From Prevotella fusca JCM 17724 (GTDB lineage Bacteria > Bacteroidota > Bacteroidia > Bacteroidales > Bacteroidaceae): a stretch of DNA of 64,000 nucleotides. Every line of letters starts with the position of its first letter. The first letter of the stretch is position 1. The stretch spans positions 1,587,001 through 1,651,000 of the forward strand of contig NZ_CP012074.1 in the NCBI RefSeq assembly GCF_001262015.1, read 5' to 3'. A model generated the notes under the pieces. It ran no database searches. It was given only the letters and a program-made list of their open reading frames with translations, and had not been told where the DNA came from. Both the position numbers and the translations under genes were made by a program. Shown here in pieces: positions 1-64,000 of the stretch.

Positions 1-207
1 GTATATGTGTGTTTATAAACTCCAACATCCTATTATTCATTTGTGTTGTATGTAAACACGGGGCGTGTTAGTGGTAAACACATAGTGTGTTAGTGCTCAG
101 CACAAGTGGTGCGGAGTATTATATAAGGTTTAATGAGATGATGAATGATTCAGTTGAAAGGTAAGAATTCATCGGAAGTAGACTGATGTAAGCAAGCATA
201 AAATAAT
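1..207. other. Gene-free left edge with degenerate repeat
   Basis: No convincing reading frame is seen before the nrdB terminator. Bases about 58-117 hold a degenerate repeat made of GTGTTAGTGGTAAACAC-like and TGCTCAGCACAAGTGGTGC-like blocks. It resembles the reverse complement of the intergenic repeat at 45317-45395. Nothing else can be supported. Confidence 0.5.
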
Positions 208-255
208 AAGCCAAATGTATTGTTGATAGTTTGTAACCTACAATACATTTGGCTT
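208..255 (-). terminator. Terminator after nrdB
   Basis: A perfect 16-bp inverted repeat (208-223 pairing with 240-255; AAGCCAAATGTATTGT and its complement) encloses a 16-base loop. T-rich sequence lies on both sides. It lies 73 bp 3' of the nrdB stop codon on the minus strand and could act in both directions. Confidence 0.8.
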
Positions 256-327
256 TATTTATCTTTATGCAGATATGATGAGTTAAAGCTAATAACTTTG
301 TTTTATTCTTGGAATGAACCTCTTTGC

Positions 328-1374
328 TTACAAGTCATCAATCAATGCCGTACTCTTGGCGTATGCCGTACTCTTAGCTTCAAAGAAGTCGGTCTTTACC
401 ATATTGGCATTAGAGTACTGCCCTACCCACTTCATGTTCTCAGGTTCCTTCTGGTTGTCATCATAGAGGAAACCAAAACCGAGACCCGACCAGCGGAGAT
501 TGCCCAGATAACGGATATAATCAGATACCATCTGAGCGTTAAGTCCCTGCACATCATTGCCGATAACGTATTGTCCCCATGCTATTTCCTGGCGCACACC
601 CTCACGTATCATATCCTCATAAACCTTTATCTTCTCAGGAGTGAACATATCAGGCTCTTCTTTCTTCAGCTCAAGAATAATGCTGCGGAAGAGCCACAGG
701 TGTGTATTCTCATCCCGGTTGATATAGCGTATCTCCTGTGCAGACCCCGACATCTTGCCATTTCGGCTGAGATTATAGAAGAACATAAATCCACTGTAGA
801 AGTAGATACCTTCAAGGATGAAGTTAGCAATGAGCGTCTTCATCAGGCTGAACTTATCACGTTTCTCATGGAACTCATTGTAACAGTCGCCGATGAACTT
901 GTTACGGTTCAATAGGTGCTCATCAGTCTTCCACTGATAGAGAATGTCGTTACGCTCTTCAGGACTGCAGATAGTATCGAGCATGTAGCTGTAACTCTGA
1001 CTATGGATACACTCCTGGAACGCCTGGATATGCAGACAGAGGTTTACCTCGTTCGCAGTAATATATTCACTGATAGTCGGGAGGTTGTTGCTCTGCAGCG
1101 AATCAAGGAAAACAAGGAAGCTGAGAATCTTGTCGTAGGCTGTACGTTCAGCCTTTTCAAGACGCGGATAATCCTTGAAGTCCTGTGAAAGATTGATTTC
1201 CTCCGGAATCCAAAAGTTATTCATTGCCTGTCTGTACCAGTCACTCACCCATGAATACTTCATGTTATTAAAGTCATTCAGATTAGTAGTATTACCGCCA
1301 ATCATTCGTCTCAAGCGCAGGTCAATGTCGCCTGAAGGGTTGAATAAGGTATTACGTTTCAGTTTATTGTCCAT
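328..1374 (-). CDS. nrdB: Ribonucleotide reductase class Ia, beta subunit
   Basis: This 348-aa protein is the radical-generating small subunit that works with NrdA to reduce ribonucleotides to deoxyribonucleotides in the cytoplasm. The ligand set of the ferritin-like dimetal site is complete: D91 (FLVFLDSLQ), E121 and H124 with the radical tyrosine Y128 (ECIHSQSY matches the E-x2-H-x3-Y pattern), E188 (ILEGIYF), and E222/H225 (DENTH). A tyrosyl radical enzyme is therefore expected rather than a Tyr-less class Ic type. The acidic C-terminal tail (STALIDDL) fits the peptide that docks on NrdA. It lies 90 bp downstream of nrdA on the same strand, so the two are probably co-transcribed from the promoter in front of nrdA, ending at the hairpin at 208-255. 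Start ATG at 1374. Confidence 0.95.
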   Translation of the reverse strand: MDNKLKRNTLFNPSGDIDLRLRRMIGGNTTNLNDFNNMKYSWVSDWYRQAMNNFWIPEEINLSQDFKDYPRLEKAERTAYDKILSFLVFLDSLQSNNLPTISEYITANEVNLCLHIQAFQECIHSQSYSYMLDTICSPEERNDILYQWKTDEHLLNRNKFIGDCYNEFHEKRDKFSLMKTLIANFILEGIYFYSGFMFFYNLSRNGKMSGSAQEIRYINRDENTHLWLFRSIILELKKEEPDMFTPEKIKVYEDMIREGVRQEIAWGQYVIGNDVQGLNAQMVSDYIRYLGNLRWSGLGFGFLYDDNQKEPENMKWVGQYSNANMVKTDFFEAKSTAYAKSTALIDDL

Positions 1375-1464
1375 TATTTTTACGTTCTCTTTATCGTTTT
1401 GTTGTTTTAAATCCTATAACTTCCTTGATTCCTTTAGCTGTTGCCAAGTTCTTTATTACTATAA

Positions 1465-3987
1465 TCAAGATGCGCAGCTTTCGCACTCTTCCACCTCTAA
1501 TGACTTGCTTCGGACATAGTAGATGGTCTTGACACCATCCTTCCAAGCCAGCAGGTAAAGGTCGAGTATCTGGCGCATTGTGAAGTCATTGGTGATATAT
1601 AGGTTCATACTCTGTGCCTGGTCGATATGCCGCTGGCGTACACCAGAAGCACGGACACTCCACTTCTGGTTGATAAGATAAGCACTCTTATACATCCAGT
1701 AAGTCTCATCTGAAAGCTCAGGAGCAACACGTGGAAGCATACTTCCCTTCTTCTCTTCCAGGAAGAAACGCTTCATAATAGGGTCTAAGCCGGCTGTTGT
1801 GCCTGCAATGATACTTGTACTGCTGGTTGGAGCGACAGCGAGAAGATAAGCATTGCGCATACCCTGCAGTGCAACTGTCTTACGGACATCCTGCCATTCA
1901 GCACTATCATAACCACGCTTATCAAAGTAAGCACCCGTCTGCCAGTCACTTCCCTCAAAGAACTGATAGCTTCCCTTCTCCTTGGCAAGGTCTGAACTGG
2001 CAAGAATAGCCGCACGGTTGATGGTTTCAAACACCTTATCCATAAACTGCAGGTGCTCTTCACTCTCCCACTTGATGCGACGCTTGGCAAGAGCATGGTG
2101 ATAACCGCTCACGCCCAAGCCGATTGAACGATAACGCTGGTTGGTAAGCTGTGCATAAGGTACAGGATAGAAGTTGAGGTTGATGACGTTATCAAGTGCA
2201 CGAACAACCGTTGCAACCTTCTCTTTCATCTTCTCCTCGTCCTCCAATGGGAGTCTGCCAAGTGACAGACTTGCCAAGTTACATACCACAAACTCACCCG
2301 GACGAGTAGTCGTAACGACAACGGTATCACCATCCTTTGTTTCTACTTCCTTGGAAACAGTCTCTATCGGAGCCATGTTCTGAGCAATCTCTGTACAGAG
2401 GTTAGAACAGTAGATCATACCCTTATGACCGTTAGGATTAGCCCTGTTCACCGTGTCACGGTTGAATGTAAATGGTGTTCCTGTCTCAACGGCAGAACGA
2501 AGAACAAGACGAACAATATCCTTGATGCTGATAACACGACGTGAAAGACGCTGGTCGTTGACACAGTCAAGATACTTACGTTCCCACTCCTCGCCATAGC
2601 AATCCTCGAGGCAATACCCCTTGATACGCATAATTTCGTTCGGACAGAAGAGCGACCAGTTCTGATTCAGGTCTTCCTCTGCCATCTTCCAGAAAAGGTC
2701 AGGATAGCAGATAGCCGGGAATATATCATGTGCCTTCATACGGTCATCACCGTTGTTGGTACGAAGCTGCAGGAACTCGGGCAGGTCTTTGTGCCATACA
2801 TCCAGGTAAACGGCTACAGCACCTTGGCGCATTCCTAACTGGTCAACAGCAACGGCAGTGTCATTAACGAGTCGCATCCAGCGGATTACACCACCTGCTA
2901 CACCCTTGAATCCACGGATATTACCACCCGTAGCACGTACCTTACCGAAGTACATTCCCATACCACCTCCGAACTTGCTCACCTGTGAGAAATTATCCAA
3001 GCTGCGATAGATACCATCCAGACTGTCAGGTACGGTATCAATGAAGCAGCTGGAAAGCTGATGACTTGGCTTGCGTGCATTGGAGAGGGTCGGTGTAGCC
3101 ATGGTTACTTCCAGCTGACTAAGCAGGTCGTAGATACGACGTACCCACATAAGTCGGCTATCCTTCTGCTCTGGCATAGCAAGATGCAGCGCAATACCAA
3201 GGAACATTTCCTGTACACGTTCAATCACCTTACCAGAATAATTCTTGATAACATAACGCTTTAGCAACAGGTCAAGACCAGAGTAGTTGAGGAGCTTGTT
3301 GCGTTCAGAATCAATGAAAGTAGCTGCCTCATTGATTTCTTCTTCGCTATAATTCTGAAGAATATAATCGCCGTAAAGTCCCTCTTCAGTCATATATTTA
3401 ACCTTACGATAGAAGGTCTTGAGCCCCATCTCTTCCTCCAGTCGGGTAATCTTCTGTTCGGAATGATAGGAGAGAATACGTGCTGAAATCATCTCCCAAG
3501 CCGGAGCCTCAGGGGTTGTCAGTTCCACAGCTGCCTTGATAAGTGCTTCAATAGCATCCTTCTGCGACATTCCGGGCTTGCAGAAGCTGGCAAACTTCTC
3601 CTGAAGCGTCACCATACTATAGGAACGCTCGCGGTATTCGCGTGCCACACTGTGCAGCACATCAGCCAGCTGACGGTCGTCAGCCGCCCACGCAATGTAG
3701 TTGATAGCCTGTCGCTGCTCATTACGCTGATAGCGGAAGAGGATGTAATTCTTCGCTTCATCGTAATGACCATGTGCCATAAGGCACTTCTCCACACGGT
3801 TCTGGATATCCTCGACGGTGCGCAGTTCGGGATTGTCAGTGATGAACTGTTCTACTTCACTGACCATTCCGGCTATCTCGCTGTCTGAAACATCCTTCCC
3901 GGTGCTGATAAAACTCTTTTTAATGGCTATCGAAATCTTTTCATTATTATAGACTTCTATTTCCCCATTGCGTTTTGTTATATTCAT
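1465..3987 (-). CDS. nrdA: Ribonucleotide reductase class Ia, alpha subunit
   Basis: This 840-aa catalytic subunit has an N-terminal ATP-cone (about residues 1-90, starting MNITKRNGEIEVYNNEKIS), the dATP/ATP activity site. The ten-stranded barrel follows, with the redox cysteine C314 (LSSCFIDTVPDSLDG) and the catalytic triad N529-C531-E533 (SNLCTEIA). The C-terminal redox pair is in ECESCAS. It pairs with the adjacent nrdB. The ATP-cone implies dATP feedback control. Length and motif order match the NrdA family, and no truncation is seen. Start ATG 3987 is preceded by a canonical Bacteroidetes promoter at 4106-4134, giving a leader of roughly 110 bases. No vitamin B12 or other riboswitch was recognised in it. 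Confidence 0.95.
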   Translation of the reverse strand: MNITKRNGEIEVYNNEKISIAIKKSFISTGKDVSDSEIAGMVSEVEQFITDNPELRTVEDIQNRVEKCLMAHGHYDEAKNYILFRYQRNEQRQAINYIAWAADDRQLADVLHSVAREYRERSYSMVTLQEKFASFCKPGMSQKDAIEALIKAAVELTTPEAPAWEMISARILSYHSEQKITRLEEEMGLKTFYRKVKYMTEEGLYGDYILQNYSEEEINEAATFIDSERNKLLNYSGLDLLLKRYVIKNYSGKVIERVQEMFLGIALHLAMPEQKDSRLMWVRRIYDLLSQLEVTMATPTLSNARKPSHQLSSCFIDTVPDSLDGIYRSLDNFSQVSKFGGGMGMYFGKVRATGGNIRGFKGVAGGVIRWMRLVNDTAVAVDQLGMRQGAVAVYLDVWHKDLPEFLQLRTNNGDDRMKAHDIFPAICYPDLFWKMAEEDLNQNWSLFCPNEIMRIKGYCLEDCYGEEWERKYLDCVNDQRLSRRVISIKDIVRLVLRSAVETGTPFTFNRDTVNRANPNGHKGMIYCSNLCTEIAQNMAPIETVSKEVETKDGDTVVVTTTRPGEFVVCNLASLSLGRLPLEDEEKMKEKVATVVRALDNVINLNFYPVPYAQLTNQRYRSIGLGVSGYHHALAKRRIKWESEEHLQFMDKVFETINRAAILASSDLAKEKGSYQFFEGSDWQTGAYFDKRGYDSAEWQDVRKTVALQGMRNAYLLAVAPTSSTSIIAGTTAGLDPIMKRFFLEEKKGSMLPRVAPELSDETYWMYKSAYLINQKWSVRASGVRQRHIDQAQSMNLYITNDFTMRQILDLYLLAWKDGVKTIYYVRSKSLEVEECESCAS

Positions 3988-4105
3988 TACTTGTTATATA
4001 TAGTTTTCTTTTTTATGCTACTTTCATTGCTTTCCTGTATCTACTTACTTATTTATAAGTATCACATTATTAACTATTTACGTCATTTAGTATTTTTATT
4101 ATCGA

Positions 4106-4134
4106 CAAAGTTAACAAAAAAATATGATATGAAA
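4106..4134 (-). promoter_or_regulatory. Promoter of nrdAB
   Basis: On the minus strand the -7 box TAACTTTG (4113-4106) is preceded after 17 bases by TTTC (4134-4131). This fits the Bacteroidetes sigma-ABfr pattern TTTG/TTG-N17-19-TANNTTTG. It lies about 120 bp upstream of the nrdA ATG. Confidence 0.65.
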
Positions 4135-4360
4135 GTTATCCATTATAGAATATTTTAAGAACTTTCTAACTTTTAATTCTTATCCAAAAAAGACAAGAAA
4201 AAAGTACCTGTCATGAGTATTTATAAAAAGTATTTTTGCCCTTTAATGTCTATGAAAATCGAGTATATAAACCTTTCAAAACAGCAAAAGGAAATCACAT
4301 TTCAGCCACTTATCAAATAAAAAAACGCCATTGTGAATTAGTAAAATCCCTGTATTTATT

Positions 4361-4400
4361 TCTTATTTCTTATCAGCTTATCTCTTATTTCTTATCAGCT
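4361..4400. repeat. 18-bp direct repeat, 22-bp period
   Basis: TCTTATTTCTTATCAGCT occurs twice, at 4361-4378 and 4383-4400, just 3' of the stop codon of the PAP2 gene. The rest of the 417-bp gap up to nrdA holds only the nrdA promoter and AT-rich sequence; I see no gene in it. Confidence 0.7.
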
Positions 4401-4404
4401 GTTT

Positions 4405-5376
4405 TTATCCTTTCGTCACCATCTTGCGTGATATGCGCAGGAGGATGGCAAAGAGGATGCAGGCAGTGATGAATCCGATGATGGCATCAATGAGGTAATG
4501 TGCCTGAATATAGACTGTGGCACAGCAAAGCAGGAGATAGAATGGTGCCAGAACAGCCAGAAGTTTATAGTTACGGTCGTGCCAAAGGAGCAACATACAG
4601 ACGGTGCTGACACCTACGTGCGAGCTTGGGAAAGCTGCAGTAGGACGTTCGCCGGCTGCCTTGGCATCTTCAACGAGGTGATAGAATATTCCGTCAGTAT
4701 ATCCCGGACTTGGGAGGCAGTCCTGATGATGGTTGAAGTAATCGTGCACATTAGGGAAGATGCCTGCTGTCACGTTCTGCAGACCTATTGCCTTGTAATA
4801 GAAGGTAGGACCAGTGACGGGCACGAAGATGAATACAACGTAATAGATAAAGAAGGAAGCCAGGATGATGAAGGCTGCCCTGTTGAACTCCTTATAGTAC
4901 CATCCGAAGTAATAGACGGCTATTGCGGCTATCATCGGGTAATAGGCTGCATATCCCATGTCGAACAATTCGCTGAAGAGATGTCCCGGTAAAGCCTTTG
5001 AGAAGAGCAATGCCGGCTGGCAACCAAAGAGGTCCTGTTCCCATTGTGCAAAGAGATGGTCGAGGTTGGGCAGGTGTCTATTGATTTCAAAGGTGTCAGG
5101 ATACCACCATGCAAGCAGTCCTAACTGTACGCCGACACGTGCAAAACGGGTTAATCTACACGGAGCTATGCGATAGACCAGCCACATTGCAGCTGTCAGT
5201 GCAACGATGCGCAGACGACCGAAAATCATTGCCTGTGGGTCGTTTATGGTGGTGTACATAAAGAAGATGACGATGAGTGTCAGCAACAGATAAGCCATTA
5301 CCACCCATTCGTATGCCATAAGTCCCTTTACGGGTTTCTTTTCTAATTTGAATAAGTCTATGATGAATTGTTTCAT
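4405..5376 (-). CDS. PAP2/Aur1-like membrane lipid phosphatase or phosphotransferase
   Basis: This 323-aa protein has several hydrophobic segments and a PAP2_3-type C-terminal half. The signature AFPSSHVGVSTV (about residues 250-261) contains the catalytic histidine, and HYLIDAIIG (about 293-301) carries the second His and Asp of the acid-phosphatase fold. The earlier GPTFYYK corresponds to the first conserved loop. This arrangement is known from fungal Aur1 inositol-phosphorylceramide synthase and bacterial relatives. Bacteroidales use such enzymes in inositol or ethanolamine sphingolipid synthesis or undecaprenyl/lipid phosphate recycling, and the sequence alone does not say which. It reads in the same direction as the downstream-facing epimerase gene (83 bp upstream), so the two may be one unit. 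Start ATG 5376. Confidence 0.7.
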   Translation of the reverse strand: MKQFIIDLFKLEKKPVKGLMAYEWVVMAYLLLTLIVIFFMYTTINDPQAMIFGRLRIVALTAAMWLVYRIAPCRLTRFARVGVQLGLLAWWYPDTFEINRHLPNLDHLFAQWEQDLFGCQPALLFSKALPGHLFSELFDMGYAAYYPMIAAIAVYYFGWYYKEFNRAAFIILASFFIYYVVFIFVPVTGPTFYYKAIGLQNVTAGIFPNVHDYFNHHQDCLPSPGYTDGIFYHLVEDAKAAGERPTAAFPSSHVGVSTVCMLLLWHDRNYKLLAVLAPFYLLLCCATVYIQAHYLIDAIIGFITACILFAILLRISRKMVTKG

Positions 5377-5390
5377 TGTTCTGTTTTTAT

Positions 5391-5452
5391 TGGGCTAATT
5401 GGGCCTATTAGCCTAATAGGGCTTATAAGCCTTATAAGGCTAATAATGATAG
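5391..5452. repeat. GGCTAATA/GCCTAATA simple repeat, copy 1
   Basis: Alternating GGGCTAAT, GCCTATTAGCC, GGGCTTATAAGCC and GGCTAATA blocks fill the gap between the PAP2 gene and the epimerase. The same motif recurs at 24583-24625 and 25379-25452, so it is a dispersed family in this genome. Several blocks are self-complementary. Confidence 0.7.
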
Positions 5453-5458
5453 GCTTCT

Positions 5459-6448
5459 CTATAGCCAGCCTTCTTTTTTATACCATTCTATCGTCTCTTT
5501 CACGCCTTGTTTGAGGTCGTACTCAGGTTTATAGCCTAATTCTTCAATCGCAGGACGGATGTTACAACGCCAGTTACGCTGCTTCAGAATCTGGTATTTA
5601 TCGTTGTTCAAAGCTGAAATCTTACCAGTCATTTGTCCGATAAGGTCGCCGAAGAAGGTGACGACACGCAGAACCCATATCGGAGCGGTGATGCGAATCC
5701 ACCAAGGACGACCTAACTCCTCGTGTATAAGGTCGCTGAAGGTAGTGCTCTGGTAGACGTTGCCGTCGCTTAGGAAGTAGGCATTGCCCGTCTTTCCGTG
5801 GTCTAAAGCGAGAAAGGTAGCCTGTACGACGTCCTTTACATATACGAAGGTGATATCCTGCTGCTTGTAACCTACGGCGAAGTCGCTGTGTCCCTTTATG
5901 CTTTTCGCCATCAGGAAGTAATCCTTCTCACGTGGTCCATAAACGCCAGTTGGGCGCAAAATGATATATGGTAAGGAAGAAGGAAGCAACTGTTCAGCCT
6001 GCAACTTACTCTTACCGTATGCCGTGTTAGGCTGTGGAGTATCTGTTGGCTCAATCTCCTTATAGGGCTGTTGCTCTCTGATAGCACCGAAGATGCTAAG
6101 ACTTGAGAGGAAAACGAATCGCTCCAAAGGCTGATTAAGCTCTTGAAGTGCCTGCACGAAGTTGCGAGTACCATCACGGTTGACACGGAAGAAGTCCTCC
6201 TTGTTCAGGCACTTCGTCACGCCAGCGGCATGAACAACATAGTCAAACTGATGTCCAGAGAGCTGTTCCTTCAGCTTATCGACGGATGAGAAGTCAAGTT
6301 CTATGAAGTGAATACGCTCATCCTGCAGGTATTCCCGTGAGGAAGTACGGCGTACTACCGCCCAAGTCTCCATGCCTTTTCGCAGTGCTTCCTCCACAAT
6401 AAAGGAGCCGATGAAGCCCGATGCGCCTGTTATAAGTATCTTTTTCAT
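5459..6448 (-). CDS. NAD-dependent epimerase/dehydratase (extended SDR)
   Basis: This 329-aa Rossmann protein starts MKKILITGASGFIGSF, with the NAD-binding GxxGxxG motif. The extended-SDR catalytic set is visible as the serine region LSSLSIFGA and the YGKSK motif (NTAYGKSKLQAE). A PTGVYGP substrate-lobe motif follows. Substrate is probably an NDP-sugar or a hydroxysteroid/sterol-like lipid; the family does not settle it. A longer frame open to 6559 exists, but ATG 6448 starts exactly at the conserved MKKILITG and the upstream extension has no homology signal. A TATCTTTG -7 box on the minus strand at 6480-6473 would place the promoter just upstream of that ATG, supporting the shorter form. Confidence 0.85.
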   Translation of the reverse strand: MKKILITGASGFIGSFIVEEALRKGMETWAVVRRTSSREYLQDERIHFIELDFSSVDKLKEQLSGHQFDYVVHAAGVTKCLNKEDFFRVNRDGTRNFVQALQELNQPLERFVFLSSLSIFGAIREQQPYKEIEPTDTPQPNTAYGKSKLQAEQLLPSSLPYIILRPTGVYGPREKDYFLMAKSIKGHSDFAVGYKQQDITFVYVKDVVQATFLALDHGKTGNAYFLSDGNVYQSTTFSDLIHEELGRPWWIRITAPIWVLRVVTFFGDLIGQMTGKISALNNDKYQILKQRNWRCNIRPAIEELGYKPEYDLKQGVKETIEWYKKEGWL

Positions 6449-6587
6449 TAAAAATTTCGTTGCAAACGTTTGCAAAGATACAAACTTTTTCGTTACTTTG
6501 TGGAAAATAACAAAACTCAAGTTTCGGTTTTTAGTTGTTTTGTATGTATTGAAGTGCATTGCAGCTAAGTATCAAACCGTTTTGTTC

Positions 6588-6655
6588 CGGTTTGCCGGAC
6601 ACATGCTACGGCTATTTCGGACGACTTGTCCGAAGCCTTCGGACAAAACCGTTCG
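6588..6655. repeat. TCCGGACA/TTGTCCGAA palindromic repeats
   Basis: The stretch contains TTCCGGTTTGCCGGAC and TTCGGACGACTTGTCCGAA, both short hairpins. Related TTCGGACAGCTTGTC, TCCGAACA and TTCGGACTGG blocks occur at about 13996-14085. It lies between divergently transcribed epimerase and rnr, and could also affect expression there. Confidence 0.55.
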
Positions 6656-6714
6656 ATAGTCTTTTGGATTACTTAGGATAACCATTACTTGAGCATCAAA
6701 CTACTAATTCCACT

Positions 6715-9012
6715 ATGAGGAAAGAAAAGAAAGGCAGCAAACGATTGACCAAGAAACAGCTTGCAGAGAGACTCACCAGTTTCTTCCAGACACAACCTGA
6801 CGAGACATTCAGCTTCAAACAGATATTCCATGCACTCAAACTTACCACGCATCCAGCCAAAATGCTGGCGATAGATGTGATGGAGGAGATGGCGTGGGAC
6901 GACTTCCTGTCAAAGGTTGGAGACAGTGCTTACACGCTGAATACCAAGGGACAGGTACAGGAGGGTACTTTCATACGCAAGGCGAATGGTAAAAATACGT
7001 TTCTGCCAGACGATGGTGGTACGCCAGTCTTCGTCTCTGAGCGCAATTCTATGGCAGCTTTGAACGGCGACCAGGTAAGGGTTCAGTTCATGGCTCGCCG
7101 TCAGAATCATATAAAAGAGGCAATGGTCATCGCGATACTGCAACGGAAGAAAGACACCTTCGTAGGAAGGTTGCGGGTCGAGAAGGACATTGCCTTCCTT
7201 GTAACACAGGAGAATCTCTTTATTCATGATATCCTTATCCCCAAGAAGAAGCTCAAGGGTGGAGCGACAGATGACCGTGCTTTGGTGAAGATTACCAAGT
7301 GGCCGGATGCTGACCATAAGAATCTTGTGGGCGAAGTGGTGGACGTCTTGGGTGAAGCTGGTGATAATGACGTGGAGATGAATACCATTCTTGCACAGTA
7401 TGGATTGCCTTACAGGTATCCGAAACGTGTGGAGGATGCAGCCGAGAAGATTAATGCTGAGATTACAGCGCAGGACTATGCGGAGCGTGAAGACTTCCGT
7501 GACGTATGGACTTGTACGATAGATCCGAAGGATGCAAAGGACTTTGACGATGCGCTCTCTATCCGAAAGCTGAAAGACGGACTATGGGAAGTGGGCGTTC
7601 ATATTGCGGATGTATCGCATTATGTCAAGGAGGGCGATATTATTGACCGTGAGGCAGAGCAGAGGGCTACGTCGGTTTATCTCGTTGACCGCACTGTTCC
7701 GATGCTTCCCGAGCGTCTTTGCAACTTTATCTGCTCACTCCGTCCAGATGAGGAAAAGCTCGCTTTCAGTTGTATCTTCAATCTTGACGATGAAGCAAAT
7801 GTAAAGACCTACCGCATTGTGCACACGGTTATCAAGTCGAACCGGCGTTATGCCTACGAAGAGGCACAGCAGATATTGGAAGCCAATGGCGTTGTTGACG
7901 GTACAGGCGAGCCTGCTCCAGACCCTGGAAAGGCTGGATATCAGGGAGAGAATGCTGAAGAAGTGGTCACACTCGACCGTCTTGCAAAGCTGATTCGTGC
8001 ATGTCGAATAAAGGGAGGAAGTGTCAAGTTCGATTCTGAAGAGCTCCACTTCGACATTGACGAGAAAGGTAAGCCCACCCGTTGTTACTTTAAACGGTCA
8101 AAGGATGCCAACAAACTCATCGAAGAGTTTATGCTTCTGGCTAACAGAACAGTAGCTGAAAGCATCGGTATAGCAAAGAAAGGCAAGAAAGCCAAGACCC
8201 TTCCTTACCGTGTTCACGATAATCCTGACCCGCAGAAGTTCGAGAACCTGCGTGAGTTCACGGCTAAGTTCGGCTATAAGCTAAAGTCGTCCAGCACCAA
8301 GGGTGCCACTGCCCGTGCGCTGAACAAGCTCATGGACGAGGTGCAGGGCAAGCGTGAGGAGAAGGTGATACAGGCTATTGCACTCCGTTCGATGATGAAG
8401 GCGAAATATACCACACACAACATCGGTCACTTCGGACTTGCCTTCGACTATTATACACACTTCACCTCGCCCATCCGTCGTTACCCCGACATGATGGTTC
8501 ACCGCCTGATAACCCGTTATCAGAACGGCGGTCGCTCTGCCAATAAGGAACATTACGAGGAGCTTTGTGAGCACTGTTCAGACATGGAACTCGTTGCACA
8601 GAATGCTGAACGCGACTCCATCAAGTATAAGATGGTTGAGTTTATGGGCGATCATATCGGTGAATGTTACGATGCACATATCTCCGGCATCCAGAGTTTC
8701 GGCATCTATGCAGAGATAGATGAGAACCACTGTGAGGGTATGATACCAATGCGCGACCTCGATGATGACTATTACGACTTCGATGAGAAGAACTATTGTC
8801 TTGTCGGTCGTCGTCGTCACCATGTCTATCAGCTTGGTGATCCTATCCGTATTCAGGTAGCGAAGGCTGACTTGGAGCGTCGGCAGCTCGACTTTGCACT
8901 TGATGACGGACGTCCGTTGAAGGCAAAACAGGCTGCAGCAGAGTATGTTGTTAACAGGAAGAACGACAGGAAGAGCAGCAAACGTGGCGGCAGAAGCCAC
9001 AGAAGAAAGTAG
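6715..9012 (+). CDS. rnr: Ribonuclease R (RNB-family 3'-5' exoribonuclease)
   Basis: This 765-aa processive 3'-5' exoribonuclease degrades structured RNA. In order: a basic N-terminal region with a winged-helix-like segment (about 1-75), cold-shock OB folds (about 80-240), and the RNB catalytic domain with TIDPKDAKDFDDALSI (about 265-280), which carries the metal-binding aspartates. A C-terminal S1 domain (about 640-725) and a Lys/Arg-rich tail (NRKNDRKSSKRGGRSHRRK) follow. The RNB hallmark HFTSPIRRYPDMMVHR is also present (about residues 583-598). Length fits RNase R. Its 3' end overlaps or abuts the hemolysin III gene, suggesting co-transcription. Start ATG 6715. Confidence 0.93.
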   Translation: MRKEKKGSKRLTKKQLAERLTSFFQTQPDETFSFKQIFHALKLTTHPAKMLAIDVMEEMAWDDFLSKVGDSAYTLNTKGQVQEGTFIRKANGKNTFLPDDGGTPVFVSERNSMAALNGDQVRVQFMARRQNHIKEAMVIAILQRKKDTFVGRLRVEKDIAFLVTQENLFIHDILIPKKKLKGGATDDRALVKITKWPDADHKNLVGEVVDVLGEAGDNDVEMNTILAQYGLPYRYPKRVEDAAEKINAEITAQDYAEREDFRDVWTCTIDPKDAKDFDDALSIRKLKDGLWEVGVHIADVSHYVKEGDIIDREAEQRATSVYLVDRTVPMLPERLCNFICSLRPDEEKLAFSCIFNLDDEANVKTYRIVHTVIKSNRRYAYEEAQQILEANGVVDGTGEPAPDPGKAGYQGENAEEVVTLDRLAKLIRACRIKGGSVKFDSEELHFDIDEKGKPTRCYFKRSKDANKLIEEFMLLANRTVAESIGIAKKGKKAKTLPYRVHDNPDPQKFENLREFTAKFGYKLKSSSTKGATARALNKLMDEVQGKREEKVIQAIALRSMMKAKYTTHNIGHFGLAFDYYTHFTSPIRRYPDMMVHRLITRYQNGGRSANKEHYEELCEHCSDMELVAQNAERDSIKYKMVEFMGDHIGECYDAHISGIQSFGIYAEIDENHCEGMIPMRDLDDDYYDFDEKNYCLVGRRRHHVYQLGDPIRIQVAKADLERRQLDFALDDGRPLKAKQAAAEYVVNRKNDRKSSKRGGRSHRRK

Positions 9013-9676
9013 TGTAAAGGTGAGACGCAAGATATTCTTTTCACACAAAGAAGAGCTATGGAACTCATGGAGTCATGGCGGTGGAATCGTACTGGGCGTG
9101 GTGTTCGGTACGATTTTCCTTGTCTGGTGTTTCCGTGAGAAGGCTGGCTGGGCAACAGCCGGTGTGATATTGTATCTTGTCGGAATGCTTTTCAGCTACA
9201 TTTCCTCCACCGTCTATCATGCCCTCTCTGCTCATTCTGTATGGAAAGAACGGTTGCGGAAATGGGACCATGCTGCCATCTATTGGCATATAGCAGGTTC
9301 TTATTCACCCATAACACTGATAGCCTTGCGCAATCAGGGTGCCTGGGGATGGGGACTGTTTGCCTTTGTATGGCTTTGTGCCATACTTGGTACCATATCT
9401 TCCCTCCGTAAACTGCATGACCATAGTAACTTGGAAACGCTGACATTCATCGGTATGGGGCTCTCTGCATTGGTTGCTTTCAAGCCGTTAATAGATACTT
9501 TAGCGACCTCATCACTCATCTGGATTTTTGCTGAAGGAGTAATGTATATCACTGGTGCAGTATTTTATTCGCTCAATAAAAAGAAATATATGCACACAGT
9601 TTTCCACTTCTTTGTCCTTGCAGGCAGTATCTGTCACATCATAGCCGTGTGGGGAATCCTGATGGAATATCTTTGA
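8945..9676 (+). CDS. Hemolysin III family / PAQR-like membrane protein
   Basis: This protein of up to 243 aa has seven hydrophobic segments and the conserved features of the YqfA/hemolysin III (CREST/PAQR-related) family. These are HKEELWNSWSHGGG near the start, SSTVYHALSAHS after TM2, WDHAAIYWHIAGSYSPI, and a terminal HFFVLAGSICHIIAVWG. The histidines and acidic residues correspond to the metal-binding hydrolase site of CREST proteins. The enzymatic role in bacteria is unsettled, and haemolytic activity should not be assumed. The open frame starts at ATG 8945, 68 bp inside rnr, but the conserved part starts later. GTG at 9020, just after the rnr stop, is an equally plausible start. Translational coupling with rnr is likely either way. 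Confidence 0.8.
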   Translation: MLLTGRTTGRAANVAAEATEESSVKVRRKIFFSHKEELWNSWSHGGGIVLGVVFGTIFLVWCFREKAGWATAGVILYLVGMLFSYISSTVYHALSAHSVWKERLRKWDHAAIYWHIAGSYSPITLIALRNQGAWGWGLFAFVWLCAILGTISSLRKLHDHSNLETLTFIGMGLSALVAFKPLIDTLATSSLIWIFAEGVMYITGAVFYSLNKKKYMHTVFHFFVLAGSICHIIAVWGILMEYL

Positions 9677-9813
9677 TTCCAATTGAACGGATGACCCGTT
9701 TCAAGCCAGCCAACCGTTATTTAAGTTCCTTTAAGCCCTTGGAATAAAGCATTTATATTAATCCCTTTCCACCTCTTAACTTCTTTCATTCTCGTAAGAA
9801 ATCCCTAAAAGAA

Positions 9814-10629
9814 ATGTTCAATCGCAACGTCTTTCTTTCCATAATTCTTATGTTCATTGTCCTGTCCTTGCATGCACAGGAACGGAGGTACACCCGTCTG
9901 AAAGGTTATTACCGTGCCTATCAGGCAACGAACTCTATGCTCAGCTACTTCGTGGATGGGATGATGGAGTTCTATATTCCGCTGTCTGACTCCACAGTTG
10001 AGGCTTCAGAAGGGAAGAAAGGCTCTCTTTTTGTGGAACGGAAGTTCCTTGGTGAGCGGCGGCGTAAGGCTCCGAAAGCAAATGGTGATGACACCTTTGT
10101 GCGCATATCACTGCCTAATCTGGAACGGCAGACACTCCTTGAGAGTATCAACGGTGAGGAATATTCCACACGTAACAACGGTGATGTGTACCGATGGGCA
10201 GACAAGTGCGGGCGGATAACCAAGGATAGACAGAAGATAAACGGAAAGGCTGAAACGGTGACGACCATTGAAATGGATGAACTCATCGGACAGCCCAAAC
10301 ATGAAATCGACATGAGCCAGCTGCGTATGTACGGCATCGTGGCTCGTATGACGCAGTTTGATGAGAGTGAGAGTTACCTCTCGGATAATACGCTCTTTGC
10401 CTCCCAGAAACACCAGACTTTCTTTGCTCACTACCGTGGTGAGGATGATGATGACCGTATTGACGTGTGGAGTGAGTTCTATGTGTCGGACCGTATGACT
10501 ATCAGTGAGAGCGAACTCAAGCGTATCAGAAAAGAGAAGAACCACGTATGGACTTTCTCTATTCCTGCCATTGTGCCGCCATTGGATAAGGCTGTGGCTG
10601 AGGCTTGGACGAAGATGGTGGAGTATTGA
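9814..10629 (+). CDS. Secreted protein of unknown function
   Basis: The 271-aa product has a clear signal peptide (MFNRNVFLSIILMFIVLSLHAQ, cleavage after HAQ). I do not recognise the mature domain. It is rich in charged residues, contains a SYFVDGMMEFYIPLSD segment that reads like a beta-strand-rich periplasmic protein, and has no obvious catalytic motif. It stands alone between the hemolysin III gene and the lipoprotein peptidase gene, all on the plus strand, with 137 and 162 bp gaps. Proteins of this look are common and uncharacterised in Bacteroidales. Start ATG 9814 fits the signal peptide. Confidence 0.7.
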   Translation: MFNRNVFLSIILMFIVLSLHAQERRYTRLKGYYRAYQATNSMLSYFVDGMMEFYIPLSDSTVEASEGKKGSLFVERKFLGERRRKAPKANGDDTFVRISLPNLERQTLLESINGEEYSTRNNGDVYRWADKCGRITKDRQKINGKAETVTTIEMDELIGQPKHEIDMSQLRMYGIVARMTQFDESESYLSDNTLFASQKHQTFFAHYRGEDDDDRIDVWSEFYVSDRMTISESELKRIRKEKNHVWTFSIPAIVPPLDKAVAEAWTKMVEY

Positions 10630-10791
10630 GAGGGAGGAGATGTTCAGGAGTTCAGGAGTGAAAGGGAATGAGAGGAGTTAAGGCAAATGTCATACAGGTT
10701 ATTTAGTGTTTGTGTTTGGTGTATGTTAGCTGACAATACACAATTATCAACAACTGAGTGCAAGATTGAAACAATAATATTGAGTTGAAGA

Positions 10792-11817
10792 ATGAAGAAA
10801 ACAGTCTTTTTATTCTTATCCTTTTTAGTGCTTATAAGCTGTGGAAAACAGCATAAAAAGGCGAGTGTTCCGGAAAAGAAGTTCACCGTTGATCTCAGAC
10901 TTCCCACTACTCCTGTGAAGGATCAGGGTACAAGTTCGCTCTGCTGGGTCTATGGAATGCTCGCAACCATTGAGACCGAGCATATCATGAGGGGTGATTC
11001 CGTGAACCTGAGTCCCGATTATGTAGCCCGTATGTACCTCAGTGAGCAGGCTGAACGACATCGCCTGCTCCCTAAGAAAATGGTTCGGAACATGCCGTCC
11101 GTCACTACCCGGGGAATGAGTACGATGACACTTGACCTCATTCAGACTTACGGGTTGCAGCATTATGATGCCTATCATCGTAGGAAGGACTTGGATTATA
11201 ATGTTCTGTGTAGTAAGCTGAACAGTGGCGTTGATTCTGAAAAACTCTTGGATGAGCATATCGGAACGCTTCCCCGACAGGTATTCATGCTGGGTGCGCT
11301 GTACACACCATTGGAGTTTACTCACAGCGTATGTACGGATGATGAATATACTGCGCTGACCAGCTTCACGCATCATCCTTACGGACAGCGTTTCCCCTTG
11401 GAAGTGCCTGATAACTATTTCCATGATACTTTCCTCAATGTGCCGCTCGACACGATGATGAATTGTATCGTAAAGAGTCTGCGTGCAGGGCATCCTGTGT
11501 GCTGGGAAGGCGACATAACAGAGTCTGGTTTCATGTTTTCCCATGGTTTTGCTGTATTGCAGAACGAAGACAAGCCAGTGACGGCTGAGCGTCGGCAGGC
11601 TTCCTTTGAAGCACATCGCACGACGGATGACCACGTGATGGAAATCGTAGGACTGGCACACGACCAGCACGGGCGGCGTTTCTTCCTCTGCAAGAACAGC
11701 TGGGGAACAGCCAACCGTTATCATGGTTTTATGTTCTTGAGTGAGAACTATGTACGGATGAAGACCATTGCCGTGGTGCTTCGGGATATCTATTCCTCTC
11801 CTAAATGCTTGTTTTGA
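10792..11817 (+). CDS. Papain-like (C1B-type) cysteine peptidase lipoprotein
   Basis: This 341-aa protein has a lipoprotein signal peptide with lipobox LISC (Cys17), so it is probably anchored in the outer or inner membrane. The papain triad is visible: Cys51 in PVKDQGTSSLCWVYG, His281 in DDHVMEIVGLAH, and Asn302 in CKNSWGTAN. The context around the His and Asn resembles bleomycin hydrolase/aminopeptidase C (C1B) more than secreted papain. Those enzymes are normally cytoplasmic and about 450 residues long, whereas this one is shorter and exported. Substrate is unknown; periplasmic or surface peptide trimming is an inference. Start ATG 10792. Confidence 0.8.
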   Translation: MKKTVFLFLSFLVLISCGKQHKKASVPEKKFTVDLRLPTTPVKDQGTSSLCWVYGMLATIETEHIMRGDSVNLSPDYVARMYLSEQAERHRLLPKKMVRNMPSVTTRGMSTMTLDLIQTYGLQHYDAYHRRKDLDYNVLCSKLNSGVDSEKLLDEHIGTLPRQVFMLGALYTPLEFTHSVCTDDEYTALTSFTHHPYGQRFPLEVPDNYFHDTFLNVPLDTMMNCIVKSLRAGHPVCWEGDITESGFMFSHGFAVLQNEDKPVTAERRQASFEAHRTTDDHVMEIVGLAHDQHGRRFFLCKNSWGTANRYHGFMFLSENYVRMKTIAVVLRDIYSSPKCLF

Positions 11818-11929
11818 CGTTGATAAGCAGCTTTAACTCGTTACGAACGAATGCTCTTTTAATTTCCAGAGGATAAAGAAGTAAAGTGTGAAATAGTGGT
11901 CTTTTTCTTTCAAATGACCACTATCTCCA

Positions 11930-12017
11930 AATTATTTTCATGAAAATAAATATTTTTTTTCACGTAAATAAATATTTTTCTTCATGAAAATAAATTCTTC
12001 TTCTCGTGAAAATAATT
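11930..12017. repeat. 88-bp palindrome-array element, copy A
   Basis: It begins AATTATTTTC and ends GAAAATAATT. TCATGA/TCACGT/TCATGA/TCGTGA boxes start at element positions 9, 31, 53 and 75 (22-bp period), separated by AAATAAATATTTTT spacers. It lies 113 bp 3' of the peptidase gene, in the 358-bp gap between convergent genes. Confidence 0.9.
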
Positions 12018-12063
12018 CCCGATAGTGTAGCTTTAAAGAGATGGCAGAGGGACTAATACCAAC

Positions 12064-12105
12064 TAAAAAAAGCAGGGATACACACTTAGTATGTCCCTGC
12101 TTTTA
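12064..12105. terminator. Bidirectional terminator
   Basis: AAAAAAGCAGGGA pairs with TCCCTGCTTTT around an ACACTTAG loop, with A/T runs outside. It lies between the convergent peptidase gene (plus) and Na/Pi transporter gene (minus) and could serve both. Confidence 0.75.
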
Positions 12106-12175
12106 TCTTATTTGACTATATGCCTTCAGCTCACAGTTATCATCTGCCGAGCATGAAGCGTCAAAGAGCAATCAT

Positions 12176-13882
12176 TTACTTTCTGATACACATACGTGCC
12201 TCAACGACATTGACGATGAAGTCGCCCAACTTTTCACACTCCTGGATAATATCCATGTACAGTGTGCCGACCGTATAGGTGTACTTATGTTCATTCACAT
12301 CGTTGATATTCCGTGTACGCAACTGAGCACGATAGTTGTTGATTTCATTCTCGATAGTGAAGGTACGGGTCACATCAACATCACACTTATGTTTTACAAG
12401 CACAGTATTCATCTGTGTCAGAGCATCATCCGTAAGCTCAAACATCTGATTGATACTGTCATACTGCGCCTCCGTAAATTCCTCCTTGATGGTACGCTTG
12501 CGCTTTATCGTTCTTGCAATGTTGAAGCAGGAGTCACCGATACTCTCTATTTCAGTAATCTCACGCAGCATGTCACGCACCTTCTCCTTCGTGTCATCAC
12601 TGAGATGTGCATCGCTCACCTGGTCAAGATACTTTGCAATCTCAACCTCCATGTTATCCGATATACCCTCATACTTCTCTATACGCTCATAGAGTTTATC
12701 GAAAGCAGCATCTTCTTTCGTTGTCAGAAGGTCGCGAACCATGCCGAACATACGATGTGTACGTTCAGCATAAGAATGTATCTCCTTTGAAGCCTCAAGC
12801 ACTGAAAGCTCCGGCGTCTTCATGATACCCGAATGGATAAAGCGCAGACGGAAATCTTCCTCCTCCTTGTTTGCCTTAACCTTTATCGCCCAGCATGCCA
12901 CACGTTCCATCTGTGGGATAAACCAGATGAGCACTGTTGTGTTGCAGACGTTGAAGCAGGTGTGGAACATTGCCAGTACTATAGGCAGCAAGGCAGCCTT
13001 CTGTGCAGCAGGCAACGTATCGTTTACAGGGTCATAACCCACAAGTCGGCAAACGAAATTGACGAAAGGATAGAAGAGACACATTACCCAGATGACACCA
13101 AAGACATTGAAGAGCAGGTGCGCAAAGGCTGCACGGCGTGCCTGCGTGTTGGCTCCGAGGGCTGCAAGATTGGCTGTGGCAGTCGTTCCGATGTTCTCAC
13201 CCATCACCAAGGCAATACCGAGGTAAATCGGCAATACACCTGTTGAGCAGAGCAGGATGGTAATGGCCATCACCGCAGCAGAGCTTTGCACGATACAGGT
13301 AATGAGCGTTCCTATCAGAAGGAAGATGAGAATCGTCAGATGACTGTTCCTGTCAAAGGACGAGAAGAACTGTATTGCGTCAGGGTTATGCTCCAGATCG
13401 AGCGATTTCCCGGCACTGCTCAACAGCACAAGGGCGAAGAAAAGGAAGGCAATACCAAAGAGGAAGTCACCGATGTAACGCCGTTTCTTACTGTAAATGA
13501 GGATAATTCCGATGAAGAAAGCAGGGAAGACGACCAAGGTAAGGTCGACATTAAATCCCAGGGACATAATCCATGCCGTGAGCGTAGTACCGATATTGGC
13601 ACCCATAATGACCGAGATAGCCTGTGCAAGGGTAAGGAGTCCCGCATTTACGAAGCTCACCGTCATCACAGTCGTAGCCGATGACGACTGCACGGCACAG
13701 GTAATAAAGGTACCCGTAAGCATTCCTGTGAAACGGTTGGTGGTCATTGCACCCAGAATATGGCGCAACTGCGAGCCTGCCATCTTCTGCAGAGCCTCGC
13801 TCATAACTTTCATTCCGTAAATCAAGAGGGCAAGAGAGCCCATAATCTTCATGAAGATAATCGAATAGTCGCTTGTACTCAT
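12176..13882 (-). CDS. Na/Pi cotransporter family protein with PhoU-like tail (paralogue 1)
   Basis: This 568-aa inner-membrane protein has two inverted Na_Pi_cotrans repeats carrying the hallmark QSSSATT (about residue 64-70) and QSSAAVMA (about 200-207). A cytoplasmic PhoU-like helical domain follows (about 345-565). This architecture is the bacterial NptA/YjbB type that moves phosphate with sodium; direction (uptake or efflux) is not fixed by sequence. A second gene of the same length and nearly the same sequence lies 330 bp upstream, so the pair is a tandem duplication. Between them is a terminator, so each has its own transcript. Start ATG 13882. Confidence 0.88.
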   Translation of the reverse strand: MSTSDYSIIFMKIMGSLALLIYGMKVMSEALQKMAGSQLRHILGAMTTNRFTGMLTGTFITCAVQSSSATTVMTVSFVNAGLLTLAQAISVIMGANIGTTLTAWIMSLGFNVDLTLVVFPAFFIGIILIYSKKRRYIGDFLFGIAFLFFALVLLSSAGKSLDLEHNPDAIQFFSSFDRNSHLTILIFLLIGTLITCIVQSSAAVMAITILLCSTGVLPIYLGIALVMGENIGTTATANLAALGANTQARRAAFAHLLFNVFGVIWVMCLFYPFVNFVCRLVGYDPVNDTLPAAQKAALLPIVLAMFHTCFNVCNTTVLIWFIPQMERVACWAIKVKANKEEEDFRLRFIHSGIMKTPELSVLEASKEIHSYAERTHRMFGMVRDLLTTKEDAAFDKLYERIEKYEGISDNMEVEIAKYLDQVSDAHLSDDTKEKVRDMLREITEIESIGDSCFNIARTIKRKRTIKEEFTEAQYDSINQMFELTDDALTQMNTVLVKHKCDVDVTRTFTIENEINNYRAQLRTRNINDVNEHKYTYTVGTLYMDIIQECEKLGDFIVNVVEARMCIRK

Positions 13883-13989
13883 ATATACAAATTAGAGATT
13901 TTTTTCGTCTGAAACGGGGAATAATTGAATTATAAAATATGAATTATCTGAATAATAAAAAACAACTTCAAGAAATGTATCTATACTCC

Positions 13990-14095
13990 TCAGGCTCTGC
14001 ACGGATACTTCGGACAGCTTGTCACAGGGCTCCGAACAATGTGTCCGGGAGTTTCGGACTGGAATGTCCGTGGGCTTCCCAGACAGGTGTGATAC
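13990..14095. repeat. TTCGGAC/GTCCGAA short repeats
   Basis: Blocks ACTTCGGACAGCTTGTC, GCTCCGAACAATGTGTCCG and TTTCGGACTGGAATGTCCG form overlapping small hairpins related to those at 6588-6655. They sit in the 330-bp gap between the two transporter genes. Confidence 0.5.
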
Positions 14096-14130
14096 ATCAG
14101 TACATTATCCATTTCGCCTGCAAATATACG

Positions 14131-14168
14131 AAAAGACCTCCCTATCCTAATGGAAAGAGAGGTCTTTT
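14131..14168 (-). terminator. Terminator after Na/Pi transporter paralogue 2
   Basis: AAAAGACCTC (14131-14140) pairs perfectly with GAGGTCTTTT (14159-14168). It lies 45 bp past the stop codon of the 14213-15922 gene on the minus strand, with a T-rich tail. Confidence 0.75.
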
Positions 14169-14212
14169 ATTTTGCTTTATGCGTTTTTTAACTAAAAAAA
14201 CAGACAGCTTTT

Positions 14213-15922
14213 TCAGGCATCCTGCTGGCGTACACCCATGCGTGCCTCAACAACATTGACAACATAGTCGCCCAACTTCTCACACTCCTGGATGATATCC
14301 ATGTACATTGTTCCTATGGCATAGGTGTACTTGTGGTCGTTCACATCGTTGATATTCTGGGAACGCAGCTGGTTACGATAGTTATTGATTTCGTTCTCGA
14401 TGTTGAACGAACGGTTTACATCATTGTCCTGACGGTGTCCCACGAGGATTCGGTTCATCTGCGTCAGGGCATCATCCGTAAGCTCAAACATCTGGTGCAT
14501 GTGGTCATACTGCTCGTCAGTGAAGTCTTCCTTACCATGGAAGCGTCGGTTCTCAGTGCGTGCAATATTGAAACAAGCATCGCCGATACTCTCCAACTCA
14601 GAGATTTCACGAAGCATGGAACGCACCTTCTCCTTCGTTTCATCACTCAGATGGGCATTTGAAACCTGGTCAAGATACTTGGCAATCTCAATCTCCATGT
14701 TGTCAGAAATACCTTCATACTTCTCGATGCGGCTGTAGAGTTTGGTAAATTTATCAGTATCCTTCTCGCCAAGCAGCTCACGCACCATGCCGAACATACG
14801 CTGGATACGCTCGGCAAACGACTTTATCTCCTTTGAAGCCTCAAGCACTGAAAGCTCCGGAGTCTTCATGATACCAGCCTGAATGAAGTGCAGACGGAAC
14901 TCATCCTCATCCTTCTTGGACTTAGGCTTGATGATCTTGCAGACCAGTTTTTCCAGATACTTGATTGGTCCGACAAGGATAAGCGTATTCGTAATATTGA
15001 ACGCTGTGTGGAAAGCAGCAAGCACAAAGCTCAGCTTGGCAGCATTGGCAGCAAAGCCGGCAGCACCCTTTGGCATGTCAACATCATATCCAACCCAGCT
15101 ACATACCATGTTGATAAAAGGATGGAAGATGCACAATACCCAGATAACTCCGAAGACATTGAACACCATGTGTGCCATTGCCGCACGCCGTGCCTGCGTG
15201 TTTGCGGTCAAGGCGGCGAGATTTGAGGTTACGGTCGTTCCGATATTCTCACCCATCACCAGCGCAATACCCTGATAAATGGGCAGCACGCCCGTTGAAC
15301 AGAGGATCATCGTGATAGCCATGATGGCAGCAGAACTCTGCACACACATGGTCAGCACGCTACCAATGAGCAGGAAAACGATTGTCGTAAAGAAGCTCTT
15401 GGGGTCGAACTGGCTGAAGAAATCGAGCACAGCCTGATTGTGTGCGAGGTCCATGTCGATACCTGTCTGACGCAAAGTACCCAGTCCAAGGAACATAAAC
15501 GAGATTCCGAAGAGGAAGTCTCCGATGAGTTTACGCTTCTTGGAGTAAATCAGAACGATACCGATAAAGAATGCCGGCCACACGAAGTCGGTGATATTGA
15601 ACGAGAAACCAGCCGACATAATCCATGCCGTAAGCGTCGTTCCGATGTTCGCACCCATGATGACCGAGATTGCCTGAACCAGTGTCAGCAGCCCGGCATT
15701 CACGAAGCTGACCGTCATCACCGTCGTTGCCGTTGACGACTGGACAGCACCTGTGATGAATGTACCCGTAAGAATACCTGTAAAACGATTAGTAGTCATT
15801 GCGCCAAGGACGTGGCGCAGCTGTGGACCTGCCATTTTCTGCAGGCTCTCGCTCATTGCCTTCATACCGAACATCAGCAATGCCAATGCACCAATGAGCT
15901 TAAAAAAAATCCAAATCGACAT
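14213..15922 (-). CDS. Na/Pi cotransporter family protein with PhoU-like tail (paralogue 2)
   Basis: This 569-aa paralogue of the 12176-13882 product has the same topology. It has QSSTATT in the first repeat (a Thr where paralogue 1 has Ser), QSSAAIMA in the second, and a C-terminal PhoU-like domain ending in ECEKLGDYVVNVVEARMGV. Long identical stretches, such as MTTNRFTG and IMGANIGTTLTAWIMS, show a fairly recent duplication or shared strong constraint. The central loop (VGYDVDMPKGAAGFAAN) is where the two differ most. It is divergent from the uridine-kinase-like gene, whose start is 120 bp away, so both promoters lie in that gap. Start ATG 15922. Confidence 0.88.
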   Translation of the reverse strand: MSIWIFFKLIGALALLMFGMKAMSESLQKMAGPQLRHVLGAMTTNRFTGILTGTFITGAVQSSTATTVMTVSFVNAGLLTLVQAISVIMGANIGTTLTAWIMSAGFSFNITDFVWPAFFIGIVLIYSKKRKLIGDFLFGISFMFLGLGTLRQTGIDMDLAHNQAVLDFFSQFDPKSFFTTIVFLLIGSVLTMCVQSSAAIMAITMILCSTGVLPIYQGIALVMGENIGTTVTSNLAALTANTQARRAAMAHMVFNVFGVIWVLCIFHPFINMVCSWVGYDVDMPKGAAGFAANAAKLSFVLAAFHTAFNITNTLILVGPIKYLEKLVCKIIKPKSKKDEDEFRLHFIQAGIMKTPELSVLEASKEIKSFAERIQRMFGMVRELLGEKDTDKFTKLYSRIEKYEGISDNMEIEIAKYLDQVSNAHLSDETKEKVRSMLREISELESIGDACFNIARTENRRFHGKEDFTDEQYDHMHQMFELTDDALTQMNRILVGHRQDNDVNRSFNIENEINNYRNQLRSQNINDVNDHKYTYAIGTMYMDIIQECEKLGDYVVNVVEARMGVRQQDA

Positions 15923-16042
15923 ATAATTACTTAATTTGTGATGCCTGTTTCTTGGATATATGCAAAACTTTCTCTAATTTTACCATCCGTTTCAGCGACA
16001 GTCAATCTTCTTCGCTGACCTATTCTTTAACCATAAACGATT

Positions 16043-17704
16043 ATGAGACAAGTACTGCAAATCCGTTGCAAAAATAATAAAAAAACTCAAGAAGTCCCAA
16101 TGGGAAGTACACTTTCTGACATTTATAGGGAAATTAATCTGCAAATGACCTATGGACCAGTAAGTGCGAAAGTAAATAATAAGGTGGAAGGACTCCACTT
16201 CCGTGTCTATCGTAACAAGGACATAGAGTTCCTCGACCTGCACACACCATCGGGTATCCGGACCTATACCCGTTCGCTCTTCCTCGTTCTCTGCAAGGCT
16301 GTACACGACCTTTATACGGGCAGTGAAGTGGTGATTGACATCCCTGTTTCAAACGGTTACTACTGTAATCTGAAGCTCGGGCATGCCATCACTGCAGAGG
16401 ATGTTGACCGTATCCGTACACGGATGAAGGAGATTATCGATGCACGGATGCCCATACAACGCTACGAAACCACCACGGAAGAAGCCGTAAGGATGTTTGA
16501 AGAACTGGGCGATACACAGAAGGCAAAGCTGCTACGCAGCAGCGGTTCGCTCTATACGGTCCATTATGTGCTGGATGACTATAAGGATTATTACTACGGC
16601 TCGATGCTTACAAACACCGCACAGCTCCACCTCTTCGGACTTGAGCCTTACTTTGATGGCGTCCTGCTCCGCATCCCTTCCATACAGGACCCGTCCAAAC
16701 TGGGCGAAATGGTACGGCAGGACAAAATGTTCGAGGTGTTCAAGGAACATCACCGCTGGCAGAGTATTCTGGGAATAAAGACCGTCGGCGACTTCAACGA
16801 AGCACTCAAGAACGGCTTTTCAACCGACCTTATCAACGTCAGCGAGGCACTGCAGGAAAAGAAAATATCACAGATTGCCGATACCATTGCCGGACGGAAG
16901 CAGACTAAAGTAGTGCTCATTGCCGGACCCTCATCAAGCGGTAAGACCACATTCTGCAAGCGACTCTCGGTACAGCTCCTTGCAAGTGGCGTGAAACCCG
17001 TGCAGATTTCGCTTGACGACTACTTCGTGAACAGGGAAGAAACACCGAAGGATGAAAATGGAGAACTTGACTATGAGAGCATCTATGCACTGAACATTCC
17101 GCTCATCAATGAGCAGTTCAACGCCCTTTTCCGTGGAGAGGAAGTGGAATTGCCTAAGTATAATTTCCAGACTGGAACGAGTGAGAAGAGCGGCAAGAAA
17201 CTGCATCTCGGCGAGAACAACGTGCTGCTTGTGGAGGGAATACACGCCCTTAACCCCGTACTGACCGATCAGATAGCAGATGAAAAGAAGTTCAAAATCT
17301 ACGCATCTGCCCTCACAACCATCCTGCTGGACGACCACAACTACATCCCGACGACTGACAACCGACTGCTCCGGCGCATTGTACGCGACCACAAATACCG
17401 TGGCTGTTCGGCACAGGACACCATCCACCGCTGGCCAAGTGTGCGTGCCGGCGAGAACAAGTGGATTTTCCCTTATCAGGAACAGGCGGATGTAATGTTC
17501 AATACTGCCATGCTCTTCGAGCTTGCCGTCATCAAACCGCAGGCTGAAGAAGTGCTGGAACAGGTGCCCGAGAACTGTGAGGAATATGCTGAAGCCTATC
17601 GCCTGCGAAAGTTCCTGAAGTATTTTGCACCGCTTCCTTTCCGCAATCTTCCCCCGACATCCCTGCTGCGAGAGTTCCTCGGAGGCAGTTCGTTCAAGTA
17701 TTAA
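16043..17704 (+). CDS. Uridine-kinase-like nucleoside kinase with N-terminal TGS/ThrRS-like domains
   Basis: The 553-aa protein joins a TGS-like domain (about 1-65) and a threonyl-tRNA-synthetase second-domain-like region (about 70-200, including HALI-like sequence GHAITAEDVDRI) to a P-loop kinase of the uridine kinase/phosphoribulokinase family. The Walker A GPSSSGKTT is near residue 294 and the acceptor-binding ISLDDYFVNREETPKDENG follows. This fusion is known across Bacteroidetes, Clostridia and Thermotoga as nucleoside kinase; the related Thermotoga protein is annotated as a uridine kinase. A cytoplasmic pyrimidine-salvage role is inferred from family only. Start ATG 16043; no operon partner downstream (554-bp gap). 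Confidence 0.85.
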   Translation: MRQVLQIRCKNNKKTQEVPMGSTLSDIYREINLQMTYGPVSAKVNNKVEGLHFRVYRNKDIEFLDLHTPSGIRTYTRSLFLVLCKAVHDLYTGSEVVIDIPVSNGYYCNLKLGHAITAEDVDRIRTRMKEIIDARMPIQRYETTTEEAVRMFEELGDTQKAKLLRSSGSLYTVHYVLDDYKDYYYGSMLTNTAQLHLFGLEPYFDGVLLRIPSIQDPSKLGEMVRQDKMFEVFKEHHRWQSILGIKTVGDFNEALKNGFSTDLINVSEALQEKKISQIADTIAGRKQTKVVLIAGPSSSGKTTFCKRLSVQLLASGVKPVQISLDDYFVNREETPKDENGELDYESIYALNIPLINEQFNALFRGEEVELPKYNFQTGTSEKSGKKLHLGENNVLLVEGIHALNPVLTDQIADEKKFKIYASALTTILLDDHNYIPTTDNRLLRRIVRDHKYRGCSAQDTIHRWPSVRAGENKWIFPYQEQADVMFNTAMLFELAVIKPQAEEVLEQVPENCEEYAEAYRLRKFLKYFAPLPFRNLPPTSLLREFLGGSSFKY

Positions 17705-17809
17705 AAGGCACTCCTGCTGCCGTTTGTACCATAGGCTGTATATCACCCAATGGCATACATTCGCACGTTTCAGCCTTTCCCATGTCATTACCTGTACTGG
17801 GTAATACTA

Positions 17810-17856
17810 TTAACCCCCAACCGGTTATTAGCCCCTAATGACCTATTGGGGTTTAA
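17810..17856. repeat. Hairpin of paired TTAACCCC...CATTAG terminal repeats
   Basis: TTAACCCCCAACCGGTTATT (17810-17829) and the inverted ATGACCTATTGGGGTTTAA end at 17856 enclose only a few bases. Both arms match the ends of the larger elements at 35902-36107 and 59380-59560, so this may be an end-to-end remnant. The rest of the 554-bp gap holds the GH2 promoter and no gene. Confidence 0.55.
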
Positions 17857-18094
17857 AGATGTGAAAAATGTCCTCAACAACTCCGCATTTTATTTTCCAC
17901 AATTGATTTGATTCTTACAAAACAGATGTTTCAACAGCAGGAAACAACGAGTTCGTTGATATGCTGTTTACCCCCGACTGCTTCCTTGGCATGAAAGAAA
18001 CATCGCTTTATACATAGCACTATTCCCATGTCTCATTCACCTCCATAACCCTTGGAAAAGAACGGTTCTTCCTGTAAAAATAAAAAGATACACC

Positions 18095-18124
18095 TTAATA
18101 AGTGGGAAAAAATATATACCTTTG
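18095..18124 (+). promoter_or_regulatory. Promoter of the GH2 gene
   Basis: The -7 box TACCTTTG (18117-18124) is preceded by an AT-rich spacer and a weak TTA -33 element near 18095. This is a Bacteroidetes-type promoter 135 bp upstream of the GH2 ATG. Confidence 0.5.
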
Positions 18125-18258
18125 TAATCAATCTAAGAAACAAAATAATATATGCCCATATATTACCAGACGTGGGTAATCATCAAAGACACAACCGACA
18201 ACATTCCAAGAGAGTACGGAACTTGATTGGATTATGCTAAACAAACACACTTTTGACA

Positions 18259-20742
18259 ATGAAAACAAGAATATTCATCACCCTGCTGTTAATTTGTCAT
18301 ACCACACTCAACTGGGCACAGAACCGAGTGACAGAGCTTCGGACATGGAAGTTTTCACACGACAGCCTACACTGGCAGACCGTGAACATTCCCCATGACT
18401 GGGCTATCAGCGGTCCCTTCGACAAGAAATGGGACTTACAATGCGTGGCAATAGAACAGAACGGCGAGAAACAGGCTACTGAAAAGAGCGGACGTAGCGG
18501 GGCGTTACCGTGGATAGGAGAAGGATGGTACAGCCATCAGCTGACCATCAAGAACCGTAAAGACTTTTCCCACGCTTATCTTTGCTTTGATGGTGCGATG
18601 TCAGAACCCATTGTCTACATCAACGGAAAGGAAGCTGGACGGTGGGCATACGGCTACAATGCCTTCCGAATTGATGCTACAAAATACCTGAAGAAAGGCG
18701 AAAATACGATTATCGTACATCTCAATAACCGTGAGGAAAGCTCACGCTGGTATCCCGGAGCAGGACTTTATCGCCCTGTAAGACTGGTCCTTACGCCCGA
18801 AATGCGTATTGACCCGTGGAATGTCTATATACGTACAACCCGCCTCGATGACGATGGTGCTACACTTTCCATTGACGCAAAGGTTGACGGATGGGACGGT
18901 AAAAAGAAGCTGATAGCAATTGCCTACGGTAGTGCAGACGGGCAGCCGGAACAGACAGAACTGACCCTTGACCCACTCACAGGCATTGCACACGCCGAAC
19001 TGAAATGGAAGAAAGGTAAATATAGCGTATGGACCCCAGAACAGCCCGTCCTCATTCCCCTTGGCATCTACACCCGAAACAAAGGCACGCTGCTACCTCT
19101 TTACACCACGAAGACGGCTGTCCGCACCGTTTCAGTCTCTAAGGAAAAGGGCTTTCAGCTGAATGGTGTCAGCAGGAAGATACAAGGTGTATGCCTGCAT
19201 CACGACCTCGGACCACTCGGAGCAGCGGAAAACAAGGCGGCACTGATACGTCAGATAAAACAGATGAAGGACATGGGAGCAGACGCCATACGCACTGCCC
19301 ACAATATGCCCTCAGAACTCTTCGCACAGCTTTGTGACTCCCTGGGAATGATGGTAATGGCTGAAAGTTTCGATATGTGGGTCTACCCCAAGTGCAAGAA
19401 CGGCTATGCACGGTTCTTCAACGACTGGGCTGACAAGGATATAGAGAATCTCGTAAGGCATCATCGCAACCATCCCAGCATCGTGATGTGGAGCATCGGC
19501 AACGAAATTCCCGAACAGTGGAGCGAAGAAGGTCGGCAGATTGCCGGAAGGCTACAGGAAATCTGTCATCGGCTCGACCCCTCACGCCCCGTAACACAGG
19601 GTATGGACCGGGCTGAAGAAGCCTTGAAAGCAGGCTTTGCACAGGTAATGGACGTGCCGGGATTCAACTACCGTGTCTATAAATACAACCGCAACATAGC
19701 ACAACTGCCCAAGGGTTTTCTCTTAGGGTCAGAGACTGCCTCGACAGTCTCAAGCCGTGGGGTCTACAAGTTTCCTGTCCGCTGGGGCGTGGCAGAGGCT
19801 GAAAAGGACGGACAGGTGTCAAGCTACGACACGCAATGGTGCTCGTGGAGCAATCTGCCAGAGGAGGACTTTATCGCTATGGAGGACCTTCCCTATACCA
19901 TCGGACAGTTTATTTGGACAGGAACGGACTACCTTGGCGAACCAACTCCTTACGATGAATACTGGCCCAGTCGTAGCAGTTACTTCGGAGCGTGCGACCT
20001 TGCAGGGCTGCCTAAGGACCGTTACTATCTCTATCGGGCGGTATGGAACAGGAACAAGCCAACACTTCACCTCCTTCCCCATTGGACATGGAACGGACGT
20101 GAGGGACAGGTGACGCCCGTCTTCTGCTATTCAAGCTACCCGGAGGCGGAACTCTTCGTCAATGGGAAGTCGCAGGGACGACGCAGGAAGGCTGGAAAAG
20201 AAGTGCAGGGCGAGGCTGCTACAGGAAAAGCAGCTACTCCCGAAGAAGCCCGACAGCGTGCCGAACGCTATCGGATGATATGGGACAACGTCGTCTATGA
20301 GCCCGGAGAGCTGAAGGTTGTGGCATACGATGAGCAGGGAAAGGCAGCTGATTCCGTTTCAGTCTACACTGCCGGAAAACCTCATAAGCTACTACTTGAG
20401 CCCGACAAGTCCACCTGCGGCATCCCCAGTGCCAACCTTGTCTACATCACAGTGACAATGCTTGACGAGCAGGGCAATCCCGTTCCGGATGCTGACAACG
20501 AACTCTTCTTCACCGTGTCAGGTGCCGGACGGTTCAAAGCGGTCTGCAATGGCGACCCGACCTCATTGGAGTCATTCACCGAACCACAGATGAAACTCTT
20601 TCATGGTAAACTTGTCATTACGCTGGAAGGAAACAACAAGAAAGGCAACATCACACTGACTGTACACGACAAGGGGCAGGAAATCAGTGAGAGAATAATC
20701 ATCCACAATACTGGCAACGAACTGCAGGCACCCGACTTGTGA
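18259..20742 (+). CDS. Glycoside hydrolase family 2 (beta-galactosidase-like), secreted
   Basis: The 827-aa protein has a signal peptide (MKTRIFITLLLICHTTLNWAQ). It then carries a GH2 sugar-binding domain (WKFSHDSLHWQTVNIPHDW at about 30-50), an Ig-like domain and a TIM barrel. The acid/base glutamate is in WSIGNEIPEQW (about residue 416) and the probable nucleophile in LLGSETASTVS (about 491). C-terminal DUF4982-like and Ig-like domains follow (HLLPHWTW... and the VTMLDEQGNPVPDADNE segment). It should cleave beta-galactosides or related beta-glycosides in the periplasm or outside the cell. It is not next to a SusC/SusD pair, so it is not in a canonical polysaccharide locus. An in-frame TTG lies two codons upstream; ATG 18259 is preferred. 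Confidence 0.88.
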   Translation: MKTRIFITLLLICHTTLNWAQNRVTELRTWKFSHDSLHWQTVNIPHDWAISGPFDKKWDLQCVAIEQNGEKQATEKSGRSGALPWIGEGWYSHQLTIKNRKDFSHAYLCFDGAMSEPIVYINGKEAGRWAYGYNAFRIDATKYLKKGENTIIVHLNNREESSRWYPGAGLYRPVRLVLTPEMRIDPWNVYIRTTRLDDDGATLSIDAKVDGWDGKKKLIAIAYGSADGQPEQTELTLDPLTGIAHAELKWKKGKYSVWTPEQPVLIPLGIYTRNKGTLLPLYTTKTAVRTVSVSKEKGFQLNGVSRKIQGVCLHHDLGPLGAAENKAALIRQIKQMKDMGADAIRTAHNMPSELFAQLCDSLGMMVMAESFDMWVYPKCKNGYARFFNDWADKDIENLVRHHRNHPSIVMWSIGNEIPEQWSEEGRQIAGRLQEICHRLDPSRPVTQGMDRAEEALKAGFAQVMDVPGFNYRVYKYNRNIAQLPKGFLLGSETASTVSSRGVYKFPVRWGVAEAEKDGQVSSYDTQWCSWSNLPEEDFIAMEDLPYTIGQFIWTGTDYLGEPTPYDEYWPSRSSYFGACDLAGLPKDRYYLYRAVWNRNKPTLHLLPHWTWNGREGQVTPVFCYSSYPEAELFVNGKSQGRRRKAGKEVQGEAATGKAATPEEARQRAERYRMIWDNVVYEPGELKVVAYDEQGKAADSVSVYTAGKPHKLLLEPDKSTCGIPSANLVYITVTMLDEQGNPVPDADNELFFTVSGAGRFKAVCNGDPTSLESFTEPQMKLFHGKLVITLEGNNKKGNITLTVHDKGQEISERIIIHNTGNELQAPDL

Positions 20743-20794
20743 CACAATGGCTGCCAACAACTGTAGAAATACATCCTAAACAAAATATAAGACG

Positions 20795-22444
20795 ATGAAA
20801 CGTATAACCTCTTTGCTCATTACACTCTGCTGCCTTTCGACAGAAATACAGGCACAGCAGACACTTTCCTTTCCCGATGTAGATGCCATTGGATATAGTG
20901 CAAATTCCGCTTCCATAGAACTGTACACAGCTATCGGACATAACCAGTACCGCACGAGAAGCCTGCGTACTGACAAGAAGTATGTAGATTTGGAAGGAGA
21001 CTCAGATATGAAACTCGTCTATTGGGACTGTACAGAGGAGGATGACCATGTAACGAAGGAGCAGATTCTCTCTGATAAAAAAACTTTCCTCAATGTCAAC
21101 GACCTGCCATCTACCTCATTGAATGATTATATCGGAAAGATATTCTACATCAATGAGAAGGGAACATGGAGACGTGAGCATGAGAAAACATCGCTTATCC
21201 TGAAGTTCCTCAACCAAGGAACAGCCTCTGTACAGGAAGTGTATTATGGTATTGAAGATGATTCCTATAATCGCAGTGCTGCCTCAACCACCCTTCCTGA
21301 ATCCATGAAGACATGGCGTGTAAGCAGAGCAGACTTTTACACCCCACTGACACTGAAGTTTAAAGACAATAAAGAGATAGTTGTCCTCATTTCCATATGG
21401 GGTCAAGACTTTGATTATCTACTTATTCCAAGCAGCGACAAAGATATTCTTATTAGGAATTCATCAGACCGTCCCATTGTCAATATTACAGAGGCTACAG
21501 AGAAATATGTCGACACAAAGTCACATGATTTCACCCAATACTTTATCAAATTCTACTATGGTCTAAGGAAAACTGAAAACAACAAAGTTCAGTTAATAAA
21601 CCGATTAGGCGAGAACGTACTGGGAGAAGACTATGACCATATTAGCTATGCTGACCGTTTTATCATCGCCCAGACGAAAGACAAGATAGATGTCTTCAAT
21701 CTATATTTGAACAAACTAAATCTTGGTAAGGTAAAAGTAGTAAGAGAGGTACCAAAGAGTGTCTACGGACGTATCGAGGTGCTGAACGATGAAGGTGCTG
21801 CCTACTATGACGAATTTCAACAAAAGGCATCCAGCCCCGTCCGTAGGATTATAGGTGTATGCGGTACTGTAGATCACTGGTCATATGACATAGTCAATGA
21901 AAAGGGCGTATATATGATGCAAAAAACCAGCACCGGACCGGGTTGGGGATACCAAGAAGAGGTTAAGTTTATCTTAACTGACTGCCAGCCTGGCGACTCT
22001 GTTTCAATTATTGACGGAAGTAAGAACTTCAGCTATAATGCAAACTATGGCATCAATGGTGAGATTGAGATTAATCCTTCCTTAATCAAGGTTGGAAGAA
22101 ATGGGAAATTCGGTATCCTGCGATACGATTATGACTTTGACAAGAACATACAACCAAAGATTGTGGCAAACAAACCAGACGATTATCCTTTGGAGTTCCA
22201 TTACTATCCAACACAGAAAGTCAAAGGAGAAATCCTACTGCCCATCGAGAATGATTCAATAGTCATGCAGCAAGACGGTATGATACTATTCTATAAAGAT
22301 GGGAAAATAGGCATCTTCGGACGGGATAAAATTCCTGTATTTGAAGAACTGACACAGCAGACTAAGTCGTTCTATTACTTCAGAAAGGACGGTAAAGAAG
22401 GCTGGCTTGACAGGGAAACTGACACCGAGTACTTCAAGGAATAA
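20795..22444 (+). CDS. Secreted protein with WG-like repeats, function unknown
   Basis: The 549-aa product has a signal peptide (MKRITSLLITLCCLSTEIQAQ). The C-terminal part has short repeats of the GKxG-[IW] type (KVGRNGKFGILRYDYD, KDGKIGIFGRDKIP, KDGKEGWLDRETD), which resemble WG/KWG beta-repeat proteins. The N-terminal half is not recognised. It is 52 bp after the GH2 gene on the same strand and may be co-transcribed, but no carbohydrate function can be read from it. Start ATG 20795. Confidence 0.65.
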   Translation: MKRITSLLITLCCLSTEIQAQQTLSFPDVDAIGYSANSASIELYTAIGHNQYRTRSLRTDKKYVDLEGDSDMKLVYWDCTEEDDHVTKEQILSDKKTFLNVNDLPSTSLNDYIGKIFYINEKGTWRREHEKTSLILKFLNQGTASVQEVYYGIEDDSYNRSAASTTLPESMKTWRVSRADFYTPLTLKFKDNKEIVVLISIWGQDFDYLLIPSSDKDILIRNSSDRPIVNITEATEKYVDTKSHDFTQYFIKFYYGLRKTENNKVQLINRLGENVLGEDYDHISYADRFIIAQTKDKIDVFNLYLNKLNLGKVKVVREVPKSVYGRIEVLNDEGAAYYDEFQQKASSPVRRIIGVCGTVDHWSYDIVNEKGVYMMQKTSTGPGWGYQEEVKFILTDCQPGDSVSIIDGSKNFSYNANYGINGEIEINPSLIKVGRNGKFGILRYDYDFDKNIQPKIVANKPDDYPLEFHYYPTQKVKGEILLPIENDSIVMQQDGMILFYKDGKIGIFGRDKIPVFEELTQQTKSFYYFRKDGKEGWLDRETDTEYFKE

Positions 22445-22577
22445 TAACGAAAACAGCATATAAGCTCTTTAAAATAAAGTAAACATTCCTGCTTAAAAGC
22501 CAATCTTGAAGGGTGAAAAAGTAAAAGAATAAAAAGATAAAAACAAGGTTCTGAACCTTAAGAATTGCCATTTGCCG

Positions 22578-22665
22578 AATTATTTTCACGAAAAGAAGAA
22601 TTTATTTTCATGAAAATAAATATTTTTCTTCATGAAAAGAAATATTTTTTTTCGTGAAAATAATT
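22578..22665. repeat. 88-bp palindrome-array element, copy B
   Basis: It has the same 88-bp length and frame as copy A. Boxes TCACGA, TCATGA, TCATGA and TCGTGA start at positions 9, 31, 53 and 75; the ends are AATTATTTTC and GAAAATAATT. It lies 133 bp 3' of the WG-repeat gene in the 557-bp gap between convergent genes. Confidence 0.9.
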
Positions 22666-22830
22666 CGCAAGAGAGGGCTTATCATAGACTAAAAGGCTAC
22701 CAGAATATCTGTAAACAAACTTCGTATAATGCTTTAAAGTGTGTCAAAACAAAGGGCAAATCAGGCTTTTAATTTTCGAGAAAGAGTGGAGTTCTTTGGC
22801 AAGGGCATATCAACTTGACAAGAAAGAAAT

Positions 22831-22907
22831 AACAAAAGGACATCTATTCCGTGTATAGTGAATCGCATCACTGGTACAACACTGGAATAACTGTCCTTTG
22901 TTTTGTT
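22831..22907. other. Long imperfect hairpin
   Basis: AACAAAAGGACATCTATTCC (22831-22850) is complementary, with a few mismatches and a small bulge, to the segment 22884-22907 (GGAATA..TGTCCTTTGTTTTGTT). The loop is 33 bases. It may be a structured RNA, a degraded inverted-repeat element or a terminator for the plus-strand gene. The rest of the gap to cysS shows nothing. Confidence 0.4.
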
Positions 22908-23001
22908 GATATTTACAGGCAGATAGAAGTATCCACCACTCACACCATGCTAATTTCAGCGGGTTGCCTGTAACAGAGTTGGGACTGGAAGAGCCTGCAC
23001 C

Positions 23002-24489
23002 TTATCGGTCAAGTTTCCACGTAACACCGTCCTTGGTGTCCTTAACCTGGAAGCCGGCATCAGCGAGGGCATCACGAATCTGGTCGCTGACTGCCCAGTT
23101 CTTCTCAGCTTTCGCCTTTGCACGGAGGTCGAGAACCATATCAACAACCTTGCCGTAAGCCTCCTCACGGGCATCGTTGTTAGCTCCACGCTCATTCTGA
23201 AGACCAAGGATATCGAAGGCAAAGATGTGCATTACCTCAGTAAGTTCCTTGAGGTCATCGGCTGAAATCTGCGCCTTGTGGTCGATGAGGATGTTCACCA
23301 AGTGGCATGCCTCAAAGAGAGTTGAGATGGCAGCAGGCGTCATCAGGTCGTCATTCATCGCATCATAGCACTTCTGGCGGAAGACAGCAACAAACTTCTT
23401 TGTATTCTCATCAGATGCGGCAGCAGTCTGTATGCGTACCAAGTCCTCAATACCATTCATCAGACGCTCGTATCCCTTCTCAGCAGCCTGCAGTGCCTCG
23501 TTGGAGAAGTCGACTGTTCCACGATAGTGGGCAGAGAGGATGAAGAAGCGAATCGTCATCGGAGAGTAAGCCTGTGTGAGCGTATCATGCTCGCCGGTAA
23601 AGAACTGTTCGAGCGTAATGAAGTTGCCAAGCGACTTGCCCATCTTCTGTCCGTTGATGGTAATCATATTGTTGTGCATCCAATACTTCACCATCTCATC
23701 ACCCTGTGAAGCCACAGCTTGAGCAATCTCACACTCATGATGCGGGAAGATAAGGTCCATACCACCACCGTGAATATCGAAGTGGTCGCCCAGATACTTG
23801 CGTCCCATCGCCGTACACTCACAGTGCCAGCCCGGGAAGCCATCGCTCCAAGGTGACGGCCAACGCATGATATGCTCTGGCATGGCACGCTTCCAGAGTG
23901 CAAAGTCTACCTGATTACGCTTCTCGCCAACGCCTGCCAGCTCCCGTGAATTATTGACCATGTCGGTGAGATTACGCCCAGAAAGCACACCATAGCGGTG
24001 GTCCTTGTCGTATTTCGCCACATCAAAGTAAATGCTTCCATTGCTTTCATAGGCATAGCCGTTGGCAAGAATCTGCTTTACAAGCTCTTCCTGCTCAATG
24101 ATATGACCTGTTGCATGTGGTTCAATGCTCGGTGGCAATACGTTCAGCGAACGCATCGCATCGTGATAGCGGTTCGTGTAATACTGTGCTATCTCCATCG
24201 GCTCAAGCTGCTCAAGACGTGCCTTCTTCTCAATCTTGTCGTCACCTTCGTCAGCATCATGTTCCAAATGACCTACATCCGTGATGTTACGAACATAGCG
24301 AACCTTGTACCCGATGTGCTTCAGATAGCGGAAAAGAATATCAAAGGTAATAGCAGGACGCGCATGTCCGAGGTGCGGGTCGCCATAAACTGTCGGTCCA
24401 CAGACATACATTCCCACGTTAGGTGCTGCAATCGGTTGGAAGAGTTCCTTCTTGCGATGCAGTGTATTGTAAATAACTAAGTCTTGCAT
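23002..24489 (-). CDS. cysS: Cysteinyl-tRNA synthetase
   Basis: The 495-aa class I synthetase charges tRNA-Cys. The HIGH motif is HLGH (residues 39-42, in [15 protein letters not shown]). The zinc ligands are C30 (MYVCGPT), the Cys of [10 protein letters not shown], and the HHECE motif. The KMSKS loop reads KMGKS (near 279-283, [12 protein letters not shown]), a conservative variant. Length is slightly above the usual 460-470. A minus-strand TACTTTTG box at 24523-24516 is a likely promoter -7 element. Start ATG 24489. Confidence 0.95.
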
Positions 24490-24582
24490 AATCAGTTGTT
24501 TATTTCTTGATGATGCAAAAGTACAAAATAATTATCATCTGCACCACTGTTGTGCAGACTTTTTATAAGCTATACTAATTAC

Positions 24583-24625
24583 GATGCCTAATTGGGGTAA
24601 TTAGCCTAATTAAGCACGCTAAGCT
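24583..24625. repeat. GGCTAATA/GCCTAATA simple repeat, copy 2
   Basis: CCTAATTGGGGTAATTAGCC and neighbouring CCTAATTAAGC blocks match the repeats at 5391-5452 and 25379-25452. They lie between cysS and the DUF4250 gene. Confidence 0.55.
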
Positions 24626-24640
24626 AAGAAAGTGAATTGG

Positions 24641-24850
24641 CTAAGCACTCCTTTCATCAAAACCTATCGGGCGGAACTGACGCTGTTCTACGCTGTAGAC
24701 ATAGCCTGCATCATACAGATAGGCTTTAATCTTATCAGCATCTTCATCGAAGTTATAACAAAGCGACTCCAGAGTGTCAAACTCTTCATCACGCAGCAGC
24801 ATATTTACACTGCTTACCAATATCGCAGGGTCTTTGGGTAAATAATCCAT
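24641..24850 (-). CDS. DUF4250 domain protein
   Basis: This small 69-aa protein starts MDYLPKDPAILVSSVNMLLRD, the signature start of the DUF4250 family of short Bacteroidales/Clostridia proteins. Function is unknown, and the fold looks like a compact helical DNA-binding-like unit. The frame is open four codons further to a TTG at 24862, but the ATG at 24850 gives the family's usual N-terminus. It sits 27 bp from the cdd stop on the same strand and so is probably co-transcribed with cdd. Confidence 0.75.
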   Translation of the reverse strand: MDYLPKDPAILVSSVNMLLRDEEFDTLESLCYNFDEDADKIKAYLYDAGYVYSVEQRQFRPIGFDERSA

Positions 24851-24877
24851 ATCTTCTATCAACAGGAAGCAAAAGGG

Positions 24878-25357
24878 CTACTTCATTGACTCGCTGACGA
24901 ACTGGAGCGGCAGAAGGTCCTTTACACTATTGATGACATACACGCCTGCTGTACCGTAAAGAAGGATGCGGACAGGCTGCTTGTAACGGTCCTCTATCTC
25001 CAGAATGACCTGCCGGCAGGCACCACAAGGAACTATCGGGTCACGCATCAGCCCATACTCATTAGCCGCAGCAATGGCAAGTGTGGTGACAGCTTGGTCG
25101 GGATAATTGGACTGGGCAGCAAAGATAGCCGAACGCTCAGCACACAAACCTGACGGAAAGGCTGCGTTCTCCTGGTTTGCTCCCATGACTTCTGTCCCGT
25201 CAGCAAGCAGCAAGGCTGCCCCGACACGGAAGCGGCTGTAGGGAGAATAGCTGTTGCCGGTTGCTTCTATAGCCTTCTGGATAAGGTGCTGGTCTGCTGT
25301 TGAGAGCTCTTCAGTCTGGCAGAATCCGATTTTGATGCTTATGTCTATTGTTTTCAT
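24878..25357 (-). CDS. cdd: Cytidine deaminase
   Basis: This 159-aa zinc enzyme deaminates cytidine and deoxycytidine to uridine forms for pyrimidine salvage. The motifs are complete: C72-x-E74 (LCAERSA) and P-C111-G-A-C114 (VPCGACRQV), giving three cysteine zinc ligands and the catalytic glutamate. It is the homotetrameric-type short form. It is followed at 27 bp by DUF4250. Start ATG 25357. Confidence 0.93.
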   Translation of the reverse strand: MKTIDISIKIGFCQTEELSTADQHLIQKAIEATGNSYSPYSRFRVGAALLLADGTEVMGANQENAAFPSGLCAERSAIFAAQSNYPDQAVTTLAIAAANEYGLMRDPIVPCGACRQVILEIEDRYKQPVRILLYGTAGVYVINSVKDLLPLQFVSESMK

Positions 25358-25378
25358 ATTTGATATTTATTATAGGTG

Positions 25379-25452
25379 ATGAGGCGTATTGGGCTAATAA
25401 GCCTAATTAGACTAATAAGGCAAATTGGGCAAATAAGCCCGATAACCTTAAT
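25379..25452. repeat. GGCTAATA/GCCTAATA simple repeat, copy 3
   Basis: GGGCTAATAAGCC, AATTAGACTAATAAGGC and GGGCAAATAAGCCCG blocks fill the gap between cdd and the beta-helix lipoprotein gene. They run into the end of the latter (its stop is at 25448). Confidence 0.65.
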
Positions 25453-26914
25453 CGGCAATCAGCTCATAACAGCCGATGTCCGGCTTACCGTCACGCTGCC
25501 TGCTATCATGGTCATTTGCAAAACGGGAATCAGTGAGCACTGCGCCAGTGTCTATTGACGGGAACTTCTCGCCTTTCTCTGGCTTCTTCAAGTGGAAATC
25601 ATACTTCTGCTTGTCGCCATCCACCAGCATAAACTGCTTGTAACCGCCATCAGGATAATCTTTACTGTTCTCCCAGATTACATCTGTAAAACGTGCAAGA
25701 AGTGTTGCATCATCCGGCTTCGGTGTGCGAAGGATGCAATGATCGAACAGATAGTTGGCAGTCACACCCTCCTTATTGCCACCCATGAGGACATCATCCG
25801 CATAACCTGTCACAAGCGAGTTGACAACATTGAATGTCAGCAAAGGATAATCCTTGCCGTCAATATGATTGCCAAAGCTCAATGATGCACCACGATTACT
25901 GTCGAATGGATAGAACTGTGCGAACGTGCAATGCGTCAGCATCACCTCTCCACCGACAAAGGAAGCGCAGTCCTTCAGCGTATTGGTGAACTGCGTGTTA
26001 TAAGCCTCCACCTTGCTGTTTATCGCCTGCAGACCATAGCCCTGACAGTTATGAACAGTAGAGTTGGCAAGGGTCAGCTTCGTCTGTGTTGTTGTTGCCG
26101 TATCGCAGAGAATACCGTTATAGGCAGAATGGATGTCCGTATGCGTGAGCACATTACCATAACTGTCCTTACGGAAGCGCACTCCCTGCCACTGACCGCT
26201 GACACGGTCGTAGGGAAGATACTTGAACATCTTGTCCAGACGGTCACCACGAAGAATCACAGGATTGGCAGCTGTGCCCTCACAACGCAACGTACCATGA
26301 ACGTCAAGGGCAGCCTTCTGAGAGAAATAAACCGTCGTTCCGGCAGGAATCGTCAGTGTTGCACCCGCTTCCACCTTCAATGTATCTTGGAAAACTATCG
26401 GCTTCGTACTGGTCAAAGTGGTATTCGTTGTAATCTTACGTCCCTTTATCAATTCCGCATCCCAGCTGTAGACACGCAGGTTTACCTTCTGCTGTACACC
26501 ACTCTCGAGCGTAAACACGAGATTGTCTGTCAGTTCCAGCGGCGTTGCCGCATTGTTAAGCGGCGACGTCATCTCAACGAACACCTGGATACTATCCCTG
26601 TTTCGCACCTCAAGTTCATTGACCTGATAGCCATTGGCAGCCGAAAGTTCAACGCCGTCTACATTCACACGGAAGCCCGTCTGATTACCTTGTGAGAGGC
26701 GGACATTGGTCAACCGCAGTCCGTCTCCCGAATGGTTATACACCCAGAAGGTCTTGGTAGGCGTAGGAACATTGGAGAATGTGGTATCAAGTCGTAGTGT
26801 GTCAGTCGAGAAAGAGAGCAGATTACTCCGTGATGTCGTAAACGTATCATCATCAGAGCAGGCTGCCATCAGCATCACGGCTGACAGGAAAACCAATATA
26901 GATAACTTCTTCAT
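25448..26914 (-). CDS. Right-handed beta-helix lipoprotein
   Basis: The 488-aa protein has lipobox MAAC (signal MKKLSILVFLSAVMLMAACSDDD). The N-terminal 150 residues resemble an Ig-like periplasmic domain (LRLDTTFSNVPTPTKTFWVY). From about 160, a right-handed parallel beta-helix follows (TLTIPAGTTVYFSQKAALDVHGTLRC, then ADDVLMG and NHIDGKDYP rungs). Similar proteins are annotated as pectate-lyase-fold or surface lipoproteins without known activity, and no catalytic site is evident. It lies 62 bp downstream of murI on the same strand. Start ATG 26914. Confidence 0.8.
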   Translation of the reverse strand: MKKLSILVFLSAVMLMAACSDDDTFTTSRSNLLSFSTDTLRLDTTFSNVPTPTKTFWVYNHSGDGLRLTNVRLSQGNQTGFRVNVDGVELSAANGYQVNELEVRNRDSIQVFVEMTSPLNNAATPLELTDNLVFTLESGVQQKVNLRVYSWDAELIKGRKITTNTTLTSTKPIVFQDTLKVEAGATLTIPAGTTVYFSQKAALDVHGTLRCEGTAANPVILRGDRLDKMFKYLPYDRVSGQWQGVRFRKDSYGNVLTHTDIHSAYNGILCDTATTTQTKLTLANSTVHNCQGYGLQAINSKVEAYNTQFTNTLKDCASFVGGEVMLTHCTFAQFYPFDSNRGASLSFGNHIDGKDYPLLTFNVVNSLVTGYADDVLMGGNKEGVTANYLFDHCILRTPKPDDATLLARFTDVIWENSKDYPDGGYKQFMLVDGDKQKYDFHLKKPEKGEKFPSIDTGAVLTDSRFANDHDSRQRDGKPDIGCYELIAD

Positions 26915-26975
26915 TCTTTTCTTCTTATGTTCTTATCTAACGCCTCTACTGCCTGTTTTATTGCCTTCCGACGGC

Positions 26976-27815
26976 TTACTCCAGGTCTACATGCTCCACA
27001 TTCACCTCTTCATGCAGGAAGATTCGTGCCGTCTCCTTGAATTTCTCGGGATTTTCCGTGGTGAAATACTTCACCGTAGCATGCTTTGTGCACCGCGCAT
27101 CCATGTCGGGATGACGGCGGAAATAGTCCTGCAGACTCTCGGCAACATACTCACCCTGTGGCACAATCTGCACCCCTCGCGGTACATGCTTCAGTATCTT
27201 CGGCATAAGGATGGGATAATGCGTACAGCCAAGGATGAGCGTATCAATCTCAGGGTCAATCCGCATGATATGGTCGATACGCTTCTTCACGAAGTAATCA
27301 GCACCGGGACTGTCGGCTTCATTGTTCTCAATGATGGGCACCCAGAGCGGACAAGAAACGCCCGTCACCTTTATATCCTTCCAGAGTTTCTGTATCTCAA
27401 GGTTATAACTGTTGCTCTTGACCGTTCCCTCAGTAGCCAGCACACCCACATGACGTGAGTGGGTAATCTTGCCGATGACCTCTGCCGTAGGGCGGATTAC
27501 GCCCAGTACCCGCCTGTCAGGGTCCAGACTCGGCAGGTTGTTCTGCTGGATTGTGCGGAGAGCCTTGGCTGATGCCGTGTTACAACCCAGTATAACCAAC
27601 TGACAGCCTTGGTCAAAGAGTTTCATCACAGCCTGGCGTGTGAACTGATAGACCACATCGAAGGAGCGTGAACCATAGGGTGCACGTGCATTATCGCCCA
27701 GGTAAAGATAGTCATACTCTGGTAGAAGCTGACGAATACCATGCAGAATGGTCAGTCCTCCATACCCGGAATCGAAGATACCGATGGGTCCCGGCTGTTG
27801 GGAATACTTTGTCAT
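26976..27815 (-). CDS. murI: Glutamate racemase
   Basis: This 279-aa enzyme supplies D-glutamate for peptidoglycan. The two catalytic cysteines are C78 (LGCNTASAKAL) and C197 (LGCTHYPIL). The N-terminal IGIFDSGYGGLTIL is the family signature. It sits 12 bp downstream of an skp-like gene in the long minus-strand run that also contains bamA and uppS, so cell-wall and envelope genes are grouped. Start ATG 27815. Confidence 0.94.
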   Translation of the reverse strand: MTKYSQQPGPIGIFDSGYGGLTILHGIRQLLPEYDYLYLGDNARAPYGSRSFDVVYQFTRQAVMKLFDQGCQLVILGCNTASAKALRTIQQNNLPSLDPDRRVLGVIRPTAEVIGKITHSRHVGVLATEGTVKSNSYNLEIQKLWKDIKVTGVSCPLWVPIIENNEADSPGADYFVKKRIDHIMRIDPEIDTLILGCTHYPILMPKILKHVPRGVQIVPQGEYVAESLQDYFRRHPDMDARCTKHATVKYFTTENPEKFKETARIFLHEEVNVEHVDLE

Positions 27816-27827
27816 TTATCCTTGTTG

Positions 27828-28346
27828 TTATTGTTTCAGTACCGCAATCAGTGCATCGGTAATATCCTCCCCCATCGCAGTATTGGCATAGGGAAGTCCG
27901 TTATTGTCCGCATTGAGGACGAAAGCATATCCCCTTTCCTTTCCCATCTCACGGACAGCATTGTTCAGTTTCTTGCGGACTGGTGCATAGATATCCTCCT
28001 CCGCCTTCTTCAGCAGTCGTTCAGACTCCTTTCGGAAAGCGATGTTGCGGTCCATCAGTTCCTCCAGTTCAGCCTGACGCTTACGCAGAATAGACGGTTC
28101 CAGCTTGCGCTGTACATCGAGGAAGTCTTCATATCGGTTATTGAAATCGTCCACAGAACGCTTTGTCTCGGCATCATACTTTGCCTTCAGCTCATCCAGA
28201 CTACGGGTTGCGGCGGCATAGTCGGCCATGGCATGCAACACCTTTTCATAACTGAAGTAAGCAAACTTGAAGGCGGGAACGCTCTGCTGTGCAGCTGCCA
28301 GAAGCGGCAAGAGCATGAAAACGAAGGAAAAGATTAGCTTTTTCAT
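27828..28346 (-). CDS. OmpH/Skp-family periplasmic chaperone (third copy)
   Basis: The 172-aa protein has a signal peptide (MKKLIFSFVFMLLPLLAAAQ) and a long coiled-coil (about 35-140, KAKYDAETKRSVDDFNNRYED...). It ends in a short beta-sheet body typical of Skp, which holds unfolded outer membrane proteins. The start is taken at ATG 28346, which gives the MKK signal peptide; a longer frame to 28394 adds an unlikely N-terminus. Three skp-like genes lie in a row here (with 28715-29218 and 29311-29856). The gap to the previous one is 368 bp and contains an 88-bp repeat, so this gene plus murI may have its own promoter. Confidence 0.85.
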   Translation of the reverse strand: MKKLIFSFVFMLLPLLAAAQQSVPAFKFAYFSYEKVLHAMADYAAATRSLDELKAKYDAETKRSVDDFNNRYEDFLDVQRKLEPSILRKRQAELEELMDRNIAFRKESERLLKKAEEDIYAPVRKKLNNAVREMGKERGYAFVLNADNNGLPYANTAMGEDITDALIAVLKQ

Positions 28347-28501
28347 CATGTCTGTTATTATCTCTTCTATATGTAAGTACGAAAATGAGGTCATCGCAAG
28401 AACGTAAATCCGTGCGGTGACCTCACCCTTTTCTCCTCTGAAACAGCATCAGCCCGTTGGTAGGCGAGGGTCATTTCCGACCTCGCAGACTGTTCTCCCG
28501 G

Positions 28502-28589
28502 AATTCTTTTCACGAAGAAAAATATTTATTTTCATGAAAATAAATATTTCTTTTCACGTAAATAATTTCTTCTTTTCACGAAAATAAAC
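28502..28589. repeat. 88-bp palindrome-array element, copy C
   Basis: Boxes TCACGA, TCATGA, TCACGT and TCACGA start at positions 9, 31, 53 and 75. The left end AATTCTTTTC is slightly changed and the right end is AAATAAAC. It lies 126 bp 3' of the middle skp gene on the minus strand. The rest of this 368-bp gap shows short GC-rich blocks but no gene. Confidence 0.88.
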
Positions 28590-28714
28590 TCTTATCACCG
28601 TGATGATGAATATCCCAAAGGCGGGACATACCGGGACGACTTGCCTGTCACAGGGGCTTGTCAAGCCGCTAAAGCAAGGAGAATTAACCACGGGGCAAAG
28701 GCTCCCGTACTGTT

Positions 28715-29218
28715 TTACTTCATCTTAGCCAACTGAGCCTTTACCTCTGCGGTAACGTCCTTGCTGAGTGCCTCGTTGATGTACAATGGCTGACCAGCAG
28801 CCTTCTCCATGATGTAAATGTAGTTACCAGTCTTGGCAACAGCTGCAATAGCATTGCGAACCTTCTCAAGAACAGGACCGAGCTGCTTCTGCTGCTCCTC
28901 GTTGAAAGCCTTTTGGTTGTCCTGTGCAGTCTGCTGGATCTTGTTGTACATATCCTGCAGGTTCTTCTCAGTCTCAGCCTGCTTTGTAGCGTTCATCGTG
29001 CTCTTTGACTTGTCATAAGCCTCTGCCTGACGCTGCAGTTCAGCCTGCATGTCCTCGAGCTGCTTCTGATACTCCTTGCCCTTTGCTTCCAGCTTGCTCT
29101 GAACGGCTGTGGCCTCAGGAAGTGACTGGAGGAGAGCCTGTGAGTCAAGGTGACCGAACTTCTGTGCGAACAATGTCATTGGTGCACAAAGCATCAACAT
29201 CAAAAATAACTTTTTCAT
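28715..29218 (-). CDS. OmpH/Skp-family periplasmic chaperone (second copy)
   Basis: The 167-aa product has a signal peptide (MKKLFLMLMLCAPMTLFAQ) and a Lys/Glu/Gln-rich coiled coil (about 40-115: KLEAKGKEYQKQLEDMQAEL). It has the C-terminal strand pair of Skp (NYIYIMEKAAGQPLYI). It is expected to bind outer membrane proteins in the periplasm before delivery to BamA, encoded just upstream. It is 92 bp after the first skp copy. Start ATG 29218. Confidence 0.88.
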   Translation of the reverse strand: MKKLFLMLMLCAPMTLFAQKFGHLDSQALLQSLPEATAVQSKLEAKGKEYQKQLEDMQAELQRQAEAYDKSKSTMNATKQAETEKNLQDMYNKIQQTAQDNQKAFNEEQQKQLGPVLEKVRNAIAAVAKTGNYIYIMEKAAGQPLYINEALSKDVTAEVKAQLAKMK

Positions 29219-29310
29219 TTCTTTCTTATTGTTTAGTTGTTTATTATTTTTTCTTAATTAGCTCTATACTATCCAGAACTTTGGGGATAATCTGTACTGT
29301 ATAGAACTTA

Positions 29311-29856
29311 TTACTGATAAGAATATCCTAACTTCTGCAGCACCTCATTGCTGATATCCACCTTCGGAGAGCCATAGATAATCCCTGTGGCATTGCTCGA
29401 ACGGTCGATAACCAGACTGTAGCCACGCTGGTCGGATATGTCCTTGACAGCATTGTAAATCTCATCCTGTATAGGAGTAATCAGACTGGTACGCTTCTTG
29501 AAGAGCTCGCCTTCCGGTCCGAAATACTTACGCTTGAGGTCAGAAGCCTGCTTTTCCTTTGCAAGGATAGCCTCCTGTTTCTTCTTCTTCTGTTCCTGTG
29601 AAAGGAAGACCACCTCGTTCTGATAGTTCTTATACATCGTGGAAGCCTCGGTATTGAGTGCCTCAACCTCAGCCTGCCACTTCTTGCTTACCTGGTTCAA
29701 CTGCTCATTTGCACGCTCATAAGCCGGCACATTCTTGAGGATATACTCCATATCAATCAGTGCAAACTTCTGTGCAGAAGCTGTTAAAGGTAACAGAGTA
29801 AAAAGGTAAAGAGGTAAAACGTATCGCAATACACTCTTAAAAATATTCTTCTTCAT
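29311..29856 (-). CDS. OmpH/Skp-family periplasmic chaperone (first copy)
   Basis: The 181-aa product starts at ATG 29856 and has a signal peptide (MKKNIFKSVLRYVLPLYLF..., cleaved near TASAQ). The hydrophobic core of that signal is encoded by a simple DNA repeat (GTAAAAAGGTAAAGAGGTAA at about 29798-29817). A coiled coil follows (about 60-125: QEQKKKKQEAILAKEKQASDL), then a C-terminal Skp body ending in VLQKLGYSYQ. It is first after bamA, separated by 198 bp of CGTCAAC repeats. A longer frame to 29892 is less likely to be used. Confidence 0.87.
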   Translation of the reverse strand: MKKNIFKSVLRYVLPLYLFTLLPLTASAQKFALIDMEYILKNVPAYERANEQLNQVSKKWQAEVEALNTEASTMYKNYQNEVVFLSQEQKKKKQEAILAKEKQASDLKRKYFGPEGELFKKRTSLITPIQDEIYNAVKDISDQRGYSLVIDRSSNATGIIYGSPKVDISNEVLQKLGYSYQ

Positions 29857-29923
29857 CTCTACTAATTCATAATTATGATTACCGATATTCACTTAGTTTA
29901 TTGCTACAAGCAACTCGTAAACT

Positions 29924-30054
29924 TCTTCACTTGTCAACTCACCTACGTCGCAAGTAACTCGTCAACTTGTTCACCCGTCAACCTGTTCACCTGTCAATCT
30001 GCCTACGTTGCAAGTAACGTGTCAACTTGTTCACCCGTCAACTCGTCAACCAAG
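29924..30054. repeat. CAACTTGTTCACCCGTCAAC tandem repeats
   Basis: ACTTGTTCACCCGTCAAC-type units (CTCGTCAAC, CTTGTTCAC, CCGTCAACC) and two copies of CTACGTYGCAAGTAAC fill the gap between bamA and the first skp gene. The same motif appears at 61785-61857 between korB and korA. Confidence 0.8.
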
Positions 30055-32670
30055 CTAAAACTCCTGTCCAAGGATAAAGTGGAACTGGCTTCCACCCTTT
30101 GTACCGAATACCTTATCGAAACCGTAAGCCCAGTCAATACCCATCAGACCCACCATCGGCAGGAAGATACGAACACCGAGACCGGCAGAACGCTTCATAT
30201 CAAACGGATTGAACTTACTTGTCTCTGTCCAGGCATTACCAGCCTCAACGAATCCAAGACCGTAGATGGTTGTATTACCAAGCAGGAACGGATAACGGAG
30301 CTCGAGTGAGAGACGGTCGTAAGCATAGCCCTCAGCACCATACGGAGTGAGCGAACCATTCTCATAACCACGAAGACCGATCGTTTCCTCTGCATAGCCG
30401 GTAGAGTATCCACTCATACCGTCGCCACCCATATAGTATGTTTCAAACGGACTCTTCTTGTTTTTATTGTAACTGCCCAGCAAACCGAACTCAAGACGGG
30501 TCATAAGGACAAAACACTTCTGACCACTTGTAAGGGCTGTGAAAGTACGTGCCTTGAACTTCCACTTGTGATACTCTACCCAACGATACTTCTCCTGCTG
30601 CTCCTTTGAGAAAGTAGGAGAGTTACGGTCGTTTGCCAAATGTGCATAATCCTTGCCATCCCACTTAGACCAAGGCGGAGTAATGGTCAAAGATACTGAG
30701 AAGTCAGAACCACGACGTGGGAAGAGCTGGTTATCTGTTGATGTACGGTTAAGCGCAATATTGAGGTTCAAGTTGTTTGCTGCACCGTTCGACATGATGA
30801 AGTAACGCCAATTACGCAACATGTAGCGCTGGTACTGCAGCTGGAGTGACAAGGTGAAGTAGTCATCAGGCCAGCTAAGACGCTTACCCCAACCAGCATA
30901 GACACTCAAGAGTTTCACGTACTTGTCAGGGTCATAATAGTTCTCATATCTGTTGTAATTGTAGTTGCCATAACCATAACGATAGTTGTTATAGTTATTC
31001 ATGTAAGCACTATTATAATAGTTGCTTGACACGTCCGTCTGCTTTGAGAAAGACACACCCACATTGAACTGGATAGGACGCTTGCCTCCCAGCCAGTTGG
31101 TTGAGTACTGTACATTGTATGACTGATAGTAAGTACCGTTCGTCTGTGCACCCAATGACAGCGTCTCACCATCACCGATAGGCATGATACCACGATGCTC
31201 ACGGTTCTTACGGAAGAGGTTTGCCATTGAGAAGTTGTTTAACTTCAGACCTACACGACCGACAACACCCGTCTGCGCCCAACCCAGTGAGAGCTCAACC
31301 TGGTCGTTTGATTTCTGCTTGAGGTTGTAGTTGATGTCTACTGTACCGTCCTCATAGTTTGGTTCCGGCACAGGATTGATTGCCTCCGGGTCGAAGTGTC
31401 CCATGGAAGCCAACTCACGTGCAGAACGCTGGAGAGCCTCCTTTGAGAAGAGGTCACCCGGCTTTGTACGCAGCTCACGACGAACGACATTCTCGTAAAG
31501 ACGGTCGTTACCGTTAATCTTCACACGATTGATGTGTGCCTGCTGACCTTCATAGATACGCATCTCAAGGTCAATGGAGTCGCCGACAATATTCACCTCC
31601 GTCGGCTGGAGATTATAGAAGAGGTAACCGTTGTTCCAGTAAGCATTGCCCACAGCGTCCTCATCCTGTGAAAGACGCTTGTTCATATAGGTCTGGTTAT
31701 ACACATCACCCTTCTTCATGTCGAGCAGACGTGACAGATAGTCAGTTGAATAAACCGTATTACCCACCCAGTTGATGTTGCGGATGTAATACTTCTTACC
31801 CTCATCCACCTTTACATAGATGTCAACATGCTTCGGGTCAACGTTCCAAACGCTGTCCTTGAGAATGATTGCATCACGGAAACCATACTCATTGTACTTC
31901 GTGATAAGATGCTTCTTATCCTCAGCCCAACGCTCCGGCGTGAATTTCTTTGACTTCAGGAAGCTGGACAGCTTGCCAGCCTCATGTGTCTTTGAGAAGG
32001 CACCCTTGGTGAACAGCGTTCCTTTGATTTTCTTGTCGCCCAGCTGGTTGTCGCCGTCAATGGTGATGGAACGCACCTTCAGCTTCTCCTTCTTGTCAAC
32101 GTCGATATCAAGGATAACCTGATTCTTGGCTGTGACATCGTCACGCTGACGGATGAATACCTCCGCATTCTTGTAACCCTTGTCCTCAAAGTACTTCTTT
32201 GCAAGTATCTTCGCACGGTCAATCATGTTAGGCGTAATCTGTCCGCCCATCAAGAGTCCGAGTTTCTTCTCCATATCTTCACGCTCGGTCTTCTTCAAAC
32301 CATTATAATTGATGGTTGAAATACGAGGACGTGGTGTGAGATGTATCTTCAGATAGATATTATCCCCAACAATAGAGTCAGCCGAAATGGAAACATCTGA
32401 GAATAGTCCGTGTTTCCAGTAACGCTTCACAGCATCTGTGATGGCTGTTCCCGGAACCTCAACTTCCTGTCCGATGCTGAGTCCGGAGATACCTGTGAGG
32501 ACATAATCCTCATAGCCATCAATGCCGGTAACAGCCAGCCCTGCCAGATTGTAAGTCTTAGGAGTACCTGAATAAGTGATGTCTGGGTTTACGATTTTCT
32601 CCTGTGCACTCATTGAAAGGGTCACTCCAGAGAGTGCAAGGAGCATCAACACCTTATTTATATTAGTCAT
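30055..32670 (-). CDS. bamA: Outer membrane protein assembly factor BamA
   Basis: The 871-aa Omp85 protein inserts beta-barrels into the outer membrane. It has a signal peptide (MTNINKVLMLLALSGVTLSMSAQ) and a periplasmic region of POTRA repeats (about 25-430; KLKVRSITIDGDNQL and QAHINRVKINGNDR are POTRA starts). A 16-strand barrel ends in FHFILGQEF, with the aromatic terminal residue of outer membrane proteins. An Asn/Tyr-rich segment (about residues 548-582, NNYNNYRYGYGNYNYNRYEN) looks like an expanded surface loop. Three skp genes follow and uppS precedes it by 12 bp, the usual Bacteroidales arrangement. Start ATG 32670. Confidence 0.94.
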   Translation of the reverse strand: MTNINKVLMLLALSGVTLSMSAQEKIVNPDITYSGTPKTYNLAGLAVTGIDGYEDYVLTGISGLSIGQEVEVPGTAITDAVKRYWKHGLFSDVSISADSIVGDNIYLKIHLTPRPRISTINYNGLKKTEREDMEKKLGLLMGGQITPNMIDRAKILAKKYFEDKGYKNAEVFIRQRDDVTAKNQVILDIDVDKKEKLKVRSITIDGDNQLGDKKIKGTLFTKGAFSKTHEAGKLSSFLKSKKFTPERWAEDKKHLITKYNEYGFRDAIILKDSVWNVDPKHVDIYVKVDEGKKYYIRNINWVGNTVYSTDYLSRLLDMKKGDVYNQTYMNKRLSQDEDAVGNAYWNNGYLFYNLQPTEVNIVGDSIDLEMRIYEGQQAHINRVKINGNDRLYENVVRRELRTKPGDLFSKEALQRSARELASMGHFDPEAINPVPEPNYEDGTVDINYNLKQKSNDQVELSLGWAQTGVVGRVGLKLNNFSMANLFRKNREHRGIMPIGDGETLSLGAQTNGTYYQSYNVQYSTNWLGGKRPIQFNVGVSFSKQTDVSSNYYNSAYMNNYNNYRYGYGNYNYNRYENYYDPDKYVKLLSVYAGWGKRLSWPDDYFTLSLQLQYQRYMLRNWRYFIMSNGAANNLNLNIALNRTSTDNQLFPRRGSDFSVSLTITPPWSKWDGKDYAHLANDRNSPTFSKEQQEKYRWVEYHKWKFKARTFTALTSGQKCFVLMTRLEFGLLGSYNKNKKSPFETYYMGGDGMSGYSTGYAEETIGLRGYENGSLTPYGAEGYAYDRLSLELRYPFLLGNTTIYGLGFVEAGNAWTETSKFNPFDMKRSAGLGVRIFLPMVGLMGIDWAYGFDKVFGTKGGSQFHFILGQEF

Positions 32671-32682
32671 CTATCGCGTAAC

Positions 32683-33435
32683 TTATTTGTTTTCGTTTTC
32701 TTCTACTTGTTTCTCAGTCTTTCCAAAGCGACGCTGTCTGCTCTGGAAGCTCGCAATGGCATTCCTCAGGTCCTGCTCATTGAAGTCAGGCCAATAGGTA
32801 TCACAGAAGTACAGCTCAGAGTAAGCTATCTGCCACAAGAGGTAATTGGAGATGCGAAGCTCACCGCCGGTCCTGATAAGGAGGTCAGGCTCAGGCATGA
32901 AGTTCGTCTCCAGATGCTCGCTGATCATCTCTTCGGTAATCAGTTCGGGACGCATAGGCTCAGACGACTTCAGCTGATGTTCTGCGACAATCGTCTTCAT
33001 TGCCTTCGCTATCTCCCAGCGTGCACTGTAACTCAAGGCTACAACCATTGTCATGGCTGAGTTCTTCGCTGTGTGCTCTTCCGTCTCACGCAGCTTCTTC
33101 TGCACTTCTTCCGGCAGACGTGCCATATCGCCAATGACACGGAAGCGCACATTATTCTTCATGAAGATTTCATCTTCCAAGGACGTAAGCACAAGTCCCA
33201 TCAACGCAGCAATCTCATCAGACGGACGGCTCCAGTTCTCCGTAGAGAAGGTATAGAGCGTGAGATACTTCACACCCAGCCGTACGCACTCTGATGTAAT
33301 ACGACGAACGGTATCCACTCCTGCCTGATGTCCGTAGGAGCGTGGCTTGTTGCGTTCCGTTGCCCAGCGTCCGTTGCCATCCATGATGATGGCAATATGC
33401 TGTGGTATTCGTGTCATGTCTAATTCTTCTACCAT
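32683..33435 (-). CDS. uppS: Undecaprenyl diphosphate synthase
   Basis: This 250-aa cis-prenyltransferase makes the C55 lipid carrier for peptidoglycan and O-antigen synthesis. The signature [13 protein letters not shown] contains the catalytic D19. [12 protein letters not shown] and the terminal [15 protein letters not shown] and [12 protein letters not shown] motifs are all present. The gene is 12 bp before bamA and 98 bp after the DUF6089 gene. Start ATG 33435 gives six residues before the second Met (41), either of which could be used. Confidence 0.94.
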
Positions 33436-33533
33436 ATATATTGAAGAGATAAACCTTAGATTTGTTCTGTCCAGACCTTATGTCTGCCCTGTTCGGACAT
33501 TGCCTTTTAACATGGTCCTGGAGCTTAATTCTT

Positions 33534-34226
33534 TTATTCGTCCTCGTTATGGCAAGTTCTGCACTTTGCCATAAAACTATAGGAGAACGTGAACTGCAGA
33601 GTGGAGTAGCAGTCTGTATTCTTGAAAAGACCACTGCTCTTGATTCCATAAGGGTCCTTCTGACCGTCAAGCTCGTCGCTGAGTGAGAAATGCAACGCCC
33701 ATTCCAGACCTACATTCATACGCTCTCCCACCTTATACTTCACACCCAGTCCGATTGGGAGATTGGCTGAGAGAGCCGACTTGCGGTCGCCATCCTTTAT
33801 ATTCACATAGGTGGCACCCAGTCCGACCGTCACGTATGGCGACAGCCGCTGTGCACCACGGTAGTCACGACCTGTGCCATAAGGCAGGAAGTTATACTCA
33901 TACGCAAAGCCAACATCAACCAGTGAATTGTCGAACTTATAGGGAGCTGATGCAAAACGTGGATAGTAGGTCTTGACATCAGCCGATGAACCTTTCATCT
34001 TTCCAAACGATACATTCATCTTCAAATCCATGTAAGGACTCATGTTGTATCGGGCAAGGACAGTCGCCATCGGCTGCAGGTCCTTTGTCAACGACTCATT
34101 GAAGTCGCCTAAGTAACCCATCATGCCGACACCGGCACCTATCTCCATCTTATACTCCGGGTCCGACTGCGCCCATAAAGGCGTAGCAGCAAGAAGGAGG
34201 AGAAGGTTGATGAAGATACGTTTCAT
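33534..34226 (-). CDS. porG: DUF6089 outer membrane protein, PorG-like
   Basis: The 230-aa protein has a signal peptide (MKRIFINLLLLLAATPLWAQ) and alternating beta-strand sequence of an eight-stranded outer membrane barrel (EIGAGVGMMGYLGDFNES, VTVGLGATYVNIK, VGERMNVGLEWALHFS). This fits DUF6089. In Porphyromonas gingivalis the homologous gene just before uppS-omp85-ompH encodes PorG, an outer membrane component of the type IX secretion system. Position and sequence both fit, but the assignment is by synteny and memory, not by a search. Start ATG 34226. Confidence 0.7.
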   Translation of the reverse strand: MKRIFINLLLLLAATPLWAQSDPEYKMEIGAGVGMMGYLGDFNESLTKDLQPMATVLARYNMSPYMDLKMNVSFGKMKGSSADVKTYYPRFASAPYKFDNSLVDVGFAYEYNFLPYGTGRDYRGAQRLSPYVTVGLGATYVNIKDGDRKSALSANLPIGLGVKYKVGERMNVGLEWALHFSLSDELDGQKDPYGIKSSGLFKNTDCYSTLQFTFSYSFMAKCRTCHNEDE

Positions 34227-34246
34227 TACAGTTTGGTCTTACTATC

Positions 34247-35608
34247 TTATTCTGTCAGACGTTCCAGGTTCAGTTCCCAGCCAATCCGGTTGAGTCTGCC
34301 GCGCCATACCTTTGTACCACTGATTATCCAGAGGTACTCATCACTGTCAACAGCGGCGGTAAAGGCTGCTGATGCCTGTGCACCCGTCGGGTAAGCAAAG
34401 CTCTTGTCGCTTTTCCATGTGATGCCTCCATCACGTGAAACCAGCATCGACTCCAGCTTGCCGCTGTTGTTTACGCCCAGGGCAAGTGCAGCCTTGTCGT
34501 AGTTTACAACCGAAAGGGTTTTGTAGAGTGGCAGCAGGAACTTGCTGGCATTACTCTCCACATAGCTCCAACTCTCACCCTTACGGTAAGACAGCTTTGT
34601 CCAAGAGACATTCTTCGTTCCGCCTGCAACCGTTCCGACAAGCAGCACACGGTTCACATCTGAAGAAAAAGCTGTGAGCGAGTAGTTGATATTGTTTACA
34701 GGAAGGAGGGATGAGTTACTGTCCAGTGTCTCGGCTGTCCATGTTGCACCATTGTCCTTTGATGCCATCAGACCACCCGAAGCAGACAGGGCAAACAGTT
34801 CAGCAGGTGATGCTGCCACCAACTGCTTGAGACTGTTGTTCGTAACAACCGTCTTCCATGTATTCCCATCAGCCGAACTGTACACAGTCCCCTTATCAAT
34901 AACGAAGAGTTTACTGTTCTGCACTGCAACGCTCTTGTAGGCGTCAGCCGTGAAGGTCTTGCCCAGTTTCGTCCAGCTGTTTCCATTCGCCTTTGAAGCA
35001 ACATAAGCTGAAGTCTGACTGCCATTGGTACCGAACACGAATATCTTATCGCCCGTGCTGACAGCTTTCATTGACTTGAATGAAGCAAAATTGCTGTTAG
35101 CCTGCAGGCTCTGCCAGCTGAAGACATTGCCCCGCTGCTTATGGACATTCACAGAAATCTGGTACTCCCTGTATTCCTTCCCGCTGTGCGCATAGACACG
35201 GAAGATACGCGGAGTAGTAAAGTCAATGGAATCATTGCTCTTGTAATAGGAAAAGGATTGATCCTTTGTAGACTTGATGAAGACGGAGCCGCTGTTCTTT
35301 GCCGTAATAGTCGTCAGCACATGAGCACCGTCCGTACCGTATGGCAAGGAATCAGGGTTATAAATCAAGCCTTTTGCCTGGTCAATATAGAACTTGACCT
35401 TGGCGGCATTGAACTTCGCAGTATAAGTACTGTCACGGCCTTTCTTGGTAACCGTATCACGCACCTGCTTCAGCTGCCCCAAAGTAAAGTTTATGATTGC
35501 AGTGTCTCTATAACTTACCCCTTTGTTCTCGTCGTCGTCATTAAGACAAGAAGTCACTGTCAAAGTAGCCATCATTAAAGCTACGAGAGTATATATCTTA
35601 TTACGCAT
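34247..35608 (-). CDS. DUF6242 lipoprotein
   Basis: The 453-aa protein has lipobox TSC (MRNKIYTLVALMMATLTVTSCLNDDDEN). The N-terminal domain (to about 150, INFTLGQLKQVRDTVT and REYQISVNVHKQRGN) is the DUF6242 module. A sialidase/BNR-like beta-propeller of Ser/Asn-rich blades follows (SWTKLGKTF, TVYSSADGNTWKTVV, SKDNGATWTAETL, SRDGGITWKSDKS). It is probably a surface or periplasmic lipoprotein with an unknown ligand. It is the first gene of the minus run leading into porG-uppS-bamA, 20 bp before the PorG-like gene, and has a well-formed promoter. Confidence 0.82.
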   Translation of the reverse strand: MRNKIYTLVALMMATLTVTSCLNDDDENKGVSYRDTAIINFTLGQLKQVRDTVTKKGRDSTYTAKFNAAKVKFYIDQAKGLIYNPDSLPYGTDGAHVLTTITAKNSGSVFIKSTKDQSFSYYKSNDSIDFTTPRIFRVYAHSGKEYREYQISVNVHKQRGNVFSWQSLQANSNFASFKSMKAVSTGDKIFVFGTNGSQTSAYVASKANGNSWTKLGKTFTADAYKSVAVQNSKLFVIDKGTVYSSADGNTWKTVVTNNSLKQLVAASPAELFALSASGGLMASKDNGATWTAETLDSNSSLLPVNNINYSLTAFSSDVNRVLLVGTVAGGTKNVSWTKLSYRKGESWSYVESNASKFLLPLYKTLSVVNYDKAALALGVNNSGKLESMLVSRDGGITWKSDKSFAYPTGAQASAAFTAAVDSDEYLWIISGTKVWRGRLNRIGWELNLERLTE

Positions 35609-35634
35609 CAGATACTAATAATTGAATTTAGCTG

Positions 35635-35663
35635 CAAATTTAATCAGAAATCTTCAGAATCAA
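35635..35663 (-). promoter_or_regulatory. Promoter of DUF6242-porG-uppS-bamA run
   Basis: On the minus strand TTG (35663-35661) is followed after 18 bases by TAAATTTG (35642-35635). This is a near-perfect Bacteroidetes promoter, 27 bp upstream of the DUF6242 ATG. Confidence 0.75.
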
Positions 35664-35901
35664 CGTCTTTAACGAGGTTAATTATGTAAAATAACGAAAA
35701 TAACTATGTTTTTTTAAGTTTGTTTAGTAAGTATGACCATAAGAACGATAAACTTGGATAGAAATGACCGATAATTCAACCTTGATGGTCTGATGATGCT
35801 TCACAGGGGCACTCATGACACTTCCGACAGGTTTCATCTCGCATTAATTCACTTTCAATTAACCTGTTTCTCTGTGGTTTTACGGGTTTACTATGCTGCA
35901 A

Positions 35902-36107
35902 TTTAACCCATATCAGTCATTAGAGCCTAAACAGATTTTGTTTTATAGTCGAGCAGATTGGACTGTCTTTGCAACGCAGGCGTAGCGGGCTACGTCAAGT
36001 TACAAAAACAGACAATCTACCGACAAGAAAATAAAAGATGTTAGGAAACAACACAAAAGTAGGAATTATGAACATTGTGGTCTAATGACCGACCGATTTG
36101 GGTTTAA
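35902..36107. repeat. Dispersed inverted-repeat element with internal hairpin, copy 1
   Basis: Terminal arms TTTAACCCATATCAGTCATT (35902) and CTAATGACC..GATTTGGGTTTAA (ending 36107) are inverted relative to each other. Inside, 35954-36054 contains a TGTCTTTGCAAC...GTTACAAAAACA hairpin around GCGGGCTACGTCAA. A close copy in the opposite orientation is at 59431-59529. It fills most of the 558-bp gap between the DUF6242 and DUF3298 genes, which has no gene. Confidence 0.7.
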
Positions 36108-36166
36108 CTCGCTTTTACAAAGTCAAAAGCCAATATAAATCAATCCAAATTAGGATATTAAAAAGG

Positions 36167-37093
36167 CTACTTAATCCCTGCAAGGCATCGTGCCTCAGGA
36201 GACAGAAACTTCCCTATCTTGCTGTAAGGAACCGTAAATGTAGGCATTCCGATAGCATAAGAGCCTATCTCATACTGTCCATAGATAAAGACAACACCCT
36301 CTGGAGAAAGATAAATACCATTCGCAGGCAGTGGGATAATAGCAGTATCTAAGAATAGTGTACTCATATAGCTTTTTATCAAACTTTCCACATCCTTATC
36401 CTCATCAGTCACTCTTGTTCTTCTGAAATAACTTTCAACACCAGCTCTAATCATAGGCTGAAGTTCTTTTATATCCTTCGGATTCAACACATTCAGTAAC
36501 TTAGCACCCGTCTTCTTATCAAAAGTAACAGCATACTTTGCAGCCATTCCGTGTACTCCACCCGAATACATGTAAAAAGAAGAGCCATAAGTAACATAAC
36601 GATCAGTTTCGTTTTCCTTCATTACAAACTTAGAAAGCTCTGGTTTCCAAGCTACATCTGTATCATCAATTTCATCTAAAGTCCTGCTTACACTCTTATA
36701 AGCATTCTTAGCATAGTAGCTAATCATTCCCCTACCATCTGCAAAGTTGGTATAAGGTTTAACCACTACACTCTCTTCACCATCACCACCAGTTACTTCT
36801 GCCATCTCTGACGAGAGGTAAGCACGGAGCGAATCGACCAGCGGTTGAGGACCAGATACAGGGAAGGAATAAGCAAGATCAACAACACCCTTGTCCATAC
36901 TGTAAGACTTTCCAATAGAGTCAACCACCAACCGAATTTCCTTCTCCACCACAACAGAATCAGTAGTAGGAAGAGGAGCTACCACAGAATCCGTCACCTT
37001 CTTTGCTGCTGAAGCCTTCTCACCCTTGCATCCAACTATCAAAGCAATAGATAAAAGAGATGTAAAAAGAAACAAAGATTTTTTATTATTCAT
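36167..37093 (-). CDS. DUF3298/RsiV-like lipoprotein
   Basis: The 308-aa product has lipobox VGC (MNNKKSLFLFTSLLSIALIVGCKGEK). A mixed alpha/beta region (about 100-200, with YVTYGSSFYMYSGGVHGMAAK) precedes a C-terminal DUF3298 domain (RAGVESYFRRTRV, LPANGIYLSPEGVVFIYGQYEIGSYA). The same pair of domains occurs in RsiV anti-sigma factors and in peptidoglycan/lysozyme-binding proteins; ligand here is unknown. It stands alone on the minus strand, divergent from the oxidoreductase gene. Start ATG 37093. Confidence 0.8.
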   Translation of the reverse strand: MNNKKSLFLFTSLLSIALIVGCKGEKASAAKKVTDSVVAPLPTTDSVVVEKEIRLVVDSIGKSYSMDKGVVDLAYSFPVSGPQPLVDSLRAYLSSEMAEVTGGDGEESVVVKPYTNFADGRGMISYYAKNAYKSVSRTLDEIDDTDVAWKPELSKFVMKENETDRYVTYGSSFYMYSGGVHGMAAKYAVTFDKKTGAKLLNVLNPKDIKELQPMIRAGVESYFRRTRVTDEDKDVESLIKSYMSTLFLDTAIIPLPANGIYLSPEGVVFIYGQYEIGSYAIGMPTFTVPYSKIGKFLSPEARCLAGIK

Positions 37094-37119
37094 ATCAACT
37101 AATGCTTGTTAAGAGACAA

Positions 37120-37152
37120 CAAAAATAGTCATTTCCCCCTTTATTTGCAAAA
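37120..37152 (-). promoter_or_regulatory. Promoter of the DUF3298 gene
   Basis: On the minus strand TTTTGC (37152-37147) is followed after 19 bases by TATTTTTG (37127-37120). This is a Bacteroidetes-type promoter 27 bp upstream of the ATG. Confidence 0.6.
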
Positions 37153-37256
37153 CTTTCCCTACTTTTGTTACATCAGGAAAGTAACAAAGCGTATTCTATA
37201 GGCTTCACCATTGAAAAACAGCTTATAGAACATGCTCTTAAAAAGCAATAGAAAAG

Positions 37257-38255
37257 ATGAGGATTAGTATTATAGGAACAGGAATGATAGCCACAGAGGT
37301 TATTACAATGCTCAAAACAGAAGCGAAAGGAGTGGAAATCACCAGTATATTCTCACATAGCAACAGGGAAAAAGCACAGACACTGGCAAAGCTGAACCAT
37401 ATAGAACGCATCTATACCGACTATGCGCAACTGCTCAAGGAAGACGATGCCGACTTTGTCTACATTGCATTGGTAAACAGTGCCCATTATGAATTCGTGC
37501 GAAAAGCATTGGAGGCTGGCAGGAATGTGATTGTAGAAAAGCCCTTTACCATGACCGTTGCGGAGGCTGAAGAACTGGCAGCTATGGCAGTAGAGCGGAA
37601 ACTTTATCTCTTTGAAGCCATCTCGCCACTCCACATGCCGAACTTCCGACTGGTGAAGGAAAGTCTGACACGTATCGCACCTGTACACTTCGTACAGTGT
37701 AACTTCTCGCAATATTCAAGCAGGTATGAACAGTACCTACAGAATGACATTGCCCCTGCATTCAGCCCGGAGTTAGGAGGCGGCGCATTGAACGACCTCA
37801 ACGTGTACAATATCAACATCGTCATAGGGCTCTTTGGACGCCCCACAGCAACACAATATTTTCCCAACCGTGGACACAACGGCATCGACACCTCGGGCGT
37901 TATGGTACTGTCCTATCCCACAATGACTGCTACTTGTACGGCTGCAAAGGATTCCAGCAGTCCTTCCTTCATCATCATACAAGGAGAAAAGGGCTGGATA
38001 CGCATTCCGACAACAGCCAATGAATTCAGCAGCGTTGAGATAATGGAACAAGGCAGACTCACCAGTTATCAGCGCAATGCCTACGAAAGCCGCCTCACCC
38101 ATGAGTTCATGGACTTCAAGGACGTATGGGAGCGAAAGGATTACGGACAGATGGAAGCATGGCTTGGAAATTCCGTAGAGATAGCAAGGATTATGAGGTC
38201 ACCTCTTCAGGCATTCCGCTCCAATCAGGTCGGACCTGTTCAGGATATATGCTAA
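37257..38255 (+). CDS. Gfo/Idh/MocA family oxidoreductase
   Basis: The 332-aa NAD(P)-dependent dehydrogenase starts MRISIIGTGMIATEV with the GxGxxA dinucleotide motif, followed by the family motif VIVEKPFTM (about residues 94-102). The C-terminal alpha/beta domain has GGGALNDLNVYNI where the catalytic Asp/His region of the family lies. The substrate, usually a sugar, inositol or biliverdin-like ring, cannot be deduced. Its TAA stop overlaps by three bases the TAG of the convergent receptor gene (CTAA at 38252-38255). Confidence 0.85.
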   Translation: MRISIIGTGMIATEVITMLKTEAKGVEITSIFSHSNREKAQTLAKLNHIERIYTDYAQLLKEDDADFVYIALVNSAHYEFVRKALEAGRNVIVEKPFTMTVAEAEELAAMAVERKLYLFEAISPLHMPNFRLVKESLTRIAPVHFVQCNFSQYSSRYEQYLQNDIAPAFSPELGGGALNDLNVYNINIVIGLFGRPTATQYFPNRGHNGIDTSGVMVLSYPTMTATCTAAKDSSSPSFIIIQGEKGWIRIPTTANEFSSVEIMEQGRLTSYQRNAYESRLTHEFMDFKDVWERKDYGQMEAWLGNSVEIARIMRSPLQAFRSNQVGPVQDIC

Positions 38256-40591
38256 AACCTGTCTTTTTCCGCATTCCCTGCCCCATGTCCCTTATATCTA
38301 GACCGTGCAGCATTGAAGTTGTAGCGAAGTGTAACAGAGAAGTCGCGCGTGTCGCGGATTTTATTCACATCCATGCGTGTCAGAGCATCGAACATGATGA
38401 ATTGCTGCCGCCATGTACCGAACACATCATTGACCTGCAGCTTGATGTTCCACGTGTCCTTGGCAAATGATTTGTACAGTCCCAGGTCGTTTGTCCAGTA
38501 ACTTCGGATATGGGCATTTTCCCCATTACCGGAAGTCCGGGCTGAAAAATCTATGTTCAGCCACATATCCCATGGCAGCTGGACAGCGTTGTTGAAACGG
38601 AAGATACCCAATGGATGGTCGAGCCTCAGTTGTTCTCCATGATGGTTCTGCTTGAAATCCTGCAGCATGACACCTGCCATCCACACAGGATGCCAGCATC
38701 CGAAGAATGTGGGAGAATAGTTTGCAAAAGCACTCCCGGAATGAAAACGTGGCATGTTCTGCATCTGTAGCAGTGTGGCTTCTGCATTGCCTGGGTAGGG
38801 TTGGGTCTGCCACATAAAATAATTCTTGGTTGAGATGTATGAAACTTCTACTGACAAGTCTTTCCATGTCGTCGATAACGACAGATAATCACGGTAGATA
38901 GGACGGAGATTGGGATTGCCTGATTCGTAGGTATAGCGGTCAATATATTTCAAGGCAGAACCGAGCTGGTCGAAAGCTGGGCGGGACGTCTTGCGCGTAT
39001 ATGCAAGACGCGTCTTGACTTTGCCAACAGGGAAAGACAGTGACGCCGTGGGTGCAAGGTTGTGATAGGTACGGCTCTGTCCGGGCGAGTAAGTACCCGC
39101 ATGATAGTATTTGGAATCCGTGTATTCCCATCTCAGTCCGATGTTTGCTGACAGCGAGCCGAACGTCTGGCTGCTTTCGGCAAAAAGAGCCGTAGTGGTT
39201 TCTTCTATGCGGTTGTCACTGCTGGCAATATAGACTGCATCACCTGTATAACGGTCGGTGCGATGGATATTGCTGCTCTCTGTCCCTATTCTCATCTCAC
39301 CTTTCCACACAGGATAAGAAACTGAAACATTCCCTGCAAGAAGACGGTTATAGACATCTCTTACGGTAGCAAAATTCCGTTCCAGGTTCACAGAAGACTG
39401 CTCATGCTCGTCGGTATGGCGGTCGTTCAGCTGCCACAGCGCATCTAAGTTTACCGACAGCTGCCATTTACCCAAAGCTCCCGTGTAGTAGGCACTCAAC
39501 AGATGCTGGCGTCCATGGCGACTGGACGTAAAGCTGTTTTCAAGCTGTTCGGAAAAGACTCCGTCAACATAGCGTGAAACTTCCGAAGGACCGGACACTT
39601 CCGAAGGCTTGATCCGGAAATCATAGAACAATCCTAAATAGTAAGCCTTATGGTTGTAGTTCAGACCGATTTTCCCCGAATAGGTAGGATATTTTGCGAA
39701 ATCCCAGCCCGTGCCACGTTGCTCAATGGTTGCTGTAGGAAGATATTGCGTAGTAGAATGCTCTGTATGCGGTCGCTCCCGGTAATTCTCATAGTTCAGC
39801 ATAACCGCCAGGTCAAAGCCTTTCCGGCGGTAATTGAAGTTGGTCTGCTCAAAAAGATAGGCATAATGCTTGAACCCGATTGTCGTGCGGTCATTGAAAG
39901 AGAAGCCGTCACCTGTGGGAGCGACTGTTGTAATGCGAATGACGGCATTGACCGTGGAGGCATATCTTGCGCCGGGCGATGTCACCACCTCTATATGCTT
40001 GATTTCTGATGACGAGAGCCGGGTAAGCTCCGACTGGTCGCGCACTTGCCGGTTGTTGATATAGATGAGCGGTGCACCTTTGCCGAGCACCTCAATATCA
40101 GCCCCAGACTTGGAGACAAACGGCATCTTGCCGAGCAGTTCAAGTGCTGAGCCGATATGCGACAGATAGGTGCCGGCAATATCCACCTGTACACCATCGT
40201 TCCGTAGCTTCACCATCCTGCGGTTCGCTTTCACGACAACCTCGTTTAACTGCAGGTCTACAGGTTCCAGGACAATCCCCCCGATGTCACCGGCAGGATT
40301 GCTGACCATGCAGTCTTTATATCCGATAAAGGAAATGCGGAGCACTGTCGGCTGGTTTGCGTTCGTTACATCAAGAGAGAAACTTCCATCTCCTTTGGTG
40401 ACCGTCCCGGTAATGACTGTAGAGTCTTTCCCAGACAACAAGGTGACGGTTGCAAACTCAACCGGCACGCCCGTTGCATCTTTCACGGTTCCGCCAACGT
40501 AAGGTGTCTGGGCGGAAAGCGACAGTGAAAAAAGGAATTTCAGCACTGCAACCAGTAGCCCTCTTGCTAAACTACGACTATTTGACAACAT
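38252..40591 (-). CDS. TonB-dependent-receptor-like outer membrane beta-barrel protein
   Basis: The 779-aa outer membrane protein has an N-terminal carboxypeptidase-regulatory-like domain (about 32-110, GGTVKDATGVPVEFATVTLL). A plug domain follows (about 115-210, VKLRNDGVQVDIAGTYLS, PLIYINNRQV, IKHIEVVTSPGARY), then an OMP_b-brl_3 barrel ending in FSVTLRYNFNAARSRYKGHG. Such proteins import or bind large ligands, but this subgroup is often an orphan without a SusD partner. The mature protein is complete. The IS1380 element starts 77 bp upstream of its ATG (40591), so its native promoter is likely displaced or replaced. No SusD gene is nearby. Confidence 0.85.
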   Translation of the reverse strand: MLSNSRSLARGLLVAVLKFLFSLSLSAQTPYVGGTVKDATGVPVEFATVTLLSGKDSTVITGTVTKGDGSFSLDVTNANQPTVLRISFIGYKDCMVSNPAGDIGGIVLEPVDLQLNEVVVKANRRMVKLRNDGVQVDIAGTYLSHIGSALELLGKMPFVSKSGADIEVLGKGAPLIYINNRQVRDQSELTRLSSSEIKHIEVVTSPGARYASTVNAVIRITTVAPTGDGFSFNDRTTIGFKHYAYLFEQTNFNYRRKGFDLAVMLNYENYRERPHTEHSTTQYLPTATIEQRGTGWDFAKYPTYSGKIGLNYNHKAYYLGLFYDFRIKPSEVSGPSEVSRYVDGVFSEQLENSFTSSRHGRQHLLSAYYTGALGKWQLSVNLDALWQLNDRHTDEHEQSSVNLERNFATVRDVYNRLLAGNVSVSYPVWKGEMRIGTESSNIHRTDRYTGDAVYIASSDNRIEETTTALFAESSQTFGSLSANIGLRWEYTDSKYYHAGTYSPGQSRTYHNLAPTASLSFPVGKVKTRLAYTRKTSRPAFDQLGSALKYIDRYTYESGNPNLRPIYRDYLSLSTTWKDLSVEVSYISTKNYFMWQTQPYPGNAEATLLQMQNMPRFHSGSAFANYSPTFFGCWHPVWMAGVMLQDFKQNHHGEQLRLDHPLGIFRFNNAVQLPWDMWLNIDFSARTSGNGENAHIRSYWTNDLGLYKSFAKDTWNIKLQVNDVFGTWRQQFIMFDALTRMDVNKIRDTRDFSVTLRYNFNAARSRYKGHGAGNAEKDRF

Positions 40592-40667
40592 TCTTACAAT
40601 TCATTATGCGGTAATTCAAACTTGTTTCTTTCCTTTACCCGCAGCGTGTCTTGAAATCATAACCTCT

Positions 40668-42269
40668 CTTAATTCCGCAGCGTAAAATCTTTTAAGAAAT
40701 ACAAGTGACTGAGAAACAAAGTTCTCAAAACACTTGGACATGTCAGATGTTTCACCTATCTTGGTGCTGCAAACATAAAAAGCAAACAAAATATCCGACA
40801 TGACAAAGATAGCAATTAAAAACGAGAATATCACTTCTTTCGGAGGAATTTATCACATCATGGACGTTTTTTCAAAGTTGGGCTTTGAAAAAATTACCGA
40901 ATCCGTGTTGGGCAGACGCGGATGCAGCGGCAAGGCATTCAGCCATGGAAGTATCCTGGGCTCTCTCTTCTTCAACTACCTTTGTGGTGGGGATTGCCTT
41001 GAGGACATCAATGCGCTTACAGGGCAGTTCAGGCAGAGACCTGGTACGCTGTTACCCGGTACCGACACCGTGGGGCGCGGGCTGAAGGAGCTTGCCGAAG
41101 AGAATATTGTCTACAGGAGCGAAACCTCCGGCAAGTCGTACAGTTTCAACACTGCAGAGAAGCTGAACACCTTACTTTTACGTATGATACGTAGAATGGG
41201 GCTTATAAAGGCGGGCAGCCATGTTGACCTGGACTTTGACCACCAGTTTGTTCCAGCCCGCAAGTTCGATGCAAAGTATTCCTACAGGCAGGACCATGGT
41301 TATTTCCCGGGCTGGGCTTCCATCGGGGGCATCATGGTCGGAGGTGAGAACCGTGACGGAAACACCAATATGAGATTCCATCAGGAGGACACGCTCCGTC
41401 GCATTATGGACCGTGTGACCTCCGAGCTTGGTGTGGTGATAGAGCGTTTCCGTGCTGACTGCGGGTCGTTCTCGAAGGAAATCATCCGAACCGTAGAGCC
41501 GCGCTGCAACACGTTCTATATACGTGCTGCCAACTGCGGCAGCCGGTGCGAGGAGTTCCGCCAGCTGGAAGAATGGAAGGGCGTTGAGGTTGGTTATGAG
41601 AGGTGCGATGTCACCTCCGTCAGCATGGACGACCTCATCGAAGGAAAGTCATACAGGCTTGTCGTACAGCGTACTCCCTTGAAAGACAGGCACGGCAGGG
41701 AACAGACGGATATGTTCGGAGTGATATACACATACCGCTGTATCCTTACCAACAACCGGACATCCACAGAGAAGGACATCATTACATTCTACAATGAACG
41801 TGGAGCGAGCGAAAAGAACTTCGACATACAGAACAATGACTTCGGCTGGGCACATCTGCCCTTTTCCTTTATGGCTGAGAACATGGTTTTCATGATGGTT
41901 ACCGCCATGCTGAAGAACTTCTATCTCTATCTCGTCCGTCATATCAGCGAAAAGGTCAAGCCGTTGAAAAAGACAAGCAGGCTGAAAGCCTTTATCCTGC
42001 ATTTCGTCAGCGTGCCGGCAAAATGGGTGAGAACAGGAAGGCGGAACATTCTGAACCTGTATACAAACAAAGCATACTACTCTGAGGTCTTCCTTGAATA
42101 AACAGCATTTCTTTGTGGTTCTCATATTCCCCATTGGTTTGGGTGGGGGATTTCATGCATAGGCAAGCCCCAGGAAGTCACGAAAATCCTCATATCAACA
42201 TATAGAGCCTCCAAAAAGACATCTCAACACATAAAATCGCCTCACAAGGAAAAACGCTGCGGAATTAAG
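40668..42269 (+). mobile_element. IS1380-family insertion sequence, complete
   Basis: Perfect 16-bp terminal inverted repeats CTTAATTCCGCAGCGT (40668-40683) and its complement (42254-42269) bracket a single intact transposase gene, for 1602 bp. The flanks show no clear target duplication: CTCT on the left, GACG on the right. The right end abuts a truncated 88-bp repeat, suggesting a deletion at insertion or later. Confidence 0.88.
40800..42101 (+). CDS. IS1380-family transposase
   Basis: This 433-aa DDE transposase is intact. The first catalytic Asp lies in VDLDFDHQFVPARKFDAKYS (about residue 145-165), the second in RFRADCGSFSKE (about 218-229). The acidic third site is in the YNERGASEKNFDIQNNDFGW region (about 328-347). 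The frame has no stop or shift, so the element is probably still active or recently active. It is the only gene in the insertion sequence; its start ATG 40800 follows a 132-bp leader from the left inverted repeat. Confidence 0.92.
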   Translation: MTKIAIKNENITSFGGIYHIMDVFSKLGFEKITESVLGRRGCSGKAFSHGSILGSLFFNYLCGGDCLEDINALTGQFRQRPGTLLPGTDTVGRGLKELAEENIVYRSETSGKSYSFNTAEKLNTLLLRMIRRMGLIKAGSHVDLDFDHQFVPARKFDAKYSYRQDHGYFPGWASIGGIMVGGENRDGNTNMRFHQEDTLRRIMDRVTSELGVVIERFRADCGSFSKEIIRTVEPRCNTFYIRAANCGSRCEEFRQLEEWKGVEVGYERCDVTSVSMDDLIEGKSYRLVVQRTPLKDRHGREQTDMFGVIYTYRCILTNNRTSTEKDIITFYNERGASEKNFDIQNNDFGWAHLPFSFMAENMVFMMVTAMLKNFYLYLVRHISEKVKPLKKTSRLKAFILHFVSVPAKWVRTGRRNILNLYTNKAYYSEVFLE

Positions 42270-42270
42270 G

Positions 42271-42326
42271 ACGTAAATAAATATTTTTCTTCATGAAAAT
42301 AATTCTTTTTTTTCATGAAAATAATT
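42271..42326. repeat. 88-bp palindrome-array element, copy D, truncated
   Basis: This corresponds to element positions 33-88: ACGT of the second box, then TCATGA boxes at positions 53 and 75, ending GAAAATAATT. The first 32 bp are missing exactly where the IS1380 right end begins, and they are not found at the left end of the IS. Confidence 0.88.
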
Positions 42327-42392
42327 TGCAGAGAACGACTTTTTCGCTCGCTTTTTCCTGCTTGAATAGGCTTTTTCCGTGTGATTTGAAAT

Positions 42393-42419
42393 AAAAAAGG
42401 GGCATATACGCCCCCAATA
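42393..42419 (-). terminator. Terminator after the SpoU methyltransferase gene
   Basis: GGGGC (42399-42403) pairs with GCCCC (42410-42414). On the minus strand this gives a GC hairpin followed by a run of T residues, 20 bp past the stop at 42438. Confidence 0.65.
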
Positions 42420-42437
42420 TCTTATGTCGTCTGATAC

Positions 42438-43169
42438 TTATTTCATAAGCAGCTGACGTGCAAATTCCCAAATAACAATACCTGTTGTTACACTTACATT
42501 CAGCGAGTGCTTGGTTCCGAACTGTGGAATCTCAAGACAGCCGTCGCTCATGTCCACAACACTCTGTTTCACACCTTTCACCTCGTTGCCCATGACGATG
42601 GCGTAGTGGGTGATGGGTGATGGGTGATGGGTGATGGGTGATGGGTGTTGGGTGTTGGGTGTTGATGATGTGTTGGGTGTTGGGTGATGGGTGATGGGTG
42701 TTGGGTGTTGATGATGTGTTGGGTGTTGGGTGATGGGTGTTGATGATGTGTTGTGGGGTGGGTGATGGGTGTTGAGGGAATGTTGGTTGTAATTTACATT
42801 CAATCCATCATGAACAGAGGTGTTTAGTTCCTGCAGTTTCGTTGAGCCTTCCACCTGTTCTACGCTATACACGAAAACACCCTGACGGTGGAGTTCTTCG
42901 ATGGCATCCTCTGTACGTTCAAAGTAACGCCAGTCTACTGAGTCCTCACCGCCAAGTGCTGTCTTGTGAATCTCAGCATTCGGTGGTGTGGCAGTGATAC
43001 CGCATAGATAGACAGCCTCCACACGGAAAGCATCAGCCGAACGGAATACACTTCCTACATTATATAGCGACCGCACATCGTCTAATACGACGATGAGTGG
43101 CAACTTGTCAGCCTCCTTGAACTCTTCAAGGGAAAGCCTGTTCATTTCGATGGTGCGTAGTTTTCTCAT
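42438..43169 (-). CDS. TrmH/SpoU-family RNA 2'-O-methyltransferase with minisatellite insert
   Basis: The 243-aa SPOUT methyltransferase contains motif 1 (NVGSVFRSADAF, 37-48), motif 2 (IVMGNEVKGV, 191-200) and motif 3 (IPQFGTKHSLNVSVTTGI, 214-231) of the knotted SAM-binding fold. It probably methylates tRNA or rRNA 2'-OH. Between motifs 1 and 2, residues about 117-188 are an inserted Pro/His/Thr/Ser repeat (THHPTPNTSSTPNTQHPSP) encoded by a 7-bp minisatellite at 42606-42778. Without it the protein would be about 170 residues, the usual compact size. The frame remains open. Activity with the insert in place is uncertain. Start ATG 43169; an alternative is Met9. Confidence 0.85.
   Translation of the reverse strand: MRKLRTIEMNRLSLEEFKEADKLPLIVVLDDVRSLYNVGSVFRSADAFRVEAVYLCGITATPPNAEIHKTALGGEDSVDWRYFERTEDAIEELHRQGVFVYSVEQVEGSTKLQELNTSVHDGLNVNYNQHSLNTHHPPHNTSSTPITQHPTHHQHPTPITHHPTPNTSSTPNTQHPSPITHHPSPITHYAIVMGNEVKGVKQSVVDMSDGCLEIPQFGTKHSLNVSVTTGIVIWEFARQLLMK
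42606..42778. repeat. Heptanucleotide minisatellite inside the methyltransferase gene
   Basis: TGATGGG (five units in a row from 42611) and TGTTGGG units alternate with TGTTGATGATG linkers in higher-order blocks. Because seven is not a multiple of three, the units are read in all three frames and encode a 7-residue pattern (PSPITHH). A change of one unit would shift the frame. Confidence 0.9.
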
Positions 43170-43175
43170 AAAAAT

Positions 43176-43362
43176 GAAGCCCCACCCGACCTCCCCGAAA
43201 GGGGAGGAGTGTTAGCTTGCATGTGGGGGTATACTTGTAGAATATTATTATAGAATAGGGGAAATATGCAAAATATTATATAGAAGCCTCAACAGTGTGA
43301 AACTATTTTATTCCCCTTGTTATCTGCACTCCCCTCCCTTTGGAGGGGTTGGGGGAGGCTTC
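43176..43362. repeat. Inverted pair of GGGGAGG/CCTCCCC repeats
   Basis: A 36-bp block at 43176-43211, read as its complement, matches the block at 43327-43362 at 27 of 36 positions (both CACTCC...CTTT.GG...GGCTTC). They form an inverted pair around 115 bp of AT-rich DNA between the methyltransferase and sufE genes. A third relative is at 54604-54646. No gene is seen here. Confidence 0.65.
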
Positions 43363-43374
43363 TGAGGGAGGCTT

Positions 43375-43791
43375 TTACTGCAAACTAAACCCTACTGCAT
43401 ACGCCTTAATCTTCGTCACCATAGAGAGCAGACCGTTGCTGCGTGTTGGTGAGAGATGCTGGCGAAGACCTATCTTGTCGATGAAATACAGGTCTGCATC
43501 AATAATCTCCTGTGGGGTATGGTTGTTCAGTACACGTATCAGAAGGGCGATGATACCCTTTGTGATGAGTGCATCTGAATCAGCAGTGAAGACGAGTTTA
43601 CCATCTACATTGTCACACTGCAGCCACACACGGCTCTGACAACCATCAATGAGGTTCTGTTCGTTCTTATACTGCTCGTCTAATGGCTCCAATTCATTAC
43701 CCAAGTCAATGAGCATCTGGTATTTGTCCATCCAATCGGTGAAGTCCTCGAACTCGCCGATTACGGCATCTTGTGCTTCGTTTATTGTCAT
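43375..43791 (-). CDS. sufE: SufE-family cysteine desulfurase activator
   Basis: The 138-aa protein accepts sulfur from the cysteine desulfurase SufS and passes it to the SUF scaffold for Fe-S cluster assembly. The active cysteine is C51 in NLIDGCQSRVWL, within the SufE signature. The flanking IALLIRVLNNHTPQEI and LRQHLSPTRSNGLLSM segments are also typical. The suf partners are not in the window. Start ATG 43791, 58 bp after the U32 gene on the same strand. Confidence 0.93.
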   Translation of the reverse strand: MTINEAQDAVIGEFEDFTDWMDKYQMLIDLGNELEPLDEQYKNEQNLIDGCQSRVWLQCDNVDGKLVFTADSDALITKGIIALLIRVLNNHTPQEIIDADLYFIDKIGLRQHLSPTRSNGLLSMVTKIKAYAVGFSLQ

Positions 43792-43849
43792 AATACAAAT
43801 GTTTTGTTTAATTCATAATTATGAATTCTGAATTTAGAATTAAGATGAA

Positions 43850-45094
43850 TTACTTTGTTACCAGCTTAAACAGTTTATCATTCGGGCGAACCTTATCCGG
43901 TACTGGGATTGAAACGCGCCAGCCTTGTTCTGCCAGTTCAACTGGATTGAGTTCATAACGGATTTCTTCCGCATTGAGGAACATCGCTCCAGTGCTGTTA
44001 CCAGTGATAAGCAGCTTGTCGCCCTTTGCGAAGGTATTGGCTTCCACGGCAATCTCAGCAACGCCAAGACGTGAGAAATACTTTATTACCTTACCGATGA
44101 GCACTTTCTTCTCAGTAGCCTTGTTACCGTATTCCTTCGTCCATTCACCCATCTTCTGACCTTGATAGTAGCCATCCCAGAAGCCACGGTTGAAGACTGT
44201 AGAGAGCCGCTCGTCCCACTGGTCTTTCTTCTCTTCAGTGAATGTACCGTCGAGGACACTCTCTATAGCCTCCTTATAGCAGCTGACAACGGTGTGAACA
44301 TACTCTGGTCCGCGGGCACGACCCTCGATCTTGAACACCCGTACACCAGCATCCATCATCTTATCAATGAAGCGAACACTCTTCAAGTCCTTCGGACTCA
44401 TGATGTACTTGTTGTCAATTTCCAGCTGGTTGCCCGTCTCGTTGTCCGTAACGGTGTAGCTGCGGCGGCATATCTGCACGCAGGCACCACGGTTGGCAGA
44501 GCGGTTGGCATCGTGAAGACTCATATAGCACTTGCCGGAAATAGCCATGCAGAAGGCACCGTGGCAGAACATCTCGATGCGGACAGGCTGCCCCTTCGGT
44601 CCACAGATGTTCTGTTTGATAATCTGCTCGTGTATCTCCTTCACCTGATCCATGTTCAGTTCGCGTGCCAGTACGGCAACATCAGCAAACTGAGCGTAGA
44701 ACTTCAGGGCGTCAATATTGGAGATGTTCAACTGTGTGGAGAGGTGAACCTCAACACCAACCTGTCGGCAATACATCATCACGGCTACGTCACTGGCAAT
44801 GACAGCAGTGATGTTGGCAGCCTTGGCAGCATCGATTATCTCGTGCATTGTCTCTATGTCCTCGCCATAGATGACTGTGTTCACCGTCAGATAAGTCTTG
44901 ATATTCTTTGCGTTGCAGGTCTCGGCAATCTCCTTCAGGTCGTCGATGGTGAAGTGGTTGGCAGAGTGTGAACGCATATTCAGCTGCCCGATACCGAAGT
45001 AAACTGAGTTGGCTCCGGCATTGATGGCAGCTGCCAGTGACTCACGTGAGCCGACAGGTGCCATTATTTCAAAATCGTTTGTATTCTTGTTCAT
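43850..45094 (-). CDS. U32 family protein (TrhP/RlhA-type RNA hydroxylase)
   Basis: The 414-aa protein is labelled peptidase U32. Its closest characterised relatives hydroxylate uridine or cytidine in tRNA or rRNA in E. coli (TrhP/YegQ, RlhA). It has EIMAPVGSRESLAAAINAGANSVYFG at the start of a TIM-barrel. A four-cysteine set likely binds an iron-sulfur cluster (FCHGAFCMAISGKCYMS and RGACVQICRRSY, about residues 170-210). IEGRARGPEYV and a C-terminal beta-barrel follow. Peptidase activity is doubtful. Start ATG 45094. Confidence 0.85.
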   Translation of the reverse strand: MNKNTNDFEIMAPVGSRESLAAAINAGANSVYFGIGQLNMRSHSANHFTIDDLKEIAETCNAKNIKTYLTVNTVIYGEDIETMHEIIDAAKAANITAVIASDVAVMMYCRQVGVEVHLSTQLNISNIDALKFYAQFADVAVLARELNMDQVKEIHEQIIKQNICGPKGQPVRIEMFCHGAFCMAISGKCYMSLHDANRSANRGACVQICRRSYTVTDNETGNQLEIDNKYIMSPKDLKSVRFIDKMMDAGVRVFKIEGRARGPEYVHTVVSCYKEAIESVLDGTFTEEKKDQWDERLSTVFNRGFWDGYYQGQKMGEWTKEYGNKATEKKVLIGKVIKYFSRLGVAEIAVEANTFAKGDKLLITGNSTGAMFLNAEEIRYELNPVELAEQGWRVSIPVPDKVRPNDKLFKLVTK

Positions 45095-45316
45095 TGTTTT
45101 ATTTTCATTATCAGGCGATTATCAAGCAATGGGAACATCTGTAACCTTTATCAGAGTTATCCCTAAGTTTTGCTTAACCTATTGCTATCCTTTATTTGTT
45201 TTGAACGTGTCTGTTCAGTCTGCAAAGGTACAGAAAATATCCGATAAAGGACGTAAACGAGTTTGTAAGTTTTGCAAATTACTTGCATCAAGGCAATATA
45301 TTGCCACGTGTTTTAG

Positions 45317-45395
45317 CATCAACACCAATGGTGTTTACCATCAACACCATACGTGCGGACCCTCAGCACCACCCGTGCTGAGGGTCAACACATCA
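45317..45395. repeat. CATCAACACCAATGGTG palindromic repeat
   Basis: AACACCAATGGTGTT is nearly palindromic. CCTCAGCAC (45361-45369) pairs perfectly with GTGCTGAGG (45375-45383) across a five-base loop. The blocks resemble bases 58-117 at the start of the window in the opposite orientation. They lie in the 512-bp gap before miaB, which has no gene. Confidence 0.65.
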
Positions 45396-45550
45396 GCAGA
45401 AAACAGGAAGAAAGATTCCTTGAAACCATTGTTATATATCGTAAAAAACTAAGAATGAACTTATACTGGAAGTGTTTAAAGTCAGCATTGTTTAGCAGGA
45501 AAAACATATCAGTCCTTTTCTAAGAGTCAAATAGTCAGGCGGTTTTTCGG

Positions 45551-45577
45551 TTGTATGCAATAATTTTAGTAACTTTG
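45551..45577 (+). promoter_or_regulatory. Promoter of miaB
   Basis: TTG (45551-45553) is followed after 16 bases by TAACTTTG (45570-45577), a Bacteroidetes-type promoter 30 bp before the miaB ATG. Confidence 0.65.
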
Positions 45578-45606
45578 CATGCTATTTTTTTCGAGATAAC
45601 AGAAGA

Positions 45607-46935
45607 ATGAAGAAACTATATATTGAAACATACGGCTGCCAGATGAATGTGGCAGACTCCGAGGTTGTGGCTTCTGTCATGAAGATGGCAGGCTATGACG
45701 TATGCGAGAATGAGGATGAAGCAGATGCTATCTTCCTCAATACCTGCTCTATACGTGAGAATGCAGAGAACAAAATCTATAACCGTCTGGAGGCATTGCA
45801 CGCCGAGCAGAAGAAAGGTCGCGACCTGATTCTGGGCGTATTGGGATGTATGGCAGAGCGTGTGAAGGATGATCTTATTCAAAACCACCATGCCAACCTT
45901 GTGTGTGGACCTGACTCTTACCTCAACTTGCCTGATATGATTGCGCAGTGTGAGAACGGTACGAATGCAATGGATATTGAACTCTCTACTACTGAGACTT
46001 ATCGTGACGTCATTCCACAACGTATTGGTGGTAACAGAGTGTCGGGCTTCGTCAGTATTATGCGTGGCTGCAACAACTTCTGTCACTATTGTATCGTGCC
46101 TTTCACCCGTGGTCGTGAGCGTTCACGTGATGTCGAAAGCATCATGAGGGAGGTTAAGGACCTGCATGACAAGGGCTTCAAGGAGGTTACACTCTTAGGT
46201 CAGAACGTCAATTCATACGGTTTGTTGCCGAATGGCAAGCGTCCGGAGAATGGCGTTTCATTTGCTGAGCTGCTGCACATGGTAGCACAGAGCGTGCCGG
46301 ATATGCGTGTACGCTTCACGACTTCCAACCCTGAAGATATGACGGAGGATATTATCGAGGCGGTAGCAACCGAGCCTAACCTCTGCAACCATATCCACTT
46401 CCCTGCGCAGAGTGGCAGTAACAGTGTGCTGAAGCTGATGAACCGCAAGTACACCCGTGAGGATTACCTTGAGAAGGTGGCTGCCATCCGCCGTCTTATT
46501 CCTGACTGTGGACTTACAACTGACATCTTCACAGGCTATCATAATGAGTCAGAAGAAGACTTCCAGCAGACGCTCTCGCTGATGCGTGAGGTAGGTTTCG
46601 ATTCAGCCTTTATGTTCAAATACTCTGAACGACCGGGAACATATGCGGCAAAGCATCTTCCTGACAACGTTTCCGAGGAAGAGAAAATCCGCCGTCTGAA
46701 TGAGTTGATCCGACTTCAGACAGAGATTTCAGCCGAGCAGAACAAGAAAGACGAGGGCAAGGAGTTTGATATTCTCATTGAACGCTTTGGCAAACGAAGC
46801 CGTGAACAGCTCATGGGACGCACTCCACAGAACAAGGCTGTGGTCATGCCACGTGGCAATCACCATATCGGTGAGACCGTCCGTGTACGTATCACAGGCT
46901 CTACCAGTGCCACACTCTTTGGAGAAGAAGTGTAA
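45607..46935 (+). CDS. miaB: tRNA-2-methylthio-N6-dimethylallyladenosine synthase
   Basis: The 442-aa radical-SAM methylthiotransferase modifies A37 of tRNAs. N-terminal UPF0004 cysteines C11, C47 and C81 hold the auxiliary cluster, and the radical-SAM CxxxCxxC is C155-C159-C162 (RGCNNFCHYCIVPFTRGRE). A C-terminal TRAM domain starts near residue 375. The opening ETYGCQMNVADSEVV is the MiaB signature, not RimO. It has its own promoter and is followed by a strong hairpin terminator. Start ATG 45607. Confidence 0.95.
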   Translation: MKKLYIETYGCQMNVADSEVVASVMKMAGYDVCENEDEADAIFLNTCSIRENAENKIYNRLEALHAEQKKGRDLILGVLGCMAERVKDDLIQNHHANLVCGPDSYLNLPDMIAQCENGTNAMDIELSTTETYRDVIPQRIGGNRVSGFVSIMRGCNNFCHYCIVPFTRGRERSRDVESIMREVKDLHDKGFKEVTLLGQNVNSYGLLPNGKRPENGVSFAELLHMVAQSVPDMRVRFTTSNPEDMTEDIIEAVATEPNLCNHIHFPAQSGSNSVLKLMNRKYTREDYLEKVAAIRRLIPDCGLTTDIFTGYHNESEEDFQQTLSLMREVGFDSAFMFKYSERPGTYAAKHLPDNVSEEEKIRRLNELIRLQTEISAEQNKKDEGKEFDILIERFGKRSREQLMGRTPQNKAVVMPRGNHHIGETVRVRITGSTSATLFGEEV

Positions 46936-46956
46936 ATATACTTTATATATAAAGGT

Positions 46957-46990
46957 AAAACCGCAAAACAATTTTGCGGTTTTGCTTTTT
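46957..46990 (+). terminator. Terminator after miaB
   Basis: A perfect 12-bp stem (AAAACCGCAAAA at 46957-46968 with TTTTGCGGTTTT at 46972-46983) encloses a 3-base loop. It is followed by GCTTTTT, 21 bp after the miaB stop. Confidence 0.85.
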
Positions 46991-47003
46991 ATAGCTATAT
47001 TTG
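46974..47003 (+). promoter_or_regulatory. Promoter of the ABC exporter gene, inside the terminator
   Basis: TTG (46974-46976), in the right arm of the miaB terminator, is followed after 19 bases by TATATTTG (46996-47003). This is a Bacteroidetes promoter whose -33 region overlaps the preceding terminator. Confidence 0.6.
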
Positions 47004-47035
47004 CAGAATTGAATATAAGATAAGAAGATAAGTTG

Positions 47036-48895
47036 ATGAAGGAATTCATACACGTTTTACGCAGGTTCGTACCGCCATATAAGAAGTATCTTGTGCTGTC
47101 AATCATTTTCAATATATTGTCAGCCATTCTGAACATCTTTTCCTTTGCAACGCTTATTCCGCTCCTTCAGATTCTCTTCAAGGTGGATGCAGGAACGGGA
47201 GCGATGCGTGCAATGTCATGGAATGAAGGCTCTTTCAAGGAGGTATTGTCGAACAATGCGGATTATTACACACAGATATACATTACCAGCTGGGGACCTA
47301 CAACAGTCCTGTTGGTTATCGGTCTGGCACTTGCCTTCATGACATTTCTGAAGACAGGTGCCTACTTCCTGTCATCAGCTTCCATCATTCCTATCCGGAC
47401 GGGCGTTGTACGTGACATCCGTAACCAGCTCTATGAGAAGATAACATCCCTTTCTTTAGGCTTCTTCAGCGAGGAAAGGAAGGGAGACATCATCGCCCGC
47501 ATGAGTGGTGACGTACAGGAGATTGACAGTTCCATCATGTCATCCATCGACATGCTCTTCAAGAATCCTGTCCTTATCATCATTTACTTTACCACCCTGA
47601 TTGTTATTTCCTGGCAGCTGACGCTCTTCACCCTCTTCTTTGTTCCCATCTTCGGATGGTTTATGGGCTTTGTCGGCAGGAAACTGAAGCAGAACAGTAT
47701 GACAGCACAGAAACTATGGAGTGACACGATGAGCCAGGTTGAAGAGACTTTAGGCGGATTAAGAGTCATCAAGGCTTTCTGTGCAGAGGGATTGATGAAC
47801 GAACGCTTTGACAAAATCAACTCCCAGTACCGCAATGATGTCATGCGTGTGAATATCCGGCAGCAGTTAGCTCACCCGATGAGCGAGTTCCTCGGTACGG
47901 TGATGATTGTTGTTGTGCTTTGGTTTGGTGGTACACTCGTATTGGGAGAGTACCCGATTATCAGTGGACCAACCTTCATCTACTATCTTGTCATCCTCTA
48001 CAGCATTATCAATCCGCTGAAAGAATTCTCCCGTGCAGGCTATAACATTCCCAAGGGACTTGCCTCTATGGAGCGTGTGGATAAGATTCTAAAGGCAGAG
48101 GTGAAGATACAGGATCCAGAGAAGCCGGTACATATTGATTCCTTTAAACATGAGATTGAGTTCCGCCATGTCAGCTTTGCCTATACTGATGGTAAAGACA
48201 GTGACGGTAATCCAGTCCTTTGCTGGGTACTGAAGGATATAAACCTCACCATACCAAAGGGTAAGACGGTAGCCTTGGTAGGACAGAGTGGTAGCGGAAA
48301 GTCAACCTTGCTCGACCTCATTCCCCGTTACTACGATGTGCAGGAGGGCGAAATACTCATCGACGGAATTAACATTAAGGACTTGGGAGTACACGACCTG
48401 CGCCAGCTCATCGGTAATGTTAATCAGGAGGCAATCCTCTTCAACGACAGTTTCAAGAACAATATCTCCTTCGGAGTCAATGCAACAGACGAGGCAATTG
48501 CCGAAGCGGCAAAGATTGCCAATGCACATGAGTTTATCCTCAACAGTGAGAAAGGATACGATACGAACATCGGCGACCGTGGCGGACGTCTGTCCGGAGG
48601 ACAACGTCAGCGTGTCAGCATTGCCCGTGCCATCCTCAAGAATCCACCGATTCTTATCCTTGACGAAGCTACTTCAGCCCTTGATACAGAGAGCGAGCGT
48701 CTTGTCCAGGATGCCCTCTACAAACTTATGAAGACCCGTACCACCATAGCTGTTGCCCACCGCCTTTCCACTATCAAGAATTCTGATGAAATCTGCGTGA
48801 TGCACGAAGGTGAAATCGTGGAGCGTGGAACGCACGAAGAGCTTATGGGAATGGATGGATATTACAAGAAACTGCATGATATGCAGGAGATTTAA
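47036..48895 (+). CDS. ABC exporter, MsbA-like (TM-NBD half transporter)
   Basis: The 619-aa half-transporter has six membrane segments (about 20-340) and an ATPase domain. The ATPase has Walker A GQSGSGKST (about 415-423), signature LSGGQRQRVS (about 519-528) and Walker B ILILDEATSALD (about 539-550). As an ABC-B dimer it probably flips a lipid such as lipid A core or another glycolipid across the inner membrane. That is inferred from its neighbours: a LTA-synthase-like enzyme and an LpxL-like acyltransferase follow on the same strand at 22 bp and then with overlap. The frame is open one codon further to TTG 47033; ATG 47036 is preferred. Confidence 0.87.
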   Translation: MKEFIHVLRRFVPPYKKYLVLSIIFNILSAILNIFSFATLIPLLQILFKVDAGTGAMRAMSWNEGSFKEVLSNNADYYTQIYITSWGPTTVLLVIGLALAFMTFLKTGAYFLSSASIIPIRTGVVRDIRNQLYEKITSLSLGFFSEERKGDIIARMSGDVQEIDSSIMSSIDMLFKNPVLIIIYFTTLIVISWQLTLFTLFFVPIFGWFMGFVGRKLKQNSMTAQKLWSDTMSQVEETLGGLRVIKAFCAEGLMNERFDKINSQYRNDVMRVNIRQQLAHPMSEFLGTVMIVVVLWFGGTLVLGEYPIISGPTFIYYLVILYSIINPLKEFSRAGYNIPKGLASMERVDKILKAEVKIQDPEKPVHIDSFKHEIEFRHVSFAYTDGKDSDGNPVLCWVLKDINLTIPKGKTVALVGQSGSGKSTLLDLIPRYYDVQEGEILIDGINIKDLGVHDLRQLIGNVNQEAILFNDSFKNNISFGVNATDEAIAEAAKIANAHEFILNSEKGYDTNIGDRGGRLSGGQRQRVSIARAILKNPPILILDEATSALDTESERLVQDALYKLMKTRTTIAVAHRLSTIKNSDEICVMHEGEIVERGTHEELMGMDGYYKKLHDMQEI

Positions 48896-48917
48896 AAGTC
48901 CAGAAGCATTGAAAGAA

Positions 48918-50930
48918 ATGAAAAGTTTACTGAAATCAACATTTGCTTCGCCAATAGCGTTAGTGTTTAACTTGCTGTTGGCATATGCTATTTTCTTCAT
49001 CGCACGATTGACTTATTTCTTAGTCAATTACAGTTATTTCATTGACGGTCTCAGTATTTCATCGCTTTGGTTGTGGGTGCGAGGGAGTCTTCTCTTTGAT
49101 ACGACCGCCATTCTTTACACGCATATTCTCTACATCGTGATGATGCTTCTGCCTCTATGGCGGAAGGAAACCCCCATCTATCACAAGGTTTGCAAGTGGG
49201 TATTCATGGTTGTCAATGCCTTGTCACTTGCCATCAACCTTGCCGACTCAGTATATTTCCCCTTCACACTGCGCCGCACGACGACCAGTGTGTTCCGTGA
49301 GTTCGACAATGAGAACAACCTTGCCGGCATCTTGTTCCACAATGCTGTTACTCATTGGTACCTTATCCTTATTTTCATTATCGTCCTATGGCTTGCCAAT
49401 AAGCTGTATGTAATGCCGCGTACCGACCACCGCAGCTATGCAAGTCTGCGACAACGGCTGGTTTATGCGGCACAGCTATTCCTATGCCTTGCCGTAGCTG
49501 CCGTCCTTACCGTTGCCGGTTGCCGAGGCGGACTGCAGTCGGGTGTGCGCCCGATAACCATCAGTAATGCTAACCAGTACGTGGAGCGTCCGACTGATTG
49601 TGCCTTGGTGCTCAACACCCCCTTTGCCCTTATCCGCACGATAGGTAAGTCCGACTTTGCAGTTCCCGATTACTTCCTTTCTCTGGCGGCTGCAAGTGAG
49701 GTCTATAATCCTGTTCAATGGATGGTATATAAGGAGCCAAGCCCAGCTTCGGGCGTACGTCTTCCAAACAAGAAGAACATTGTTATCCTCATTGTTGAGA
49801 GCTTCGGACGAGAGTATATTGGAGGTTTTAACCGTGACTTCTTCGATGGAAAATACAAAGGTTATACACCGAATGTAGACAAACTCATAGACAAGAGTCT
49901 CGTTTATCGCTTCTCCTATTGCAACGGACGGAAGAGTATTGACGGTATGCCGTCCATCCTCTGCGGTATTCCCCGCTTTGGAGAACCCTTCATCCTCACG
50001 CCTGCTTCGATGAACGACTATACAGGTATGCCGGGATTACTCAGTAAGTGGGGCTATCAGACAGCCTTCTTCCATGGTGCCAATCGTGGTTCGATGGGCT
50101 TCCTTGCCTTTGCCAATAAGATAGGATTCCAGAAGTATTACGGTCGGCAGGACTACAGTGAAGACCCTCGTTTCGGTGGTGATAAGGACTTCGATGGCAA
50201 CTGGGGCATCTGGGATGAGCCTTTCCTGCAGTACTACTGTACGAAGATGGGCGAGATGAAACAGCCCTTTATGACCGCTCTCTTCACCGTCTCAAGCCAC
50301 GACCCATTTGTGGTTCCGGAGAAGTATAAGAACGTTTACAAAGAAGAGCACCTCCCTATTCAAAAGTGCATCCGCTATACTGATATGGCGATAGGCAAGT
50401 TCTTCGAGTCAGCAAGCAAGCAGCCTTGGTTCAAGAACACCATCTTTGTTCTCACGAGCGACCACACCAACCAGAGCGATCACGAGCAGTATATGACCGA
50501 CATCGGTGGCTTCTGTTCACCTATTATTATATATGACCCATCCGAGGAAATCAAGCCGGGACGTATAGACGGTGTCGCACAGCAGATTGACATTATGCCG
50601 ACACTGTTCTATCACATCGGTTATAATGCCGGTCCTTACCTCTCCTTCGGAAAAGACCTCCTGCATACACCAGCAGAAGAGACTTGGGCTGTGAACTATC
50701 TGAACGGTATTTACCAGTATGTAAAATATGGTTATGTACTCCAATGGGACGGCAAACAGACAAAAGCCATCTATCGGGTGACTGACGCACTGATGAAGCA
50801 GAACCTGCTCGGACACGTGCCTGAACAGGCAAAGATGGAACAGGAACTGAAGGCTATCATCTATCAGTATATGTATCGTATGGTACACGATAAAATGCAC
50901 CCAACGATTAAAAATCCAGAATTTAAATGA
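48918..50930 (+). CDS. LTA-synthase-like membrane phosphatase/phosphotransferase (first)
   Basis: The 670-aa protein has about five N-terminal membrane segments (1-240) and an extracytoplasmic alkaline-phosphatase/sulfatase fold domain. The metal and nucleophile site motifs are IVILIVESFGREYI (about 287-300), KSIDGMPSILCGIPRFG and LTSDHTNQSDHEQYM (about 514-528). These correspond to the Mn-binding set of LtaS and phosphoethanolamine transferases. In Gram-negatives such proteins add glycerophosphate or phosphoethanolamine to envelope glycans or lipid A. The start is set at ATG 48918; a frame open to 48810 runs back through the exporter gene. Its TGA overlaps the ATG of the acyltransferase (50927), indicating translational coupling. 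Confidence 0.85.
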   Translation: MKSLLKSTFASPIALVFNLLLAYAIFFIARLTYFLVNYSYFIDGLSISSLWLWVRGSLLFDTTAILYTHILYIVMMLLPLWRKETPIYHKVCKWVFMVVNALSLAINLADSVYFPFTLRRTTTSVFREFDNENNLAGILFHNAVTHWYLILIFIIVLWLANKLYVMPRTDHRSYASLRQRLVYAAQLFLCLAVAAVLTVAGCRGGLQSGVRPITISNANQYVERPTDCALVLNTPFALIRTIGKSDFAVPDYFLSLAAASEVYNPVQWMVYKEPSPASGVRLPNKKNIVILIVESFGREYIGGFNRDFFDGKYKGYTPNVDKLIDKSLVYRFSYCNGRKSIDGMPSILCGIPRFGEPFILTPASMNDYTGMPGLLSKWGYQTAFFHGANRGSMGFLAFANKIGFQKYYGRQDYSEDPRFGGDKDFDGNWGIWDEPFLQYYCTKMGEMKQPFMTALFTVSSHDPFVVPEKYKNVYKEEHLPIQKCIRYTDMAIGKFFESASKQPWFKNTIFVLTSDHTNQSDHEQYMTDIGGFCSPIIIYDPSEEIKPGRIDGVAQQIDIMPTLFYHIGYNAGPYLSFGKDLLHTPAEETWAVNYLNGIYQYVKYGYVLQWDGKQTKAIYRVTDALMKQNLLGHVPEQAKMEQELKAIIYQYMYRMVHDKMHPTIKNPEFK

Positions 50931-51883
50931 AAAAAGCCCTTTATAAAACCCTTTATTTCCTCGCTTACGGCTTCTGGTATCTGCTGGCACTCCTGCCTTT
51001 CCCAGTGCTGTATCTGCTTTCTGACGGTCTCTATCTGTTGATGTCACGGGTAGTAAAGTACCGCCACAAGGTGATAAGGAAGAATCTCAAGAGCAGTTTC
51101 CCGGAGAAGACCGATGAGGAACTCTGCCATATTGAGCGGAAATTTCACCGCTGGTTCTGCGATTACATCGTTGAGACACTGAAACTCATGACGATGAGTA
51201 AGAAGCAACTGATGGAGCGTATGACCTTTACTGGTACGGAAGAGCTGAACAGGGTGCTGTCGGAAGGGAAGTCGGCTGCCGTCTATCTGGGGCATCTGGG
51301 TAACTGGGAGTGGATTACCTCCCTGCCTTACTGGGTCGACAATGCCCTCTGCTGCCAGCTTTATCACCCACTGGAGAACGAATACTTCGACCGTCTTTTC
51401 AAATTCGTACGTGAGCGTCACGGTGCGCTCTGCATTCCTATGCAGGAGTCGTTGCGCAAGATTATACAGTTCGGACGCAGCGGGAAGCCCCTTGTTGTGG
51501 GCTATATCTCCGACCAGACACCTTTCTGGTGGAACATACATCACTGGATTCAGTTCATGAATCAGGAGACGCCTGTGCTTACAGGAGCAGAACGTATCGT
51601 GAAGCATACACGTCAGGTCTTCGTTTATGGCGACGTTACACGTACCAGCCGTGGTCATTACAACTGCGAGTTCCGCATCATCCGTGAAGAAACAAAGGGA
51701 CTGCCGGAGTACGAGATAACCGACCTTTATTTCCAGGAACTTGAGAAGTCCATTCGTAATCAGCCCGAAATCTATCTTTGGAGCCACAACAGATGGAAAC
51801 GTACACGTGCCCGCTTTGATGAATATTTCGAAGAGATTGATGGCAAAGTACACCTGCGTGAGGGGAAGGAGATGATTTATTAA
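50927..51883 (+). CDS. LpxL/HtrB-like lysophospholipid or lipid A acyltransferase
   Basis: The 318-aa protein has an N-terminal membrane anchor (about 5-35). The acyltransferase H-x4-E motif is GHLGNWEW (about 123-130), and LVVGYISDQTPFWWNIHHWI follows (about 186-205). The C-terminal SHNRWKRTR is typical of LpxL-type enzymes. It likely adds a secondary acyl chain to lipid A; the Bacteroidales type usually carries five acyl chains. It overlaps the upstream LTA-synthase-like gene by four bases (ATGA). It is placed between two LTA-synthase-like genes in a probable envelope lipid cluster. Start ATG 50927. Confidence 0.85.
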   Translation: MKKALYKTLYFLAYGFWYLLALLPFPVLYLLSDGLYLLMSRVVKYRHKVIRKNLKSSFPEKTDEELCHIERKFHRWFCDYIVETLKLMTMSKKQLMERMTFTGTEELNRVLSEGKSAAVYLGHLGNWEWITSLPYWVDNALCCQLYHPLENEYFDRLFKFVRERHGALCIPMQESLRKIIQFGRSGKPLVVGYISDQTPFWWNIHHWIQFMNQETPVLTGAERIVKHTRQVFVYGDVTRTSRGHYNCEFRIIREETKGLPEYEITDLYFQELEKSIRNQPEIYLWSHNRWKRTRARFDEYFEEIDGKVHLREGKEMIY

Positions 51884-52278
51884 ACTGCATCCAATGCTGA
51901 AGCCTGTTCTCTTCACAGTCAGCTGAGGTGGGGAGAGGCTTGAAACCTTTGCCAACAGCTAATTGTCAGGATGCGTTTCGGCTATCCCCTGTAATGGACA
52001 TAAAAGCTGGAATCATCCGTATGAAACATGGGCAGCCTTGACAACCACCGTATTAAGAAATGTGAAAGCAGCCTGTTTACAGCTATATAAAGCATTTTCC
52101 CATGTAGTTTCCTGTGCTCAAGTGTTCTTTATGAAGGTCAAGAGCGAATTTGAAAAAGGCTGTGGAAAAATGCTCATCACATAGTTTGTGAGTAGAAAGA
52201 ATGCTGAAATAGATAGCTGTTGATGCTTTGTTATATCTGCATTCATACTATTAAAAATGAAATAAGTTAAATCAAATA
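51884..52278. other. 395-bp gap with no recognised feature
   Basis: Between the acyltransferase and the second LTA-synthase-like gene I see no gene, no strong hairpin and no member of the repeat families. The short open frame at 51963-52184 has no recognisable features. Confidence 0.5.
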
Positions 52279-54261
52279 ATGTATAAGAATTTAAAGTACT
52301 TAATCAAACATTCTGCCGTCATCCTTGTTATCCTGTTTTTCGTGCGCATCTGCTTTGCCGTTGCGTTCGTTCCTATGAATGTTATCAGCAGTAATCTGGC
52401 AGTCTTTCCCCGTCTTCTTTTCAATCTTCTGCGCTTCGATGTGCAGGTTATATGTTACGTGCTGTTGCTGCCTACGGTTCTGACCTTGGTCTTTGCCGCC
52501 CTTCATAAGCCTTGGACTGAGCGTGTGTTGAGCCGTTTCCGTAAGGTTTATTTCTCCATTGTCTGTGTTCTCCTGCTGGCAATCAGTGGTATTGACATGG
52601 GCTTTTTTGCCAATTTCAACAGCCATATCAACATTACTTTCTTCGATTTCTTCAATGAAGGACCAGTGAGTTTGATTCAGACAGTATGGGAAGAGTATCA
52701 TTGTGTCTATGAAGCTATAGCCTTTCTTCTCGTCACAATACCAGTTCTTTTGCTTATCCGTAGAATTGAATCTGGTAACTCGTCATCCCGTCAGTCTGTA
52801 CGTTCGTCAACCGTTCCCACCCCGTCCCGCCGTAGGATTGCCAGTCTTTCGGTCATACTCCTGTTGTATGTAGCTTTTCTGGTCATTGGTATGCGTGGTT
52901 CAGTATGGCGTTTCCCCCTGCAGATAGAGGATACCTTTGTGTCAAATCAGAAGATTCTGAACGACCTTGTTCCGAATGCTGTCTATATGTTCAAGAAGGC
53001 TTATAAGGAGAAGAAAAACGCCTTCAGGATGGAAAGTACAGCTGACTTGCTGCGGCAGTATAAGTTCAAGAGCTTGCAGGAGGCACTGGATGTCTATACA
53101 GAAGGGAAGGTAAAGATGCAGAACAACGATACGCTTGCTGCCTTGCAGCGTGCACTTTTTGCAGAGGTGGGTGACACCTTGAAGCAGCCACAGCCCAATG
53201 TTGTTATCGTTTATTGCGAAAGTTGGAGCAATTATCTGTTCAATCTTCAGCAGAAGGATGCAGATATGTATTTCGGATTGGAGCGTCACTTCAAGGACGA
53301 CCTGCTCTTCCGTAACTTCCAGTCTGTACAGAATGGTACGGTAGCTTCGCTTGAAAATCTCTATGTTTCTACGCCTTATCCGCGTTTCTTTGCTTCGGCT
53401 TATCGTTTCAAGACGCTTCCTACGTCAATTGCCTTGCCTTTCAAAGACAGCAATTACAGAACTACATTTATGTCGGGAATGGATGCTGCGTGGGAGAACT
53501 GTGCTGAGGCATTGGTTCATCAGCAGTTCGATGCCACCTACGACAAGTTCCATCTCTTGAAAGACTATCCCCGTGCCACCTACAACTGTATAGGTGTCTA
53601 CGATGAATACCTCTTCCAGGCATTGCTGGATAAGCTGAAGAAACCTTCAGAAAAGCGTCAGATGATAGCGGTAATGACGACGACAAACCATCCGCCTTTT
53701 GAGTTTCCGAAGGACTTGAAGCTCCCTTCTTTGCCAGAATCTGTCTATGGCAGGAAGTGTTTTGCCGAGCATAACCGCAAGGTCTTGGACAAGTATCTCA
53801 CGGGATTCCGCTATAATAATAAGGTACTGAACGATTTTCTCGACCGTTTCAAGGCTTCTGATGCTGCAAAGAACACTGTTCTTTTCATTACGGGCGACCA
53901 CAACGTGCGTTCCATTCTCAGTTATGATGTGGTAGACAAGCGGTATGAACATTCCGTACCGCTCTATATCTATCTGCCACCTTACCTGCGCAAGGAGGCT
54001 TATAAGAGTCTTACCAATCGCTGGGGAAGTCATGATGACATCTTGGCAACGCTGGCTCCCTTTGCTTTCCGCCACACAAAGTATTTCAAGATGGGCAAGA
54101 ATCTTCTGGATGTATCTGTGCCTGACAGTACTTACTTCAGTGCAAACGTTGAACAGATAGAGTCGGTACCAGCCTACCGTAAGAATGCTGAGCGGCTCAC
54201 AGATGCCCGTAATCTCCTGCGCCACGTTTACTTTGGCTGGTATTGGAGGAATAAATCGTAG
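52279..54261 (+). CDS. LTA-synthase-like membrane phosphatase/phosphotransferase (second)
   Basis: The 660-aa protein has four to five membrane segments (1-225) and a sulfatase-fold catalytic domain. Motifs are NVVIVYCESWSNY (about 311-323), QNGTVASLENLYVS with the likely nucleophile Thr (about 353-366), and LFITGDHNVRSIL (about 533-545). A hydrophilic segment at about residues 168-190 (SGNSSSRQSVRSSTVPTPSR) interrupts the membrane region. It is encoded by CGTCA-rich sequence like the intergenic arrays at 29924 and 61785. Function is probably addition or removal of a phosphodiester group on an envelope lipid or glycan; the substrate is unknown. Start ATG 52279. Confidence 0.83.
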   Translation: MYKNLKYLIKHSAVILVILFFVRICFAVAFVPMNVISSNLAVFPRLLFNLLRFDVQVICYVLLLPTVLTLVFAALHKPWTERVLSRFRKVYFSIVCVLLLAISGIDMGFFANFNSHINITFFDFFNEGPVSLIQTVWEEYHCVYEAIAFLLVTIPVLLLIRRIESGNSSSRQSVRSSTVPTPSRRRIASLSVILLLYVAFLVIGMRGSVWRFPLQIEDTFVSNQKILNDLVPNAVYMFKKAYKEKKNAFRMESTADLLRQYKFKSLQEALDVYTEGKVKMQNNDTLAALQRALFAEVGDTLKQPQPNVVIVYCESWSNYLFNLQQKDADMYFGLERHFKDDLLFRNFQSVQNGTVASLENLYVSTPYPRFFASAYRFKTLPTSIALPFKDSNYRTTFMSGMDAAWENCAEALVHQQFDATYDKFHLLKDYPRATYNCIGVYDEYLFQALLDKLKKPSEKRQMIAVMTTTNHPPFEFPKDLKLPSLPESVYGRKCFAEHNRKVLDKYLTGFRYNNKVLNDFLDRFKASDAAKNTVLFITGDHNVRSILSYDVVDKRYEHSVPLYIYLPPYLRKEAYKSLTNRWGSHDDILATLAPFAFRHTKYFKMGKNLLDVSVPDSTYFSANVEQIESVPAYRKNAERLTDARNLLRHVYFGWYWRNKS

Positions 54262-54459
54262 CTTACTGGCAGAGGGATGTATCTTTATCTCTAATCGGTC
54301 ATCAGGAGAATTACCTTTCATGTGTGCAGAAGTTCCATTGCTTTCCTGAGTTGTGACTTTGTTTTTCCCATCAATCAAACAGTAACAAAGAGTTTTGTGA
54401 CACCCTGTTTTCAATACTCTATGACCGAATTGCGATTAAAGAATTCGACCTGCTTTAAA

Positions 54460-54570
54460 GTAATGAGACCTCTGCAAAACCTCATATAGATAGCGAAATC
54501 ATAAATATAACTCATTGATTATCAATAGTAGCTTTTAGGTGTAAAAAGACTTTTGCAGAGGTCTCGTAAT
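54460..54570. mobile_element. 101-bp MITE with 5-bp target duplication
   Basis: The element 54465-54565 has perfect 15-bp terminal inverted repeats, GAGACCTCTGCAAAA on the left and its complement on the right. It is flanked by GTAAT on both sides (54460-54464 and 54566-54570), a direct target-site duplication. The 71-bp interior holds no gene. It is a non-autonomous element presumably mobilised by a transposase elsewhere in the genome; I do not know which family. Confidence 0.82.
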
Positions 54571-54603
54571 ACTTCCCCGGACGCATAGGCTCTTACGGTA
54601 TTT

Positions 54604-54646
54604 ACTCCCTCTCTCTACTTGGAGAGGGGCTGTGAGTAAGGCTTTT
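54604..54646. repeat. CTCCC...GGAGAGGGG repeat, third copy
   Basis: ACTCCCTCTCTCTACTTGG followed by AGAGGGGCTG and AGTAAGGCTT resembles the two blocks at 43176-43362. It is a common kind of Bacteroidales intergenic hairpin. Confidence 0.5.
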
Positions 54647-54717
54647 CTTTATCCTGTTTTTCCCTCCCTTCATTTTCGATCCACACTTTCTTTCCATGCA
54701 GTAAGGTTCTTGTAGTG

Positions 54718-54805
54718 AATTATATTCATGGTGAGAAATATTTTTTTTCATGAAAATAAAAATTTCTTTTCGTGAAGAAAAATATTTTTTTTCATGAAAA
54801 GAATT
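54718..54805. repeat. 88-bp palindrome-array element, copy E
   Basis: Boxes TCATGG, TCATGA, TCGTGA and TCATGA start at positions 9, 31, 53 and 75; the ends are AATTATATTC and GAAAAGAATT. It lies 457 bp 3' of the second LTA-synthase-like gene and 363 bp before the amylase ATG. The rest of this 906-bp gap is the MITE, the repeat at 54604 and the amylase promoter. Confidence 0.88.
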
Positions 54806-55133
54806 CGGAAGCAGGGGTAATCTGTAAATCAATCATACGTTGTCTGTACTGTAAGTAATGCTTGTCTGCGTTTCAATTAACGCTTACTTGCAAGTCATAC
54901 TCTTCGCTATAATACCAATATTCATGAGAAGGTTTCTTGTATTGAACGCATGTCAGGGTACGAAAAACCCATCGTCTATAGTATGTCAGTGCTGTGTGCA
55001 GTGCTGTTGTTCCACTTTCTGTTATGCACGGAAATTGGATAGTAAAGAGTTGTTTTTCAGTTCTCTGCAAACGTTTGCACAGTGAAAAGCACTGATTATC
55101 ACCAGCATTTCTACTTTATATGGCTTTAAATAG

Positions 55134-55141
55134 TAAATTTG
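55134..55141 (+). promoter_or_regulatory. -7 box upstream of the amylase gene
   Basis: TAAATTTG (55134-55141) matches the Bacteroidetes -7 consensus TANNTTTG and lies 26 bp before the amylase ATG. The -33 element is less clear. Confidence 0.5.
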
Positions 55142-55167
55142 CAAGTAAACCCTAAAATATATATATA

Positions 55168-57642
55168 ATGAGACGATTACTTTTACTGTTTTCATTCCTG
55201 CTGGCGTTGCAGCAGGGATTCAGCCAGGGATGGCCTGCTAATTATCAAGGAGTTATGCTACAAGCCTTCTATTGGGACTCCTACGAAGATACCCAATGGA
55301 CAAAGCTACAATCACAAGCCGATGTTATCAGCCGGAGTTTCAACTCCATTTGGGTGCCACAGAGTGGTTATTGTAATACCGGTTCCAACGGCAAGAGTAT
55401 GGGATATAACCCTGTGTGGTGGTTCAATCAGAACAGTTCTTTTGGCACACAGGAAGCACTTAAACAGATGATTGCCACATTCAATGCCAAGAATGTAGCC
55501 GTGATAGAAGATGTCGTTATCAACCATAAGAGTGGTGATAAGGACTGGTGCGACTTCCCTGAAGAGGAATGGAATGGCAAGAAACTTGAATGGTCATTGG
55601 CTGACATCTGTCGGGATGACGAGGCAAAAGACAAGTTCCCAGTTTCTGGTAATTACGATACTGGCGACCACTTCGGCTATCGTGACTTAGATCATACGGG
55701 CGAAAATGTGCAGAAGAACGTAAAAACCTATCTGCAGTTCCTCAAGGAGGAAATGGGCTACAAGGGTTTCAGATACGATATGGTGAAGGGCTATGGTGCG
55801 GAGTTCATCAAGATATACAACGAAGATGCTAAGCCGGAGTTTTCTGTCGGAGAGTATTGGGATACCAATTATGACAATGTGGTGGGCTGGATTAAAGGCA
55901 CTGGTTACACCTCGGCAGCCTTCGATTTCCCATTGAAATATATCATTAACGACGCCTTCGGAAACGGTAACTGGGGCGCACTGACCTATAAGGGTGTGGC
56001 TGGTGACCCAAATATGAGCCGATATGCGGTGACTTTCATCGACAATCATGACACTTATCGCAACGAAAACGGTGAGAAACTACAGAACAATGTGCTGGCT
56101 GCAAACGCCTTCATATTGGCTATGCCGGGTACACCTTGTATCTTCCTTCCGCACTGGAAAGCCTATCAGACCGAGCTCGCGAAGATGATTGCAGCACGTA
56201 AAGAGGCAGGTATCAGCAATCAGAGCAGGATTGTATCAGGTAAATACTACAATGGCGGCTATGTAACCATCGTGCAGGGAGAGCGCAGTAAGATTATGGT
56301 TATCAGCGGTTATCCGCAAGGTGTTGACACTGAAGGCTACACACTCGTGTCGGCTGGAACTACAGAAAACCCGAATTATGCCTTCTATAAGGAGACAAAC
56401 CCTGCAAAGGACATCACGGTATATGTGGAAGCAAACGAGCAGCCGCTCTATCTCTATGCGTGGACGGACAATGACAGTCCGCTCACAGATGGCTATCCGG
56501 GAACCCTGTTGACAAAGAAAAGGCAGGTGGGTGACAAGGTATTCTATTATATGACATTGAAGGCTGACCGCCTGAACTTCCTGCTCAACAAGGGTGGAGA
56601 TGCTACAAAGACGGACGATGTGCGGGGTATAACCAGTGATGTGTTCTATACCTACAACAACAGAAAGGCAACGGATAACACTGCGCAGTATGAAAATGAA
56701 CCTGTTATGGGTGAAGTGAATCTGCTTACTTTCAGCAACAGTGAGACTGTAGCTTTCTTTGAATCGCCTGCATCATGGGGCAAAGCAGCTTGCTGGGCAT
56801 GGGATAGTCATTCAAATTATACGGGTGGCAACTGGCCGGGACAGCAGTGCGAATACATCGGTAAGGCAGCCAATGGCAACAAAATATGGAAGTGGACCTG
56901 CAATACTACGGGTGTACCTGCAATGATTATGTTCAATGATGGAGTAGCCACAGGCATACAGACAAGCGAAGAGTACACCTTCATCAATGGCGGCTATTAC
57001 ACTATGACGGAGATGATTGGTACAGGTAGCAACCTTGACAATCTCTTTGAACGTGAATTTAAGGAGAATGTGAAGAGTACTCTCTGTCTGCCTTTCAACA
57101 TCGGTCCGACAGAAGCTGCACAGCTCAACGGTAAGATTTATCAGCTGACAGGTGCGTCAAACGGAGTCTTCATCTTCAAGTCCTGTAACTCGGTAGAGGC
57201 TTTCAAGCCTTACGTCTTTATAGCCAACAGAACCGCAAAATGCCTCATTCCGTTCCGTGGCAAGGCTGTACTTTCTGGCAATGCCATTCCTGCAACAATC
57301 GGAGATTACACCTTTGCGGGCACAATGGATAAGGTGAAGAAGGTGTCAACGGCAGAAACATCCTATTTTATCTATACAGCAGCTAACGGTAGCTTTGTAA
57401 AGGCAAACACCAATGGCGGTGTCGTCATCCCTGCTTATCGCTGTTACTTCCAGACGAAATCAGATGCTGTAGCACCTTCCAAGATGGAGATTATCAACGA
57501 ATCCACCGGTCTGAGCACACTCAGCTTATACAACGATGACAATATATATACCTTGAATGGGGTATGTTTAGGTAAGCGTTCAGCACTGCCTAATCTGCCA
57601 ATGGGGATATACATTTACAAAGGGAAAAAGATTCTAATATAA
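55168..57642 (+). CDS. Secreted alpha-amylase (GH13) with starch-binding module
   Basis: The 824-aa protein has a signal peptide (MRRLLLLFSFLLALQQGFSQ). The GH13 barrel is complete: DVVINH (115-120), the nucleophile D204 in GFRYDMVKGY, acid/base E229 in VGEYW, and the H294-D295 pair in FIDNHDT. A CBM26-like starch-binding segment lies around 530-620 (WDSHSNYTGGNWPGQQ, IMFNDG). The C-terminal tail NIYTLNGVCLGKRS...GIYIYKGKKILI is the short sorting or adhesion-type module common on Prevotella secreted proteins, perhaps for type IX export. It should cut starch or glycogen outside the cell. A 58-aa peptide gene follows at 8 bp. Confidence 0.9.
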   Translation: MRRLLLLFSFLLALQQGFSQGWPANYQGVMLQAFYWDSYEDTQWTKLQSQADVISRSFNSIWVPQSGYCNTGSNGKSMGYNPVWWFNQNSSFGTQEALKQMIATFNAKNVAVIEDVVINHKSGDKDWCDFPEEEWNGKKLEWSLADICRDDEAKDKFPVSGNYDTGDHFGYRDLDHTGENVQKNVKTYLQFLKEEMGYKGFRYDMVKGYGAEFIKIYNEDAKPEFSVGEYWDTNYDNVVGWIKGTGYTSAAFDFPLKYIINDAFGNGNWGALTYKGVAGDPNMSRYAVTFIDNHDTYRNENGEKLQNNVLAANAFILAMPGTPCIFLPHWKAYQTELAKMIAARKEAGISNQSRIVSGKYYNGGYVTIVQGERSKIMVISGYPQGVDTEGYTLVSAGTTENPNYAFYKETNPAKDITVYVEANEQPLYLYAWTDNDSPLTDGYPGTLLTKKRQVGDKVFYYMTLKADRLNFLLNKGGDATKTDDVRGITSDVFYTYNNRKATDNTAQYENEPVMGEVNLLTFSNSETVAFFESPASWGKAACWAWDSHSNYTGGNWPGQQCEYIGKAANGNKIWKWTCNTTGVPAMIMFNDGVATGIQTSEEYTFINGGYYTMTEMIGTGSNLDNLFEREFKENVKSTLCLPFNIGPTEAAQLNGKIYQLTGASNGVFIFKSCNSVEAFKPYVFIANRTAKCLIPFRGKAVLSGNAIPATIGDYTFAGTMDKVKKVSTAETSYFIYTAANGSFVKANTNGGVVIPAYRCYFQTKSDAVAPSKMEIINESTGLSTLSLYNDDNIYTLNGVCLGKRSALPNLPMGIYIYKGKKILI

Positions 57643-57650
57643 TAACGACA

Positions 57651-57827
57651 ATGAAAAGACGATACTTAAATCCTACAATTGAAGTTCATAAGGTTTCTTG
57701 TGAAAACTTATTAGACTGTTTTTCACAGGATAGCAATACTGCCCCCGAAGCCCCTGACGACACAGAGGCTGGCGCAAAGGAATATGATTTTGACTTCTGG
57801 GAAGATGATCATTACAACGAACAATAG
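57651..57827 (+). CDS. Short Bacteroidales peptide gene (58 aa)
   Basis: Translation of 57651-57827 gives MKRRYLNPTIEVHKVSCENL, then an acidic tail ending DFDFWEDDHYNEQ. The opening (MK.....NPTIEV.K....NLL) is the pattern of short, poorly described Bacteroidales peptides that often follow secreted-protein genes. I do not know its function. It is eight bases after the amylase stop and is probably co-transcribed. The unusual composition (two Cys, many Asp/Glu, no Gly run) argues against a spurious frame. Bacteriocin, signalling peptide or small regulator are all possible and none is supported. Confidence 0.6.
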   Translation: MKRRYLNPTIEVHKVSCENLLDCFSQDSNTAPEAPDDTEAGAKEYDFDFWEDDHYNEQ

Positions 57828-57860
57828 TTCCTTAGATATTCCAAATAATCTTTCACTGAC

Positions 57861-57923
57861 GTTTTATAATCCTTTATAGATACCCTCTATAACCTCTTAT
57901 AGAAGTCTTATAATCCCTTATAA
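57861..57923. repeat. TTATAATCCCTTATAA repeats
   Basis: TTATAATCCTTTATAGA, CTCTATAACCTCTTATAGA and TTATAATCCCTTATAA units in a row lie 3' of the small peptide gene. Short inverted segments are present. The 907-bp gap to 58735 also holds copy F of the 88-bp element and no recognised gene. Confidence 0.6.
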
Positions 57924-58310
57924 ATGAGGAGTCAAGGAGGAAACCACCACCTTATCAGGCAATGGTCTCGAAAGTAAGAACCTGCATGATAAAAGTATAT
58001 AGGTTTAACTCCTTGACTCCATTTTTTGTGTAAACAGCTATTTCCTAACCTGTTGGTAGTATCTGTTGTGCATTAATCCAATTCTTCCAGCGGATTATAT
58101 GCAGATATTTTCTATCGAATATGCTTCAGTCATAGGAATGGATGACTATAAATAACTGTTTGATATTCAGTTGAAAGGTTACAAAAGAAATCTCCTTCTA
58201 TCACTTTAATGTACTTTCTTATCCCGAACGCATGCTAACTAATATGGTAAACTGACGGATATTAAACGATTTTCAGTAGTGTTTTCCATACAGCAACTAC
58301 ACCCCTTCAG

Positions 58311-58398
58311 AATTCTTTTCATGAAAAGAAATAATTATTTTCACGTAAATAAATACTTTTCTTCATGAAAAGAAATATTTTTCTTCATGAAAATAATT
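58311..58398. repeat. 88-bp palindrome-array element, copy F
   Basis: Boxes TCATGA, TCACGT, TCATGA and TCATGA start at positions 9, 31, 53 and 75; the ends are AATTCTTTTC and GAAAATAATT. It lies 484 bp 3' of the 58-aa peptide gene, between convergent genes. Confidence 0.9.
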
Positions 58399-58734
58399 TG
58401 AAAGTGATGTATAATTAGACCTTTCCTGTTTGTTGGCAACAGTTCAAATAAGCTGTTGAAAGGACTTTATTAATGTAAGTTAGGTATAATATGGTATATT
58501 AACAATTTATTCAGTATTCTTATACTGGACTCACGTTAATCTCAACTTCATACAAACTCTTGCTAAAATCGCATGGCATCAAAGAAACTGTAGATAATGA
58601 AGAGTTCATTGTAAATCAAGTATGTACTTAATGACCTACTGGCAAAGAAATCGTATATCAAAGTACACGAAGAAAACGGTACGCAGCTTACTTTCTTTAA
58701 ATAATATTATCGTAATTCTTATATTGAACTTACA

Positions 58735-59322
58735 CTATACTAATTTTAGAGGCTCAAATATTAAGAAAGAGTGATCGAAATCTAAATTTATTATTCGATC
58801 TTTGTAATCTTCTGAAATCACAATATTAAAGGCTCCACCCCATTCCTGTAGTTGGAATACTTGTGTTTCAGCTGGTATTTTATTTCCTCTTAATACAGGT
58901 TTGATAAAGAAACGGCCTCGTTTATTTTGCCACTCTGCTACTTTTGCATCTTCAGACCAACAATCTACTTCGGATAAATCCCAATCAACACAATCTATTG
59001 ATTTATCATTATTCAACAATAGGTATTTATTATCTGACTTTTTACTTTCGATAGCTACCATATTATCTTCAACGTTAAGAGAAAGAACGTCTACTATTGA
59101 AGCATCAAACACTATGAAGTCTGCTCCAATGGAATTTATTGGAGGGATTCTCCCTTCTCGTAGAGTCATGTATTCAATATGCTTTCCTTTTTTAAACAAG
59201 TCTGGCTCATTGAAAAGTTTTGTACTCGTTATCTCTATATTATCTATCCAAAGTGAAGACGAGAGGTTTTCATACTTCGCCCATTTTTTACTGCTTGGAT
59301 TTATTCCTAACTTATAATACAT
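58735..59322 (-). CDS. Orphan protein, possibly Imm11-like
   Basis: This 195-aa protein has no signal peptide. The opening MYYKLGINPSSKKW and the ending DRIINLDFDHSFLIFEPLKL resemble Imm11 (DUF1629) immunity proteins, which protect against toxins. The assignment is by pattern only. The DNA is visibly more AT-rich than its neighbours, and the gene sits alone between repeats. That is typical of transferred immunity or orphan genes, but no toxin gene is adjacent in the window. It could also be an unrelated accessory protein. Confidence 0.55.
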   Translation of the reverse strand: MYYKLGINPSSKKWAKYENLSSSLWIDNIEITSTKLFNEPDLFKKGKHIEYMTLREGRIPPINSIGADFIVFDASIVDVLSLNVEDNMVAIESKKSDNKYLLLNNDKSIDCVDWDLSEVDCWSEDAKVAEWQNKRGRFFIKPVLRGNKIPAETQVFQLQEWGGAFNIVISEDYKDRIINLDFDHSFLIFEPLKLV

Positions 59323-59379
59323 TATAATTATGTTTAGTTAATATCTTATTCAATCACTAGCTACACATTCATAAGTATA

Positions 59380-59560
59380 TTAAACCCCAATCTCATTAAT
59401 CTTTACTGGGCTCATTATCCTTATTAATCGTATTATTTCCTAACAATTTTTATTTTCTTGCCAGCATCTTGTCTGTCTTTGTAACTTGACGTAGCCCGTA
59501 ACAGCTTCGTTACAAAGACAACCAATCTGTACAGGACCAAACTTAGAGATTTGGATTAAA
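59380..59560. repeat. Dispersed inverted-repeat element with internal hairpin, copy 2
   Basis: In opposite orientation to copy 1 (35902-36107). The core 59431-59529 matches 35954-36054 read as the complement. It includes the perfect 12-bp inverted repeat TGTCTTTGTAAC (59474-59485) with GTTACAAAGACA (59509-59520) and GACGTAGCCCGTAAC between. The arm TTAAACCCCAATCTCATTAA starts at 59380. It fills most of the 377-bp gap and there is no gene in it. Confidence 0.72.
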
Positions 59561-59699
59561 TAACTTTTAGAATCTGAAGAATCCAGAGATATACGTCCTA
59601 TGTTATTATGCTTCCCAACAAGTTATGCCTCCTATCTTTATCATGCTTAAATGCCCCTTTGTATAATAAAGAGAAGTCTGTCATTGGCGGACAAAGATA

Positions 59700-60533
59700 T
59701 TATCCAATGAAGTGGCGGAGCCCGGGAACGAAGGTGCGGGAGACAGGGATGGTGTCTTCGCAACCTGAAAGTCGTAGCTGATAACCGTTGGAGTTTCCTT
59801 TTGCTGAGGCAATATTGTTGATATTGACAAGGAAGGAACGGTGACACTGGAAGATATTATCGTATGGAAGATCATCTTTCAAGGCTGTCAGTGTCGAACG
59901 GAGTTCGGTCTTTACCGTCCCACCGTCTTTTATATAGCACACACAGACGTTGTTTTTCCGTGCTTCGATATAGAGCAGGTTGTTGATTGGCAAGCTGAGG
60001 TCGGTTCCCCGCAGGTTCTGGTCGTGCAGTGTTATGATGATACCCTCCTGTTCATCTGTGGTCTTCTTTATCAGTTCCTCCAGCCTGCTGTTCAGCATAC
60101 GGTTATAGTTTATCAATGTAAAGACAGCCGTGACGAGCACCCATACAAGGAAAGTCCAGTAGAAGAATACCCAGAACAGCTGCCAGGTCAATGGTGTCTG
60201 GAAGAAGAAAGCAGCATAGAGGGTCATGGATATTGCCATTGCAAGCTCAATGGCAACACTGTAAAGAATAATATAACCATTGGTTACCGGGACGTTCTTC
60301 CGTGATGGTCTCTTGAAGAAAAGGAAAGCGCAAAGGCACTGGACGCTGATAGCCATCACGCAGAACCCAAGGCACATCAGGAAGATACTGCCCTGATACT
60401 GACTGATTCCGAACGGCTGCAGGAGATAAAGAAAAAGGAAAATGCCAATCCCCAGCGCAACACTTGTGCGCCAGGAACTGGCATTTGTCTGTACAGTATA
60501 CCTGCTACGAAGGAAGGAGGTCAGTCTGCTCAT
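59700..60533 (-). CDS. Membrane-bound LytTR-domain regulator
   Basis: The 277-aa protein has four hydrophobic segments (about 24-155) and a C-terminal LytTR DNA-binding domain (about 170-275, LPINNLLYIEARKNNVCVCY and NIFQCHRSFLVNINNI). There is no response-regulator receiver domain, so it probably senses through its membrane part and binds direct repeats in promoters. The target is unknown. It lies just 3' of the KOR genes in reading direction, 77 bp past the korB stop, and may be their neighbour by chance. Start ATG 60533. Confidence 0.83.
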   Translation of the reverse strand: MSRLTSFLRSRYTVQTNASSWRTSVALGIGIFLFLYLLQPFGISQYQGSIFLMCLGFCVMAISVQCLCAFLFFKRPSRKNVPVTNGYIILYSVAIELAMAISMTLYAAFFFQTPLTWQLFWVFFYWTFLVWVLVTAVFTLINYNRMLNSRLEELIKKTTDEQEGIIITLHDQNLRGTDLSLPINNLLYIEARKNNVCVCYIKDGGTVKTELRSTLTALKDDLPYDNIFQCHRSFLVNINNIASAKGNSNGYQLRLSGCEDTIPVSRTFVPGLRHFIG

Positions 60534-60610
60534 GATGTCTTAATATGGTGGTCTGCCCACAAAATTACATCTTTTCCCCTTTCCGTGCAAGTATCTTTTG
60601 TCTTATTTTC

Positions 60611-61621
60611 TTACTCCTTGACCTCCCAGATGTCGTTGGTTTCGAGCATCTCCATGAAGGTATGGTAATGCTTCTGCGCCTTCACCTCTTCTATCTGTTT
60701 GTTGACAGCAGCATCGTAGGTAGGTGCTTCGACATCACGGATGACTCCAAGGGCAACAGGGAAGCCGTCCTCGTTGCTCATCATCGCCAGCTTCAACTGC
60801 AAAGTATTGTCCTGGCAGTGGGCATCGTGTACGAGAATATCATCACGGGTGATACCGTTCTCGCCAATCTTAACAACCTTCAATCCGAAGCCTTCCTGCA
60901 TAAGACCATACTCCTGGTTGGCACCGAAGATCAATGGTTCGCCATGTCTGACGTAGATGGCATTCTCTTTTCTGCCTGCAGAGGTGTAAACAGAATTGTG
61001 ACAGCCGTCATTGAAGATGACACAGTTCTGCAGAATCTCGCATACGGAAGCTCCCTTGTGCTGATAGGCAGCCTTGAGAATGGCGATAGTCTCGGTATTG
61101 TCGCTGGCAACACTGCGTGCGAAGAAGTTGCCACGTGCGCCGAAACAGAGTTCAGCAGGGCGGAACGGATCCTCGGTTGTGCCGTAAGGACTCGACTTGG
61201 AAACGAAGCCGCGCGGGCTGGTCGGTGAATACTGTCCCTTTGTAAGACCGTAGATACGGTTGTTCAGAAGTATCATGTTCAGGTCTACATTACGGCGCAT
61301 GGCATGGATGAAGTGGTTACCGCCGATGGCAAGTGCGTCACCGTCGCCCGACACCTGCCAGATGGTGAGGTTAGGATTGGTCACCTTTGCACCTGTAGAG
61401 ATGGCTGCTGCACGACCGTGGATGGTCTGCATGGCGTATGTATTGGCGTAATAGGGCAGTCGGCTTGAGCATCCGATGCCGCTTATAACGGCTGTTTCGT
61501 AAGGTGGAACACCTAACTCTGCCATTGCTTTCTGCAAGCTGGCAAGGAAGAAATGGTCACCACAGCCGGGACACCAACGTGGTTGTCCCTTCTTGAAGTC
61601 TTGTGCTGTATATTGATTCAT
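60611..61621 (-). CDS. korB: 2-oxoacid (2-oxoglutarate):ferredoxin oxidoreductase, beta subunit
   Basis: The 336-aa TPP-binding subunit begins after RWCPGCGDHFFL with the first Cys pair. It then has GIGCSSRLPYYANTYAMQTIHGRA and the TPP/Mg motif VSGDGDALAIGGNHF...NN (about 110-145). It decarboxylates a 2-oxoacid and reduces ferredoxin together with the alpha subunit. The 236-bp gap from korA is unusually long and filled with repeats, where a direct overlap is expected. 2-oxoglutarate as substrate is by family likeness. Start ATG 61621. Confidence 0.9.
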   Translation of the reverse strand: MNQYTAQDFKKGQPRWCPGCGDHFFLASLQKAMAELGVPPYETAVISGIGCSSRLPYYANTYAMQTIHGRAAAISTGAKVTNPNLTIWQVSGDGDALAIGGNHFIHAMRRNVDLNMILLNNRIYGLTKGQYSPTSPRGFVSKSSPYGTTEDPFRPAELCFGARGNFFARSVASDNTETIAILKAAYQHKGASVCEILQNCVIFNDGCHNSVYTSAGRKENAIYVRHGEPLIFGANQEYGLMQEGFGLKVVKIGENGITRDDILVHDAHCQDNTLQLKLAMMSNEDGFPVALGVIRDVEAPTYDAAVNKQIEEVKAQKHYHTFMEMLETNDIWEVKE

Positions 61622-61784
61622 GTCTTTTTAGAATTTAAAGGAGTTAAAGAAGTGATTGGAGTTATACCAAATGCCAGAACTGAAGGTTTTATCCATGATT
61701 CAAACTCATGAACACTTGTAATTCAAAGTTCATCATTGAAAACCCAAACTTATGGTTACTTCAATTCATTGTGCATTATCAGTA

Positions 61785-61857
61785 GCAACTTGTCAACTCG
61801 TAAGCTGGTTAGCCAGTCAACCCGTCAACTTGTCAACTCATCAATCTGTAAGCTCGT
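61785..61857. repeat. CAACTTGTCAACTCGT repeats between korB and korA
   Basis: CAACTTGTCAACTCGTAAGC, CAACCCGTCAACTTGTCAAC and ATCAATCTGTAAGCTCG units form a short tandem array like that at 29924-30054. It reaches the stop codon of korA. Confidence 0.75.
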
Positions 61858-63756
61858 TTACTGTAATATCTTTGTATAGAATGTACCGCTCTCTTCCTTT
61901 GGAAGTGGAGCCTTGATAAGTTTCTCAAAGGTACTAACAAGCTCATTGACAACGAATGGCTGTCCCTTGACCTGATTGTACTGATAAGGAGCAAAATGGT
62001 TGATACGGATACGCAGGAGGGCCGCAAGCTGACCAAGGTTCTGTTCAGCAACAACCACTTTCTTGTAACGTCCAAGCACTTCAGCGGTATTCTTCGGCAA
62101 TGGGTTCACATACTTGAACTGTGCCAAAGCAACCTTATGTCCTTTACCACGCAACTCTTCCATTGCAGAATAGAGATGACCGTAAGTACTTCCGAAGCCT
62201 ACAATGAGCAGGTCAGCATCCTTCTCGTCGCCCATGACTTCCAGGTCGGGCACCGGGATACGTGCTACCTTGTCCCAACGAAGCCTATCCATCTTGTCAT
62301 GGTTCTCCGGGTCAGTGGAAATAGCACCCGTTTCGCCGTCCTTCTCCAATCCTCCAAGGATATGTGTGTAGCCCTCCATACCTGGAATAGCCCAGTAACG
62401 TGCCAATGTTTCGGGGTCACGTTTGTAAGGAGTGTACTTATACTTCTGCTCTTCAGTGACGAAGTGAGGATGGATTTCCGGCAACTCTTCGATGTTTGGA
62501 AGTTTCCATGCAGAGGAGCCGTTGGCAATGAAAGCGTCGGTAAGGAGCACCACCGGTGTCATGTGTTCCAATGCAATCTTGCCGGCATTGTAAGCAGCAT
62601 CGAAGCAATCAGTAGGACTTGTGGCTGCAATAACAGGCATCGGGCTCTCACCGTTACGTCCGTAGAGCACCTGGAGGAGGTCGGTCTGCTCACTCTTTGT
62701 AGGCATACCCGTTGACGGACCACCACGCTGTACATCGATAATTACCAATGGAAGCTCGTCGATAAGTGCAAGGTTCATAGCCTCACTCTTCAGACAGATA
62801 CCCGGTCCAGAGGTTGATGTAGCTGCCAAGGCACCTGCGAATGCAGCACCGACAGCCGATGCACAACCTGCTATCTCGTCCTCACACTGTACGGTTGTCA
62901 CCCCCATTGACTTGTGCTTTGCCAACTCGTGCAGGATATCCGTTGCCGGAGTAATAGGGTAAGAACCCAAGAAAAGACGCAAACCGGCACGTTCTGCAGC
63001 TGCCATCAGTCCGTAGGCAGTGGCTTTGTTACCTGTAATATCCATGTAACGTCCCGGCTCTTTCACCGTTGACTCAATACGATAGGTATTGGGAACAGAA
63101 GCATGTACGTTGTGACCATAGTCGTATCCCGCACGTATCACCTTGATATTCGCCTCTGCAATGGCTGGTTTCTTCTTGAACTTCGTTTCAAGATAGTTAT
63201 TCACCAGGTCCAAGTCACGATTGAAGAGCCAGCAGACAAGCCCCAGGGCAAACATGTTACGGCATTTCAGCATAGCCTTGTTGTCCATGCCCGTATCTGC
63301 CAGACACTCCTTCACCATCGTAGTTATCGGACAAGCCACTACACGGTCAGGATCAATCCCCAGCTCACCAAGGTAGTCATCACCATGGAATTCAGCCTTC
63401 TGAAGGTCACGCTGTCCGAATGAATCCGTGTCAATAATGATTGTTCCGTTAGGCTTGCAATGCCTGTACTGCATCTTCAGCGCAGCTGCATTCATAGCCA
63501 CAAGAACATCACAACAGTCGCCAGGCGTATAGACCTTGCCTGCACCGATATGTACCTGGAACCCGCTCACACCTGTCAATGAACCTTGCGGGGCACGGAT
63601 GTCAGCCGGATAATCCGGGAATGTGGAAATACCATTGCCCACTGTAGCCGAGACAGTGGTGAAAATGTTACCCGCAAGCTGCATACCATCGCCTGAGTCA
63701 CCAGAAAAGTGTACAACAACACTGTCGAGTTCTTTCACTTCGATTTGTTCTTCCAT
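61858..63756 (-). CDS. korA: 2-oxoacid (2-oxoglutarate):ferredoxin oxidoreductase, fused gamma-alpha subunit
   Basis: The 632-aa protein starts with a gamma-like domain (about 1-190, VVHFSGDSGDGMQLAGNIF and TFPDYPADIRAPQGSLTGVSG). It is fused to the alpha pyrimidine-binding domain (about 215-560, GSYPITPATDILHELAKH, TTVQCEDEIAGCASAVGAAF, ATSTSGPGICLKSEAMNLAL). A C-terminal transketolase-like domain follows (GFGSTYGHLYSAMEEL, VVVAEQNLGQLAALLR). The fused order is usual in Bacteroidales. It is transcribed before korB, the two together making one enzyme of anaerobic carbon metabolism. Start ATG 63756. Confidence 0.9.
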   Translation of the reverse strand: MEEQIEVKELDSVVVHFSGDSGDGMQLAGNIFTTVSATVGNGISTFPDYPADIRAPQGSLTGVSGFQVHIGAGKVYTPGDCCDVLVAMNAAALKMQYRHCKPNGTIIIDTDSFGQRDLQKAEFHGDDYLGELGIDPDRVVACPITTMVKECLADTGMDNKAMLKCRNMFALGLVCWLFNRDLDLVNNYLETKFKKKPAIAEANIKVIRAGYDYGHNVHASVPNTYRIESTVKEPGRYMDITGNKATAYGLMAAAERAGLRLFLGSYPITPATDILHELAKHKSMGVTTVQCEDEIAGCASAVGAAFAGALAATSTSGPGICLKSEAMNLALIDELPLVIIDVQRGGPSTGMPTKSEQTDLLQVLYGRNGESPMPVIAATSPTDCFDAAYNAGKIALEHMTPVVLLTDAFIANGSSAWKLPNIEELPEIHPHFVTEEQKYKYTPYKRDPETLARYWAIPGMEGYTHILGGLEKDGETGAISTDPENHDKMDRLRWDKVARIPVPDLEVMGDEKDADLLIVGFGSTYGHLYSAMEELRGKGHKVALAQFKYVNPLPKNTAEVLGRYKKVVVAEQNLGQLAALLRIRINHFAPYQYNQVKGQPFVVNELVSTFEKLIKAPLPKEESGTFYTKILQ

Positions 63757-63825
63757 AGATTATTTCTTGTTTATGTTAGTATAATAGTTCCTGTATTATC
63801 TGTTTATTTACCTTGCCAGTTTTGC

Positions 63826-64000
63826 TTACTTGACGAACTTCCTGCCATTCGCGACATATATACCCCTCGGCAGTCCGCTTTCATCATTTCCCATTCTGGC
63901 ACCTTGCAGCGAATAGATTTCATGGTTTTCCGTGTTTTCCTCAATCTTTGTCATAGGGACGCTGATGCCGGAAGGGATATGTTTCTCCTTCTGATAGACA
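63826..64000 (-). CDS. Partial secreted protein, C-terminal end only
   Basis: The reading frame open from the window edge gives 57 residues ending HEIYSLQGARMGN...LPRGIYVANGRKFVK. This is the same kind of short C-terminal module as in the amylase (IYTLNGV...GIYIYKGKK) and typical of secreted or surface proteins in Prevotella. The enzyme part lies beyond the window and is unknown. The stop is at 63826-63828, 70 bp from the korA start on the same strand. Confidence 0.7.
   Translation of the reverse strand, partial: VYQKEKHIPSGISVPMTKIEENTENHEIYSLQGARMGNDESGLPRGIYVANGRKFVK

Follow-up and report, generated by a model that had tools for sequence, protein, structure and literature searches.

Intergenic palindrome arrays with a fixed 22-bp pitch in Prevotella fusca: putative binding sites of a chromosome-organising protein

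What keeps a family of short palindrome arrays in the gaps between the genes of Prevotella fusca? In the window (the whole 64,000-nucleotide stretch of P. fusca JCM 17724 analyzed here), the initial annotation had noticed five 88-bp copies of an element, starting at 11930, 22578, 28502, 54718 and 58311, each with four boxes at a 22-bp period, together with a truncated sixth. All five are real and share the 22-bp spacing, with no internal gap in their alignment; the full form, hereafter family A, is 90 bp, since an outer G and C belong to it and its ends read GAATT...AATTC. The four boxes are likewise confirmed, with the amendment that the right end of the copy at 28501 is decayed before its additional box, and the copy at 54717 opens on a box outside the variants first reported. 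The truncated copy exists as well, its left part missing where it abuts an insertion sequence, which we take to be of the IS1380 type and around which no target duplication was seen by eye (Table 1). The genes flanking the family-A copies in the window have mixed functions.

Table 1. Array elements and the adjoining insertion sequence, in positions of the window
Feature	Positions	Description
Family-A element	11929..12018	4 units, boxes at 11938, 11960, 11982, 12004; convergent gap
Family-A element	22577..22666	4 units; convergent gap, 3' of cysteinyl-tRNA synthetase; site shared by P. jejuni (L077) and G146
Family-A element	28501..28591	4 units and a degenerate fifth box; OmpH-like gene on either side
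Insertion sequence	40668..42269	ends CTTAATTCCGCAGCG (from 40668) and CGCTGCGGAATTAAG (to 42269)
DDE_Tnp_1_4 transposase	40800..42101	inside the insertion sequence
Family-A remnant (right-hand part)	42270..42327	adjoins the insertion sequence, left part gone
Family-B array, AACACCAATGGTGTT, 22-bp period	45317..45371	second family, biased away from origin
Family-A element	54717..54806	4 units, first box TCATGG; tandem gap
Family-A element	58310..58399	4 units; convergent gap (predicted genes)

The window also holds neighboring duplicate genes at 12176-13882 (Na+/Pi-cotransporter and PhoU domains) and 14213-15922, stretches of the second matching the first at 74-83% (DNA). Short-unit tandem repeats lie at 5370-5464 and 25360-25454, at 29914-30061 and 61781-61864, and at 42606-42788, with spacings of 9; 8 and 16; and 14 and 18 bp; two of them occur at two places each.

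Anatomy and census of family A

Family-A ends read GAATT[A/C]TYTTCRYGA, and between them stand four 22-bp units, each with a palindromic box that forms part of an 18-bp palindromic site, TTnTYTTCRYGAARAnAA. Among 51 distinct elements from loci in six genomes, 35 measure 89-91 bp (4 units), 11 measure 68-69 bp (3 units) and 2 measure 111-112 bp (5 units), the other three (46, 135 and 202 bp) being remnants or elements with mis-called ends. All 51 lie outside genes, as predicted here rather than as annotated.

The P. fusca genome consists of two contigs, C1 (1.83 Mb) and C2 (1.43 Mb). It holds 499 places that match a two-box pattern with at most one mismatch, against 0 for the reversed control pattern, which puts family A far above chance. 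The strong 22-bp period that a motif scan had been expected to give is present: in 464 kb, neighboring boxes less than 53 bp apart are spaced by 22 bp 46 times, by 44 bp three times and by 21 bp once. This concentration argues against the suspicion that AT-rich palindrome runs occur at any spacing. The P. fusca genome carries dozens of arrays, and a count over genomes found the family-A pattern in 6 of 398 genomes of the genus (265 pattern matches in P. fusca, 90 in G347, 83 in G132, 78 in G146 and 3 each in G124 and G378) and in 1 of 198 genomes of the order, that of P. fusca. Among the named relatives, whose loci were obtained by scanning genome contigs with BamA, P. jejuni and P. denticola carry an element at the examined locus; a scan of genome contigs with a 549-aa protein gave no matches. 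Titles and opening lines of abstracts, mostly from the open-access literature, contain no published name for family A or for the 22-bp rule, and within the same body of text the element answers to no named terminator or MITE.

Age, constraint and placement of the elements

The initial annotation had offered recent spreading of the copies as one reason for their constant spacing. This is contradicted by the occupation of the same gene gaps in other species. The site at 28501 is occupied in G132, G146 (by a copy shorter by exactly 22 bp), G347, P. jejuni and P. denticola, where the copy is decayed and has one 21-bp spacing; in P. multiformis the element is absent together with about 300 bp of flank, and the site therefore offers no clean empty counterpart. 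The site at 22577 is common to G146 and P. jejuni, with no element detected in the G132 and G347 stretches. Conversely, an element next to L167:15033 is present in G132 and G146 and absent in P. fusca, whose sequence is there too dissimilar by eye to place the element boundary. When 24 loci of relatives were compared by blast with P. fusca loci, nine sites had a counterpart, and P. fusca carries the element at eight of them and lacks it at one, a share inflated by the choice of some P. fusca loci around its own elements.

At such sites the elements outlast their surroundings. Orthologous elements are identical at 1118 of 1294 positions (86%) and their 100-bp flanks at 1881 of 2965 (63%), and the element is the more identical part in 15 of 15 pairwise comparisons (10 sites); these exclude P. 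denticola, gapped columns were dropped (123 in elements, 100 in flanks), and the flanks include some coding sequence, which favors the flanks. Family A is thus old and vertically inherited, not recently spread. Mean identity is 86% for 11 orthologous pairs set side by side, 81.5% for non-orthologues and 83.5% for P. fusca paralogues. The closeness of these values indicates that members keep to a family consensus, and, with paralogues nearly as alike as orthologues, copies may have exchanged sequence among themselves. The three matches each in G124 and G378, the loss in P. multiformis and the decay in P. denticola suggest that the family-A system is dispensable or turning over.

The constraint is specific to positions within the boxes. 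The 37 P. fusca copies of 90 bp align gap-free, with the positions TTnT...C..G...AnAA nearly invariant in every box, and in the 11 orthologous pairs substitutions avoid the motif TTnTnnnCnnGnnnAnAA (10 of 352 motif positions changed, against 121 of 616 others); since the constrained positions were chosen from paralogues, paralogue invariance and orthologue constraint are not independent. Together with the fixed spacing, this supports the initial view that the elements are arrays of sites and not simple repeats.

Could these elements be the residue of an old MITE-like family, non-autonomous, with GAATT...AATTC ends, which a transposase spread in an ancestor and which is now decaying? Family A does carry the terminal inverted repeats by which MITEs are recognized, its copies are dispersed between genes and vary in unit number, and the P. 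denticola copy has decayed. We nevertheless regard this origin as improbable, because 34 clean-ended copies show no target-site duplication (mean abutting direct repeat 0.35 versus 0.40 shuffled, p 0.64), copies occupy orthologous sites, and the conservation of motif positions far above the flanks is not expected from decay. No inverted extension into the flanks was found around family-A copies. REP and REPIN-RAYT sequences, outlined in PMC3733652 as dispersed extragenic palindromes of high copy number, differ from family A in that the latter forms fixed 22-bp arrays in a host genome without a Y1 transposase. Indeed, Y1 transposase (PF01797, Y1_Tnp) and dnaA were the proteins sought genome-wide, and PF01797 gave 0 matches in the P. 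fusca genome, with 5 of 14 control genomes matching; this further weakens the MITE-like origin, and identity with RAYT/REP elements was rejected.

Palindromy may also serve RNA. A 3'-end element, acting as a bidirectional terminator or mRNA stabilizer through tandem hairpins read in RNA, would fit the long inverted symmetry, the strong predicted folding of family-A RNA (MFE z -6.5, with 37 of 37 copies below -2) and the lower number of copies in divergent gaps. Unslid partners pair at 85%, far above partners slid by 1-3 columns (52-62% and 54-70%), but any palindromic consensus gives such a contrast. Selection for pairing would be expected to produce an excess of two-sided changes. Over the whole hairpin there are 25, where shuffled data give 45.6, and in the boxes 30, where they give 44.6, with 500 of 500 shuffles at least as high in both cases. 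On this deficit an RNA hairpin as the selected feature was rejected, and the palindromy looks like that of a two-fold protein site, not of a stem. Moreover, each of the two gaps inspected for this by eye holds, next to the element, a GC-rich hairpin of its own that resembles a terminator (12065-12105 in the window; in G132/G146, the gap adjoining L167:15033), Rfam 15 has 0 matches at gathering score within the window, and the replicon and origin bias described below is not expected of such an element. We therefore give an RNA-level function little credence.

Placement 3' of a gene, proposed for all copies, is true of the window and is a tendency in the sampled quarter of the P. fusca genome, where family A occupies 15 of the 58 convergent gaps, 13 of the 132 tandem ones and 3 of the 55 divergent ones. 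The scarcity in divergent gaps (3/55 versus 28/190 in the others) is not significant alone (p 0.10). Convergent gaps, with a mean length of 1277 bp, are about twice as long as tandem ones (about 640 bp; divergent, 1041 bp), so that per base family A is similarly frequent in both.

Replicon bias and opposite polarity of families A and B

The distribution of family A over the genome is strongly uneven. Of the 105 family-A ends in P. fusca, 93 are on C1, the larger replicon, and 12 on C2, five of the latter having been placed there from a list in order of place; tested as 92 of 105, the bias has p 4e-12. G132 likewise has 47 of 51 ends on its larger replicon (p 2e-8, using the length share of P. 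fusca). GC skew was read from 30 stretches of C1, among them the window, and a few showed the opposite sign; it places the C1 origin at about 1.65 Mb, next to the window, and its terminus at about 0.74 Mb. The 69 family-A clusters of P. fusca fall into six equal classes of origin distance as 22, 16, 13, 8, 8 and 2 (Rayleigh p 4e-5, mean 1.60 Mb). In G132, where the skew-derived origin is at 0.12-0.23 Mb and the skew-inferred terminus, at 0.72-0.81 Mb, is not opposite to it, the classes hold 12, 9, 2, 4, 2 and 1 (p 4e-4). Among the matches listed for G146 and G347, 26 family-A places each center on 1.71 Mb (p 1.5e-5) and 1.56 Mb (p 6e-4), the orthologue of the window's cysteinyl-tRNA synthetase lying at 1.72 and 1.63 Mb. 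Three relatives, two of them as judged from the matches listed, thus crowd family A towards the same pole as P. fusca.

Core genes nearer the origin may confound this gradient, and among our analyses the counts per gap are the ones that control for it. Occupancy of gaps of at least 150 bp, from the nearest to the farthest class, is 13/48, 6/50, 5/28, 1/19, 2/30 and 2/29, with 2/41 on C2; the fall from the nearest sixth to the farthest has p 0.004, in stretches partly chosen with matches in view. An orientation of family A with replication was rejected, three of four strand-bias measures being not significant and GT-AC reaching a nominal p of 0.03. The single dnaA match (G000:C2:802871-803356) is on the smaller replicon, and it is the larger one whose skew-inferred origin adjoins the window; according to a passage of PMC4755523, a wide separation of dnaA and oriC is common in Bacteroidetes.

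A tandem-repeat scan of P. fusca stretches revealed further 22-bp arrays with sequences unrelated to family A, which we sorted by rules and family letters set in this analysis: family B (AACACCAATGGTGTT+7, a palindrome), family C (TGTAATnnnATTACA+7), family D (CTTAATTGnnnTGCAACTAAGC) and family E (TCAAAAGGGC..., not palindromic), besides unlettered arrays. A dispersed repeat of about 290 bp (77-81% alike), found at L155:15317-15603 and in a dozen or more P. fusca places on both replicons, overlaps family-E 22-bp sub-repeats. Family B, whose pattern counts single units, also favors the larger replicon (42 of 54 clusters on C1, 12 on C2; p 0.001), and its polarity is the reverse. By origin-distance class it counts 5, 5, 4, 5, 9 and 14 in P. 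fusca (A versus B, p 6e-6) and 2, 3, 2, 2, 2 and 11 in G132 (p 6e-5). Alone, it is weakly non-uniform (Rayleigh p 0.02 and 0.05, respectively). In G132 it lies opposite the origin (mean 1.12 Mb) and not at the skew-inferred terminus, so that its position is more safely described as "far from the origin". Families A and B are thus biased to opposite poles in two species.

The 22-bp pitch and a putative role of the arrays

How far does the 22-bp pitch reach beyond family A? Intergenic self-matches at lags of 12-60 bp number 63 at 22 bp, 35 at 44 bp and at most 4 elsewhere in P. fusca, and 28 at 22, 19 at 44 and up to 12 elsewhere (lag 14) in 77 loci of other Prevotellaceae. After removal of short-period repeats, over lags 14-40, P. 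fusca gives 82 at 22 bp against at most 4 and the other Prevotellaceae 33 (24 of 77 loci), with 10 at 21, 6 at 23 and at most 3 at the remaining lags; the 40 kb taken from two sister-genus genomes gave none. A near-regular 400-kb grid over G132 yields 22 matches at 22 bp against at most 2 at other lags. Thirty-eight genomes of other Bacteroidales families (562 kb) yield 6, in five genomes, against at most 3, and 20 genomes of other orders (276 kb) yield 1 against at most 1. G476, from another Bacteroidales family and extended to 180 kb because two arrays had already appeared there, has 13 matches at 22 bp, 1 at 24 and 0 at other lags, in several sequence families (L255-L262 and L208; for example, AAAGCTATATAGCTTT, GACCAATATTGGTC and AAAGGTATATACCTTT); G471 (140 kb) and four other genomes (120 kb) have none at 22 bp. 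The rule is therefore patchy: it holds strongly for these Prevotella and for G476, some relatives lack it, and other orders are at background. The 40 arrays from outside P. fusca are more palindromic than shuffled units (5.78 versus 4.83 of 8, p 1e-7), with 13 of them convincing palindromes singly. A different array, TTCCCAACCGGTTGGGAA+4, occurs in P. multiformis and P. denticola (L076:17702-17797, L076:3185-3275 and L075:6819-6889), and may be a family that takes the place of A where the latter is scarce or in decay.

Taken at its widest, this pattern would be a Bacteroidales "22-bp address code", in which unrelated palindrome families of the same pitch would be read by a putative shared family of array-binding proteins, A labeling the origin side and B the far side, and in which the letters would turn over between clades as the pitch stays. 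We consider such a code conceivable but doubtful. The pitch could also be a mutational habit, a replication or repair process that makes tandem copies at exactly 22 bp as functionless by-products. That arrays of unrelated sequence share the pitch, be it inside a single genome, in G476 or across other Prevotellaceae, is consistent with this, as are the 27 of 40 non-P. fusca arrays that are not singly convincing palindromes and the non-palindromic family E. Such a habit is quite unlikely, however, as it leaves motif constraint, shared sites and the opposite polarity of A and B unexplained, and the 22-bp peak is only slight in coding or mixed sequence. Phased arrays of palindromic sites are a usual feature of operators, yet local operators of one regulon are the least probable reading, given the functionally mixed neighbor genes in the window, the unexplained origin gradient and the few occupied divergent gaps.

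Constraint, pitch, inheritance and polarity are most simply explained by protein-binding arrays with a chromosome-wide role, and we tentatively favor, with somewhat less than even confidence, the proposal that family A represents putative binding arrays of a chromosome-organising protein, working like Noc or SlmA sites. We infer protein binding, its dimeric and cooperative nature, and a chromosome-wide rather than local role. The four sites (sometimes three, five or more) would be bound by a protein of this Prevotella group that recognizes its DNA sequence specifically and is probably a dimer; a spacing of two helical turns would put the sites on one face, where bound dimers could touch. With density falling away from the origin, the bound protein would mark the origin-side DNA of the larger chromosome, either in a role like that of Noc and SlmA sites (division or segregation timing) or as another macrodomain mark, and family B, at the same pitch, would mark the far side. 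The presence of only 12 of 105 family-A ends on the smaller chromosome counts against a division-timing mark, and family B favors the larger replicon too. The loss or decay of family A in sister species and a possible confounding of the gradient by the location of core genes also weigh against the proposal.

How do the arrays compare with known systems? MatP and matS form the terminus macrodomain system of E. coli. Family B resembles matS in being a palindrome biased away from the origin, towards the skew-inferred terminus in P. fusca, and differs in its array form and pitch. Noc of B. subtilis has about 70 NBS with a 14-bp consensus and SlmA of E. coli 24-52 SBS, both kinds of site being palindromic, spread over the chromosome and under-represented in the terminus, as summarized in PMC4726725. 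Family A likewise comprises dozens of palindromic sites that are scarcer far from the origin (22 to 2 in P. fusca, 12 to 1 in G132, where the far end is opposite the origin and not the skew-inferred terminus). It differs in forming four-site intergenic arrays of fixed 22-bp pitch, mostly on one of two replicons. This likeness is one of description rather than of sequence comparison, and we claim that family A may work like Noc or SlmA sites, not that it is such a system.

Two repeats of oral species are also similar by description. PINSR, an intergenic, clade-specific repeat of the P. intermedia/nigrescens group, has 177 and 184 copies in two strains, with about three quarters of the sites common to both; the account of it in PMC4755523 gives 188 bp, no inverted ends and an unknown function. 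Family A is likewise an intergenic, clade-specific, high-copy Prevotella repeat with shared sites, and is set apart by its 90 bp, its inverted ends and its clade. In P. disiens, L082:16555 carries a 22-bp array that might belong to PINSR. BrickBuilt, a Porphyromonas gingivalis MITE, has a 23-nt unit, IS5-type ends (GAGACC...) and 19 copies in one strain, and 22-nt tandem repeats are also mentioned for strain W83 (both from the BrickBuilt account in PMC4596501). It shares with family A an intergenic location and an internal tandem repeat of similar length, and family A differs in its 22-bp unit and GAATT ends.

The ordering and segregation of Bacteroidales chromosomes have, to our knowledge, been little studied, and conserved, origin-graded arrays offer a direct handle on both. 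If real machinery lies behind the 22-bp pitch that unrelated arrays share, the pitch would amount to a new rule by which intergenic DNA of bacteria is organized, and might also account for orphan repeats described one by one in oral species.
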